Positions 1-64,000 of a DNA stretch of 64,000 nt are shown here, piece after piece. The translations under genes were made by a program, and so were the position numbers. Numbering within the stretch: the first letter of the stretch is position 1; each line of letters starts with the position of its first letter. The notes beneath the pieces are model-generated. The model was not told the origin of the DNA. It saw only the letters and a list, made by a program, of their open reading frames with translations, and ran no database searches. The stretch spans positions 7,870,437 to 7,934,436 of the forward strand of contig NW_020656077.1 in NCBI RefSeq assembly GCF_003589595.1, in the 5' to 3' direction. The DNA comes from Hyposmocoma kahamanoa (taxonomy: Eukaryota; Arthropoda; Insecta; Lepidoptera; Cosmopterigidae).

Positions 1-540
1 AATATTTCCAATAATTTTCTCATTTCGCAGCAGCAACATTTCGCAATTTCATTGCTACATCTCTTCTCTTGTTATTCATATAAAAAACTATGTGTTAAGA
101 ATTGAATAATATAGCTAATACAATGCTTATACTAGGGTACAAAGGTAGAATTAATAAAATCCAATATTATCATACCCTATCTAGTGGACGATAGTTTTGT
201 AAGGCTGTTTTGCTTGGCAAGTTCATTAAGTCTTCTTTTTTTTCATTACATTGTAAGTGATGCTTAGTCATAGGCTTACAAAAACAAAAGGAAGGCAAAC
301 ATTAGATTGAAATTTAAAATAATAAGGATCACAGCAGGAAAATGCAAGTGTCAAATTAAGCAATACAATAAAGTATTACAAAAAGGGGACATGATTCAAA
401 TGAAAATATTAATAATCTTAAAACACGGTGGGATGCAAACATTTAACATGTTACAATTCTTAAAATAATTGTGACGTACCATTATAACCACTTGGAGCTA
501 ACATTCTAGTATTTTACAACAAAATTTGCATTCCATTACC
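1..540. other. AT-rich stretch without recognised gene
   Basis: I see no exon, tRNA or recognisable repeat here. It lies downstream of the minus-strand CUPID-domain gene and may include sequence beyond its 3' end. Confidence 0.4.
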
Positions 541-560
541 TTAAATTTTAAAATTGAACA

Positions 561-762
561 AATGGGAGAGTGGCGTAAGGGAAGTGAAGTCAAAAATGTT
601 TATTGCTCCAGTGGATAGAGAAAAATATTTTAACCACATCCTCTCCAATTCTTTTAACTCTACTGTAGAGTTACAAGAATTGGAGAAGATGTGGGTTATA
701 TTTTTCTGTATCTAATGGAGCAATAAACATTTTTGACGTAACTCCACTTATGCCACTCTTCC
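561..762. repeat. Foldback MITE-like inverted repeat
   Basis: Two arms of about 100 bp pair across a centre at about 664, where TAACTCTACTGTAGAGTTA is a near-perfect palindrome. Shared arm words include ATGTTTATTGCTCCA and AGAGTGGC. There is almost no loop, so this is a hairpin-type non-autonomous DNA element. No coding capacity. Superfamily not identified. Confidence 0.8.
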
Positions 763-1503
763 ATGAGGGGTGTTAACATTTCAAATATGCTTTCTCTAGT
801 GTTGAGAAAATTAAAATATTAAAATTATTTATTATCATAGTACTTAAATTCATCAATTCAATATCTCATAAAGCAGGTTGTTAAAAAATAGGACATCAGG
901 TTTGTGTGTACATGAAATGTACTTACAAGCAAATGTAAAAATAAGTAATATAAAGCATATTTGTATACAAAAAGAGATCTAGTCAATACACATAATAGTT
1001 TTAGAAAGGTTTTGAGATATAAGTACCTAATTCTAACATTTAAATCTATAAAATTCCTGGAGTTGCAATAAAATTATTTTGGAGTCACGTTAATGTACAC
1101 GTCCATGAAAACTTGTGGCGGAATAAGGAGCACTTTAGAAATAAAATCATAGACTTTGTCTAACTCTTTTGGCCTCTCCAAACTTTCCAGAAAATGCATC
1201 CTATTGTGTACAAATGCTTGTACAAAAAAACTAAAAGTTATTGAAATTAATCTCACAATCAGTGTTTCATTGAAAACCTTATAACAGTAAAAACAACACA
1301 TTATTTGGCTATTGGAGCAAAATAAATTTCATCACCACCCCAAGCCACAAAGAAAACTAAAATTATAAAAAAACTACCAAGTAAGAACAAATTTAAATTA
1401 AGTTAGACTACATTGTTTGAATCGAAACCTATAAATAAATATTGAAGCAAATTATTAGTTTCAGTTTAGCTGCATCTCTTTTGAATATGCTTAAATCAAG
1501 ACA
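763..1503 (-). other. Probable 3' UTR and flank of the CUPID-domain gene
   Basis: No coding exon is supported. Read on the minus strand this follows the stop codon of the upstream gene. A possible AATAAA polyadenylation signal (TTTATT on the plus strand) lies at about 828-833, which would give a 3' UTR of roughly 670 nt. The 75-codon frame at 1074-1301 shows no family features. Confidence 0.35.
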
Positions 1504-3189
1504 TCAGTTGGTTTGCCCATGCCAATGATCTTGTGCATATTGAGGCAGTTCCATTGGCAATTTATTAAAACCTGTGCTTGGGACTGGGTTTGGTGCTGGG
1601 CCTTTTTGAGCGTTCGCTTGTCTGAATTTTGTAGAGTATTTGTAAAAGTCGGACATTTCAAATGGCTTTGTCTCCTCCCTATAAGGGATACATTTACCCT
1701 GCTCTATTACAGTAAGATTTTTTGGAGATTCTAGAGAGACGCCACTGGGTGAAAGTACAGGAGGACTTTGAGGCACTTGATTGGGACTCTGCATTGCTGA
1801 ATGCCTTCCGGTTGATATCATTATCTCGTACGTTTGAGAGTTACCAATACTAGATGTTCTCTTGAGGCTGGAAGTCTTTTTAAGAACAGGAACATCTTTA
1901 GTCGGCGAATCTAAAGAAGTTTCATACCACTGCTTCTCTTTAACCTTACTGTCTGTTTGTGAAAGTGGTGAGAATTTATTGATACTAACAGAATCAAAAT
2001 TACTCTGCGAATAACCAGACATTTGACTGACAGGGCTCATAGCATCTGGATATGTTCTTCGGTCTTCCCTAATATAATCATCGGTAGACACTTGCAGCTG
2101 CATATGTGCAGGATTTCTTATTACATTGCGTTCACGCAATGGCAATGTGTTAGGTACTTGGGCAACTCGTTCATTTGGGATATGAATTCTATCACTTGGT
2201 TGTTCTTGAATATCTGGTTGTGATCGATGCTGAAATATTTGGGCTGGTGGTCTATAACTATCAGCAACATTCTCTAAGTGGTGATTATAGTCACTGTGAG
2301 ATGTAAGGTGGTATGTCTGTGTTCTCTGCAATGTGTTGCGACGGACACCTTCTGGGCGCCTCTTAGTCTGAGACTGAATGGCGTGGTGATGAAGTCCACC
2401 TAAATGCTGACTTTGCGCTTTTAGTTGAGACGCATACTGGTACAATAAAGGAGAGTTGCGAACACCATTTTGTTGGATAGAGTGTGTTGCCAGACCTCCA
2501 TGCGTGTAATGGGTAGTAATGTCAGGGTGACTGGAGCTAAAGTGAGTTTCTCTTAACCTTGACACATTATGAGTTTCTGGAGCATTGCTGTAGTAAATCT
2601 TGTTCATGTACTCATTGGTCATAGTGTGGTGTCTATACATATGCTGTTGTTGGACATCTACATTTTCTGAAGTACCTTCAAGTCGGTTAGACAACGCTGG
2701 GTACGTATAAGACGCATGGATCGAAAATGTATCAGGATTTCGTTCTTGAGGAGGCGACGGGAAAAAATTTGAACAACTCGTTTCAGGACGACGCACATGC
2801 CGCGAGTGAGCGCTTTTCGTCGATATACCTGATATTGAGGGTGTGGACAGGCGATGCGAAAGATTTTTACGCAAATTCTGGTCTATATCAGCATTTCTTT
2901 CTATTCTAAGTCGACGAGAATTGTTGTCTAATCCGTCTTGAACGTCATTTCCATCCGTAGATCTCTCGACGCTCTTTATACTTCCGAGCCTGTCTCTAGA
3001 TATTTCGGGACTCAGTGGCGCTTCAGGAGGCATAATACCAGTTAGTTGTACTTCTTGAACGCAAAGTTTGTACAACTCTTCATTTTTAGATGCCAACATT
3101 TGCTCCAGTTCCTTCTTTCGAGCTTGCAACTTTAACATCTTGTCCTGTTTATCTGAATGCAAATCGCTACCCATTGTGCTTGTACCCAT
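1504..3189 (-). CDS. sstn: CUPID-domain cytohesin adaptor, Stepping stone-like (FRMD4/INAVA family)
   Basis: Single-exon frame of 561 codons. Residues about 18-60 form a charged coiled coil running into ELYKLCVQEVQLTG and a proline-rich PPEAPLSPE. This matches the CUPID (DUF3338) domain of FRMD4A/B, CCDC120 and INAVA, which binds cytohesin Arf-GEFs. The middle is a long low-complexity His/Ser/Gln-rich, probably disordered region with an SSLKRTSS patch. The C-terminus carries a second conserved-looking block, PFEMSDFYKYSTKFR, near residues 509-523. There is no FERM domain, so it resembles the insect adaptor Stepping stone rather than full FRMD4. I start at 3189 because the longer frame to 3240 opens with GTG. 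The ATG at 3189 has A at -3 and G at +4, and a second good ATG lies at 3174. An upstream non-coding exon is possible. Head-to-head with MPC2. Family call strong, exact orthology inferred. Confidence 0.8.
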   Translation of the reverse strand: MGTSTMGSDLHSDKQDKMLKLQARKKELEQMLASKNEELYKLCVQEVQLTGIMPPEAPLSPEISRDRLGSIKSVERSTDGNDVQDGLDNNSRRLRIERNADIDQNLRKNLSHRLSTPSISGISTKSAHSRHVRRPETSCSNFFPSPPQERNPDTFSIHASYTYPALSNRLEGTSENVDVQQQHMYRHHTMTNEYMNKIYYSNAPETHNVSRLRETHFSSSHPDITTHYTHGGLATHSIQQNGVRNSPLLYQYASQLKAQSQHLGGLHHHAIQSQTKRRPEGVRRNTLQRTQTYHLTSHSDYNHHLENVADSYRPPAQIFQHRSQPDIQEQPSDRIHIPNERVAQVPNTLPLRERNVIRNPAHMQLQVSTDDYIREDRRTYPDAMSPVSQMSGYSQSNFDSVSINKFSPLSQTDSKVKEKQWYETSLDSPTKDVPVLKKTSSLKRTSSIGNSQTYEIMISTGRHSAMQSPNQVPQSPPVLSPSGVSLESPKNLTVIEQGKCIPYREETKPFEMSDFYKYSTKFRQANAQKGPAPNPVPSTGFNKLPMELPQYAQDHWHGQTN

Positions 3190-3710
3190 ATTCAAAATTA
3201 AACTTAAATTACACGATGCATGAGGAATAACACTAAACACAAGAGTAAATAAAGAAAAGTAAAATAAACAAAGGAAATTATAAATTCCCCAATCGTTGAC
3301 ACATTACATTACACACTCACACGCCCACACATTCTATCCATGTTTTTTTTTTTATGTTGAATTACAAATTGCGTTTTGCAAGTGCACAGTGGCGCAATGT
3401 AATGAAATTTGTGTAAAAAGGTTCGTACCTGTACTATCTGCCTGTTTCGTAGTGAAACGTTAATAAATATCAGAAAGGATTATTGTTTTACACAAGGGCT
3501 TTTAGAATTGAAGCTTTTATGAGAAAAATTAGATGCAACTAAATACAAAGCATTTTTATTTAAAAATAACTTCGAAAAGTTTTAATTTGCCCCTTCGCAA
3601 TGACTTTTTCACGAACTTAATATTCTCCAAATGATATAAAAGGACTGCGACTGCGACCTTCTACACAAAACGTTGTAATTAGAGTTGTCATTTGTTGTGA
3701 GTATTATACT

Positions 3711-3880
3711 AGGGGTCGTATTCCAGAACTCTACTCAATGCTCAAGTCAGGACTTGATTATGATTTGAAGCATTGAAAATATGACCCTAATGGCAAGGAC
3801 TTGAGTGTGATTTCTAGTGTTTTAAATCATACTCAATTCCTGACTTGAGCATTGAGTAGAGTTCTGAAATACGACTCTTA
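3711..3880. repeat. Foldback MITE, family AGGGTCGTATTCC (copy 1)
   Basis: Terminal inverted repeats start AGGGGTCGTATTCCAGAACT and end with the complement. Inner words CTCAAGTCAGGACTTGA recur on both arms, giving a 170-bp hairpin element flanked by TA-rich sequence. Two further copies lie end to end at 48638-48969, which confirms a dispersed family. Confidence 0.85.
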
Positions 3881-4204
3881 GTAAAGAAAATAATGACCCA
3901 TATTTTCTTAGTGAATAAATTATGAAGAATAGCTAAAGAGCGTTACTATGAAATTAGGACTGCAGTAGACTAATTTATTGTATAATTTGACTAAATACGA
4001 AGAAATAGACAAAGAAGACACTTTGAATAACGTTTACCAAGCGTTTACCTAAACGGCTTTTACTAATGATGAAGAACAAAACCATAAGAGAAGAAGTATT
4101 TGCTCTAAATGTTTACTCAAGTGTAGACGTTTAAAGAAGACAAAGAAGTATAAATCTTTGACACTAGCCCATATTTTCAGACGAATGCAAAATCATGCTG
4201 TTGT

Positions 4205-5235
4205 TATTACTCCACTCTAGAGAGGGGACGAGTGAGAGAGAGAGGTGAGCCTCCCTATTTTCCTATCGCTAACTTCCCGTTGCGATCCGCACGAGTAACG
4301 GTTGCCACCGCTGAGCCGCCGACTTTAAGCCGACTACCAAATTTCCTCATTGGTGGCGGAGCTGTAAGAACGCCTTCGACGACGACTTCCCGACGTCTTG
4401 CCAGTTCCCAGATTCCTACGTGACCGAAGAGAGCGGCAGATGTCTAGCTCATCCTCTACTAGCTCTCCGGACTAGTGCCGGAGATGCCTAGTGGCAGTGT
4501 CCTGTGACAATGCCTGGACATAGCCACCAACGTAAAGGGCTCTCCTCCTTTCCTCAGGCCCTTTATTAGACCGTTAATAAGACGCGCTAGTTGCGCGCGT
4601 CACGATCGCCCCGGTCACACCCTACCTTTACCTGCTTTTTACTTTAACTGCCTTCGTGACCGAACGGTTACCACGCCGGACTGCCACGCAGAGGTCCCAG
4701 GTCCGATTCCCGGGTCGGGAGAAATATTTGTATGGCCTACATTTATTTCTCTCGTGAGTTTGGGTGTAATTTGTGGTTTACTATGTGTGTGTCCATGGCA
4801 CCCGCGACACAGAGTTTTTCCTAGTGCGGGGCTATATTGAGTGTGTGCGTTATTATTATTCTTACTTCCGGGGAAGACGAACGTATTCGTCCCTGCAGAT
4901 AGCCACAAACTATCCAAGTCCGGGTCCGCCAGAAACGCCCGTGAAGACGTATGAGTGGCAAAGGTCTTGGCCCAGACGCCCGCCGTACACTGGTCTTGCA
5001 GTTGAGCCCATAGTCTCTCTGGGAAACCTTATCTCTCGGGTCGGTAGATAGGGACAGTGACAGCAACCGCAAGTCGCGAGCAGAACCCGAACCGACGATT
5101 CACCGAGTTGGGTACGATATTGACCGGCCGCTTAGGCCGACCGCGACTCGAATGTGCTTCGAAGGTCGCCGAACCGACCAAGTGAAAACGAATAACCGAT
5201 AACTCTAGTTAATCGAGTTAAACAACTCGACTCGC
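4205..5235. other. GC-rich block interrupted by a SINE
   Basis: This block is visibly richer in G+C and CpG than the AT-rich surroundings. It has no long open frame and no domain I recognise. A tRNA-derived SINE (4648-4860) splits it. It may be the 5' part of a non-LTR retrotransposon or a CpG-rich promoter-proximal segment of MPC2. The sequence alone does not decide. Confidence 0.35.
4648..4860 (+). mobile_element. tRNA-derived SINE, family 1 (copy 1, full length)
   Basis: The tRNA-like head has an A-box-like GTGACCGAACGGTTA at about 4656 and a B-box GGTCCGATTCC at 4700-4710. It is followed by a tRNA-unrelated body (GTTTGGGTGTAATTTGTGG, then GACACAGAG...CTAGTGCGGG) and ends in a short (ATT)n tail, the usual retroposon finish. 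Further copies at 54233-54452 and 62390-62595 share the same body in the opposite orientation. Confidence 0.9.
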
Positions 5236-5247
5236 CCATCCCTACCA

Positions 5248-5407
5248 AGGTTGCCAGACGTACGAGATTTCTCGTACGTTTACGGGAAAACTCGTACTTT
5301 TACTGTAAGTGATACGAGCCCACTACGAATCGCGTAAGCATTTGTACGAGATTTTCACAACATTGATTGTAACTGTTTTTCCAAACTTTTCTTTATCTGG
5401 CAACCCT
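5248..5407. repeat. Short TIR element (GGTTGCCAGA ends)
   Basis: The left end GGTTGCCAGACG and right end TCTGGCAACC are inverted repeats around a body with several CGTACGAGAT / ATCTCGTACG words. It is a non-autonomous DNA element just upstream of the MPC2 first exon. Superfamily unknown. Confidence 0.6.
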
Positions 5408-5605
5408 GATCGCTAGGCCACTCACTGCGTACTGCGTCACCATAGCTGTCACTAATGTCAGTGTCACGAGCTGACTGATCTGGTTTGTCGTGGATCGTGC
5501 AATCATTCCACAAGTTGAATTTAATTTGTCATGTAAATTTGTAGATCAAATCTAAATCCCTTTCTCCACATACCGTAGCAACACCCTTCGTACCGTTAAC
5601 ACAAA

Positions 5606-5690
5606 ATGGCTAAAGTATACAAAGCTATTATCAGCGCCTCTGATAAGTTTGTGCCGAATGCTTTTCGTCCACTATGGGAACATCCAGCTG
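5606..5690 (+). CDS. MPC2: MPC2 exon 1
   Basis: Encodes the N-terminal 28 residues ending EHPA plus the first base of a glycine codon. The donor is G|GTACGT. It contains the amphipathic N-terminal segment and the RPLWEHPAG motif of the family. Confidence 0.93.
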
Positions 5691-6715
5691 GTACGTACCT
5701 AATTAATTATACTTATTACTATTCTGTGATGTATTTTGTCCATAATTAAATGCGCGGTTGAGTAAAATAATTTTTTTCCAGGTCCAAAGACGATATTCTT
5801 CTGGGCACCGGCATTTAAATGGGTAAGTGTAACGCGGATATGGCCAAGGTCGAGCTATTTATTCCGAGACCTTGTATTAGGGCAGCGATAACAAGGGTAC
5901 GGTACGATCGACGCATTGATTTTCGTACCTTTTACGATTTCAAAAAAATATTTTAATTTTCGTTCAAATATAAATTACATCCATGAGATAAGGTATCTAC
6001 TTACATGCAATCGAATGTTTAACCTTGAATAAAGCGTTAGCCACTTTATGATTTAAATTTCTATAAAACAAATGCTTATCTCGACTGTGATGTGAAATAT
6101 CTTTGTCTGAAAAGTGAATCTATGTTGATTGGGTACTGTTGCTCATTGAATTACTTTAAAAATATGTACATATTAATGTAGCAATATCAATTTGACACAG
6201 ATATCAAACACAGAAACCTTTTGTAAAATTTTTTACATACATACAATATTTATTCATAAATTTTTTTTTTCAGCAATTTAATTGTCATTAATTTACAACT
6301 GGAATTGATTAGCTTTTTATTTCATTACTTTTGTAACAACATAAGTAGGCGCAATTAAATTGCATGTAGCACGATCATCACGACAGGCTTAGGAAATGCT
6401 ACAATAAGAAAAAGAAAATATGCTGTAATGGATAAACTAACTGTCTTGTGGTTTTTCATTCTGATATCATCTTAACACTTTCAGGGTTTGGTGATAGCGG
6501 GGTTGGGAGACATTAATCGTCCCGCTGATAAACTATCCATATCCCAATGTTCATCCCTTGCAGCAACTGGTTTGGTCTGGTCCCGTTACTCCCTTGTCAT
6601 CATACCAAAAAACTGGAGTTTGTTTTCAGTTAATGTTTTTGTTGCTGCCACAAATATCTATCAATTAGCCAGAGCCTATCAATACCAGAAATCACTGGAG
6701 CAACAAAAAAAATAA
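5606..6715 (+). CDS. MPC2: Mitochondrial pyruvate carrier subunit 2 (three coding exons)
   Basis: Spliced product is 118 residues. MPC2 pairs with MPC1 in the inner mitochondrial membrane to import pyruvate. Diagnostic motifs in order are RPLWEHPAGPKTIFFWAPAF, then GLVIAGLGDINRPADKLS, then TGLVWSRYSLVIIPKNWSLF. The last is nearly identical to vertebrate MPC2 (known family motif). Three hydrophobic segments fit the three-helix topology, and the length is close to the 127-residue human protein. Exons are 5606-5690, 5782-5822 and 6485-6715, with GTACGT/CAG, GTAAGT/CAG borders and consistent phases. The start ATG follows ACAAA, with A at -3. Candidate polyadenylation signals (AATAAA-type) lie around 7300-7370. 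A diverged second copy of the last exon lies 5 kb downstream. Confidence 0.95.
5782..5822 (+). CDS. MPC2: MPC2 exon 2
   Basis: A 41-nt exon encoding GPKTIFFWAPAFKW across the junction, between a T-rich acceptor and GTAAGTGT. It ends in phase 0, so it can join in frame to either exon 3 (6485) or the downstream look-alike exon (11685). Confidence 0.93.
6485..6715 (+). CDS. MPC2: MPC2 exon 3 (proximal terminal exon)
   Basis: Starts after TTTCAG in phase 0 with GLVIAGLGDINRP and runs to a TAA stop. It carries the second and third transmembrane segments, including RYSLVIIPKNWSLF, and ends in a Lys/Gln-rich tail. Confidence 0.95.
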   Translation, partial: GLVIAGLGDINRPADKLSISQCSSLAATGLVWSRYSLVIIPKNWSLFSVNVFVAATNIYQLARAYQYQKSLEQQKK

Positions 6716-8395
6716 ATTATTTCAGCACTTATGGTAGATCATTTGAAAAAAATATTTAGAATCTGTTTAACTTTTAGAGGGTTTTGTAGGCACATTTTAA
6801 AAGTAGATTATATTTTTATTTATTTTTATTTTTTAGATGACATTGGTGATTATTAATATTTATTTTACTATATTTATTGCTTACATAGCTCGAATAGTAA
6901 TAAGTAGGGTGTCATTGAGTTATGGGAGCGTCTTTAGGTAGTTCAATTGAATCTCTGGTGGTTTTTCATTCTTTTAAAACCATCGTTGAGTGACTGTATA
7001 GCCTGCAGCATTCAAATAGAAAAGTCATGACAAAGAATACATACTTAAGAAAAAGTTATATTATTGTTGATGTTGTAAGATTGTAAATATTTTAGGTTCC
7101 TTAAAATGAGACATGGTAAGACTTCAATTCATTGGTCATCAAAGATTAAGTAGTGACAAATTAAACTACGGAAAAAATATTAAGACACAATCACAGGCCT
7201 TACTGTATTTAAAAAGGAACTTTTGCAATTGTAATATCATAGCTATTAAAATATTATTATAATTGAATCGATCAATCAATTTATTTGTTTGTCATGATCT
7301 TAATTTAAATAAATCCAACTTATTCTAATATAGCATGCAAATATAATATGTTATTCAACTATAATAAAGTACAATTCTTGTTATGACACTACAAGAACTA
7401 TGAATTTTTAACAACAACATCTTCAAGGTGTGAGTCATGCTAAATATTTTACCACCCTCCCTTTATGGCTAGAATGAATTTAAGTCCTTGACCACCTCTA
7501 CAAATAATTTGAAAGATCTTAGTCTTCCTTGATATCTAAACATTTTATGGGACTGTAATCACAAGTCTACAAATTATACGATAACGAAAATATTTAACAG
7601 CTTGTTTTGAAAATCAATAATCTGAGCTTCAAGTAATTGGTGCTCTATAATATAGTGTTAATTACATGGGTATTCCTTATCTGTGATAGAAAAGATTACT
7701 ATCTTGTATTAAGGGTTAAATGCATATTCACCTGCAGGAACTTTACGCAGTTTTATTAATATTAGATATTAGAGACTATAATATTTCTAAATCTAAATAT
7801 GTTAAAGTGAAACGTAAAATCGTTGCAATTAGCCCTTATTTAATTGTTACTAGATTGCTAATACACAAGACTTTCTGCCATATAGTTCAATGTTATTATA
7901 AAACTGGCAGATTGTTTAAACATAAGTAGTTTGGCACATTTACAGAGTACCTTTGTTTTATAAGTTTGTGGTCACCCTAGCAATATAAAACAATTTTACG
8001 TATTATTTAACCCCCTGACGGGGACTACAACTTAAACAATCTTTGTTAATTTGCCAAACACTCTTCAAGTGTACTTGTTATGTGCTATTTTACTGTTATT
8101 ATGTGTTTAATACGTATTATTAGCCTAACTTTAACACTATTGGCACCATATTAAACTGATATCATGTGGAAATGTCTATTTTTGTAATACCTTTTTTGTT
8201 ATGGGAAATATACTGTTTTATACATATTTTCGTTCTTACTTATTTTATTTTCCTACGTTTTTGTCAATATTGTGACTTCTGTATATGTAAGTGTTATTAT
8301 TTCCATACTACAAGTACGTAAGTTTCCGTTTATTACCATTTCATGGCATCTCATTTACTCAAAGGCTAAATTTATATTGATGCGGAGTGGATAGG
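6716..8395 (+). other. MPC2 3' UTR and downstream AT-rich sequence
   Basis: AATAAA-type signals near 7303 and 7362 are plausible ends for the proximal MPC2 transcript. The remainder to 8395 shows no exon or recognised repeat. Confidence 0.4.
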
Positions 8396-8397
8396 AA

Positions 8398-8541
8398 GCG
8401 AATTTTTGTAACGATATTGTACATAGCACACGCTCGAGATTGCTCGCGCGTTCCGCGGAAGATTTTGGCTCGTGTCTACTTTATACGTTACAGAATTGAC
8501 CATATAGTTCATTATGTATAATATCGTTACAAAAATTCGAT
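8398..8541. repeat. Short TIR element (TCGAATTTTTGTAACGATAT ends)
   Basis: Left GCGAATTTTTGTAACGATAT and right ATATCGTTACAAAAATTCGA form about 20-bp inverted ends around a 100-bp body, a typical non-autonomous MITE. Confidence 0.7.
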
Positions 8542-8707
8542 TTTTTTCCGTTCCGTCACAATATAAATTGAGTCGAAGGTGAAGGAAGTAACACATTGAC
8601 ATAAATATCTTTCACAGTCTCGCGTCGCTTACTTTTCTTAATTCTGCATTAGTCAAGGAATGGGTATTGGAATAGAAAATGGCATATTCGTCGTAAAAGA
8701 AAAACAG

Positions 8708-10260
8708 GTACTATTTTAATATTATATTGCACTACAATTAGACAACGGAATGTCCATTGCACGATTTTTTATTGGCTATTGCTCATTGGCATAATAACGC
8801 ACGTTGTGGGGAATTATGTTATATTTTATAGTAGCCTATTATTTGCTAATATTATGTAGCTGTGCTAAGATATAGATAACTTTGCAACACTGATACAGTT
8901 ATCATTAGGGTCCTTGTAGATAACCTTAGAAGAATTAGGTATAGTCATGCATGCGCATTTGCACTTATTAAACGCGCGATAGAAATGTTTATAGTAATGT
9001 CAGGCCTTGCCGAGCCATGGTAAAAACTAGAATAAACTAGCAAAAATACCAGGTATTGTTAGGAGTAGGTACAACTCTCGGAAGAAATTAAGACTTCAAA
9101 AAGCAAATTTAGATATATAAATGAGTTTGAAACTTTTGTAGGTTTTGTTAAATATACAGCATATTTTATACAAAAAGCTTAATTTTCTCTTTTAGCTTAG
9201 TAGAAAATATTATAAAAAATAGTATTACTTACTGCCTTTATAATCAGTAGTAACTAAATGATCTTAAATTTCAAACTTTGCTATGAATAGAACTACAGTT
9301 CACAATTAATATTTGCACCTTTGTTATGTGCTTTGTTATTGTAATTTTTTATAATATTAATAAAAGCACAGTTACGTATGTATCCTAAGTAATTAAATGG
9401 CTTTAACTTAATAAACATCAAATATGACTTATAATAAATAAAAAATCTAATAATGAACTGTAACGAGGGTATAGTTACATAGGTACATACATTACTACGT
9501 AAGAATCGTTTCATATTAGTGTTTTATTCAGGATAATGGTAAAATAAATACTATCGAGAACGTACAAAATGTATTAATCAAAATAGCAAATTAGCTTTAA
9601 AGTAGTAGGTATAACCTGGTTTTATTAAATAATCAATGAATAGAAATTAAAATTATAGTAAAAAATCTGATTATTGATATCTTTTGCCCTTACTGTAGAT
9701 CTACTCAACAATAACTATTCAAATTGATTTTTATTCAAACCAAAACTGTAATAAAAAACAGTATTTTGAGAAAAAATACTGCTAAAAGTATTGTTCGGTT
9801 TTGTGTTTTTTAAGTTAATAACATTAAAGATACGTTTAGCTTACTATGTATAGTAGATATTAAAGAATTCTATCCAGCTGTTAACTTTGCAAAATAAATT
9901 ATTTCTATTTAAGTACGAATCAATTTATTTACCCTCGATAACAGACAACTGACTTGTTGTAATGCACCGGGATTTGCAGTGTTTTGGTTTGATACGACAG
10001 GACTCTTGGTGCTAGATTCTAGTGAGTAGTGTGTACCTACTAAATAAAAAATGCGAACTATGTAGTTCGCAAATTGCAATAAATTTCGTATAAATGCAGC
10101 ACGCGCGCTAATAAGTGAATGCATACAATACTGATTGACTATTTCTTGTTTAAGTATATGTTTATTAGAATTCCTGTATTAATGTCTATAGGTACAAGCG
10201 CAGTTAATATAAGTATTCCATATCTACCAATTCCCGCCACCAATTACCTACGTAATTTAC
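8708..10260. other. AT-rich sequence, no gene seen
   Basis: I looked for counterparts of MPC2 exons 1 and 2 (the HPAGPKTIFFWAP stretch) here and up to 11680 and found none on either strand. Confidence 0.4.
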
Positions 10261-10269
10261 GTATTGAAA

Positions 10270-10665
10270 AATGTTACTACCAATGCAGTACAGCCCTAGC
10301 TGCCAAGTTACTGTTGATAGTAACTACTATTACGAAAATAACATTTTAATTCTATTCTTCCTTCCAACTATGAAAGCGAGGTAACTGTGATTAACGACTA
10401 TTTTGGACCTGTGTAGTAGATTCATCTGATACTAGTTACTTCGTTTTAAAAATCCACATGCGTCCCGCTACCAGTTCCAGCCCTAGCAGAGCTGTAATTT
10501 ACTGTTGGTAGCAACTAATACAAGAAAATAACTTAGTTATTTCTATTCTATTCTTGCTACCAACTATGAAGTTTTATGAGGTAACGTAAATACGACTATT
10601 TTGGAAATGTATAGCAGAAGAATAGTAAGTTTTAAAGATCCACATGCGACTGGATTTTGGAAATA
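10270..10665. repeat. Imperfect tandem duplication, unit about 200 bp
   Basis: The words CAGCCCTAGC, TTACTGTTG.TAG.AACTA, CCAACTATGAA, GAGGTAAC and CGACTATTTTGGA occur in the same order in two consecutive units (about 10270-10470 and 10475-10665). Each unit ends near ATCCACATGCG. The units have diverged by substitutions and small indels. Confidence 0.7.
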
Positions 10666-10974
10666 AATTACATCTAGAAGTATAAGTACTTCTACATGTT
10701 ATTTTTCTTTTTTGTAGAATTAGCAATGCGTAAGTTCACTATAAAATAGCTTGCTTACCTATTGTGACCTTTTTGACCCCGACCTACCTACTACCGTGAG
10801 ATTACAGTGACAGATATAGCTGGCAACCGCGTAAAATATTTGTATAAAAAATGTTGTTTCTTCTTGTGGCCGTTGGCGGCGCTGTATAATTTGTCATACA
10901 AAATAGTGAAGTAATGTACACGGCAGTCGCTAGCCACAACTGTCACAGTAAACTCGTGGTAAATACACGTTATC

Positions 10975-11512
10975 GAGTATATTTTACTTAGAGGATAGAA
11001 AAATAGATTATAACCAGAATTATAGACGAAATTTTTTGAAAACTATTCTGCCAAATCATTACGGTGACAACTGCGCTCCGATCGGCCAGCCCGAATTCGA
11101 AACAATTGACGGGTGTCGTCAATTGTTTCATTTCAGATCGACCAGTTTAGCTTTGCTATAATGGACGAAAATTGAAAAATTACTTATTTAATATTCAATT
11201 ACCGATGAAATGTGGTTCCGTTTGTTTTGTAATTACATGTCTTGCTGTTTTTACCACACCACCGAATGGAACAGCCCCCCCATTATTAGAGATATTATCT
11301 TTATTACAATAAGTACAGAATGTTTTTGGAATATACGGAAACGTACATACGGGTCAGTCGTTGGCGCTGTACTATTTCAGCTTTCTAATTTGTGGTTTCA
11401 GCGTAAACGAGAGTTGATATTTAAAGGTGATATAAGGCCCATTTGCCCGATAAGTTGCCAGGGATGAATGACCCTTATTTCGTCTCTATTTCTGGTTATA
11501 TACTCGATGATG
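10975..11512 (+). mobile_element. Non-autonomous TIR element, family ATCGAGTATATAACC (copy 1)
   Basis: Its right end ATTTCGTCTC...TATACTCGATG, its internal GCCAAATCATTACGGTGACA and TGCCCGATAAGTTGCCAGGG words, and a GAGAGTTGATATTTAAA stretch recur in inverted orientation at 53944-54802. It lies immediately upstream of the distal MPC2-like exon. The left end is more diverged, so its start is approximate. Confidence 0.65.
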
Positions 11513-11684
11513 CACGTGTAAACGACTAGCCGATTCTGGTTTTGTGTCCTTTTAACTAGCTGATTATTACCTACGTCTACTTGATAAGTCTGGTCTAAAA
11601 AAACGTACGAAATAGGCCGTCTGTTTTTTTCTTTTCACCTCTACATTCAACAAATAAGTAACATGATATTTGCAAATTTTACAG

Positions 11685-11918
11685 GCTCTTGTAATGGCGT
11701 CTTTGGACGATTTCCGTCGACCACTGGAGAAGGTGTCCACTACGCAATCTGGGAGCTTGGCCGCGACTGGCTTCATATGGACTCGTTATTGCCTCGTCAT
11801 CGTCCCTATTAATTATTCACTTTCGTTGTGTAACTTTATGCTGGGTTTGGCTAACGGTGTACAATGTTTCAGAGCGTACAGGTACCAGCAAAAGATAAAA
11901 ACTGATAAGGAAGCATAA
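11685..11918 (+). CDS. MPC2-like terminal exon (alternative last exon of MPC2 or remnant paralogue)
   Basis: Acceptor TTTTACAG is followed in phase 0 by 77 codons that align end to end with MPC2 exon 3: ALVMASLDDFRRPLEKVS against GLVIAGLGDINRPADKLS, and GFIWTRYCLVIVPINYSL against GLVWSRYSLVIIPKNWSL. Identity is roughly 40% by eye. The frame is open to a TAA and the C-terminus is again a basic Tyr/Gln tail (RAYRYQQKIK), so it looks maintained. The conserved Lys of the PKNW motif is replaced (PINY). No exon 1 or 2 counterpart was found upstream, but the phase matches the MPC2 exon 2 donor. The simplest reading is a mutually exclusive terminal exon with its own AATAAA near 12442. A partial pseudogene or a gene with an unrelated first exon are the alternatives. 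Confidence 0.75.
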   Translation, partial: ALVMASLDDFRRPLEKVSTTQSGSLAATGFIWTRYCLVIVPINYSLSLCNFMLGLANGVQCFRAYRYQQKIKTDKEA

Positions 11919-12752
11919 TTTAAATGCGTAAGAATACAATGACGTTAAAATACGCATCATATAATCATATATCTAACAAATGATTTATCAACTAAATGAT
12001 CCTGTCATTAAGCTATATACTTTATGTACAACAGGCAAGCCAATTGTTCTTTGCTCTCGAATACGAAAACGCCACTAAATACTTTTATTACTTATCTATT
12101 TTACGTTCTATTTTATGTTCTATACTATAGATTTTATGAATTTCAATAGATTTTATATGGATTTTTGCTATTGCAATTCTCTGAATTTATATTTTAGGCC
12201 TGGTACCAAAATACCAGGTACCTATCTTATCAAGTTATCGCACACTGCTTTGTTTACATAAACGCGTATGTATGGGGCACTCACGGCGATAGTGCTAAAT
12301 TAACATATCTAATATAATAATATAACGGAATAGACCCCCTGCTTAAAGGGCAGGCGTGGCCCCAAAATAGTGCGCCGCTCTTTTTAACTTACTACACCAC
12401 ATCCTTAAGTAGAGTTACGGTCCCTTGAAATCGGTTAGTGTAATAATAAACTTTTTAGAGCTAACTTATTTGTTAAATGTTTCAAGTCTTGGCATTTTTA
12501 CAAAGAACCTACTTGTGTAATAACAAAAAATGCTTGTCAATTTTTACCTAACACAACTAACATGCATCGAATATTTATTAAAGTAATTTCTGAAGTCATT
12601 GCTTAGAAGATACTTGTTCTAGCTACATGTATTATAAACTATTGTATATACTATATATGATGCTTAATTTCCTCCACTAATATTTTATACTTATTTCCTT
12701 CTTAAATATATATAAGTTGTTATTCTAATCAGGTCTGCCTATGTACACCTGG
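11919..12752 (+). other. Possible 3' UTR of the distal MPC2-like exon, then AT-rich sequence
   Basis: AATAATAAA near 12440 is a candidate polyadenylation signal. Nothing else is recognisable. Confidence 0.3.
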
Positions 12753-12756
12753 CTGC

Positions 12757-12893
12757 TACGGATGATAGTCGAGACGCGCGCGATAAAATTGAAATAAGCG
12801 CGCGCTATTGGTTTTCACAATCAGATTTAATTTAGATACCCAATAGCGCGCGCTTATTTCAATTTTATCGCGCGAATCGCGACTATTATGCAT
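12757..12893. repeat. GCGC-rich foldback MITE (copy 1)
   Basis: The arms carry CGCGCGATAAAATTGAAATA and its complement with GCGCGCTATTGG inside, and about 30 bp of loop. The same element occurs at 15354-15483, with matching outer GTCGCGAC words. Confidence 0.85.
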
Positions 12894-13294
12894 AGCCATG
12901 CTACGGGGGCTGGTATTTTTTTAATATGTAGTTCTATTTTAGTAGTGCTTGCCTCGCCTACATCTACTTTACTTACTGTTGACTGTACAAATAATTTTCT
13001 TATACATAATACATTATTACTCCTGTATTTTAGGCTCAATTTACATTACGAACTTAATGGATACGAATTGTTATAACTTTTGTATTTTTGTACATAGCGT
13101 AATAAACTTTATGCCGTGTACGTTATACAGTACAAACTATAACTCTAGCCAGATTCGATACAAAATGTTTAATAAAAACGTTGCTATGCAACCAATGATA
13201 GTTCTAGCTCCGACCGAAACTCATGTACAAAAACTAAGGATCTCGTGATTCGAGAGTACGGCCCCGGGGCCAGGGGCCCAATTTTAAAGACGCA

Positions 13295-13435
13295 TGATAC
13301 AAATGAAGCTTCATATTTGACATTGTTTTTTTATTTCAATTGGTCGAGTATTACTTATTTGACTGTAATTGTTTCGGACAGATTTCTTACGGTGAACGGG
13401 AGTAGATCCCCAGATACGAGCTAAACACGTACGAT
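13295..13435. repeat. Dispersed repeat (shared with 18770-18900)
   Basis: GCATGATACAAATGAAGCTT, then GTAATTGTTTCGGACAG and GGTGAACG..AGTAGA, appear in the same order at 18770-18900. No coding content. Class unknown. Confidence 0.55.
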
Positions 13436-14080
13436 ACATAATGTACGTTATATACAATTGACATAAAGTTTGTTATGCTACGGTTACAGAAATTCGCTTG
13501 AAATTAAGCCTTATTGTCACTTACCTACTAACTTACTTGAACCCAACGTTGCGTACTAGTCTAAAAGTCAGTTTGTTATTTTTAAACCGTAAAATAATAA
13601 TTACTAAACAATTTGTCATACTGGTGCCATAACTAGGTATGTTTTAAATTAATTAACGAGTTAAAACGAATATTATATTATTAAATTAAGAATATACCCA
13701 GTTGGTACAAGTACACGCGAAAGCGTTTGTGCTTTTTTATTTCTTTATCGACGATTTGACTAGTCAGCTTATGGTGTGTTCATTAATCCGAATTTATTCA
13801 GTAGATTGCTGAAATTGAAATACTTTTATACATAACTAGATTATTACTTCGTAGTTTATATTATATGCATTCCTTTTGTAGAAGTAGTAGATATAAATAA
13901 ACGCATCAAAATTAATGTTACACTTCATTACGTAACGCAACTTCTCCTTAAATACAATGACCTTTTTAAAGCTCATTTTTGTCAAATGCAACAGATGGTG
14001 GACGCAGTTTGAACTCTAGATTGATTACTCGAGACCTATAGATATAATTGGATGTATACACGCAATAATGTGACTATTAC
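13436..14080. other. AT-rich sequence, no gene seen
   Basis: No exon-like frame, RNA gene or clear repeat recognised. Confidence 0.35.
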
Positions 14081-14084
14081 TGCG

Positions 14085-14216
14085 TTCCGTTTATGAAGGG
14101 TATGGGTGCTGGTGAAATTACAGGCACATTATGGGGCTTGTCAACTTATGTCTCAGGGTGACAGGGACAGTGGCAGACTTGTTTGTCCCATCACTTGATC
14201 TCATAAAAAAAAGATA
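14085..14216 (+). repeat. Dispersed repeat D (internally deleted copy)
   Basis: Contains the family landmarks GGTGCTGGTGAAATTACAGG, CAACTTATGTCTCAGGGTGA and CATCACTTGATCTCATAAAA ending in an A-run, with the central CTCTGAGTGGCACTG part missing. The A-rich 3' end suggests a retroposon. About ten copies occur in this window in both orientations. Confidence 0.7.
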
Positions 14217-15300
14217 GAGATGTATGTACCTATTTGTAAGAGTGCATGGTAAATGTAGTTTATATATTTAAGATTAGAAATTGGCATGTAAATATTAAAT
14301 GCGCCGCTTGAGACCGGGGGAACCCGTCATTTTGCCAATTATGCGACCTACGTCTTACGCCACTGCAGCCTACACTTGTGAGGGCACGTATATGAAAGCA
14401 AAGTCATACCTCTTTGGTGAATTAACATTTCCTTAAAAAAGCAAAGCATCACCAAAACAGCCAAAATTGTTAATGTGTTATTTTGTTAGACTACGACTAT
14501 GACCGATGTCTGAGCAGTTTTCGATAATTTTTAATTTTACGACGCATGAATTACGACGCCTCGCAAACTGCACACGCTGAACAATATGTATGACGAACTT
14601 CACATAAATTTTTGAGTAATATCAACACCACGAAAGAAAAAATATACAATATACTATTATAAAAAACTGTATTTATCATTCTATGGTCTACTCTACACAG
14701 TGCTACACTATGAATCAGGATCTATATCGAATGCACAACGATATGAATAATGCTATGCCTACTTTAGATTGGTTTGCAATTAATAACCTGCTCCTTAATG
14801 AGAAGGAAAATAATTGTGTGAAATTTACCTTACCCAATATAGACGAGGTTTAAATCTATAGTAAAACGAAAACTTTATTCTAAAGGTTAATAAACAGTTT
14901 CTGCGTACTTGGATGACAAAAATGTCGTAGTAGCTGTTGCAGATATTCTCATTGAAAACCGTCGCCGCATCCTAAATTAACAATAATTAAGATATTTTCG
15001 GTTATGTGAACGGTCTATTTATGAGTGGCCATAGCCGTTTATATCTTTCTTTTTTGCTACAGAAAGGACATTCATTTACCGCTTTAGTTGCTTGCACGAT
15101 GCGTTTGCAATAAGAATTATTGATTAGATTGTGGTAACAGCATCTGTAGTTTGTGATTGCGCGACTTGGAAAGAATAAAAACAGTTTTTTATTTTTTGGT
15201 ATTAGTAATTAGTCCTATTAAATAATATTACTCAATCTCGACTTGATAAGGAATTAAACCAAATCAAACCCAAAACGTTGATGTATCAAATGCACTCTTT
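14217..15300. other. AT-rich sequence, no gene seen
   Basis: Nothing recognised beyond short homopolymers. Confidence 0.3.
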
Positions 15301-15303
15301 TTG

Positions 15304-15342
15304 CGTCTGTGGCCGCACGGTTACCACACTGCTCCCGTAGCA
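15304..15342 (+). mobile_element. tRNA-like head fragment of SINE family 1
   Basis: GTGGCCGCACGGTTACCACA matches the A-box region of the family-1 SINE, but body and tail are absent. Confidence 0.5.
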
Positions 15343-15353
15343 TGGCTAGGCAT

Positions 15354-15483
15354 CAAAGTCGCGACGCGCGCGATAAAATTGAAATAAGATCGCGCTATTG
15401 GCTGACTCGATCAGATGTAATTTAGATAACCAATAGGGCGCACTTATTTCGATTTTATGGCGCGCGTCGCGACTATCGTGCGT
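15354..15483. repeat. GCGC-rich foldback MITE (copy 2)
   Basis: Same arms as 12757-12893 (GACGCGCGCGATAAAATTGA and complement). The outer flanks GGCTAGGCAT / CGTAGCCATG are themselves partly inverted. Confidence 0.85.
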
Positions 15484-15649
15484 AGCCATGCTACGAGAGC
15501 TACGAGAGCTGATCTGCCACGTAGAGATCTCGATTTTAGTGATTTTTCTTGACAATAATATGAACAAAACAGTAATGTGCAAAGATTTTTTGTACTATGA
15601 TTAATACAAAAAAGCTTGAAGTGTTGCTTTAGGACAGTGTGAAGAATAA

Positions 15650-16335
15650 ATAGTGGAAGCGCAGACAGAACATCACAAAGGGTCTAAAGTAGAGAACAGA
15701 AAAGACCGACTCACCTTCAAGACAGCTTTTTGAGCTCTTTCAACGTTTATTAAAGAAGATTTAGGTACTCCACCACATGTAGTATGTTAGAACACACAAA
15801 GGCTTTTAAAGATAGATATCAATTTACGAGCCCTTGGTGATAGTAAATCTACATGCAGATTAAAGCTCAGAGTATTATCAATCATTACACCAAGATTATT
15901 TGGTATGGGAAGCTAGCGTAAGATTGGGGCAGGAGTATGATTGGTCGTCGAGACAGGTGTGAGCTGTGATGGAGGAATTGTGTGTTTTTAATTGTAAAGG
16001 GAATAAATTTCGTTTTTCCTACATTTAATGTTAAGCCTTAGTTTTTGGGCCAGGAATAAACTAAGTTGAAGCCACTCTGAGCAATGCCATACACCTATCG
16101 CCAAGTAACCCCATGAAATATTAGGGCAGTGTCATCGGCAAAAGTCACTATATTCCCTTTACGGAGCTGGAGATCACAAAGGTCATTCATATAGGCAAGG
16201 AATCATATGGGGCACAAAACAGTGCCTTTCGGCACGCCATAAACTTTGGGCAGATCTACACTTAACTCTTTCTACCACCAATCTGTCAAGTAATCTGTAA
16301 ACAAACTGTCCCTTCTACCATATTTTCCAACTTCT
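15650..16335 (-). mobile_element. LINE reverse-transcriptase remnant
   Basis: Read on the minus strand at about 16115-16200, the translation gives LAYMNDLCDLQLRKGN, then IVTFADDTALIFHG. This is the RT palm with its catalytic FADD box (16141-16152). It continues into GLTLNVGKTKFIPF, the next conserved RT block. In-frame stops interrupt it, so it is dead. The upstream GVPKGTVLCP block is also readable. Jockey-like or CR1-like clade. 5' truncated. Confidence 0.8.
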
Positions 16336-16439
16336 GGAGCAAGAGTGGTAGTATATAAAACTAAACCAAACCTATAAAACTCTTTATATCTTGATATGGA
16401 GGTAATATATTTTTATAAAAAGTGTCAAAGTGCCAGATT

Positions 16440-17000
16440 AATATGCAAAAAATACACGTAAAATTATTATTATTTTAGGCAGTTTTTATTCTTCGGGTTC
16501 GGGCCTCCTGCAATAACTACATCCAATTTTATGCCCAAATTATGTATGCATCTGCCTACGTGATATGATTTTTTTTTATTTATTAAGGCTTTGGCGAAGC
16601 CAACAGCCTAAACATAAAGTTTAATTATGTTTCTGTAAATATGGCCGCCACAAAGAGGATAGGCAATTTGAGGCGGCGTGCTTGGATTGACTCGGGATTC
16701 CTTAAAACGGGCCGATACGGGTATTCTAGTTCGAGATTCGTATAATTTCGCGTTTTAATCTTCGATTAAGGCACAATAGCACTATCCTATTCCACTTTAA
16801 ACTAGATTTCACAAAATAATTGAAAGTCGAAATAAAAACGAAACTTTTCCCTCCAAAAGGTCCAGAGCGAATCGCTACGTGATATGATCTTTTCCATCCT
16901 CTAAGGATATGATAGACAGATTTATAAAATACCTTAGGCTATAGAACTTCTTGACATGTAGGTATAGGGCTAGGATGGAAAAAATAAAACTATCGTCACG
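16440..17000. other. Probable old repeat, unclassified
   Basis: Contains a TTTATTTATTAAGGCTTTGG...AGCCAACAGCC segment and a moderately GC-rich stretch. Suggestive of a retrotransposon tail but without decisive landmarks. Confidence 0.3.
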
Positions 17001-17216
17001 TCAAGAGCACGTCAAGCATGACACTTAAGATTTAAATCCAACTATATGACGCTTACAATACGAACTGTCCAATAAAGTACAGCTAAGAGCACATCAAGCT
17101 TGACACTTTGTACTTTGGATATCGTAAACGGTATAGAGTTTGATTTAAGTTTTAAGTGTAAAGCTTTTCGTGCTCTTGACCCTGTACAAGGTGTCAAGCT
17201 TGATGTGCTCTTGACT
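17001..17216. repeat. Inverted-repeat element (AAGAGCACATCAAGCTTGAC)
   Basis: AAGAGCACRTCAAGCWTGACA occurs directly at about 17001 and 17086, and its complement GTGTCAAGCTTGATGTGCTC occurs at about 17192. This forms nested hairpins upstream of the FHIP2 start. Confidence 0.6.
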
Positions 17217-17229
17217 GAACTTCGTAATT

Positions 17230-17614
17230 CCAATATTATTATTATTTTTTAATTTTTCGGGTTTACCCAGTGTCTTATTTCATTATAAATCGGAAAAAAA
17301 TAAAAAAGCGGACAGCTCTAGCAAGTTAACGATTTTTTTTATGACTGTTGTTGTCAAGCAAAAAAAAAAGGAGTGACTATGGTATGACTATGTTATACCA
17401 TAGATGAAAGTATTATTGTCATACACAGTCATACATTTCAGGCTTTCAATAATACACATACGTTTTTGTATGTCGTTTTGGTCTCAATTTGGCTTTGTAT
17501 GTTATGAAATTAGTTTACAGCTTCTATTAGTGATTTAATATTCATGAAAATGTGTCCATCTAACGTTCCTCGTAGTTGTAGAGAATAAGTAACAATTAAA
17601 AACATAGGTGAAAA
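17230..17614 (+). promoter_or_regulatory. 5' flank and probable 5' UTR of FHIP2
   Basis: The last non-repetitive stretch before the FHIP2 start codon. The leader into ATG is A-rich (GTGAAAAATG, A at -3). No in-frame upstream coding extension is apparent. Core promoter motifs not resolved. Confidence 0.35.
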
Positions 17615-17659
17615 ATGTTTAGTAAATTCGCCGATGCCCTACAGACCGCTGCAGACGTC
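17615..17659 (+). CDS. FHIP2A: FHIP2 exon 1
   Basis: Encodes [15 protein letters not shown], the almost invariant FHIP N-terminus, ending in phase 0 before GTAAGT. The immediate ATG and family match fix the start. Confidence 0.93.
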
Positions 17660-20600
17660 GTAAGTATTGAACAATTTTATTATGTGAATAGCTCATGTGA
17701 CACGCAATCTCGATAAACGCAACTAACTTTCAGCTGGCCCCTCCAGCATCAAGGCTGGAGGATTTTGAATACCACTGGAAAATGATACTGCATTTTTATC
17801 AGAATTACGACGATAGCAATAAAATCCATGTTGAAGACACAAGAGTACCACATCATCTACATGAAATGTTACAGGTAAAATTGTGACCTTGAATTATTCA
17901 ATTTTCAAAGTATCTTCATTGTTTTAACAACATTGATAAATGACTTGCTCACATTATGCTCAAAACTTCACAATCAAATGTTGAGATGTTGTTAATACAT
18001 AACCTTGGCTCTTACAATAATGTGCAAAACATTTTAGATTCTTTAGTTTTAGAGTGGCATTTGTGTTTGAAAAATCGCCATAATTATATTTAGGCTGCTT
18101 CAGAGTAAAACTTAGTAAGCAAATTTTAGGTAAATAATTTTATAACAGAGTACTACTCCCTTAGTAAGTATTCACCGAACTGTAGTGATAGTCACTTCAT
18201 AATTCTACAACTTATCAAAGATTATAAGACCTTAAAACCTGGTAAGAAACAGCTAGTCTGCATCGTTACTGGTAAAAAATCTTGTAAGTCACTTTATCAA
18301 TTCAAAACGTAGCAAGTATTTGAGACGTGCTAGTCTTTAAAGTAGTTAAAGTGCCTTACTAGGTATTTGAATTTGCAATTAGTGGATTGTTGTTGGTGTA
18401 GCGTTTTTAGGTTCACTTTGGGTCTGGTTGAAAAAATGACAAATCAAAGCAAGTGCTACTAAATTGTAACATATTACTTTCGCCCTGAGAAGAGGTGACT
18501 GTCCACCTGTGAAACCTAGAGATAAAATGATCCCTGTGACATTTCAGATCTTCATTTCTTGGATTCAGAACTGATACAAATCAGACATAGTGCGCAAATG
18601 CTCTTAGTAGAATTACATCAACAATATCTATGTACTAGGCTACTTACGCTACTACACAAATTGTTGATAGAATTCTACATTTGGCGGATTTTCATGACTG
18701 CACCAAGTCTCGATTTATTCCCGGGATGAGCAAATGCATGAGACTGAAAGCCATAACTTGACCAAATTCCAAGATGCATGATGCAAATGAAGCTTCATAC
18801 TTGAAATTGTCATTTGATTTTGTCAAGTTTTACTATTTGGCAGTAATTGTTCCGGACGGTGAACGTGAATAGACCTGTATAGATCAGACATTGCTGAACA
18901 ACTATACAAATCTAAAAAGAGACAGTACAACAAAAACTTTTTGTTATATTTATTTTTTTATTTATTTTATATCAAGTGACGGGACGAACAAGTCATGCGC
19001 CTGATGGTAAGCTACATGTATACGTAAGGCAGTGTCTCTGCGCCCGTCACCCTGAGACATAAGTTGATAAGTCCCATGTGCCTGTAATTTCACCAGCACC
19101 CTTATCCTTCAAAGCCGGAACATAGTAATGCTGACATTACTGCTCGGTGGCAGAAATAGGTAATTTATTATGTTGTGTAAAAATTTATGAAACAATAGTT
19201 GTGGTTCACGACGTTAGTAATAGTCCTGTGAGGTTACTGTTCTACAAATAACGCTGTAAAAATTATAAATTTTTCTGATTACAAAATTTTATCCATGGTA
19301 TAAGTATAAGGACTTGAACTTATCTACTTGACGTGTTTTTGACTGCACAGAGCCATGTTCATAGCTAATCCTACTCGCTGTTGTAATTACACATAAGCAG
19401 AATTAACATTGTTAATTCTGGAGACATCGGATTGAAACCTCCAAAACGCTGTTTTTTATTTAATAATTATGAAATGTTTTTTGTAGCTTATTGTGGAAGA
19501 AGAAAAGGATCAGGCCGAAGGTACAATGGGCGGGTGCTTGGAGTCTATAGTCCAAAGGAGAGTATGTTTATTAGATGCATTACCAGCACTTGTAGCTACT
19601 GACCGCCCACCTGGCACAAGAGCTCTTGCACTAAATACAGCTACACAGTTATTAAGACGAACGAAAGAGCCGTGCCTTAATAGCGCTAGTGTCCATAGGC
19701 CGCTTCAAGTAAGTACATCGCAATCACACAAAACTGTATCTTTGAGAACTGTGAAATGAATCAAACAACCATCAACGGTCTGATGGTTTGGTGTCAACAT
19801 CATCATCATCATGTCAACATCTATAGTGTGTACTCTAAGTTGAGGTAAACATCCGTTTACCTCAAACTAGAGTACACACTATAGGGTTTTCCAATAAGAG
19901 CATAACAATTTTGTTTTTCAATAAAACAGAATAATTAAGCTGAAATTTATTCCAGGTGCAGTAAATATGTTACATTTAAGAATGGAATTCGATTTCGTTC
20001 ATATGACCACCGCAAGCACGTTTGCAGCGGTAACAGCTGACCAAACAATCATCTATTGCAGAGGCAGTTCAATAATTGTGTAATCTTGCGAAATGATCCG
20101 AATGAATGGCCACCTCGCTCATGCGATCTAATGCCGTGGATTACTTTTGATGGGGTTACGTTAGCCAACAACATCAAATTAACTCATAAATAATATCAAA
20201 AGTGTAATTGCCAACGTGTGTGGAAGAGTAGTGGAAAATTGGCTATAAAGAATTGAACACTGCAAATGTGCTCGCGGTACTCATATGAACGAGATTGAAT
20301 TTCATTCTTAAATGTAACATTTATACTGCACATGGAATAAATTACAGCTCGATATCTCAATTATTTTGCATTTTATTGAAATACAAATTTTTATTTCCGT
20401 ATTGAAAACCTCGATAATATTTAGCACATTCAGAACGGGATAAAAATGACAATTTATGTTGTCCAATGGGACAGATTTTAGGGAAAAATAAAATTATAAA
20501 AATTTGACTATTATACAGGGTGGAAACGTCAACTTTAGCACTTTTTCACAAGGATGGATTTCTTAGTATATCAAAAGTGATGACCTCTCGTGGTACCACT

Positions 20601-23600
20601 GATGGGTGAGTCATCCATGCTCCACCAGTGGTATATCTCGGGACAAACGTGTTAATTGATTGCTCTACAATGCTATTCTAGAGGACTGTACCATCGTAGC
20701 AGCGCGACTTGTATATGTGACGCACGCATTCGCATAAATTTGCGATTCACTCGCGTCGCATAAAGTGTTAGGATACTTCTTTTGCTCCTGACAAGAAGAA
20801 ATGTTCCATATAATTCATGAGTACTTAAATAGTTTTTTACATTTACAATGTTTACTTTGAAATGCATTTTTCTTTGCAGCAAATGTTAATCCGGTGCAAT
20901 GAAAGCCCAGCATCACCAACTGAGAAAGAAGAAGTGGAGCTACTCCTCACTCTGTGTGGCCTTGTTAGAAAAGAACCAGGATTAGCAAATATTTTCACCA
21001 CACCTTTTATAGAAGACAAGGCTTCGATGTTAACTATCCCAGAAGATATTCAAAAGTTGATACCCCTCCGGAATAAAGTTCAAACTCCTAAAAAGAATCC
21101 TCTGTTTGAAGTTGAGATGCCTACAACTCCTCTTAGAAATGTTTCAATAGTACGGACGAGCTTGAAAGACGAAAGTTGTAATGCCACTTCAAGTAGCTCA
21201 GTAGCTGAGGAGAATGCATCAAACAAAAGTCACAAAACTGTCTGTGATGACAATGATAAATTTCTTTTAATTGATTTACTGTTGTCTTACTTGAATAGTG
21301 CAGTGAGTGTCGTTATTTTGTATTGATCTCTCAATTCTGTTTTTTACCACTACAGATTTTTTTTTAAATCTCTAAAATGAATTCACTTAGCTGAGTTATC
21401 CATCAATTAATTTGTACATTTTCCCTATCTAATTTATAATATTTTCAGGATAACCAAGTAGTGTTGCGCGCTTGCGAAGGCATAATGATAGTATCGTCTT
21501 TGCCAGAAGACGATATCGCTAATCTGGTGACGACGTGCAGCCCCTGTTGCGAGACCATTGTGGACAAACTAGCAACCAAATACAAGAACGTGCCAGCTAA
21601 TGTTGACCCTAATGATGTCGATCATCTAAACATTACGTGGGCGTAAGTATTTTGACGTATTATCTTTTATATATATATATTCTTACACAAGTGTCACAAT
21701 TTAATTTATATTAAGAAGTGGTAATTTTTTACGACAATTAAACCGACTGTTCTTGGCCGTTGTTTGCACAAATTCATTTAAGCAGCCATGTTTCTATAAT
21801 AAGCCTTTGGTTGATATTCAAAATTTGGCATTTACGAGGCTTACAACTATAGTGACACAAGAAACAACAATGGCGAACTTCCATATAAATTTTTTTTTGA
21901 TATAAATTATATGCGTCTGTTTATGAACAATATGTGACAATATGGAGTTTAAATTCCTGAACACATTTGGTTTTTGGTTTACTATTATGAGAAGTCTGAA
22001 ATTAAAGATATTCCAGTTTTAAGTTTTGGAGGTTATATTTTACATTGAATAAAATATATTCGGTGCATTGTTATATTAAACTAAACTACAGTAACCTTAA
22101 GCAGACTTAACGAAAGTGAATGGTGTCGTGGGTTTGTGACGAGACGAGATTCAGAGGCAGAGATTTTATGATATAACCAAAAAGCATGAAGTTAAGCCAT
22201 GACAAAAGAAAACTGAGTTAATTCATATTGATAACTCAGACACAAATTGGACGTAGTTAAACAAAAATGATCCAATGCACATCCAGTCACTTTCGAGATA
22301 CGGCAATTTGAAGTTAAAAAGTGTTTCTCACTCTTTTTTTATTTTCAAAACTTATAATGTCATGTAACTCCAGAAATATGTATTTATGTTTATTTGTGGG
22401 ATTTTTTGCTGATCTAAGAGGTTAGACTTTAGGAACCGTTTGATAGATATAACAAATTTTTTGATAATTTTTTCTCGAGTGGAGTGTTTTAGAGAAGGAA
22501 TTATCTGCTTTACTTTTTGTAATAAAGTAGTTAATCTTTTATTACAAATCTGTCCAATCAGGACATTTGATATTATGTGAAGTAACCTAATGTGCATCTA
22601 TCTATACGTAGGTACTGAAAATCTTTTTTTTGGCGGCTAGATGTCGCTTAGCGTCAGGAGATAAGGAAACTGACAGTTATAGATATCAGTCTGGTTCCAT
22701 ACTAAGTAGTCATTTGAATTTCTTTTAAATTTGATTTTATTCCAGACTTAGATAGGCCTGTAATATAATTTGAAAAACTAAATGAATTTATTTTATTCAA
22801 CTGTTATACAGTTGAAGACGCTAAAGTATTCTTTTAACAATGATGTCGTCATTGTTCTTTATATTAAAGTGTGCTTCTGCATACTCGGATGGCAAAAACC
22901 CAGATAGTGACTTGTTTAGCTGTAACACGTTTTCTCGATCTATGTATAATTTGAAAGAAATATTGTAAATTATATAACATATCGCACTGCTATTACAATA
23001 GTGTTGTAACTCAAAATACGTGAAATTCAAGATTATACCATTTCTGAATGTAAAATTTGATTGTCTACACGGCAATAAAACCATTTTTAGAATATTGTAG
23101 GCAACCATTAAAAGATGTCCACTTAACTCAAAGTGAGACACACTTCATGTGAGCTAGTTCTGGTCAATATAGCCCATATTCAAAAGTTAAGTTTTCCCTT
23201 TTATTTTTAAATATATTTGGCAAATTGGAAATTGCTTAGATGTCAGTTATAAACTGTAACCTATACATAAATTTCAACGATTTTTCGCGGGAAGTGTTTT
23301 TCATCAATTCTGAAAAAATACTCTTATTGAGTGAATACACTATTGCATTAACAGTGCGACATATGCAAATAATTATTTACAAAGAGCCTCCTTTACTTCT
23401 ACTTGAGATTCTTACTCATTGTCCTCAGGGGAATCTGCCTTACGAATTAGTAAAGTATGATCAATGTAACGATTTCAAAAGTAATTTGATTACATAAGAA
23501 ATAAGGATTATTTGGGCTTAAGTAACTACCAGCAATACGGAATGATATTTCCTGTACAGATGAGAGTAGTAGTTAAGACAATTGATATATTTCGTCGGTG

Positions 23601-26600
23601 TTTTAGTGAAAGCATGTTTTGGTATTTCACGGTTATTTTAAAATATTTACATTCTGTTTTAAATTAAATTTTAAAACTTAGTTACATATTGATATTTAAA
23701 AAAGAGCGTAAATATTAGGGGTTAAAGTATGAAATTGCCGTTTTATTGCAATAGGTNNNNNNNNNNNNNNNNNNNNNNNNNNNNNNNNNNNNNNNNNNNN
23801 NNNNNNNNNNNNNNNNNNNNNNNNNNNNNNNNNNNNNNNNNNNNNNNNNNNNNNNNNNNNNNNNNNNNNNNNNNNNNNNNNNNNNNNNNNNNNNNNNNNN
23901 NNNNNNNNNNNNNNNNNNNNNNNNNNNNNNNNNNNNNNNNNNNNNNNNNNNNNNNNNNNNNNNNNNNNNNNNNNNNNNNNNNNNNNNNNNNNNNNNNNNN
24001 NNNNNNNNNNNNNNNNNNNNNNNNNNNNNNNNNNNNNNNNNNNNNNNNNNNNNNNNNNNNNNNNNNNNNNNNNNNNNNNNNNNNNNNNNNNNNNNNNNNN
24101 NNNNNNNNNNNNNNNNNNNNNNNNNNNNNNNNNNNNNNNNNNNNNNNNNNNNNNNNATTAGATGGCAGCAATGTATAGATAATAATGGCAACTATTTTGA
24201 TTATTAAATTTGTTAAAAATTTAAAAAATAAACAATTTAGATTTTCAGTACAAATCGGCAATTTCATACTTTAACCCCTATTATTTTAAAACAACCGCGA
24301 AAACCTAAAACGTGGCCCCCCTGAAAAATTTTTCGCAATAGCGATTTCGCCTTCTACAAATATGCTATTGTTCACGCGTGTTATAATTCTCTATATCTTG
24401 GAAATGAAACAATTTTTCCGGATTTAGATCGCGTATATTTGTTTTTAAAACAAACCAACGTTTCGGGTCCTTTACAGGTCCCATGGTCACGGTTGACTGA
24501 TTTAAATCTGGAAAAGTAGTTTCATTTCCTATGTGTAACAATCGGGAAAACCTAAAATCTCTATATCTTGTTATAAAATTAAATTTAAAATAAGTAATAA
24601 TAAGAAATTTAAATTTCTTTAAGCATAAGAAGCCCTTCACATGTCAGCGAGAAGGGATATATTTATATTTATATATATTTTTTTACAACATTATGTGACG
24701 GGACGAACAAGGCGTGCGCCTGATGGTAAGCCTATCCATAGCATTTACAGTGCCACTCAGAGCTTTATATTGCAAAGATCTGAAGGGCACTACCACTGCG
24801 CCCGTCACCCTGAGACATAAGTTGACAAGTCCAATGTGCCTGTAATTTAACCAGCACCCTTACCCTTCAAAACCGGAACACAGTAATGCTGACATTACTG
24901 CTTGGTGGCAGAAATAGGTACTTCCCTGGATGAACCCTTTCACAAGGAGCTCTACTGCTACTCACTTAGGCATAAGGTTATAATTGTTACTAACACGATA
25001 TGGAGACATTCTGAAGTAATCAATTATTATTATTATTATTATTACAGGTACGTGGCTCAAGATTTCGGTGACAAATCGTACAGCAAATTCCACGGCTACA
25101 GAGAACTAACCAGTTTCTTTTCATGGTTGGACTATTGCGATACGTTAATGAAGGTAAGATTTTACTTGTTCTGTGCCACTGTAACACTGTAGTATAGTAT
25201 ATTTTTGTTGAATTCATTTTGACTTGATAAACCACCTTAGGGAGTATTAGTGCTCTTTAACTTTAAGTCACGGCTTTCTAATTAGACCTCTGCTCTGGTC
25301 TTTTTGCTAGTTTACGTGCTGTCAATCTCTGCTAACCTCTACCATGAGTTTATAGTGATCGCGTAGAATGCTTCTTCACAGTCACAAATTGTACATTGTG
25401 TATTTTAATATATAAGAAAAATTTTGAAGCTGCAACTGTCTGATAATAGCTTTTAAAAACGTTTTTGTTTCACAATAATTTGAAGCCTCGTAACCAATAA
25501 ATTTAGTATATCAACCGGAGTCTTATTTTAGAAGCGTACACATTGGCCACACACATTGGTACACACTTGCACCTATGTGATTGCACGTGTTAGAAGATCC
25601 CGGAGTTATTACTAAAGTACTAAACTCTATTATAAAGGGAAGTCAATTATCTAAAGAATTCAAAAGCAGAGTTATAGTAAACCAAGTTTTATTTTAATAT
25701 AGGGTAAAACAAAATGTCAATTAACAGTATAACAGTAAACCTAAGTAATTAAAACCAGAATCACTACCAGAAACATAATTCAGTTTTAATCAATTATGCC
25801 AGCATGAAACTAACAAAAAAAAAATGTTACAAGTGATTTAAAAATAACAGGATAGGCAAATGAAACTAATAGCACTATTCCTTCAACTCAAGGATTAGTT
25901 TTAAGCACTGACATGTTTTAAGGTGCTAGTTAATACAAAATTATAGCAAAATGCTAAAAAAAACTAATTAAAATGGACGAGTGAAAACAATAAGTATTTA
26001 TAACGGATTTCATACGTTTAGGTACTGAATCTATACCAAAGCCTAGGGACATTGGTCCTATTTACACAACACAATTACACAGTAGCAAAGCAGTAAAACT
26101 AGTTACAAAAAAGGTACTTAACTTTTCCTGGTTCAGGGTTCGGCACTTTTTATAATGAGCCACCCCAGCCTTACATTCCTTTTTATACCCTTCAAAACCC
26201 CCTTTGAAAATTTACTCATACACACACTATTTTGGCCAATCACAAAACAGTAGTCGTTTACATTTGTACCGTGCTGAAGATAATTAAAACGTTTACCTAA
26301 TAAGTTGTTAAAACATATTTAAAGAATTGTAACTATTATATAAACCTCGTAAATGTTTTAATTTAGCAAATATCATCAATTTTATGTACCAAAATATCAG
26401 CCAATCACAGAGCAGTATTGTTTGACTCACTTGGTTGAACATTAATTTAAAATGTTATACATTACAAAGTTGTAAAGATAATCTTCGTGAATACTATATT
26501 TAGTATAATAATTATACAAGATTCGCAGTCGTCTAGTTTAGCTAATTATCATTAATTTTAGAAACCATAACATAATAGTCCATAAAAAGTTGAACGAAAA

Positions 26601-28607
26601 CGGAACTTTTCAAAATGCAATTGTGTAATTGTTATAGGCAAATTGTGATGTATTATTTCAAACAGTCAATTAAAATTCAAATAAGAATTATGAAACCATA
26701 ATAATGAACTGATATTATGTATTTTATAAAATTAATGTTTTACAAAATCTGTTGCAAAGCAGACTGATTTACAGAGACATCTATATTTTTTACGAGGAAC
26801 CAAGTGCCAACTTATAGATAAATTTTACGCAGAATTTGTAGATCGCGTTAATTAATGCCAAAATAAAAATGCTATCAAATGCCAAAATAAAAATGCTATC
26901 AAATGCTATCACACGCACTCTAACTTGACTATAATAGCCCCGGTGTTTTATTTGGGGCATTACAGTCAAGTTAGCTTGCTATGCCATCATACTATTTACG
27001 TGCAAGTGTGATGAAAAATATTATACATTTCACGGGGAATTTCGAACCTCGACTCCGAAAGCCCTTAGTCTTCGACTTCGGGCTTCTAATAGAGTCTCGT
27101 TCGTAATTTCTTATTTACCGCCGTTAACACAATGTACTACTTATTGTCATAACAGGAGTGTCATCCGACGATAGCGGCGCACCTGTCCCGCACATTTCGA
27201 CAGAGCTTCCTGGAGAGCGCGGCAGAGACCGGACTGACGGACGCCCACCACGCTGCTGTCGTCACGGCCGTGCTTACCAAGTGCCTCAAGGTCGTCGACT
27301 CGCCGGACCTCATCAACGGTACTTTGAACACTGATTACTAGTGATCAGAATTGAGGGAAGTTAATTTAGCTAAACTGAAGGATAACGTGGACATATTCAC
27401 CCACAAATCTCGGGACTTTTCGGCACTGATTGTATTTGAAATTTGAGTATATTGGTGACAAATTATCGTTTCCTTTTAAAAGAGAGAGATACAACCACCA
27501 ATGGCTTTGGTTGATTTCGCATAACGAACGTGAGGTGTGAAAACAAGGTTCCTAAATATTTTCGCGATGGAAAAAAAACACAAACTTACCTCAAAATTTT
27601 ACAAGAAAACCACTATATACTTATGATTTTTTAATGTCAACCGAACTAAACAGAACACGTATACTTTATACTACATGCACTTTTCAAATGGCATTCATTT
27701 CATTAATAATAAAAAAATAATTCTGAAATAAGTGTTTTGAATATGAATTCGAACTGGGGTAGTATCGAGTCTTAATTAATGTTACAAATTATTGTCTCAA
27801 AACAGAATGTTGTAGTTTTGTTTCTATAGATACTTACTTATTTAAATACTTTAGCCATTTAAAAAATAAACATGAGACAACCCTGTATATTGAAATGTTT
27901 AGACAATAAACAGTAAACAGAAATGTTGGGTGCGTTAACTTAATTCACCTGAATTAATTCACCTAGGTGCATTAAGTACACTTTTAGTAAACTTAAATCA
28001 TCTGGGTGCATTAGACAAACAGAAAAGTAAACTGTATTCACCACGATATTTGAGGACGTCAGGATTCTACTCGTTACATGGTGCAGATACGGTAACGAAA
28101 AACTTCGTGATGAAACCTACATGTCGAAGAAGGTTCACAATGCAGTCCCCAACCCGCATGGACTAGCATGGCAAGCTATGGCCTAAACCCTCGCATGAGA
28201 AGAGACTACTCAGCACTGGGCCATACAAATAGGTTGATGAGTGTTTTTGATTTAAGTTTTCTAAAAGTGTACTTAATGCATCTAGGTGAACTAATTCAGG
28301 TGAATTAAGTTAACGCATCCGAAATTGTATACGCATTGATAACGAAATGGGTATGTCCATATTAAGAAAACGTTCGTGCTTCAGGTAAATTAACTACCTC
28401 AATTTCGATAATTACTAACTATACAAATCTTGTTCTTCTTATCGTATCGACATACGCTATTATTATCGCCACACTGCCCACGTCACTACTAACCGCCTTG
28501 CTTTTGTTTTGCCAATCGGTATAAGGTAGTCTCGAATTGTTGCCCAGGGAGAGCCAGACGTTATTTTGTTATTTACACATTTATTTCAGGCCACATGACA
28601 TATTACA

Positions 28608-28653
<46 letters not shown>

Positions 28654-31600
28654 ACCTTAAGGACTAACATACATACAATATAATATGACAAACTAAACAA
28701 CTAATCTGCACGTATTCCACTTGTCGGCGACGTGTGGCGCAATCTGGTGTCAGGTAACCGGCCGCGGAATCGCCGATTCGACGCCTCCTACGTAAAGTAT
28801 CGTATGTCGAAATTGCCAAGTTTACAGGGGAGTGTTTTAAAGTTCTCCTTTTCATTCCGCAAGGCTTGTTACTCACCTAGAGTGATCATCTAATAGATCT
28901 TATAACCGATATTTAGGATTTTATGATACTCAACATGTGTAACGAGATTTGCCGAATAAAAGTGAGAAATCTAAAGTCACGTGTTATGCTTATTTCAGTG
29001 AATTCAGAACTTTAAAAGGCTCCCCGGTAAACTTGGCCATTTTGACATACGATACTTTACGTGGGAGGGGTCGATATATGACACCCTTCAGCCAAAACTC
29101 TTCCTTCATGAAGGCCGACAGATGTTCTGTCGGCACTCTCACCACAATAGAATTAAAATTTACGTTGTGGCGGGACTCCAACCGCTAGACCCTCAGGGTG
29201 TATTTGGCTTTTAGTCTGATGTGCTCCACTGTCTCCTCAGTCTACGTGGAAGTAATGTAGTCGCGACAAAAAAAAAAAAAAGGGTACTGCAGCGTCGTCG
29301 GTGTTGTAAACCGCTAATGTGCCGTGACCAGGATCACGGCAATAAAATAGGATACTTTGGTCCACATAAATTAATTCCTTAAGTAAAGTCAAAAGAAGAA
29401 GGTTGTAACAAGAAATGGATAAATAAACAGCTACAATGCTACAAAACACTCCCTACTTAAGCACTAAAAACGCGAGACAGATTTAACCCGAAAGGGCCGA
29501 GTTATACAATATTACTAGGTTAGATTAGCATTACAATCGGCATATGGTTTAGATTGAGAACTGGTAAAAGAGTCAAAATCAGATTTTAGAGATTGAGCAG
29601 TGAGTGGCGACGGAGCGAAACAAAATTAGAATGGCGAGGCAAAGGAATTAAAGAAAGATTCAAAATTTGAAAAACGTGATTTTTTACCACCTTCTCTGAT
29701 TCCTTGGTGGGATGACGATGGAAGGCGTCACATCGTCACAGGCTGCTTGTGAAATTATAGGGACATGGGACTTGGTAACATATGTCTCAGTGTGACGGGT
29801 ACAGTGGCAGTGCCCCTAAGGCAGTGCGATTAAAAACTCTTGAGTGGTTGTGGACAGGCGTGTCAGTTCCCACCAGGCGCAAGACTTCTTCGTCCCGTCA
29901 CTTGACATTCGGCATCAATGAAAAACACACATTTTAGTTCTGCAGTTTTGAATTGACGTAAAATAAAAATTTAATTTTAATAATAAAATAGGAAGTTTAA
30001 TTTTTGTTTACCAAAATCGTTTGGGATTTGAGCTAATTAATAATCAGAAATGTGTAATTTTAAGTGCACGCTGAATTGTCAGAAACTTCGTTTTCTTAGA
30101 AGATGACGAATAGACGAAAAAAACAGATACACACCATACTTCATGAGTTTTGGCCTTAAATATTGTTAAAATCAGTCAACTGGCTGATAAAAGAAAAACA
30201 TACTTAATAATAATAATATATTAGTTGAATTTTATCTTTACAAAAATCCTTGTAACTTGCACAATATCAGAAATTCAAATACAATGCGAAGAGAAAACAT
30301 CATAAGATCGTCGCTAATATTTTAAACAATAATATATAAAACAAAGTAATATTCACTAAACAAATACGACGTCCAATAAAAATTAAATGACAATTACTTT
30401 GAAAGATATTTCTCTCTAATAATTATTAATTTTTAAAATAAAAAAACATATTTCAAAAGTTCGTGGAATTACATATACCGGAAACGGCGCGAAACCGGAT
30501 TCATCCCCTAGTTTGCCATCATTAGAGGTGGAATATTTTCTTGAAATTTAAATGGGACCAATACTGGAGTATCCTCTTTCTAACAAAAAAAGAATCCTCC
30601 AAATCGGTTCACAAATGCTGTAGAAACACACATAAAGAAAAGCAGCCTAATTGAGAACCGCCTCCTTTTTTGAAGCCGGTTAAAAATTCATTATCCAATA
30701 AAATAAGTAAAGCATTTCGTAGTTTAATTTTTAGCGGTTTATTAACAAGGGCCCAAGAAAACCACAAATTGGTTTTGTATAAGTCCAAGCAGGAGCGATT
30801 CGCGCGACATCATTGTCGCTCTTATTTCATGGACATAAGGCTATTTCTGGCGTAAGACGATGCTTTGTAAGCGTGATAACCAATGGTCGGAAAAAGGTGT
30901 TCCAAATATTAAAACCACCAGATTCATTACTTTTTTCGAATTCCGAATTTCCGGAAATGGAATCTAGGAAGTGAAAGTTGGATTTTAAAGTAATTCTAGT
31001 GGTGTCATGCAATAAAATACAATAGGTAACCGAGTTTTCGTTGAAGAATGAGATAGATGAGTAGTTTTGTACGTAAGGAGTGCCTTATAACTATATTGAT
31101 GCATGTATCTAAGTGTGTGATAACTCCATTTGGTGCTAAAATGTTTTTTTCTGTGGCAGAGTTTTCCAACTGGCTGGTTGGTGAGGGTGAGGTGGCGGAG
31201 TGGCCGTTGTTACATACGCTCATCTCCAACTGCCTCACCGATAACTACGAGCTCTCCTTGGAGACCTTGCGGTTTTTCGAGGTATATGGTACCAAAATAC
31301 ACACATCAAAAGTGTCTAGGGCTCAAGGTACTATGGTTTAAGACATTTATTTCTCAAAACAGAATACAAACATTCACTGACAATGAGAAATACTAGACAA
31401 ATAAGCTTACTATAACGAAGGAGCGTCGGATACATTACATACGTATATAAGAACAAATTCGCGTTTTTACAATGCTGTTGCTTAGACTTACAATTTATGT
31501 TTTGAAATAACCATGCTAGACATACTTTCACATACATATGGATACACAGTTGTTATCAGAGTTACGATTGAAAGCGTATATTGCCTATGGTGGTGAATTA

Positions 31601-34600
31601 TATTTTATAATTTGTTGTCTTTTTGAATATTTGATTACCCTGTGTTTGAGGTTTCACCACTATGATATTCAATTGTTTTTTGTAAAATTCCTTAGACACT
31701 TAAACACTCAGAAAAAAAAATCACTTCATACACTGGAATCAATGTCTCCCGGCAAACTGTGACAGACGCTATGCCAACTAAGCAGTGGCCCTCACGAAAT
31801 TTCCCATAGCATACCGTCTGCCACGGTTTGCCGAGAGACGCTGGTTCGAGTAAAAAAAACAAATTCTAGGTGTTCGATCTTTGTTTAATAATTATAATAC
31901 CCTGTTAAAGTAAAATAAAAATATCATTATATTTTTGTTTGTTAAATTATCAAACTGACGAACAAAATCCTTGATGTTGAAAAAAATTTAGTAAAAAGGA
32001 CTTGATTTTTCAGTCATTGACAAAAACATGCTTGATTCCTAAACACTTTTGATGTGTACTGTGCGTGCAGGATGAGAAAGTCCCAGGTTCGTTTCCCGGT
32101 AGGATCAAATTGGGGAATGTACTTTTCTAAATTAGTTCTGGGTGAATCCGTTGCTATGGTACTCAATAGTACAGGGAATTCCCGTTAGTTTGAGACGAGG
32201 TAATCTGTGTGGTTGTCTGCAATTATACTCACTCAGTTTTAGCGTCCACGTTTTAGGGGACAACCCTGTGATAATAGAAAATTCAAATCAATTAATGGAA
32301 AAAAATGACAGTCGATTATTTTTTTATTTGAAAGTCCTCTCCGCTCCACTTAGACTGCTTCCACTGATGCGGAGTGGAGATTTCGAGCACTATGATTGGC
32401 CAATACACGATCCGCTTCACTCCACTCCGCCCGGCTCCGCATCAGTGGAAACGCACCCTAAGGGTGCTGGTGAAATTACAGCCACACACTTTTCAACTTG
32501 AGTCTCGGAGCTACGGGCTTAGTGGCAGTGCCTTTCAGATCTTTGCAATTTAAAGCTCTGAGTGGCACTGCAACTGTCATGAACAGGCGTGTCGCATACC
32601 ACCAGCAACATGATTTGTTTGTTCAGTCACTTGGTCTCATAATTTTTGACAACGTACTTCATGTGCCTCTATGTTAAAATTACAGACGATAATAGAAAAA
32701 GGCACGGAGCACAGCATCCACAGACTGGTGCTGTCTCGAGTCTGCTCGCGAGGTTACTTCGCGCCCCAGCCGCCGCTCGACGACGACGAAAGGGACAGAC
32801 TGAACGACATTCCGCTTTGGAGAGAGAGGGAAAGAAACAGGTCAGATGTTATGCTCATAATTACATTCACCCAAAATTATAAGTTCATCACTGTTTTAGG
32901 TTACAAGTCTATGCAAATTAAATCCTTCATTGCTTTTGATGTATCAAGTCATATACATCCTACTACTCTTTGAATTATTAAATGTATTATTTAACGAGCA
33001 ATGTTAGTGAATACCTCGCATGTGATTTGTATGTAATTTTTGAGGACGAAGATAAAAATGTAGTGTAAAATGTAGTAAACGCAATAATGTTTGTAGTTAG
33101 CATTTTAATTACTTAAATTATACCTCTTTCAGATACTATATTACTTTAATAATATATTTAAGCAAGATGTTTATAAGTTTTTCTTGAACAAAAATTAGTA
33201 AAAACGTTTTTACTCTAAGGCGACGATATACTTCTATAATAAAATTCCGATTGATATCCAAAATTTGCTATTCACGAGGCTTAAAACTATAAGTGAAACA
33301 AAAACTTTATATTAAAGAAAGGTTATTTTAGTAGCAGTAGAGCCTTGTGAAAGAGTTATCAAAAAAAAAAGTTCATATATGGAAGTATTGGCACCTTATC
33401 TATTTCTGCCGCCAATCAGTAATGTAAGCATTACTGCGTTCCGGTTTGGAAAAAATGAGGATACACACTGATTACTATATGGTGTCACAACACGGTTCCT
33501 AAAAATTTTCACTATAGAATAAAACACAAACTTACCTGGAAATTTTAAGAAAACCGCTGTATTCAACGGGTACTTTAAATATAGCAATGATATTTTTTTT
33601 ACATCAACTGAACTAAATAGAACCCTCTATTGCCAGTGGTTCAATTGTCCAGTTCAGTTGACTGAACTGATGAAATTTTCCTCATTTTAAGCTTGTTTTA
33701 TTTTCAACTGTGCAAACAAGAAAGAAATTCTTTATAGTTCAATCAACTAACTGGTCTGGACAACAGAACTAGTGTAGAGATAGGGTGGACAACTGAACTA
33801 GTGGGAACAGAGGAAATAAAAAAATCCCTACCAAACCAGGGGTAAAAGCTTGTTTTATTTTCAACTAAACAAACAAGAAAATAAATCTCATTAGTTCAGT
33901 CAACTGAACTGGGTAACTGAACTAGTGGGAATAGAGGAATAGAACGCGTATACATTTTTCAAATGGCTATAAAACCGTTCGTAAAAAAAAAATTCTGAAA
34001 TAAAGCCCTGCAGCTCGAACCAAGCAAAATGAACCGTATTAATACGGGAAAAAAAATATTTCGATCTGAGGTAGTATAGACTTAATCTATATGACGATTT
34101 AAAGTGTAATTTGCTTGATTATGGAATGAAGATTCTTTGACTTTGCAGGGAAGCTATGAAGCAGTTGCAGCATGAGGACCACGTGAACGAACAGATCACC
34201 GATATCTTGTCACAGGAGGGGCTCGACCCAAAGGAGCACTCGGACAACGCCGAGAACATCCACAGGGTCATTAACAGGTAAATAACGCACCCCTATAATA
34301 AAGTGGCAGTAGTACCATAGAACTCCTTGTGAAAGAATTCGTCCAGGGAAGTGCTGCCGCCTTACCTATTTCTGCCACCAAGTTCTGGTTTAGAAGGGTA
34401 AAGGTGCTGGTGTAATTACAGGCACATGGGACTTGTCAACTTATGTCTCAGGGTGATGGACGCAGTGGGAGTGCCCCTTAGATCTTCGCGATTTAAAGCT
34501 CTGAGTGGCACTGCAACTGTTATGAACAGGCGTCTATCTTACCATCAGGCGCACGACTTGTTAGTGACTTGTTAGTCCCGTCACTATCAAGTGAAGTTTA

Positions 34601-37600
34601 TAAAAAAATGTTAGGAATAATATATAGAATTACGATATATTTAATGTCGAAATAATATAGGAAGAATAATCTGCCAACCCTTAACTAAAACGCGGCGAAG
34701 TGAAAATATATTTTTTTGAAATATCATAAAAATCGTAACCCAATTTTAGAATATTGAAATTGTTTTATGATATTATTTTCAGCTATGCATCGTTAGGGTA
34801 ATTTTGTAAAAACCATTTATCACTTAGCCGTATTTTAACTCGTGGACGGCAGTAATAGTTGACAGTTGCGAAGTGCGCCACTCGTAGTGCGGTGACAAAC
34901 GATACATAAGTTGCAGTGGCTTGTGCCACGATTTTTTAAATCTTATTTTGTCTATTTCCGCAAAATTAGTTTTCGAATTGTGTTTAATTATATACAAACA
35001 AGTTTTTTTTTTTTCATTTTATTTATATTTAGGCAGGCATTGACTTACAAATAAATGGACGACGGGTCTAATACAAAAACCACGAAAAAAATGTCCCAAG
35101 TCAACCTATTTAAACGTAGAGACATGTCAAGGAATATGACAAATCTAAAACGTTGAATTTAAATTGTAATGCCATCGCAGTACTGTCTAATTTTGCTTGC
35201 TTCGCTGTCAGTCGAACAAACGAAGACTAAAGCGTGAATGACGCTCTGTATACGATTTTAACGCCCTATAAGTTCGGACACTTTTTAGCGCGGACCCGAT
35301 GTCCATATAATTGTAAGTCAATGTAGGCAGGTGATAAATAAAATGCCACGTTTCAACTCCCCAATGAGTGATATCATACAGGACGATATATCGCACTTGA
35401 AACCAAAAACTGCCGAAACTCAAAACTTGGTGGAATTGAGATTGATGGATCGTACTGGGAATAATACATTTATAAATCGTATTTTCCTGATTCCACAATT
35501 TTGAGCCACGACAGGAATTGATCTGTCGTTTTAATCTTATCGAAACGACGAATCGATAGTGCATATTAAGTCGTTAACAAATCACACGATTATGACGATT
35601 GATCAAAACGAAGAATTGTCGGTATATGGGCACCTAAGCCTCAACACTACTGCGCCTTATCCAATTAGAGGTGTCCCAATATGAAAATTATAGTCCGTTT
35701 CAATCCATTATACAAAAAAAACAAGTCACTGACCCGTCCGTAGACAGTTTAGTGATGGTCCATTGTTCTGCCATGCCAAATACAGATCAATTAATTAATT
35801 GCATGAATCGATTTGTTTAATTGAAGCAGTTCTTTTTCAAATATTCGTTCAAATTCTTATGTTTAGCTACTGGATAGATTGTAATTGAAATATTCCATTT
35901 GTTTTCGTATAGCACTACGAAGCCATAGATTACATACTTCTGCATTTTAAAAATAACTTCTCTTTTGGACTAACATTTTTCAAATACGACTTGAAGTTGT
36001 TATTCAATGAATATTGTTGGAAACAATGATTAGATATCAAGTCGAAATCTTGGAAATATACGTGAAAGGGTTTTTTTGTGACGATGTGACCTCCTTACAC
36101 CGTCGCTTATCACCCTTTCTACGGTTCCTGACCACTCGTTTTTAGATTGATAGTTTGCACTCTTGAAATGAAATTACTAATTAAAAATTAATCTTAATTG
36201 TACATTCAAGTCTAGTAATCTGAAATACTAAATTGTCCACTTGCTCGAATAATATGGGTACCTGAAAGCCGCAATTATGGATTTGCTTGGTATCTGAACG
36301 AAATTTAAAAAAAGACTTCATTCTCATTACATTTACAATATACTTACCGCTTGCTCAGCTCTTCTAATTCGCTTACTCACATTTTAGGCTAGAGCAACTC
36401 AAATCGCGCATAGAAGAGATTATGGCCGAGGAAATGTCACTCAAACACGCCGACTCGCCACCGCAATAACTTCCATAATCTAAGCTCAGTGTTTGTCTTT
36501 TAAGTACTCTGACATCCAGCTCGTATGAAATATAATTTAATTTTAACTTTAGCTTCTATCTAGGGACATTGCAAAGGGTATCTAACATTAATTCTATTAA
36601 ATTTATTCATTAGGATTTCTTTTCGGATATTTGGTTTTTCAACCTACTAACACTTTGAGCCCTTTACAGGCGCATGGTCACGGCTGCTGACCTGTAATGA
36701 ACTCGAAGTCTCTTTGTAAAAACAAAATACACGCGATCCGAAAAAATAGTTTAATTTCATTTGACGACCTGACGGTTTGCACTGTGGAGGTCTCGGGTTC
36801 GATTCCCGGTAGAATCAAATTGGGATATATAATTTTTCTAAAGTGGTTCTGATCTGGGTGTTCTGAGAAGTGCCCCAGAGTGAATTCCGTGATTCTGATA
36901 ATCACAGGGGAAATTTCCTGAGAACATGCAATTAGTATGGTTGTAACATTGTTATTATTTTCAACATGTAACAACCGCGAAAACGTAAAGACTGGATATT
37001 TGCAATTTAACTAAATTTTGTCATGCTAATTAACTATATCCGCGGTAAAAGGGACTATGAGACACTTAGGTTGGTAATGCATTATACCTATAGTATGAAT
37101 AATAATTAAATTTCCAATATGTAAACAAAGTAATATCACTGCCAAAGTTTGAATGCAGGTGTTGTATGCCCCATCCAACCATTTATTATACTTTTGCCAT
37201 AAGCGTGCCCATGAAGTTCCATAGTTATTGACAAGCAGTCATAGATAAAAAAATGCAATACTTCATGGACTCTGTTTTTTCTTTACTATAGTGATGCGAC
37301 GTGCTCTTTAGCTCCGATTTCGATATTTATCAAGCTGACAGATTGTGGAACTATGATTATTCAAGTTGACATTTCCGTTATATATGTTTTGGTGTCTGTC
37401 TAATAAATTCTAATGCTTTACTGTTCCGCCGACGGCACGTTACCCCATTTCGTAATATCTAATATAATGTTGAAAATGTTAATGTAAATGGATTCAAACT
37501 TTTTTTACTTTATAAACTATTGTTATTCAACGAATTCAAATTACGATTAATAAATAAAATCGATTGTTGTAAGAAATCGAATCGGTAACGCATTAGGACG

Positions 37601-40600
37601 TCACTAATTGATTAGTAGTCGAGCTGTCAAAAGTAAAATAAATTGTTGTACGGACTATAAACATTGTATTTTTAACGAAATCGTAACTTAATATCTGTAA
37701 CAAAATATTAACAATAAACAAAAGCTTTAACAATAACCCACAATAATATAACAATCGCACTACGAAGATAAAAAAAACATTCGAGTTTGAGAAACGAATG
37801 ACAACTTTGACACGACAAAATGGCGACACAAATGTTCTTGTTCCCGATTATGTTACCAGTCTCATAAAATTATTTACGGTCTTATACATAACCTTTTATT
37901 ATAATTATTGTTTTAAACGAAATTATGTAAAATATATATTATATTGCAAAATGTTCTAAATTCTATCAGATTACAGCTTGAAATGAGTTCTAAACGTTTA
38001 TTGTCGTCAAAAATAAAAAACTACCATTTCAAATGCATTTTTCTGCTCGGTTATCTTCTTTGTTTACATTTTGGACATAATATAGACAGTACAATTTGTG
38101 GATAGTATTAGGTCTATCAAATAACAGATCCAGTCCAACGGTTTTCACAAAATTTACTTAAATTTTAATTATGTTGAATTCGCAAATTCTCAAATTTCAC
38201 TACTTAGGTATAACTAATTTTCAACCAGTGTTTTATTACTATAATTTAATATTGTTTTACTAGGTAATTTTCACGTTATTTTTCTCCGCCAAATTTCAGT
38301 GGCTGTTTTTATTATTTAAGTATTCGATTCATCGTGAAATATTAAATAATATTCCAGATATAGTTGAAGAAATATTTGTTTGCACTAATGAATGTTATCT
38401 CTTAGAACGGCTTGTCCTTTCTACTTTCTATTACAATAAGTTAATAAAACCATTAACAATATTTCTTGCTCTTCTTTTACTTAAAGCGTACACGAATTTA
38501 ACGATCTCGGTCCAGTCACGTGTGCGCTAAATGCTTTTTCTGATTTCTAGTTTACAAATATTTCGTTACTTAACAGGTAGTTTTTTTTAACAGTAGGTAC
38601 CGTAAAATACCGAATGGCGACTCTATTCATACTGATTCAACAGAGTTAGTTCCATATAAAGATTATCAAGTTTAGAATTAAGTGCCAATAAAAGTGTTTA
38701 AACTAGTTGTTAGCACTATACAGATAGCACGTGCGTTAGCGAGACGGCTCACTCTTTTGTCCTACTGTATTCTAAAGATGAAGCGATTAAGCGACTCAGT
38801 GCAACTAAACTAAACTAAACTAAATCGATGCGGTACTTTCTCAATCACGTATCTTACGAACAGTGATTATTCACATGATGGCAATTTCTTATCAGTAGTG
38901 TTAATTTAGGTGCATTATTTTAAGAATAGATAATAGCCAGTGTGTAAATATGATGTGAAATAAGCCTGCAAATTTGTATTGCAATACGATTTTGTTGCAC
39001 TTCAGCTGCTTTCTGCTTTGAGATACAAGTTTGAGAAAGTAAGACGACGAAATAATATTCTACGATATTTAAATTACAGTTATTGCCACCGAAATTAGGT
39101 AGATAAAGCTAACCTGAAAATTGTCCCTCATTCAATTGTATATGGCAAAGTTTCACCTTAGAATGCTTTTACGACCAAACTGTGCAAAATATTCCACGAA
39201 ACGAAGAGACTTTAATATGAATGTAATTATCACTCGAGTTTTGATACTGGGTATTCCCCTCGCTGTATTTAAATAAGTAGTTAATAAGATAAAACATAAG
39301 TTACCTTATTACATCGAGTTGTAAAAATTGAGCTTTTGTACTTATATTATTTGAACTTGTAAATTGAATGTTGTTTCGACATTCACTGCAGAGTATATAT
39401 TTTCCTACATATTAATAATACAAAGTCATTTCAAGAGATAGGAAGCTGAATTTTGCCGTAATGTAAACGTGCCATTGACACAAACCGAGAGTGCAATGAC
39501 AGCGTGTGATACTTTTCCAGAGTATGTCTACTTTGATCGCGTGATCGGTTGGTAGTGGAAACTGATAACCTTCAATGTGTACTCTGATCGCGATGTCAGT
39601 TTCATATAGATGTATAATTTTTATTTTTGTCGCATCCGATCGCGCGATCTGAGTTTACTAAGACACAGATGCCGTTTTATTCCACTCTTTTCAAACATGA
39701 CAAAACATTTGAGTTTGAAGTGGAAGTATAGTTATGTTCTTTTTCAAATGCCATACTTTTGTTGTTTAGAAAACGTAAATATCAGAATTATCTCGAGATG
39801 CATTAACAACGTGAGTATACACTTGTGTGGGTAGTACTATAATATATATATAATTATGTTATAGATATATTGCATGTGAGTTTAATCATTATACCAACTT
39901 TAATTCGATAGTTAAAATGAGTACAAGTCTGTTTGTAAACAAGAAACTGAGCAGTTGTCATTTTGCGAAAATAGGACATTTGCATGATCAGAGTGGAATA
40001 AAACGGCATGTGTCTTAGTCAACTGAGATCGCGCAATCGAATGCGACAAAAAACATTATGTAATAGATGAAACTGATATTGCGATACACATTAAAGGTTA
40101 TCAGTTTCCAGTACGCGATCAGAGGATTTAAAATCAGAAAAGAAATCTCAATTTGGTGATACCTTATGTATTACGTGAACGTTGCACGTTTGTGATTTTA
40201 GATGATTTTTATTGTTAAGGTATTGTTTGTTTGTTGTAATTATATATGGGTTATTAAAGCGTTGTGATAAAATTTGCTGGTTTTATTTAGTCTGCCCTTT
40301 CTCTTACAGTTTTCTGCTGTTGCTGCCGCGCGCTATTCTTTCCGACCCGGTGGGCGCAGACTACGAACACTACATACATGACGCACATAGACATTATCAG
40401 GTACCTAGGAGCACGTGCCTATTTCAGCGAGCGATTCCTATTCCGCTTTCTTGGTGGTCATCCACAAGTAGCGCCGCACAGTCATGTGATAAAAAGTTTA
40501 TTGGACGGGGACTTTTAGCAGCATATAAAACCCAACTGTAGTGACGCATCGCGCGTTTGTATCGGTGCAGTCGCGCGCTTGCATCGGTGCTCATAGACAC

Positions 40601-42868
40601 CGTGTGTAACCGCTTTTATAACTTCTTTTTATATAAAAAAAACCCGACATCAAAAGTTTGTGGAATTACATCTGGATGCTGATAAGCACTAATGTCACAA
40701 CCAACATGATCAAAATTTTGCAAAAATGGCATCTAAATATTTTCTCGTCGTTTATAATTAAATTTTCTAAAATTTACTTAATAAATGAAAACTTCTGCTG
40801 TTGTGCTTGATATTGTTGTTGTTGGGGAATTATAGTAAAAATCACGACAATTCGTCATTCCTAAGGTGACAACAGGAAAAGTTTTCATTTTACAAGTAAA
40901 TTTTAAAACAAACTAAAAAAAACAACTGAAAAATCTTTTGGTGCTATTTTCGTAAAACTATGATCTTGTTGGTTGATACTTTATTGCATATCAGCATCCA
41001 ACAATTTGCCGAGTTTATTTAAAATCGGTTAACACAAAGTGGGTGAAATCTAATGCGCCGGATTCATTCCCCAATTTGCCACCCTTAGAGGTGGAATATT
41101 TCCGTCAAATATTAATGGGAGCACAACTAAGGTACCCCCTTTCCACCAAAAAAAGAATAATTGAAATCGGTTCACAAACGTCGCATACAAAAAACGAGTT
41201 GAATACCTCCTTTTTTAAGCCGTTTAAAATAAAAACCAATCTGATGCCTGCAATAGTTTCAAAATGATCATCGATTTTGAGTTGGTCGGCGGACGCATAC
41301 CACGGCTATGGTAGGCGGAGGGAAAATGCTTTAAATATTTTAGATAGGATATTCTGCTTCATGATTACATTATTTTATTTTTAAAACTAAGTAATACGGT
41401 ATGTAGTAATAATGGCCGAGTGGAATCGAGTAACAAAGATCTGCAATAAGCAGAAAGACTCGTAAGGACTGTTGATTCGTTCCGTAGCTCAGTTGGGCTC
41501 TCCCAACTGAGCTACGGAACGTTTGGCACGGATTGATTAAAGGCGCTGGTTTGAATCGAAGAAATTTTTCTGAGTGTTCGATCTTTGTATTAATAATTAA
41601 AACAAAGTAGTGCAGTAATTTCACAAAAAAAAATAATATCGTAAAGACTTAAAAACTTGCTTGCCTAATCTGGAAGTTGAACCGAACAAACGTGAAATAA
41701 CCTGGTCAGTTCATGCTCAAACTCACATAATGTTTATTTCATAAAGAGTATAATTGCAATGGCACCAAAAATCTATAATAAATTGCCATTACAGGTAAGG
41801 CAGAATGAAAATTTCGCGGAATTTAAACGCACATTATTTGAGTATTTAATTGAAAAAACATTTTATACATTAAAGGAATTTTGCTAACTAATTTCTCATT
41901 AATTAATTTATTATTGAGACGAACGTGACTGTATGACATTGATTTATTTACATTGATTATTATCTTAATTAAACATTGACTTACAAATAAATGGACGACG
42001 GGTCTAATACAAAAACCACGAAAAAAATGTCTCAAGTCAACCTATTTAAGCGTAGTGACATGTAAAGGAATATGGAAAAGCTAAAACGTTGAATTTAAAT
42101 TGTAATGTCATCGCAGTACTGTCTCATTTTGCTTGCTTCGCTGTCAGTCGAACAAGCGAAGACTAAAGCGTGAATGACGCTCTGTATACGATTTTAACGC
42201 CCTATAAGTTCGGACACTTTTTAGCGCGGACCCGACGTCCATATAATTGTAAGTCAGTGCTGTTATTTTATTATTTGGAAGTATTGGACCAGTATAATTA
42301 ATAATAATAGTATAATTCGTATGCCTTGATGGTAATCATAAAATAAATGTTATCATCTTTATTGTACCCATGATGACGAATAAAATGATTTGATTTTTAT
42401 TTGATTTGATAAATGTGCAAATTATACTTGAAATCGCCACATGATTGAAGCTTTAGTTACCTTAAATGCAATTTATTTGTAATTTATCTGTAGATCAACT
42501 AATATAGATGGAACAGTTAATATATACACTTCCGGACACATAATTCGAGCCACCACGCGTTTGCAGTATTAAGTGTCATCAAACATGTTCAAACAATGTT
42601 TGATTGATCAAAAACTATTATGCAATTTTGAAACTAATATACTAAACGTCTCTTCCATAAGCCCGTGTTGGGAATTTGGATTTGCGAAATCGGGGGAAAA
42701 CTTTCTTCGATGAATACACTATTCTTGGATTCTAGCCCTTAATGACAAAAATGCGAGGTGACTCGAATCATGCGTCCGGGAGTACATAATCAAAGGTAAA
42801 AAATATAGTTTATTTAAAAAAGTGCATATTTACAATAGATCAAATATATCTTTGAGGATTAAATAATC

Positions 42869-42900
<32 letters not shown>

Positions 42901-45238
42901 CCCATCCCATCCCATCGTCGGTCACATCGTCGCTTAACATCAGGTGAGATTGTGGCCAAGCGTGTGTCTATTATATATAAAAAAAAAATATTATCCCATA
43001 AAATAATTTCTTCATGAAGCAAAGTATGTATAATATTTCAAGTACTTTCCCACAATGTTCCATAGCCGTGGAAAGCCCTGTAATGAATGCCAAAACAACA
43101 TGCGTTTTCAGTTGTGGTTGGATACGACATCATCTTTCAACTGGCCGTCGGAGCAATACAGCGACAACACCACCAGCTCTACGCACAGCTACGACAGTCG
43201 CCCAGAAGCCGACCTACACTTGGATGAAGTTTTTGAGTCGGCCAAAACGCCATCCGACGGTCAACGATGTTGCCCACAAAATGTCAAGGATGACAAATGT
43301 AACAACGAGTGCTTTTCCCAACGGCTCATAATCAGGAGTCGTGACACGACGTCGAGATCGGATGACGAAGAATTTGACGAAGGGCCGTTTTTGAAAATGC
43401 TCTTCAAGTTGCTAGCCAACATGCCTGGGCAGCCTTATCAGGTTAACTTACACCTGACGTCTATCATATCGAAGTTGGCGCTACTGCCACATCCTAATTT
43501 GCACGAATACCTCCTAAACCCGATGATGCCGACGGCAAAGAATACGCGGACTTTGTTCAAAATTCTCCAAGATGTGGCAAAACGGCTGACGATGGAGATA
43601 CCAAGGCTGAGAAATTATAAGAAATTAATAGAAAACACAAGGCTGCAATTAATGAGCGAAGATCCCAGTTACGATGAAAGGTACGTTTTCCGTTTATTAT
43701 CATTAAACCGTTTATACGTTCCACTGCTGGGAATCGGTCTCCTCTTAGCCGCTCACGCGATGCGCTCCTCCTACCGCAAAATGGCGGCTATTTGGTTTCG
43801 CAAAATAGAAAAGGATTCATTTTAAATACAAGTTTTTATAAATAAAAATTATTATTCTGCATTGCTAAATAAATACTTGCGAACCCGAATTCGAACTCAC
43901 TGCCTTTGCTCGAGAGTCGGTAGGTCAAACTATTGGGCTACCACGGCTTATTTATTTATATCTGCAATAAATCGTAACGTCAAGGAATTCCGTAAACCCG
44001 CTACAAAAATAATAATGTACAACTGCTTAGTGCGAAGCATTCTCGAATATGGGTCAGTGATTTGGCGTCCTCAGTACGCGAACCACATGTTGAGAATCGA
44101 AAGGATCCAGAAAAGGTTTATGTGGCATTTGTCGTTTTCATCGGGTGTAGCGCAAAGAATACGTTCGTACGATAGCAGGTTAAAAATGTTTAAAATGGTT
44201 AACCTTAACAAACGTAGACACACATTAGATATGATTTTTCTATACAAAATTATCCGTTACAAAATAAATTGTTCTTCACTCTAAGGAGCCAATTCAAACT
44301 TAAAGTGCCGCATAGATATCCCCGTCATAGAATTAAAGCTCTCTTTTCGACGCCAATTCGCAGGACAGTAGCGGGTCGCAACTCGCCAGTACCTCGTCTA
44401 TGCAGCTTGTATAACCATTTTATCGTTAATATCAATAATTTAGATATATTTCACGACTCTTTGGTTAAATTCCGTCGATCGATTACATCATCGTGACCTA
44501 ATTTTCTTTAAACTTTCAAAAATTTTTTGTTTTTCTTTTAATAATATTGTTTACTATTTAAGTAAATACTTAAATACGAGTCTAGCCCTTCGCGGACTAC
44601 TTTTTTGAATTCACTAATTTACTTGCACGTGGTGTTCATCTGTTAAAAATTGTGCAATTAGTATAAACCCTAGAATAGAAACCACTCATAATGTATTTGT
44701 TGTAACAATTGTTGATGAACCTTAATAAATAAATAAATAAATAAATAAAATTACAAAAATGGAAATCTCTTGTAAATTTTTTATTTATTTATTTATTTAT
44801 TTAGCACACACATTAAAAAAATAAACAAAATTTTATAAGCCACAGTTTTTAAGCCAATTAAATGTATCCAAATCGCTCAATACATATTCAGATAAAAATA
44901 AAAACTTTAAAATAATAATAAATCCAAATTACTCATTAAGGTACTGAAATTTTATTGAAATTATTGGTAAATAAGATCGAATTAAATACTTGATTGCTGT
45001 AAATATGTCAACGCAATTCTATTTATTAAACATTTTATGAAAGATAAAAATAAAATTACATTGAAAAATAAAGTGTTAAGCTGTTAAAACATCTTAAAGC
45101 GACCGCACTTTCCTTTTTTTTTTCAGAGACGACCATAACCAGCTCGTTGAAAGTCTCATTGTCCTCGAGGAATTCTGCAAGGAATTAGCAGCCATTGCTT
45201 TCGTCAAATACCAGCATGCTGTACTTATGCACAGGTAG
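17615..45238 (+). CDS. FHIP2A: FHIP2-type Hook-interacting protein (FAM160B1/RAI16 family), 13 exons
   Basis: Spliced 2,472 nt, 823 residues (human FHIP2A about 765). The family (UPF0518) binds FTS and Hook proteins to link dynein to membrane cargo. Conserved landmarks in order are [120 protein letters not shown] and [17 protein letters not shown]. Each aligns with FHIP2A. All junctions are GT/AG and phases agree throughout. Introns are swollen by MITEs, SINEs, LINE fragments and one N gap (intron 5). A family-atypical Ser/Asp/Cys-rich insert of about 60 residues lies in exon 12. A terminal exon in intron 10 predicts a shorter isoform. I am confident of FHIP2 rather than FHIP1 from the start and end motifs. 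Confidence 0.93.
17734..17874 (+). CDS. FHIP2A: FHIP2 exon 2
   Basis: Starts [16 protein letters not shown] and ends [10 protein letters not shown], both hallmark FHIP2 segments. Phase 0 at both ends, 47 codons. Confidence 0.93.
17875..19486 (+). other. FHIP2 intron 2
   Basis: Holds a hairpin around 18608-18682 (TAGAATTACATCAACAAT and near-complement), the 18770-18900 dispersed repeat and a minus-strand copy of repeat D. No other coding sequence seen. Confidence 0.5.
18965..19160 (-). repeat. Dispersed repeat D (minus copy)
   Basis: Shows the complement landmarks: AAGTGACGGGACGAACAAG, GCGCCTGATGGTAAGC, CACCCTGAGACATAAGTTGA, TGCCTGTAATTTCACCAGCA and GCTCGGTGGCAGAAATAGGT. The T-rich side before it corresponds to the family's A-rich tail. 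Confidence 0.8.
19487..19708 (+). CDS. FHIP2A: FHIP2 exon 3
   Basis: 74 codons from [17 protein letters not shown] to [10 protein letters not shown], phase 0 at both ends. The acceptor is TTTTTTGTAG and the donor GTAAGTAC. CRM-type FHIP helices. The VHRPLQ ending is strongly conserved. Confidence 0.93.
19821..19884. repeat. Near-perfect 30-bp hairpin
   Basis: CTATAGTGTGTACTCTA, with GAGGTAAAC inside, is mirrored by GTTTACCTC and TAGAGTACACACTATAG around a 4-nt loop. It abuts the left end of the next TIR element. Confidence 0.85.
19884..20410 (+). mobile_element. Deleted DNA transposon, TIR family GGGTTTTCCAATAAG (copy 1)
   Basis: The ends GGGTTTTCCAATAAGAGCAT and CGTATTGAAAACC are inverted, with further subterminal matches (GAATTCGAT..CGTTCATATGA and complement). 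Inside, TGGCCACCTCGCTCATGCGAT at 20107-20127 reads WPPRSCDL. This is followed by a frameshifted LDYFLWG-type stretch, the end of a DDE transposase of the IS630/Tc1/mariner superfamily. Only a scrap of the gene remains. A second copy is at 48295-50009. Confidence 0.75.
20880..21302 (+). CDS. FHIP2A: FHIP2 exon 4
   Basis: 141 codons from [20 protein letters not shown] to [12 protein letters not shown]. Begins after TTTCTTTGCAG, ends before GTGAGT. The middle (MPTTPLRN..., then Ser-rich) is the variable loop of the family, flanked by conserved helices. Confidence 0.93.
21449..21642 (+). CDS. FHIP2A: FHIP2 exon 5
   Basis: Starts [20 protein letters not shown], ends DHLNITW plus two bases of Ala (phase 2) before GTAAGT. 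Matches the ACEGLMLLVSLPE / VEAINWG region of FHIP2A. Confidence 0.93.
23716..24281. mobile_element. TIR element with internal assembly gap
   Basis: AGGGGTTAAAGTATGAAATT at the left end is repeated as its perfect complement at 24258-24281, both flanked by TATT-type sequence. The interior is a 400-N gap, so coding content is unknown. Confidence 0.75.
23757..24156. other. Assembly gap, 400 N
   Basis: The N run is exactly 400 long, the same as the second gap, which suggests a fixed placeholder rather than a measured size. Confidence 0.98.
24289..24650. repeat. Dispersed repeat (shared with 36600-36990)
   Basis: ACAACCGCGAAAACCTAAA, GGTCCTTTACAGGTCCCATG and CCATGGTCACGGTTG-type words have counterparts in the FHIP2 intron at 36650-36990. 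Unclassified. Confidence 0.45.
24688..24960 (-). repeat. Dispersed repeat D (minus copy, near full length)
   Basis: Carries all complement landmarks from GTGACGGGACGAACAAGGCG through CAGAGCTTTATATTGCAAAG and TGACATTACTGCTTGGTGG to CAAGGAGCTCTACTGCTA. It lies just upstream of FHIP2 exon 6. Confidence 0.85.
25048..25153 (+). CDS. FHIP2A: FHIP2 exon 6
   Basis: Completes the Ala codon, then [16 protein letters not shown], then [17 protein letters not shown], the highly conserved FLSWFDYC motif. The acceptor is ATTATTACAG within a (ATT)n run, the donor AAG|GTAAGA. The open frame that runs through it from 24902 is repeat read-through. Confidence 0.93.
25154..27155 (+). other. FHIP2 intron 6
   Basis: AT-rich. 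It contains a small duplication AATGCCAAAATAAAAATGCT at 26856-26895 and an inverted pair CTAACTTGACT / AGTCAAGTTAG around 26930-26975. No other gene seen. Confidence 0.4.
27156..27318 (+). CDS. FHIP2A: FHIP2 exon 7
   Basis: Visibly GC-rich exon encoding [20 protein letters not shown] to VVDSPDLIN and one base of the next codon. Donor G|GTACTT. Corresponds to the FHIP helical repeat after FLSWFDYC. Confidence 0.92.
27928..28320. mobile_element. Long-TIR non-autonomous element
   Basis: Arms of about 70 bp: GGTGCGTTAACTTAATTCAC, CTAGGTGCATTAAGTACACT and TAAACTTAAATCA are mirrored at 28250-28320. The 250-bp core has no frame I recognise. Lies in FHIP2 intron 7. Confidence 0.85.
28609..28652. repeat. 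(AT)n microsatellite
   Basis: A run of alternating A and T of about 40 bp with one interruption. Confidence 0.95.
28781..29075. repeat. Inverted-repeat element (ACGTAAAGTATCGTATGTC arms)
   Basis: ACGTAAAGTATCGTATGTC, with GCCAAGTTTAC and TTTTAAAGTTCT inside, at 28788-28855, is mirrored at 29005-29070. An autonomous partner is not in the window. Confidence 0.8.
29740..29910 (+). repeat. Dispersed repeat D (plus copy, diverged)
   Basis: GCTTGTGAAATTATAGGGAC, ACATATGTCTCAGTGTGACG, GGACAGGCGTGTC and CGTCCCGTCACTTGACAT follow the family order. Confidence 0.7.
30465..30685 (+). mobile_element. Non-LTR-like 3' fragment (CCTCCTTTTTTGAAGCCGGT end)
   Basis: GGATTCATCCCCTAGTTTGC, TTAGAGGTGGAATATTTTC, AAATCGGTTCACAAATG and a CCTCCTTTTTTGAAGCCGGT ending recur in order at 40650-41235. 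The ending resembles 3' ends common in lepidopteran RTE-type LINE/SINE repeats (recollection, unverified). Confidence 0.6.
31160..31281 (+). CDS. FHIP2A: FHIP2 exon 8
   Basis: Begins AG|TTT after TGTGGCAG, completing Glu, then [20 protein letters not shown] and [13 protein letters not shown], ending phase 0 before GTATAT. Matches the LRHRLIEHCDHISDEISIMT region of FHIP2A. Confidence 0.92.
31745..31900. mobile_element. SINE family 2, rearranged copy
   Basis: The head segment GGCAAACTGTGACAGACGCT occurs inverted before a plus-orientated CGTCTGCCACGGTTTGCC, then GACGCTGGTTCGAG, then the family tail GTGTTCGATCTTTG...AATAATTATAAT. It looks like a head-to-head foldback copy. Confidence 0.65.
32066..32290 (+). 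mobile_element. tRNA-derived SINE, family 3 (copy 1)
   Basis: Degenerate tRNA-like region with B-box-like AGGTTCGTTTCCCGG, then the body GGTAGGATCAAATTGGG.ATGT and TCTAAATTAGTTCTGGGTG, shared with 36755-36940. The 5' part is weak. Confidence 0.6.
32345..32458. repeat. TIR element (TTTCCACTGATGCGGAGTGG ends)
   Basis: CTTCCACTGATGCGGAGTGG at the left is mirrored by CTCCGCATCAGTGGAAACGC at the right around a CCGCTTCACTCCACTCCGCC core. Confidence 0.75.
32458..32642 (+). repeat. Dispersed repeat D (plus copy)
   Basis: GGGTGCTGGTGAAATTACAG, GATCTTTGCAATTTAAAGCT, GAGTGGCACTGCAACTGTCA and TCAGTCACTTGGTCTCATAA. Abuts FHIP2 exon 9's upstream flank. Confidence 0.8.
32686..32840 (+). CDS. FHIP2A: FHIP2 exon 9
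   Basis: [20 protein letters not shown] matches HLLQKPNEHILYNLVLRNLE of FHIP2A. It continues with an acidic/basic linker to RERERN plus AG (phase 2) before GTCAGA. The acceptor is AAATTACAG. Confidence 0.9.
33335..33455 (+). repeat. Dispersed repeat D (5' part only)
   Basis: GCAGTAGAGCCTTGTGAAAG, CACCTTATCTATTTCTGCCG and GCATTACTGCGTTCCGGTTT represent the upstream portion of the family. Confidence 0.65.
33590..33960. repeat. Cluster of TTCAGTCAACTGAACT-type palindromes
   Basis: Variants of CAGTTGACTGAACT or AGTCAACTGAACT with AGCTTGTTTTATTTTCAACT recur three times in 370 bp, consistent with nested or duplicated copies of one short element. Confidence 0.5.
34149..34277 (+). CDS. FHIP2A: FHIP2 exon 10
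   Basis: 43 codons, phase 2 to phase 2. Completes Arg, then [20 protein letters not shown] and ENIHRVIN plus AG. It joins in frame to exon 11 (giving IHRVINSFLLLLP, matching KIVNSFLCLVP) or to the alternative terminal exon at 36388. Confidence 0.9.
34305..34605 (+). repeat. Dispersed repeat D (plus copy, near full length)
   Basis: Runs from GCAGTAGTACCATAGAACTC through CTTACCTATTTCTGCCACCA, GTGCTGGTGTAATTACAGGC, GAGTGGCACTGCAACTGTTA and GCGCACGACTTG to GTCCCGTCACTATCAAGTGA. Lies just after FHIP2 exon 10. Confidence 0.85.
35038..35323 (+). mobile_element. hAT-like MITE, copy A
   Basis: Ends CATTGACTTACAAATAAATG and CATATAATTGTAAGTCAATG are inverted repeats of about 30 bp. The element is flanked by an exact 8-bp duplication TAGGCAGG (35030-35037 and 35324-35331), the hallmark length for hAT. 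No transposase frame. Confidence 0.92.
36388..36469 (+). CDS. FHIP2A: FHIP2 alternative terminal exon (10b)
   Basis: After ACATTTTAG, the exon completes an Arg codon from exon 10 (phase 2) and encodes [20 protein letters not shown], then ADSPPQ and TAA. The segment is a strong amphipathic, coiled-coil-like helix. Use as a last exon would give a 593-residue FHIP2 lacking the VNSFLLLLP-to-C-terminus half. AATAAA signals near 37550 could end it. The phase match and coding-like character support a real exon. Inclusion as a cassette would instead create a premature stop. Confidence 0.6.
36755..36945 (+). mobile_element. tRNA-derived SINE, family 3 (copy 2)
   Basis: The B box GGTTCGATTCCCGG sits in GGTCTCGGGTTCGATTCCCG, then the family body CCCGGTAGAATCAAATTGGG and TTCTAAAGTGGTTCTGATCT. 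The A-box region (GACGACCTGACGGTTTGCAC) is degenerate. Inserted within a repeat shared with 24289-24650. Confidence 0.7.
37000..39520 (+). other. FHIP2 intron 10, AT-rich part
   Basis: No exon or clear element recognised. A short segment near 39055-39150 (ATTGCCACCGAAATTAGG) resembles 55265-55345. Confidence 0.35.
39530..40125. mobile_element. Foldback element with about 140-bp arms
   Basis: CTGATAACCTTCAATGTGTA, TGTCGCATCCGATCGCGCGA and TAAGACACAGATGCCGTTTT are mirrored by AAAACGGCATGTGTCTTAGT, ATTGCGATACACATTAAAGG and GGTTATCAGTTTCCAGTACG. The arms enclose about 300 bp. Lies less than 200 bp upstream of FHIP2 exon 11. Confidence 0.85.
40310..40400 (+). CDS. FHIP2A: FHIP2 exon 11
   Basis: After TTTCTCTTACAG, the exon completes Ser and encodes [20 protein letters not shown], then [10 protein letters not shown], ending phase 0 before GTACCT. 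Matches NSFLCLVPDDAK and YDTYLRDAHRQFR of FHIP2A. Confidence 0.92.
40650..41235 (+). mobile_element. Non-LTR-like fragment (longer copy)
   Basis: The 3' half matches 30465-30685 (GGATTCATTCCCCAATTTGC, TTAGAGGTGGAATATTTC, AAATCGGTTCACAAACG, CCTCCTTTTTTAAGCCG). The 5' half (CACAACCAACATGATCAAAA, GTGACAACAGGAAAAGTTTT) matches 56165-56435. No intact frame. Confidence 0.6.
41475..41626 (+). mobile_element. SINE family 2, foldback-headed copy
   Basis: GTTCCGTAGCTCAGTTGGG is immediately mirrored as CCCAACTGAGCTACGGAAC (41479-41521), then CGTTTGGCACGG, GCGCTGGTTTGAATCGAAG and the tail TGAGTGTTCGATCTTTGTAT. The tRNA-like head is therefore duplicated as a tight hairpin. Confidence 0.75.
41974..42259 (+). 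mobile_element. hAT-like MITE, copy B
   Basis: Same sequence as copy A, including CGTGAATGACGCTCTGTATA and GGACACTTTTTAGCGCGGAC. The right terminus is mutated (TCAGTG) and no 8-bp duplication is recognisable. Confidence 0.88.
42868..42916. repeat. (TAA)n then (CCCAT)n microsatellite
   Basis: About 30 bp of trinucleotide ATA repeats followed by three CCCAT units. Confidence 0.95.
43112..43680 (+). CDS. FHIP2A: FHIP2 exon 12
   Basis: Starts [15 protein letters not shown] after GCGTTTTCAG. With this start the spacing from DAHRHYQ to the conserved WP equals that in FHIP2A. A low-complexity Ser/Asp/Cys insert of about 60 residues beyond the human protein follows. Then come [40 protein letters not shown] and NLHEYLLNP, strongly conserved. 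Ends SYDE plus AG (phase 2) before GTACGT. The frame stays open upstream to 43055, but that part does not fit the family spacing. Confidence 0.88.
43873..43955 (-). mobile_element. tRNA-like SINE head (isolated)
   Basis: On the minus strand GCCGTGGTAGCCCAATAGTT resembles an A box and GTGAGTTCGAATTCGGGTTC a B box with suitable spacing. No acceptor-stem complementarity convincing enough for a real tRNA gene. Confidence 0.55.
43960..44753 (+). mobile_element. 5'-truncated non-LTR retrotransposon (3' end with tail)
   Basis: Encodes [40 protein letters not shown] and [14 protein letters not shown], the C-terminal region of Jockey/CR1-type LINE ORF2. A +1/-1 frameshift near 44275 shifts to [20 protein letters not shown], running to LVKFRRSI and a stop. 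The 3' end is a (AAAT)n tail at 44728-44753. Inserted in the last FHIP2 intron. Confidence 0.88.
44778..44803. repeat. (TTTA)n tract
   Basis: Complement of the tail type seen 30 bp earlier. May be the tail of a second, minus-orientated retroposon extending rightwards. Confidence 0.8.
45127..45238 (+). CDS. FHIP2A: FHIP2 exon 13 (last)
   Basis: After a long T-rich tract and TTTCAG, completes Arg, then [20 protein letters not shown], then [16 protein letters not shown] and [20 protein letters not shown] is the family's conserved C-terminus. AATAAA at about 45323 is a possible polyadenylation signal. Confidence 0.93.
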
Positions 45239-47270
45239 CTAAGGCATAAACCTGATACTGTGCCGGCGCATCCGCAAAAAATGATTATTAACATTATCGC
45301 GCATCGGCACTTCGTAGCGAATAATAAATTTTAGGTATTACACATGTATTGTTCGTTTTATGAGTTTAATTTTGTTAAATTGAGATTTATTACATATTTT
45401 ATTATATTTTAATTGTTCATTGTTATTTTAAGACTGCAATTATAGTGAATGCAATTTACTGTTATTTTACAGCAAGTGTATTCGTGATGATCAGAGTTTT
45501 TTTAACACCAAAAATTAATGTTTAAAAATAGTTAATTCTTTAATGTATTCTTTGATTAGTTTTAAAGAAATGGATAGATTTAGTTAATGTTAGGTTTCAC
45601 ATACACAATATTTATATTTGGGCGTGTAAAAACCCAAATTCTACTCATTTGCACACGTGTACACTTACGTAGCATTTATGCAATAAATACCTTACGAAGT
45701 AACTACCATACACCAGATACAACCAATTCATGATAAGTAACGTGTCTGCTTGTTTTAACAGTGCCTTGGGTGACTTGTATGAATAAGTAATAAAATGAAA
45801 ATAAACTTAGGATAGGAAACAATAATTTAAACTAAATTCTAGTCCTTCAAATTCATTCCTTAGTAGAAAGTACTTCTACAATACATCTAGACACTTAAAT
45901 TTTCCATTTAGGTTTGCTTGGCGGTTAAAATGAAGGAAGTAAGTTAAGCAACCGACAGTTGTAGCCTCAGTTCATGCACGCCTCAATGCATTTTTTAAAT
46001 TAATTTATAAATAAATAATTTCGTCGAATTCTAGTGTTTTGAAAAATCATAATAAATGAAACTGATTTCTTAAATTTATTTGTCGTATAATGTTGTTTGC
46101 TTGTTGAATAAAATAAAATTATAGTTATTAAATGTGTAACAACTTTCATTTGGAACTCTTTCGCCCTTTACACACTAGTGTTGTTGACTACGCCATGTAA
46201 CACGATTTTTGTTTATTATATATGCAAAAACTTCATTTCCTTGCAAAATCTTTGCAATTGTGATAATGACAACGAAAAGTTGAAATTTGCATACGATTTT
46301 CGCATTTCTCTTTATTTACAGACGAAAAGGGAACATTATCTTTCAAATCAATCAGTAAGGAAGTAGAAATGTGTAGATTTGCAATATAATGTAAATAGCA
46401 CTGTGTTAGGCAACTGTATTAAATACCACTGTCACATCGACAAAAGCTAAGTAGCTCAACCAATACTGTCAAACCAGGAAACGGTGTTAAATATAGTTTT
46501 ATAGGTAACTTCAATTGTACACCTTTACACATAAACCTTTCAAAAAACAATCTTATTTCAATGTAAGCCTAAAGTAAGCTTATTATAATATTATTCATAT
46601 TCGTACTTTGACAAACCTATCAACCAAGTAATGTATTATTGCTAAAGTGACTGAAAGAACGAATGATTCCCCAATATTATCTATTCCTTACTGCAAATAG
46701 GAAAGAAATAACGCTATTTGAAGTAATATAATGCCATCTCTTTCTTTTTTGATGTTCCGAATCGTCCTATCGTAGTATAATGTTAAAGTACTTAATAATG
46801 AACGTAATTAATAGTCACAAAGCTCCCAATAAAACATCATAGTTTTAACATTATAATAAGCTTACATTAAGCGTGTCATGGTACGAAAAGTCAATGAAAG
46901 GTTAAAGTAATATTGTTTTGAAATTACCAAAACCATCGACAATCTTCAAAAACAATTTAAATACATCTTAAAAATGATTGAGCTCAGTTTGTCTTTTTTA
47001 GATAGGAGAGTTCGTGGTTTGTGTCTAGCTGATCATGTAATACTATCCAATGATCTATACATTACATAAAGGATATAGTGTGACAGCGGACAGTCGCGTT
47101 TTGACAGATTAAATTAGTTTTGTTCTCTTCTTATTGTTGAATCTCTAATTCTTTTGTAGTGTTTATTAGAAATATCGAGCTACAAGTTAATAATTAAACA
47201 TTTCGTTATATCCATCTGCACATTTTTACTTTTACCTTAAATTTTTTGGCCAAAATCAGTTGCCTAAATT
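45239..47270 (+). other. FHIP2 3' UTR, then AT-rich intergenic sequence
   Basis: AATAAA signals occur at about 45323 and 45680. No exon, tRNA or clear transposon is visible to 47270. Confidence 0.4.
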
Positions 47271-47279
47271 TGTAGACAT

Positions 47280-47820
47280 CATTGACGTACAATTATATGG
47301 ACATCGGGTCCGCGCTAAAAAGTGTCCGAACTTATAGGGCGTTAAAATCGTATACAGAGCGTCATTCACGCTTTANNNNNNNNNNNNNNNNNNNNNNNNN
47401 NNNNNNNNNNNNNNNNNNNNNNNNNNNNNNNNNNNNNNNNNNNNNNNNNNNNNNNNNNNNNNNNNNNNNNNNNNNNNNNNNNNNNNNNNNNNNNNNNNNN
47501 NNNNNNNNNNNNNNNNNNNNNNNNNNNNNNNNNNNNNNNNNNNNNNNNNNNNNNNNNNNNNNNNNNNNNNNNNNNNNNNNNNNNNNNNNNNNNNNNNNNN
47601 NNNNNNNNNNNNNNNNNNNNNNNNNNNNNNNNNNNNNNNNNNNNNNNNNNNNNNNNNNNNNNNNNNNNNNNNNNNNNNNNNNNNNNNNNNNNNNNNNNNN
47701 NNNNNNNNNNNNNNNNNNNNNNNNNNNNNNNNNNNNNNNNNNNNNNNNNNNNNNNNNNNNNNNNNNNNNNNNNNNTGGTTTTTGTATTAGACCCGTCGTC
47801 CATTTATTTGTAAGTCAATG
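47280..47820 (-). mobile_element. hAT-like MITE, copy C (contains gap)
   Basis: Both ends of the family are present in inverted orientation, and an exact 8-bp duplication GTAGACAT flanks them (47272-47279, 47821-47828). The middle is masked by N, so true length is unknown. Copies A and B are 286 bp, which suggests the 400-N size is nominal. Confidence 0.9.
47376..47775. other. Assembly gap, 400 N
   Basis: Second N run of exactly 400, inside a MITE whose sister copies would leave far less than 400 bp missing. Confidence 0.98.
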
Positions 47821-48637
47821 GTAGACATATAAAATTTTCCATGTTTTAAATAACTATCTAATAAAATACGAAATACGATTTTATTGCCTTTGATTTTCGT
47901 TAATAAATTGTTATTCTGAACTCTGAAAAAAAATATTGGGCTAAATAATTGGGAGCATTAATAAAAGAATAAAATGCAATGGTGATTATATTTTCATCAA
48001 AATTATAATAATATGCAGTATGATAATAACCATGAATAGTTATGACACAACTGTAGATAAATTAGAATCATATTTTTATATGTTCGGGAAGAAACATTTC
48101 CTAGAAAACACGTGACACGACGCGCGACGCAGGGATGCCTAATCCCTACCCTAATAACAATATATTTAATCTACACAACAAAGAGCGTCTGAATGTTACA
48201 AATTCCGGATAAAATAGGTGTAAATCGTTTACTTCCCGTGTTAACTAGTACGTACAACATACCTCTGTATACATTTACTATTACACGTAGTATTGGGTTT
48301 TTCAATAGGCACTTGACAATTTTTTATTTCAGTAAAACGAAATGATTGAGACATCGAGTTGAAATTTATTCCAGGTGCAATAGACATGTTGCATTTAAGA
48401 ATGGAATTCGATCTCGTTTGCCACCACCGCGAGCAAGTTTGCAGCGTTCAATTGAGTAGTTCACTTGCAAATGGCGCTATGTGACATTTTTAATGATTTT
48501 TAGTTAATGGCGTGAAATGGATCAATATTTTAAATAATTTCAAATACTTTAACAATACAGTGCCAAAATATTAAACTATATTCTGAACAAATCAGTGCCA
48601 AATGTTGACTACTTTTGTAAAAGTCGCTATCATTCTT

Positions 48638-48815
48638 AGGGTCGTATTCCACAACTCTACTCAATGCTCAAGTCAGGACTTGAATATTGCAGTGATCACT
48701 GAAAATCATACTCAAGTTCTTACTATCAGGGTCGTATTTCCAGTGCTTGAAATCATACTCAAGTCTGCTCAAGTCCTGACTTGAGCATTGAGTACAGTTC
48801 TGGAATACGACGCTT
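48638..48815. repeat. Foldback MITE, family AGGGTCGTATTCC (copy 2)
   Basis: Starts AGGGTCGTATTCCACAACTC and ends TTCTGGAATACGACGCTTA, with CTCAAGTCAGGACTTGA arms. The interior again contains AGGGTCGTATTTCCAGTGC. Confidence 0.85.
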
Positions 48816-48969
48816 AGGGTCGTATTCCAGAACTCTACTCAACACTCAAGTCAGGACTTGAGTATTGCAGTGAGCACTGAAAATCATACACAAGTCCTTG
48901 TCATTAGGGTCGTATTTCCAGTGCAATCCTGAATTGAGCATTGAGTAGAGTTCTAGAATACGACCCTTA
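48815..48969. repeat. Foldback MITE, family AGGGTCGTATTCC (copy 3)
   Basis: Directly abuts copy 2, sharing the TTA junction. Starts AGGGTCGTATTCCAGAACTC and ends CTAGAATACGACCCTTA. Confidence 0.85.
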
Positions 48970-50009
48970 CTTTTACACTTTCAAAAGTTGCCATTTTGTA
49001 GTCAACCTGCAAACGCTGCTCTATTGAGTATAAACACGAGTTTACTATATTATTATTTATTTTGTATACGAGTACAAAATCCGTTATTTTGTTTGGTATT
49101 TATTATTTTGTCATCCGAGAGGTTCCTCGTGTTCATTTTTTAAAAACTTAATCGTCAAACATTTCGGAGAAGATTGGTTTACATACGAAATTCTTGAATT
49201 GTATACTAATATTATCGGGCAAGTACAATTAAATGTGACCGAAGAAAAAGAAATGACCGATAATGAAGATACATTGTTGGTTGACGACGTGGATATAAGA
49301 GTCTAAAGGAAAATTAAAATTATATTCAACAAAACTAGCCATGTTATCGTTGTGTTGTTGCAAAACTAGGTACGTTAATTCTGAACAATGACAAAACTAG
49401 TTATTTTAAGATTACTGTTGCAAAACTCTGTGTTCAATTTTTAAATGGAAATAAAGTAAAAAGTTTAATAGTGTGATTTTGTTTCATATTGTTTCATCTC
49501 TTTTTTATTATAATTTTCAGATAATTAAAAAAGTACCATTTAAAAATCCGTTTTCGGAACAATAATTTTGTTTTTTAATTTATAGCTCTTTTATCCACGC
49601 ACATAACGCAGTTTGCTAGTGGACTACTCAATTCTTTAGAGACAATTTTCCACTACTCTTCCACACATATCGGCCGAAACGTTGGCAATTTCACGTTTGA
49701 TATTATTCCTATGTCATGAACCAACAACTTAACGTAACCCCATAAAAGGTAATTCAACGGCGTTATGTCGCATGAGATTCGACCGGACCATTTCGCGAGA
49801 TTACACGATTATCGAACTTCCTCTTTAATAGATTGTTTCACCAGCTGTGTGGCCGCTGCAAAAGTGCACGCGGTGGTCATATGAACGAGATCGAAATCCA
49901 TTCTTAAACGTATCGTATTTACTGCACCTGGAATACATTTCAACTCTATATCTCAATTCTTTTGTGTTTTATTGAAATACAAAATAGTTATGTCCTTATT
50001 GGACAACCC

Positions 50010-51600
50010 TATATAACACATTATATTTGGAATCAATTATCTACTTGATCATCAAATTGTATTATCTATATATACCTAACTATGACAATATTGATCTAAC
50101 TTGTTTCCCTTGTACATAATACCACACCACACCTCACTATCGTTTGTGACATTTATGTTGCTCATTTTTGTCATTAATTTTTGATATCAGTTTTCAAAAG
50201 TCTACATTCCATATGCCCATTGTGCATAGACCTGAAAATTCGCCTAATGTCACATACGACAGTCAGTTAGGAGGGACGATATGTTCGGAACAAATTAACA
50301 TTGTACTACATTTTGTTATTAATATGTAAATGAGAAATTTATTTCAAAAGGTGTACATATTAGAAGAGGCACTTTTCCGCACCAGAAAGCAAATGACAAA
50401 GAATCCTAACATCACTAACATCACTAGTATAATCTGTATGTACTGTTTATATGTATCCATTAATCGATACATTAAATACATATATATTATATATATGTAG
50501 TTTATAAAGTTCTGACCTAAGCTCAATAATATCCGCATTATATAGTTTTACTGATGACTTCACAGAGCTTTTGCAATGCGTTTCAAGTAGAAATTGTAAA
50601 AAAAAACATACAAAACAATTAAATATTTCACAGCGATCCAGTAGATATGCTACAATATACAATAACTTCCTAATATATCTAAGAGACAAACATATTCAAT
50701 ATTTAACAAAATTGCTAACCTGAGATGTGATGATGAAATGCGTAAAAGAGGAACATGTAACATTGTTTCGTATATATATATATATATATACAATAGATTC
50801 TACTGCCGCAAGTTATTTGGCGACATACGTAACAAGATCTTTTTTAAAAATTCTCTGCATAACCCTATAGAAAATCGTTTCAAATTATATTAATACAAGC
50901 ACTGTTCATAATTTCATTTTCTACGTATACGTATATTTGAAAATTAATTCTTCTAGCATATTTAGATTTCACTTGGAATAAATATGAATTTATTTATATG
51001 TAAAAAATAAATTAATTTTGATAACATCGAAATAAAAAATGATAACAATCACCACCACCATGGAGGACATACTCAAGAAGACCTATAAATAGAAACATTG
51101 ACAACGAGAAATCTGCGAGTAATCGGGCCCCGATTTTGCGAACACTTACCCATAAGTCTAAAAAGTGTTACAAATGACGAAGTGTTTTGTTCCCGACTGA
51201 AAGACCTTTTATTGGATAATGAATTCTACAGTGTAGAGGAATTTCTTTTAAATAAATTGTAATTATATTTTTAATTTTGAACGTATTTTGAAAATATTTA
51301 AATTTTTATTTGTATTTTTGTAGTTCATATTTTTCTTTATTTCTCTTTTAAATATTTTATTTTACATTAACATTAAAATTATTATTTATCTTCATGACGA
51401 TCATATTATCCCTTGACGTTATATTTCGAATTGTGATATTATGAAATTGATAATATGAAATAAATGATTCTATTCTATTCTTCATTGGTGAATGCAATAT
51501 AATTAAGAACATCCATGATTAAGTTTTTATGTTGAACGTCAGGATGATGAAACACCACCTTGATTTCAATTTCTTTTTGTGAAATTCCTCTAGTTTATTT
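50010..51600. other. AT-rich intergenic sequence
   Basis: Includes an (AT)n tract near 50771-50791. Nothing coding recognised. Confidence 0.4.
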
Positions 51601-51732
51601 ATTATAATTATTAATACAAAGATCGAACAAAAAATTCCTTCGATCCGGCCGGATTCTAGATGTCGGGTCGTATCCGACCGGATCGAAGGAATGTTTTTCT
51701 AAGTTTTCGATCTTTATATTAATAATTATAAC
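51600..51732. mobile_element. Two SINE family 2 tails fused as a palindrome
   Basis: AATAATTATTAATACAAAGA, TCGAACA and CCTTCGATCCGGCCGGAT run inwards. CCGACCGGATCGAAGGAAT, TCGATCTTTATATTAATAAT run outwards, around a 25-bp centre. The tRNA-like heads are absent. Confidence 0.7.
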
Positions 51733-52054
51733 ATCTACGATGTCAAGAACTACGCAGTGAAAGACGCAAAGACTTAACTTTAAAATTCAACATAATTTCG
51801 TAAGCTTAACTGTAATTTTGGTAACATTAGAAAAGAATCGAGATGATTAAATAATAGAAATCTGTAAACCTGCGAGGGGTGTTTGAAAATCTGTCTACAC
51901 TGACTGATGGACGAGCATGTGTTATGTACCTCTACCATAAGTTTCCCGTGTCGATAGCCAATAGCAATTGCGAAAAATATTTGTCACTTTCATGGACAAA
52001 TTTCGCAGCGCCCCTAGCGGTCACAAGAAGAATTATCATTATAGCAGCTGTAAA

Positions 52055-52285
52055 GTTCGTCCAGGGAAGTACTGCCACCTTACCTATTTCTGCCGCCAAG
52101 CAGTACTGTGAGCATTCCAGTTTTGAGGGGTGCTGGTGAAATTATAGGCACATGGGACTTCAACTAATGTCTCAGGGTGATGGGAGCAGAGACAGTGCAC
52201 CTCAGATCGTTGCGATCTAAAGCTTAGTCTGGCACTGCAGGCGTGTCGTTTACCATGACTTGACACGACCCTTCACTTAATATCT
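52055..52285 (+). repeat. Dispersed repeat D (plus copy)
   Basis: GTCCAGGGAAGTACTGCCAC, CTTACCTATTTCTGCCGCCA, GGGGTGCTGGTGAAATTATA, CAACTAATGTCTCAGGGTGA and a truncated ACGACCCTTCACTTAATATC end. Confidence 0.8.
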
Positions 52286-53940
52286 ATATAATATAATATA
52301 AATAAAAATATGTATACATAGAAATTACGTAGTAGTAGTACTATTAACACCGTGAACTCATGGTAGAGGCAGTTAAAATTTTGGTATGGAATATTAAAGC
52401 AATAACAACGAGAGCAAGTAGTCTGAAATGTAAGTATTTGGTTAGACAAATATGTCATATGTGATAGCTGACGATTTGCAGTAGGGTGTAGCCCATTTCG
52501 ATCAGATATAAATTTTAATGTAACATTGCCGCAAGCTCTGTCAAATTATATTTCATTGACATGCTCGTATTTACTATTTAATTAGTAAATCCAGCAATGA
52601 GATGCAGATAAATAGGAATTAAATTTTTATCCATACAGCAACTGTACCCTTGACCTCATACAGGTTGATAAAAAATCACTGTTCATTTTCTTTTCTGTAC
52701 ATTAATAACATTTAGTAACAGAATACATTAAGTACAATAAAACAAAAAACAATTTCCCCATTTATTTGATGTTAATATTTCCCAATAATTGCTAATGCAT
52801 AAATAAAATTGAGCGATCGGCGCCGAGCACCAGCACGTCGCACCACGCGACTACAGATCTGCGCTAACGCATCGCGCGTCAGTTTATTACTTTGTTGTCT
52901 ATCAAATACATTATATCTATATATCAAATACACTCGCGCGTTGACTCCGCCCACTGCCCCACACCGTTGTTGTTGCTATAGTAACTCAATCAACACACCA
53001 AAGGAGGATTTTTAAAAGAGGATTGTGTTGGTGGTGATCAACACAATCCTCCTTTAAAATGGTCAGCGGTTTTTTTATCACCATGTATAACAGTTTACCT
53101 CTTTTAAGTGGGAAAGAACATCTCAGAGAAGCAAAGTCGACTAGTTAAAACTATGACAGAAAGGTATGGATGTGCCAAAACAACGAAATATGTAAATCAC
53201 AATTCATTGCTATGGAATTAACTGTAACCATGGATCAATAACTCCACAGGACGAGTAGATTCGTTTGGAAATCGTATAGAAATGAATCTATACAAAAACT
53301 TGTTATCGTATTCACTTGAATCGATTTTCATAAAAATCTAATTGCAATGTGCACCCCTAATAGTAAGTGAGAGTTCATAGGAATGCAAACTATTGAGTGA
53401 AGTTGCCTCTTTTTCGTCTAAAAAGATTTTTACATCGAAATTTCTAATAAGTATGGAATTAAACCAAATTGTGTATTATTTTGCACGATATTGGGCAGCA
53501 ATGGTTTAAAACTTTGGGTAAAAACCCGGTTGATTAGGTTTTAACCCACTGCCCATCTCTGGGTAGATACTATCCACTCTATGTACATTTGAAGTTTAGG
53601 TAAATATACTCTGCTTCTTCCGATCTTAACTTATTACAAAACTAAACTAAAATTATTTCAAAATCGCAACAGTGAAAATGGGACAAATAATTTTTCATTT
53701 AAAATTTTTAACTTAACTATAAAGCTGTGCTTACTAAGCCATCTAGCTACAATTCAACTGCCATTGCAATTTTTTCGTAATCTGCTTTTCAATGGCCAAT
53801 CGATAGCACGTATGGTGTAGTATACTAATTATTTAACGTTAAATAGCTGATCAATCGAGATAAAAAATAAGATATGCATAGTAGTTTCCATGGTAGTTTT
53901 ATAAGGCAACATCGATCTTTAGTATTGCCATCACTGTCAT
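52286..53940. other. AT-rich intergenic sequence
   Basis: One short inverted pair (GAGGATTGTGTTG / CAACACAATCCTC) lies at 53018-53052. No gene recognised. Confidence 0.4.
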
Positions 53941-54232
53941 TCATCGAGTATATAACCAGAAATAGAAACGAAATAAGGGCTATCCATCCCTGGCAACTCA
54001 TCGGGCAAATGGGTATTATATCACTTTTAAATATCAACTCTCGTTTGATCTGAAATAACAAAATTAGAAAACTGAAATAATACAGCGCCAACAATTGGCT
54101 ATTTACAAAAATATTCTGTATTTCTTGTAATAAAGATAATTAATATCTCTAACAATGGGGGTGCTCCAGTCAGTGTGGGAAAAACAGCAAAACATCTAAT
54201 TACAAAACAAATGGGATCACTTTTCATCGCTA

Positions 54233-54452
54233 ATTAATAATAATAATAACGCACACACTCAACATAGCACCGCACTAGGGAAATCCTGTGTCGCGGATGC
54301 CATGGACACACACATAGACAACCATAAATTACACCCAAACTCACGAGAGAAATAAATGTAGGCCATACAATTATTTCTCCCGGCCCGGGAATCGAACCTG
54401 GGACCTATCCGCAGCAGTCCGGCGTTGTAACCGTTCGGCCACGGAGGCAATT
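54233..54452 (-). mobile_element. tRNA-derived SINE, family 1 (copy 2, best preserved)
   Basis: Minus-strand head GTGGCCGAACGGTTACAACG (A box) and CCAGGTTCGATTCCCGGGCC (B box, canonical GGTTCGATTCC at 54388-54398), then the family body and a (TTA)n tail. Both promoter boxes are intact, so this copy could in principle be transcribed by RNA polymerase III. Confidence 0.92.
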
Positions 54453-54454
54453 AA

Positions 54455-54623
54455 ATATCGTCTGCTTAAAGGTAAAACCACATAAGTAATATTTTCCATA
54501 AAAAATCTCTAAATTATGCACCTGTTGTAAGAAAATCACCTTTTTTCTTGCCATAGCTATACAAATTAAAAACTTCTTGTTTAAAATGTCACTTATGTGG
54601 TTTTACCTTTAAGTAGACGATAT
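54455..54623. repeat. MITE with about 33-bp TIRs
   Basis: ATCGTCTGCTTAAAGGTAAA ... CCACATAAGT at the left is mirrored by ACTTATGTGG ... CCTTTAAGTAGACGAT at the right. The core is 95 bp. Confidence 0.88.
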
Positions 54624-54802
54624 GTAATTTTGCCATTTTCGTCCTTTATAGTAAAGTTCAAATTAAAGTGGTAGATTTGAAGTCAATTGTCTCGAATTCG
54701 GGCTGGCCAATCGGAGCGTAGTTGTCACAGTAATGATTTGGCAGAATAGTTTGCAAACAAATTAAATAACATTTCGTCTCTATTTCTAGTTATATACTCG
54801 AT

Positions 54803-55770
54803 GCTCTCATTCCACTGACGCTCTATTAGGACTCAACTGCCATTGCATCTAGATTTTAGCAGAACAACAAATATTGCAATATAATCTCAGTAGAGTCTGA
54901 ATGAAATTACAAAGAGTAGTATAGTTCCAAGAAAATTAGCAGACTTGGGCCATTGATCTTGAATTTGTTTATTTTCTTTGACGATGATATTCAAACCTCA
55001 TAATACATTTTTTAAAAGTTAGTCAAATGATGAAGAAGTCATCAACAATTTTGAGAAATATTCTACAGGATTAACTCGATCACATACCTACTTTTATATT
55101 TGTGAAGGAAACAAGTGTTAAACGCAATGCGTTCAAAATATAGTGCATACGGGTAATTTTTAGGTTAGTTTTCTCTTAACATAATAATTTTATTATATTA
55201 TCATATCATTTAATATTCGAGTGTAGTATCCTGAAATATTATTTAATATTTCACGACAATATACTCTAATATTTAAATAATGAAAATTGCCACCGGAATT
55301 AGGGTAGAGAATACTAACGTGAGAATTACCCATACTCTGTAATGAAATCGAAGTCAGTTTCTTGAGCTTATCTTATTAAATAGGGTGTTTTAAATAAAAA
55401 CCATTATCTGATAATATTTTGTTTGTACATTTAAGAACAATATAAAATATCTTGCATTAATTGTTAGACCTTTTCACGTTTCCACATTTCTTAAAAATGT
55501 TGTTTACATTTTAGACTTCGATTCCATCTCAGAGTATAGTAAAAAAATTCATCTACCGAGGCAAGTGCATACACCGGCACATTTAGCTGAACACTAGATA
55601 AATCCCCAAAATAACGCAGTGTTTTTTTAAGTTTGGTCGTTTTAATAATATGACTTTTTTTTTTCACTAAATGTGCCGATGTGTGTATATCGCACGTTGA
55701 AACCAGTATCGTCACAAAGCGAAAATCTTTATTTTTTTAATGTAAAATCAGAAACATTAAATTTATATTC
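54803..55770. other. AT-rich intergenic sequence
   Basis: Only a short segment (ATTGCCACCGGAATTAGGG near 55288) related to 39090. No gene recognised. Confidence 0.35.
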
Positions 55771-55835
55771 CCGAGAGTTAACTTTTTCGTTTAGTGATGG
55801 TATTGGTGTGATACAGTGTGATTTTTTGTTAACTG

Positions 55836-56715
55836 GGACAGTACGAGGAAATCCGAAACCATAGGAGATAAAGGGAAACTGTCTTAAGTACAATTAGGTT
55901 TTCTTTCTGTGAAACCCAATTGCATACTGATAAGCAGTAACGTAGTAAAGCAATAGATGGCGCTACGGCTAAAAAGTCGTTCACAAACCAAATACAAAGA
56001 TACGACAGCAAGCACAGAATTCGTGATTTCCGCTGGTTAGTTCCGTGGCTTAGTTGGCATAGCGTCTGTCACGGTTTGCTAGAAGACATCGATTCGAATC
56101 CGGCCGGATCGAAGGGTTTCTTTTCCAAGTGTTCGATTTTTGTATGAATAATTATAGAAAGTAAGAACGTGTCAACGAACGTGATCATAGTTTTGCAAAA
56201 ATGACACCTAAATTCTTTTTTAGTCGTGTTTGATGTTTGCTTTTTGTTGTTCGGGAATTATAATAATGAACCGCAACAATTCATCAGTCCAGAGGTGACA
56301 ACAGTAACAGTTTTAATTTTAAGAGTACATTTTAAACCAAACTATAAAAAACAACGAAAAAATCTTGATGTGCCTCTTTCGCAAAACTATGAACATGTTT
56401 GACACGTTAGTGCTATCAGCACCCAATTTGACTTAAGAAAATTTTTTGGTCCAAGTGTGAGTTGTTCACAAAAATTAATAATTACATTTTTTTAATGCTA
56501 ATCGACTCACGTGTCTTGTCTTCTGAACTAAGTCGATCAGAATTAATTTTTTTTGTCAATATTAGACATTTTTATCTAATTCAAACTCACTCGAACTCAC
56601 TAAAAAGTCACAATGTGAATTTTTTTTTCCAAAAAAAAATAAGACCTAATGTTTCCCAAGACAATTTCCTTGTACCTCCTATGGTTTCAAATTTCCCAAT
56701 ACTGTCCCAGCTAAA
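55836..56715. repeat. Inverted-repeat pair enclosing a SINE
   Basis: ACTGGGACAGTACGAGGAAA..CGAAACCATAGGAG at 55832-55866 is mirrored by CTCCTATGGTTTCAAATTTC..TACTGTCCCAGCT at 56676-56712. A family-2 SINE and a non-LTR-like fragment lie between the arms. Confidence 0.6.
55955..56160 (+). mobile_element. tRNA-derived SINE, family 2 (copy with 5' leader)
   Basis: The tRNA-like part has an A box TGGCTTAGTTGG at 56046-56057 and a B box GATTCGAATCC at 56091-56101, then the family tail GGCCGGATCGAAGG, GTGTTCGATTTTTGTAT, AATAATTATA. An 85-bp leader starting GATGGCGCTACGGCTAAAAA precedes it and is shared with 63238-63455. Confidence 0.85.
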
Positions 56716-57169
56716 AAAGCACTGTACGTTTAATTAAATACTACAACATAACACATGAACAGAAATAAGCTCTATTACAATAATCATGTGTGATTTCTTT
56801 TTTTAATACCTAAAGCACGCACATTTGCATGTCTTCGGTCCAACTTCAGGAGTACTTAAATTAACAATTATTTATTTATTAAATTTTAAAAATGCGCTAA
56901 ACTACATACATACATAATATACATACAATTGTTAACATAGTTTCATATTATTACATCAGCATCTCTGTGGAACTATCACCTTGTTTCTTTTGTAGGGAAT
57001 CTGAAACAAATATTAAATATTTACAATCACATCAAGGTCGTCTTTGATGACCCAGTAATGGGTGCGAGTCTCATGTAAACCGACAATTGAGTGTTATTAT
57101 TTGACAGTATTTCCAATATTCCATGTAGGCACTAATCCAGGAAAGATTTGCCAGAAGCAACCACACTTA

Positions 57170-58679
57170 CACACATCAAAAAAAGTTTGCGATCAATAGC
57201 ATAAGCTCCTATAATTCTTTAAATTTAACTTTATCAAGAAAAAATCTATGTTGTATGCTTTCTTTAAATAGGAATACCCTGTTTGAAATTAAAATATAAA
57301 ACTATTTTTTATTGTTTATTTTAAAAATTGAGCCATTAATCATAATGTAATAATGATAGAAATTTCATAGAAAGAAAAAGACTGTTTAATTAAACTTAAA
57401 CAACAATTTATTATTAAAAGGTGTGAATTCAATATAAAATAACTCCTCCCCTGACTCGAATACATGCGAAGATCCTCCTATCCCATTCTTCAATAGCGGC
57501 TTCCCTGAGCTCTGGAACTGTTTGGGGACGTGGCTCACGGTTCCATACTGCTCGTTTAAGAGCATCCCACGCGTGCTCTATTGGGTTTAAGTCGGGCGAG
57601 CCGGCAGGCCAGTCTAATCGTGTGATATCGTATTCTTGAAGAGCAGCATTGACTCGTTGAGCTCGATGTGCGGGCGCATTATCATCGACCAGTACAAATT
57701 GGTGCCCATGGTTTACTCGGAATGGTCTGACGATATCATCAATAGCAACTGCTTTGTACATGTCTGCTGTCATGAAGCCCCGATACGGGATCAAAGGCGT
57801 TCTAGCTCCAATCATAATGCCACCCCAAAAGGACACCGATTTTCCGCCTTGCTGAACTGTTCCAGTGGCAGTTCTTTGTCTTTCACGGTCGCCTGGTCTT
57901 CTCCAGACACGGACACGTCGGTTATCTGGATGAGTGCTGATTCGGGATTCGTCAACGAAGAGACAGTTTTGCCAAATGTTTTCGTCCTCACCTTCTTCAT
58001 TTTGCCGAAGTCTAGCCCACTGCAATCTTCGTTGTTGACGTTGCCGGGAATTGAGCGGAGCTCGCCAAGACCTCCGTGCTCGTAATCCAGCCTGGTGCAA
58101 GCAATTGCGAACGGTCTGCGTGCTAACTTCAAGCCCAGAGGCGGCCCTGACTTCTGCTTTTATTTTAGTGGCGTTGATTGTTGGATCACGGGCTGCCAGC
58201 AATCTAATATAGCGCTTTTGGGCAGCTGTCAAAACAGTTGGGCGACCGCTGCGGGGTCGGTCAGCTAAATTCCCCATTCCGTGATACCTCTGCAACGTAG
58301 CCACGACACAGGATTGGGATATAGTAAGTCTGCGTGCTATTACTCTCGTGGTGTATCCTTCTTCCCTCAAAGTTACTATTCTAGCTCGTAAAACCTCTGA
58401 TAATCCTCTTGGCATTTTTTCAATCACAACTTTCCGCGAAAAATATCTTGAATCGCTTATAATTGACTAAATCAGATTTCTGAATGAGCGTAAGCTAGGA
58501 CTGAAAGCCTTTTTATATGAAAAAACAATTGAACGGGGTCATTGTTTTATGTTCTAATTTATTTTTAAATATTTTAATTTTGTTCTAATTTATTTTTAAT
58601 TTTTAAATCATAATATAATCTACAGTAACAAAAAAGATTTCAGTTTTTCGAAGTGATCGCAAACTTTTTTTGATGTGTG
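57170..58679 (-). mobile_element. Intact Tc1-like DD34E transposon, 1,510 bp
   Basis: Perfect 26-bp terminal inverted repeats (CACACATCAAAAAAAGTTTG then CGATCA, at 57170-57195 and complement at 58654-58679) are flanked by TA on both sides (57168-57169, 58680-58681), the standard Tc1/mariner target duplication. It contains one uninterrupted transposase gene on the minus strand. Everything visible is consistent with recent, possibly autonomous activity. Confidence 0.95.
57429..58415 (-). CDS. Tc1-like transposase, 328 residues, intact
   Basis: Cut-and-paste DDE transposase acting on the flanking TIRs. The N-terminal paired-like helix-turn-helix begins LSEVLRARIVTLREEGYTTR and ends RRLTISQSCVVATLQRY. 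The linker GRPTVLTAAQKRYIR resembles the GRP(R/T)-containing AT-hook-like motif between the two HTH subdomains. The second HTH is at about 75-115. The catalytic triad is CLFVDESR (first Asp), LVDDNAPAHRA (second Asp) and SPDLNPIEHAWD (Glu). I count 34 residues between the second Asp and the Glu, so DD34E. GG.VSFWGGIMI is the usual Gly-rich box. The length is typical (about 340). I use the ATG at 58415 because the longer frame to 58427 opens with GTG. No stop or frameshift. Confidence 0.95.
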   Translation of the reverse strand: MPRGLSEVLRARIVTLREEGYTTRVIARRLTISQSCVVATLQRYHGMGNLADRPRSGRPTVLTAAQKRYIRLLAARDPTINATKIKAEVRAASGLEVSTQTVRNCLHQAGLRARRSWRAPLNSRQRQQRRLQWARLRQNEEGEDENIWQNCLFVDESRISTHPDNRRVRVWRRPGDRERQRTATGTVQQGGKSVSFWGGIMIGARTPLIPYRGFMTADMYKAVAIDDIVRPFRVNHGHQFVLVDDNAPAHRAQRVNAALQEYDITRLDWPAGSPDLNPIEHAWDALKRAVWNREPRPQTVPELREAAIEEWDRRIFACIRVRGGVILY

Positions 58680-58681
58680 TA

Positions 58682-58979
58682 TTTATCGATGTGGATTCGG
58701 GGTATAAATACAGGGGGTCGATTCAGAATCTTACAGTAACTCAGTTGTCGACCGATTCCATTTGATATCGTCGATTTCTTTTCATTTTTATTCACAACAC
58801 CCGAATCGAACGTGAAACTGTCGAATTAGAAACCGAACCTAAATGACGTCACAATCGTACGATTACTCAAACTTCTCGACCGGCAAAGGCTACAAATGTT
58901 ATTCAAAACACATTTATATATAGTAAAAGTTACCGAACGTCGTATTGTTTACAAAGCAAGAATGTAATATGGAAATCTC
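58682..58979. other. Flanking sequence between two transposons
   Basis: Contains several TCGA-rich words (CCGAATCGAACG, GTCGATTTC) like the 59400-59600 segment. Class unknown. Confidence 0.35.
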
Positions 58980-59230
58980 CATTGACTTACAAATAAATGG
59001 ACGGCGGGTCTAGTACAAAAACCACGAAAAAAAATGTCCCAAGTCGACCTATTTAAACGTAGTGACATGTAAAGGAATATGAAAAAGCTAAAACGTTGAA
59101 TGCTTGCTTCGCTGTCAGTCGAACAAACGAAGACTAAAGCGTGAATGACGCTCTGTATACGATTTTAACGCCCTATAAGTTCGGACACTTTTTAACGCGG
59201 ACCCGACGTCCATATAATTGTAAGTCAATG
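58980..59230 (+). mobile_element. hAT-like MITE, copy D
   Basis: Same ends as copies A to C with an exact 8-bp duplication GAAATCTC (58972-58979, 59231-59238). About 35 bp shorter than copy A because the stretch after CTAAAACGTTGAAT is missing. Confidence 0.92.
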
Positions 59231-59238
59231 GAAATCTC

Positions 59239-59900
59239 TTATTATTTTAAATAAAGTCCGGATTGTGTTCAATTTTATAAATTTACTTTAGTGCAAAACT
59301 AATTAGTGCATTCCTATATTTTAGGCCTTTAAAGTCTTAAAAATATATATAAAAGAATTTTCGTTTTTCATATAGTCTATTTCACCGACTAACTCCGTAA
59401 ATGCTGTTGAATAACGATATCGTATCCGAGGCCAAATCGAAAGTTTAAATCGAATGTTTTGAATAGCTCGGAAAGCGCCCTTCAATTCGAGAACGATATG
59501 CAATCGAACGATTCGGTTAAAATATCGAAGAGTTCCGAATCGGGGTCCTGATCGGTATATTTTTTCAGTTGAATCGAAACGCGCGATCGGTTGCGACAAA
59601 TTGTATGGCAATCAAAGGCATGTGAAAGTGATATCGTGAATAAAGTATACAAATTGAAGATTATCCGTTTCCTCTACCATCCGATCGCGCGATCAGCATA
59701 TACAGACCCAGCAAGAAAAACCCTTACATCTATAATAAAAGACGTTTTATGGTTCACATTAGCTTTTGTGACGTGACTCGACACTCCGTAATAACTTTTT
59801 GACGTTTCAAAAGTCTGTACGTACTACACTAACATTAACTACTCTATATTCGCAGTAAATGTGATGACTTAACTAGCCTTTTTTTTTTTTTTTTTTTTTT
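59239..59900. repeat. TCGA-rich segment ending in poly-T
   Basis: ACGCGCGATCGGTTGCGACA and CCATCCGATCGCGCGATCAG at 59578-59695 resemble arm sequences of the 39530-40125 foldback element. A 22-nt T run lies at about 59879-59900. No gene seen. Confidence 0.45.
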
Positions 59901-59904
59901 ACAC

Positions 59905-60295
59905 CAACAACGCGCCCTTGCGAGAATTCAATTAAGTCGTAACGACAGATATTCGTGCAAGTTTAAAGTGTCGTGTCTTGTATATTTAAATGAAGTTGTT
60001 CACACATAGAACAACACAATTAATTGTCGTTAACGACTTTTATGACGTTACGACGACAGGCTGTCGTGATAATGGGAAGGGCTAGCACGACGGTCGGTCG
60101 TCTGACGATAAATAAAAAGTCACGACAAAAATGTGACGACAAATAGCGTCAAATGATTATGTCGTGCAAACGACAAGGCGGCTGCCGTGAATTGATAAAT
60201 TGTCGCCACGGTCTAATGGGGAACACGATAATCGTTCAACGATAAAATGAACGTCCACGACATAATGGGAACGCGCCCTAACGTCATTATTTTAC
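59905..60295. repeat. CGAC-rich TIR element (ACGCGCCC ends)
   Basis: AACGCGCCCTTGCGA at the left and ATAATGGGAACGCGCCCTAA at the right bracket a body dense in ACGAC, CGTCGT and GTCGTGC words. The terminal motif is directly and not only inversely repeated, so class is uncertain. Lies just downstream of the PI4KII stop codon. Confidence 0.5.
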
Positions 60296-60432
60296 GGTTC
60301 AAAAATAACTCGTGTATATTATTCTGATAGCGCATACTGTGGTAACCTCCAAGTTGCTTTTAACTGCTGGTACTGTATATTCACCTTCGAGAAGCAATTA
60401 ATAAAAAATTACATACACACCTGACTTAGCTT

Positions 60433-63635
<3,203 letters not shown>

Positions 63636-63951
63636 TTATACACATAAGAAAATAAATATTTTATTTAAATAAAGCTTATGACTAATTTTCAGTACTACGA
63701 GTTACAAATGCAACGGAATTAATAATATAATAATAATAATATTGATTTTCAAAAAATTTTTTTATTTACAACCTTAAATATAAAGTAAGGATTATTACAA
63801 TACAAGATGAGATCCCTGACTCTCAAAGTATCACAATATGAGAGCCAGTGTTCCTCCGCGCGCTAGTGGATCTTACTCTACACAGGGAAACAACAAGGTC
63901 CACTGTTCTTTCAATTAGAATAAAAACAAAAAAGAGAAAAGATAATAATAA

Positions 63952-63954
<3 letters not shown>

Positions 63955-64000
<46 letters not shown>
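63955..64000. repeat. (GT)n microsatellite at the window edge
   Basis: At least 23 dinucleotide units, continuing past the end. On the PI4KII strand it is (CA)n within an intron. Confidence 0.97.

Follow-up and report, generated by a model that had tools for sequence, protein, structure and literature searches.

The closest functional parallel known to us is the phosphate carrier SLC25A3 (PMC5740500). As presented in the accessible part of that source, SLC25A3 is, like MPC2, a mitochondrial inner-membrane carrier with alternative exons, and their use is switched by tissue or stage; its exons are treated there as mutually exclusive internal exons, whereas the MPC2 exons described here are terminal, with a stop in each (PMC5740500). 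The same excerpt indicates that homologous terminal exons were kept apart from the main set in at least one survey of mutually exclusive exons in humans (PMC5740500). With alternative last exons in general, the MPC2 locus shares one donor and two 3′ exons with their own stops. Unlike alternative last exons generally, the last exons of MPC2 are homologous copies that encode the same elements, amounting to most of the transporter core.

We conclude that, in Hyposmocoma kahamanoa and many ditrysian Lepidoptera, MPC2 very probably ends in either of two alternative last exons, which follow the common exons 1 and 2. The isoform pair is already present in NCBI predictions for Lepidoptera as 'MPC2 isoform X1/X2', including those for H. 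kahamanoa. Judged by title and the beginning of the abstract, none of the open-licence papers among the matches listed deals with the pair; these matches likewise include no paper on Drosophila testis MPC paralogues, and none on Manduca or flight-muscle MPC that bears on the pair.

H. kahamanoa is a gelechioid moth, according to the accessible text of a published study (PMC11373647). The plus strand of the window, which is the whole 64-kb stretch of DNA that we analysed, carries a three-exon MPC2 gene plus a diverged second copy of exon 3 (Table 1). Exons 1 and 2 together comprise 126 nt, or 42 codons, so that exon 2 ends in phase 0; it encodes the lysine equivalent to K49 of human MPC2. Both last exons start in phase 0 after an AG and terminate with their own stop. 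The layout is thus that of alternative last exons, with one common donor, two phase-compatible acceptors and a stop in each exon. AATTTTACAG lies immediately upstream of the distal exon, and the tract of the exon-2 acceptor has the same pyrimidine fraction as that of the distal acceptor (0.56). The hexamer AATAAA is frequent in this AT-rich DNA and is therefore a weak marker of poly(A) sites. Runs of N occupy positions 23757-24156 and 47376-47775 of the window.

Table 1. Positions of MPC2 features in the H. kahamanoa window
Feature	Position	Strand	Evidence
Coding part of MPC2 exon 1, from the start codon to donor CTG/GTACGT	5606..5690	+	tblastn 100% to P0001 and P0030
MPC2 exon 2, 41 nt, donor TGG/GTAAGT, phase 0	5782..5822	+	exon join; tblastn; common donor for both last exons
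Proximal 3′ splice site, pyrimidine fraction 0.69 at −5 to −20	6475..6484	+	
Proximal last exon, encoding the canonical MPC2 core (76 aa + stop)	6485..6715	+	equals isoform X2 model P0030
First AATAAA 3′ of proximal stop, candidate poly(A) signal only	7308..7313	+	
Distal 3′ splice site, weaker tract, pyrimidine fraction 0.56 at −5 to −20	11675..11684	+	
Distal alternative last exon, encoding the second half of TM1, TM2 and TM3 (77 aa + stop)	11685..11918	+	equals isoform X1 model P0001
First AATAAA 3′ of distal stop, candidate poly(A) signal only	12445..12450	+	

Joined to the distal exon, exons 1 and 2 translate exactly to P0001, the NCBI 'mitochondrial pyruvate carrier 2-like isoform X1' of H. 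kahamanoa (119 aa); joined to the proximal exon, they translate exactly to P0030, the NCBI isoform X2 of the same species. Both isoforms are predicted models. A search with the distal exon gave 29 matches among 30 candidates, with isoform X1 of H. kahamanoa first.

The initial annotation, made from the DNA letters, held that the distal exon is a full-length, open homologue of exon 3 in phase 0, and this is borne out by the exact joins to P0001 and P0030 and by a gapless alignment of the two cores over 76 residues, 35 of them identical (E=4e-25 in a single comparison). Furthermore, the Pfam family MPC (PF03650; cut-off 27 bits) is matched by the distal exon alone (3e-23, 82.5 bits) as well as by the proximal protein (1.2e-39, 135 bits). 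The chance of a 77-codon open frame at the local base composition is about 0.003. Across 72 codons, the differences between the two exons fall on 29 first, 24 second and 49 third positions, which is the pattern that constraint on the protein would leave. Synonymous divergence between the two exons is saturated (NG86), and we therefore claim no dN/dS for the pair.

The initial annotation had also proposed a comparison with related species, which places the distal core in many Lepidoptera. Specifically, of 328 candidates, 70 matched a profile of nine distal cores at E<=1e-10, and the best 36 (E<=1.9e-26) hold a complete or partial distal-type core; the scores then drop from 1.9e-26 to 2.9e-20, where nematode, fungal and other MPC2 start. 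All 29 organism-labelled entries among the best 36 are from moths or butterflies, ranging from Plutella and Eumeta to noctuids and butterflies, and the genera labelled in these matches belong to Lepidoptera. A distal-type fragment of Pieris brassicae, P0182, ranks lower (1.2e-15). Judging from these predicted proteins, the distal exon is present well beyond H. kahamanoa, in many moths and butterflies. No distal-type caddisfly core appears among the matches listed for the distal exon and for the distal profile or among the best 120 of 1458 matches in the search with the proximal product, and P0139, which we take to be a caddisfly MPC2, is of the canonical type.

In a tree of 88 rows, built on as few as 69 columns and with a bootstrap that had not fully settled, the distal cores form one clade (27/27 rows, support 100/99). 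The stem of this clade measures 1.56 changes per site, and its inner branches are short except for one Cydia row at 0.89. We assigned the 'distal' and 'proximal' labels by eye; separate MPC2-like genes count among the 43 'proximal' rows, as do the third cores of Manduca and Danaus, and three of the 18 outgroup rows have no organism label. P0023, P0032, P0157, P0182, P0165 and P0159 were left out of the tree as mis-joined, fragmentary or read-through; the distal entries P0002, P0003, P0007, P0008, P0010, P0015, P0151 and P0156 were also left out, as were further matched proteins of the proximal-product and distal-profile searches. P0031 of Operophtera entered as two separate cores, and P0020 and P0150 entered as cores cut from partial proteins. 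As to the age of the duplication, the free tree places the distal clade among the outgroup rows on a long branch; a tree constrained to keep the lepidopteran rows in one group scores higher and is not rejected (p-AU 0.60). Taken as a record of sequence change, the tree suggests a single origin of the distal core, rapid change and later constraint.

Alternatively, the distal exon could terminate an independent MPC2-like gene in tandem, with first exons that have diverged or lie out of view, a reading to which we give only a slim chance. Searching the 64-kb window with 190 MPC proteins by tblastn found exon 1 and exon 2 once each, in agreement with the earlier failure to find independent first exons for the distal exon, and found no third copy of exon 3; the best further match (60272-60168, minus strand) has E=0.022. 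At the threshold used, E<=0.02, a diverged exon 2 of 14 residues is hard for tblastn to detect, so that such an exon of a tandem gene could have evaded it. Tandem MPC2-like genes had been mentioned as known in insects, and separate genes with their own N-termini are seen here only as protein models, namely P0056 of Spodoptera litura, P0106 of Helicoverpa, P0145 of Mythimna separata and P0054 of Zerene. Their cores, however, fall outside the distal clade.

The N-terminus argues further against a tandem gene. The segment encoded by exons 1 and 2 (42-45 residues) is identical in the distal and proximal proteins of 12 of the 15 species that have, among the matches listed, a distal-type protein with an N-terminus plus some proximal-type protein; the N-terminus of the proximal form thus recurs exactly in P0001 and in the distal proteins of 11 further species. 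The 12 agreeing species comprise Pieris brassicae, whose models are fragmentary or fused, and 11 complete pairs chosen by their isoform names, so that species with both isoforms annotated are over-represented; partners of the other distal proteins were sought among the best 120 of 1458 matches. Within one species of the 11 pairs, the distal and proximal cores share a mean of 49% identity (42-55%), and between species the N-terminal segment shares a mean of 76% (66-85%, 55 comparisons), distal cores 79% and proximal cores 82%. With N-termini identical in each paired species, two long-separate genes are not expected. The three exceptions are Zerene, Helicoverpa and Mythimna loreyi. In Zerene and Helicoverpa, the sole proximal protein at hand resembles a separate gene. 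In Mythimna loreyi, P0023 has the distal core behind a different N-terminus, as a tandem gene would, but it also contains a piece of a proximal-type exon and therefore looks mis-joined.

Other annotations deviate as well. The distal core is annotated as a separate or truncated gene in Euphydryas (P0007) and Eumeta (P0020), and the Operophtera model P0031 fuses it after the proximal core, in the same order as in the H. kahamanoa window. In addition, three different cores occur on one N-terminus in Manduca (P0071, P0072 and P0004) and in Danaus (P0104, P0088 and P0025), from which it follows that the terminal-exon array can exceed two.

A slightly slimmer chance still attaches to the distal exon being an unused relic or a predicted pseudo-exon, as might be thought from its weaker acceptor tract and from the isoforms being predictions. 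Against this, the open frame is maintained with 70-89% protein identity across 11 species, 37 of 77 residues are invariant across 20 aligned distal proteins, and the distal rows form a single clade with short internal branches apart from the one in Cydia. Moreover, P0154, encoded on a 2,255-nt contig, is an intron-free open reading frame in which exons 1 and 2 are joined to a distal core with both junctions crossed. Its source presumably consists of assembled sequencing runs, RNA among them; two other entries of that source, P0002 and P0003, begin in intron sequence and read through the acceptor. P0154 appears spliced and suggests, as one piece of transcript-level evidence, splicing of exon 2 to the distal exon, although an intronless retrocopy could possibly look the same. 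The common N-terminus with an alternative core, put forward in the initial annotation, is thus supported by the H. kahamanoa models, by 12 of 15 species and by P0154.

Least likely of all is that the distal exon has its own promoter and yields a short protein without most of TM1 from the internal Met at 11694 (MASLDD...), the position at which the models P0020 (Eumeta), P0015 and P0151 start. Such a protein would have neither K49 nor the initial half of TM1; moreover, acceptor and phase are conserved, and 15 of 20 aligned distal proteins have no Met there (e.g. ALVAAS, ALVLTS).

Alternative last exons of one gene thus remain our preferred reading, and the structural model of P0001 indicates what the exchange affects. 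The model shows the MPC fold of an amphipathic helix, a linker helix and three TM helices, with predicted helices at residues 2-13, 18-24, 33-53, 61-80 and 86-118. Its six best structural matches are human MPC2 chains (49-56% identity), and two further MPC2 chains rank among the MPC1 chains (MPC1 identity 18-24%). The exon boundary falls after residue 42, inside model helix 1 (33-53), so that the second half of TM1 is swapped along with TM2 and TM3; the swap had initially been described for TM2 and TM3, which is correct as far as it goes and omits this part of TM1.

The pocket is retained in the distal rows, with T78 in 96% and W82, Y85, L96 and N100 in 100%, while the sixth pocket residue, K49, is encoded in common exon 2. 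In human MPC, K49 is essential for binding, and G51 and G56 of human MPC2 are proposed to let helix 1 bend, according to the accessible part of the source (PMC12007569). Compared with human MPC2 (PF03650; 9GIV, 8YW9, 9MNW), the distal core has S in place of hinge G56 (27/27 rows) and mostly A in place of G51 (24/26 rows; A also in 5/18 outgroup rows). Since the hinge glycines are a proposed mechanical feature and do not define the family, the distal core stays a member of PF03650. Further differences from human MPC2 are L in place of V103 and Cys at 86 and at 99, each in 27/27 distal rows, and the replacement of loop K92, which is K in 43/43 proximal rows and I or V in 27/27 distal rows. The change from PKNW to PINY noted in the initial annotation is therefore distinctive in one of its two substitutions: the loss of the lysine is diagnostic, whereas the W-to-Y change is not, because Y is already the last residue of the equivalent motif in 39/43 lepidopteran proximal cores. 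Here, too, the initial wording had to be narrowed, as it had for mutually exclusive splicing, where alternative use of the distal exon is supported and the choice is one between last exons, not between classical internal mutually exclusive exons.

We infer that, in this species, a splicing choice would be coupled to poly(A) site use. In one option, the donor at 5822 would be spliced to the proximal exon at 6485, with polyadenylation there; in the other, transcription would continue, the proximal exon would be skipped, and 5822 would be joined to 11685. As both exons are terminal, the alternatives would be to use the proximal acceptor and its poly(A) site or to pass over both and use the distal pair instead. 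Of the two acceptors, the proximal one has the better tract of pyrimidines (0.69 vs 0.56); by default, therefore, splicing may go to the proximal exon, and production of the distal form may depend on assistance or on a particular tissue setting.

Common to both products would be the amphipathic helix and the linker helix at the N-terminus and the initial half of TM1 with the substrate lysine K49; they would diverge in the second half of TM1, TM2 and TM3. Since the pocket residues are kept, pairing with MPC1 and binding of pyruvate probably persist in the distal subunit. In view of the differences in the hinge, the gate and the loop in the intermembrane space, altered kinetics, pH response or inhibitor sensitivity would be expected of the distal form, which is probably used in particular tissues or stages.

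Mitochondrial import of pyruvate is a step at which energy metabolism is critically controlled, and the MPC is a drug target. We tentatively propose, at somewhat under an even chance, that in ditrysian Lepidoptera one gene supplies two pyruvate carriers that differ in function, the second with its pocket kept and its hinge glycine, loop lysine and gate residue replaced, having arisen once, changed fast and then become frozen, and with three cores in Manduca and Danaus. If this is true, the burst followed by freezing would be what one expects of a new mode of transport and not of a spare copy. A natural subunit with the substrate site but without the proposed hinge G56 would offer a ready-made test of the rocker switch. 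MPC2 would also be an example of homologous terminal exons that exchange most of a membrane transporter, and one may ask why two MPC2 cores are retained in one gene by so many moths and butterflies.

In the window, several further features lie outside the coding exons of MPC2. The ORFs with RAI16-like and DUF5917 domains are possibly exons of a single FHIP-type gene, and the inverted repeat may be a small mobile element.

Other features in the window
Feature	Position	Strand	Basis
ORF, 578 aa, CUPID domain	1504-3240	-	domain match
Imperfect inverted repeat, downstream of MPC2 distal last exon	about 12780-12875		spotted by eye
ORFs with RAI16-like and DUF5917 domains	20862-21326 and 43055-43825	+	domain matches
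Tc-type transposase ORF, 332 aa, uninterrupted	57429-58427	-	DDE_3 and HTH_Tnp_Tc3_2 domains

Noctuid moths and Zerene have separate MPC2-like proteins (protein models P0056, P0106, P0145 and P0054), each with its own N-terminus and a proximal-type core.

The Manduca sexta protein models P0071, P0072 and P0004 share one identical N-terminus, while the cores encoded by exon 3 are all different (n = 3). Likewise, the Danaus plexippus models P0104, P0088 and P0025 are identical at the N-terminus and differ in their exon-3 cores (n = 3). Because three cores accompany a single N-terminus in these models, the sequences suggest that MPC2 of some Lepidoptera contains an array of three terminal exons.
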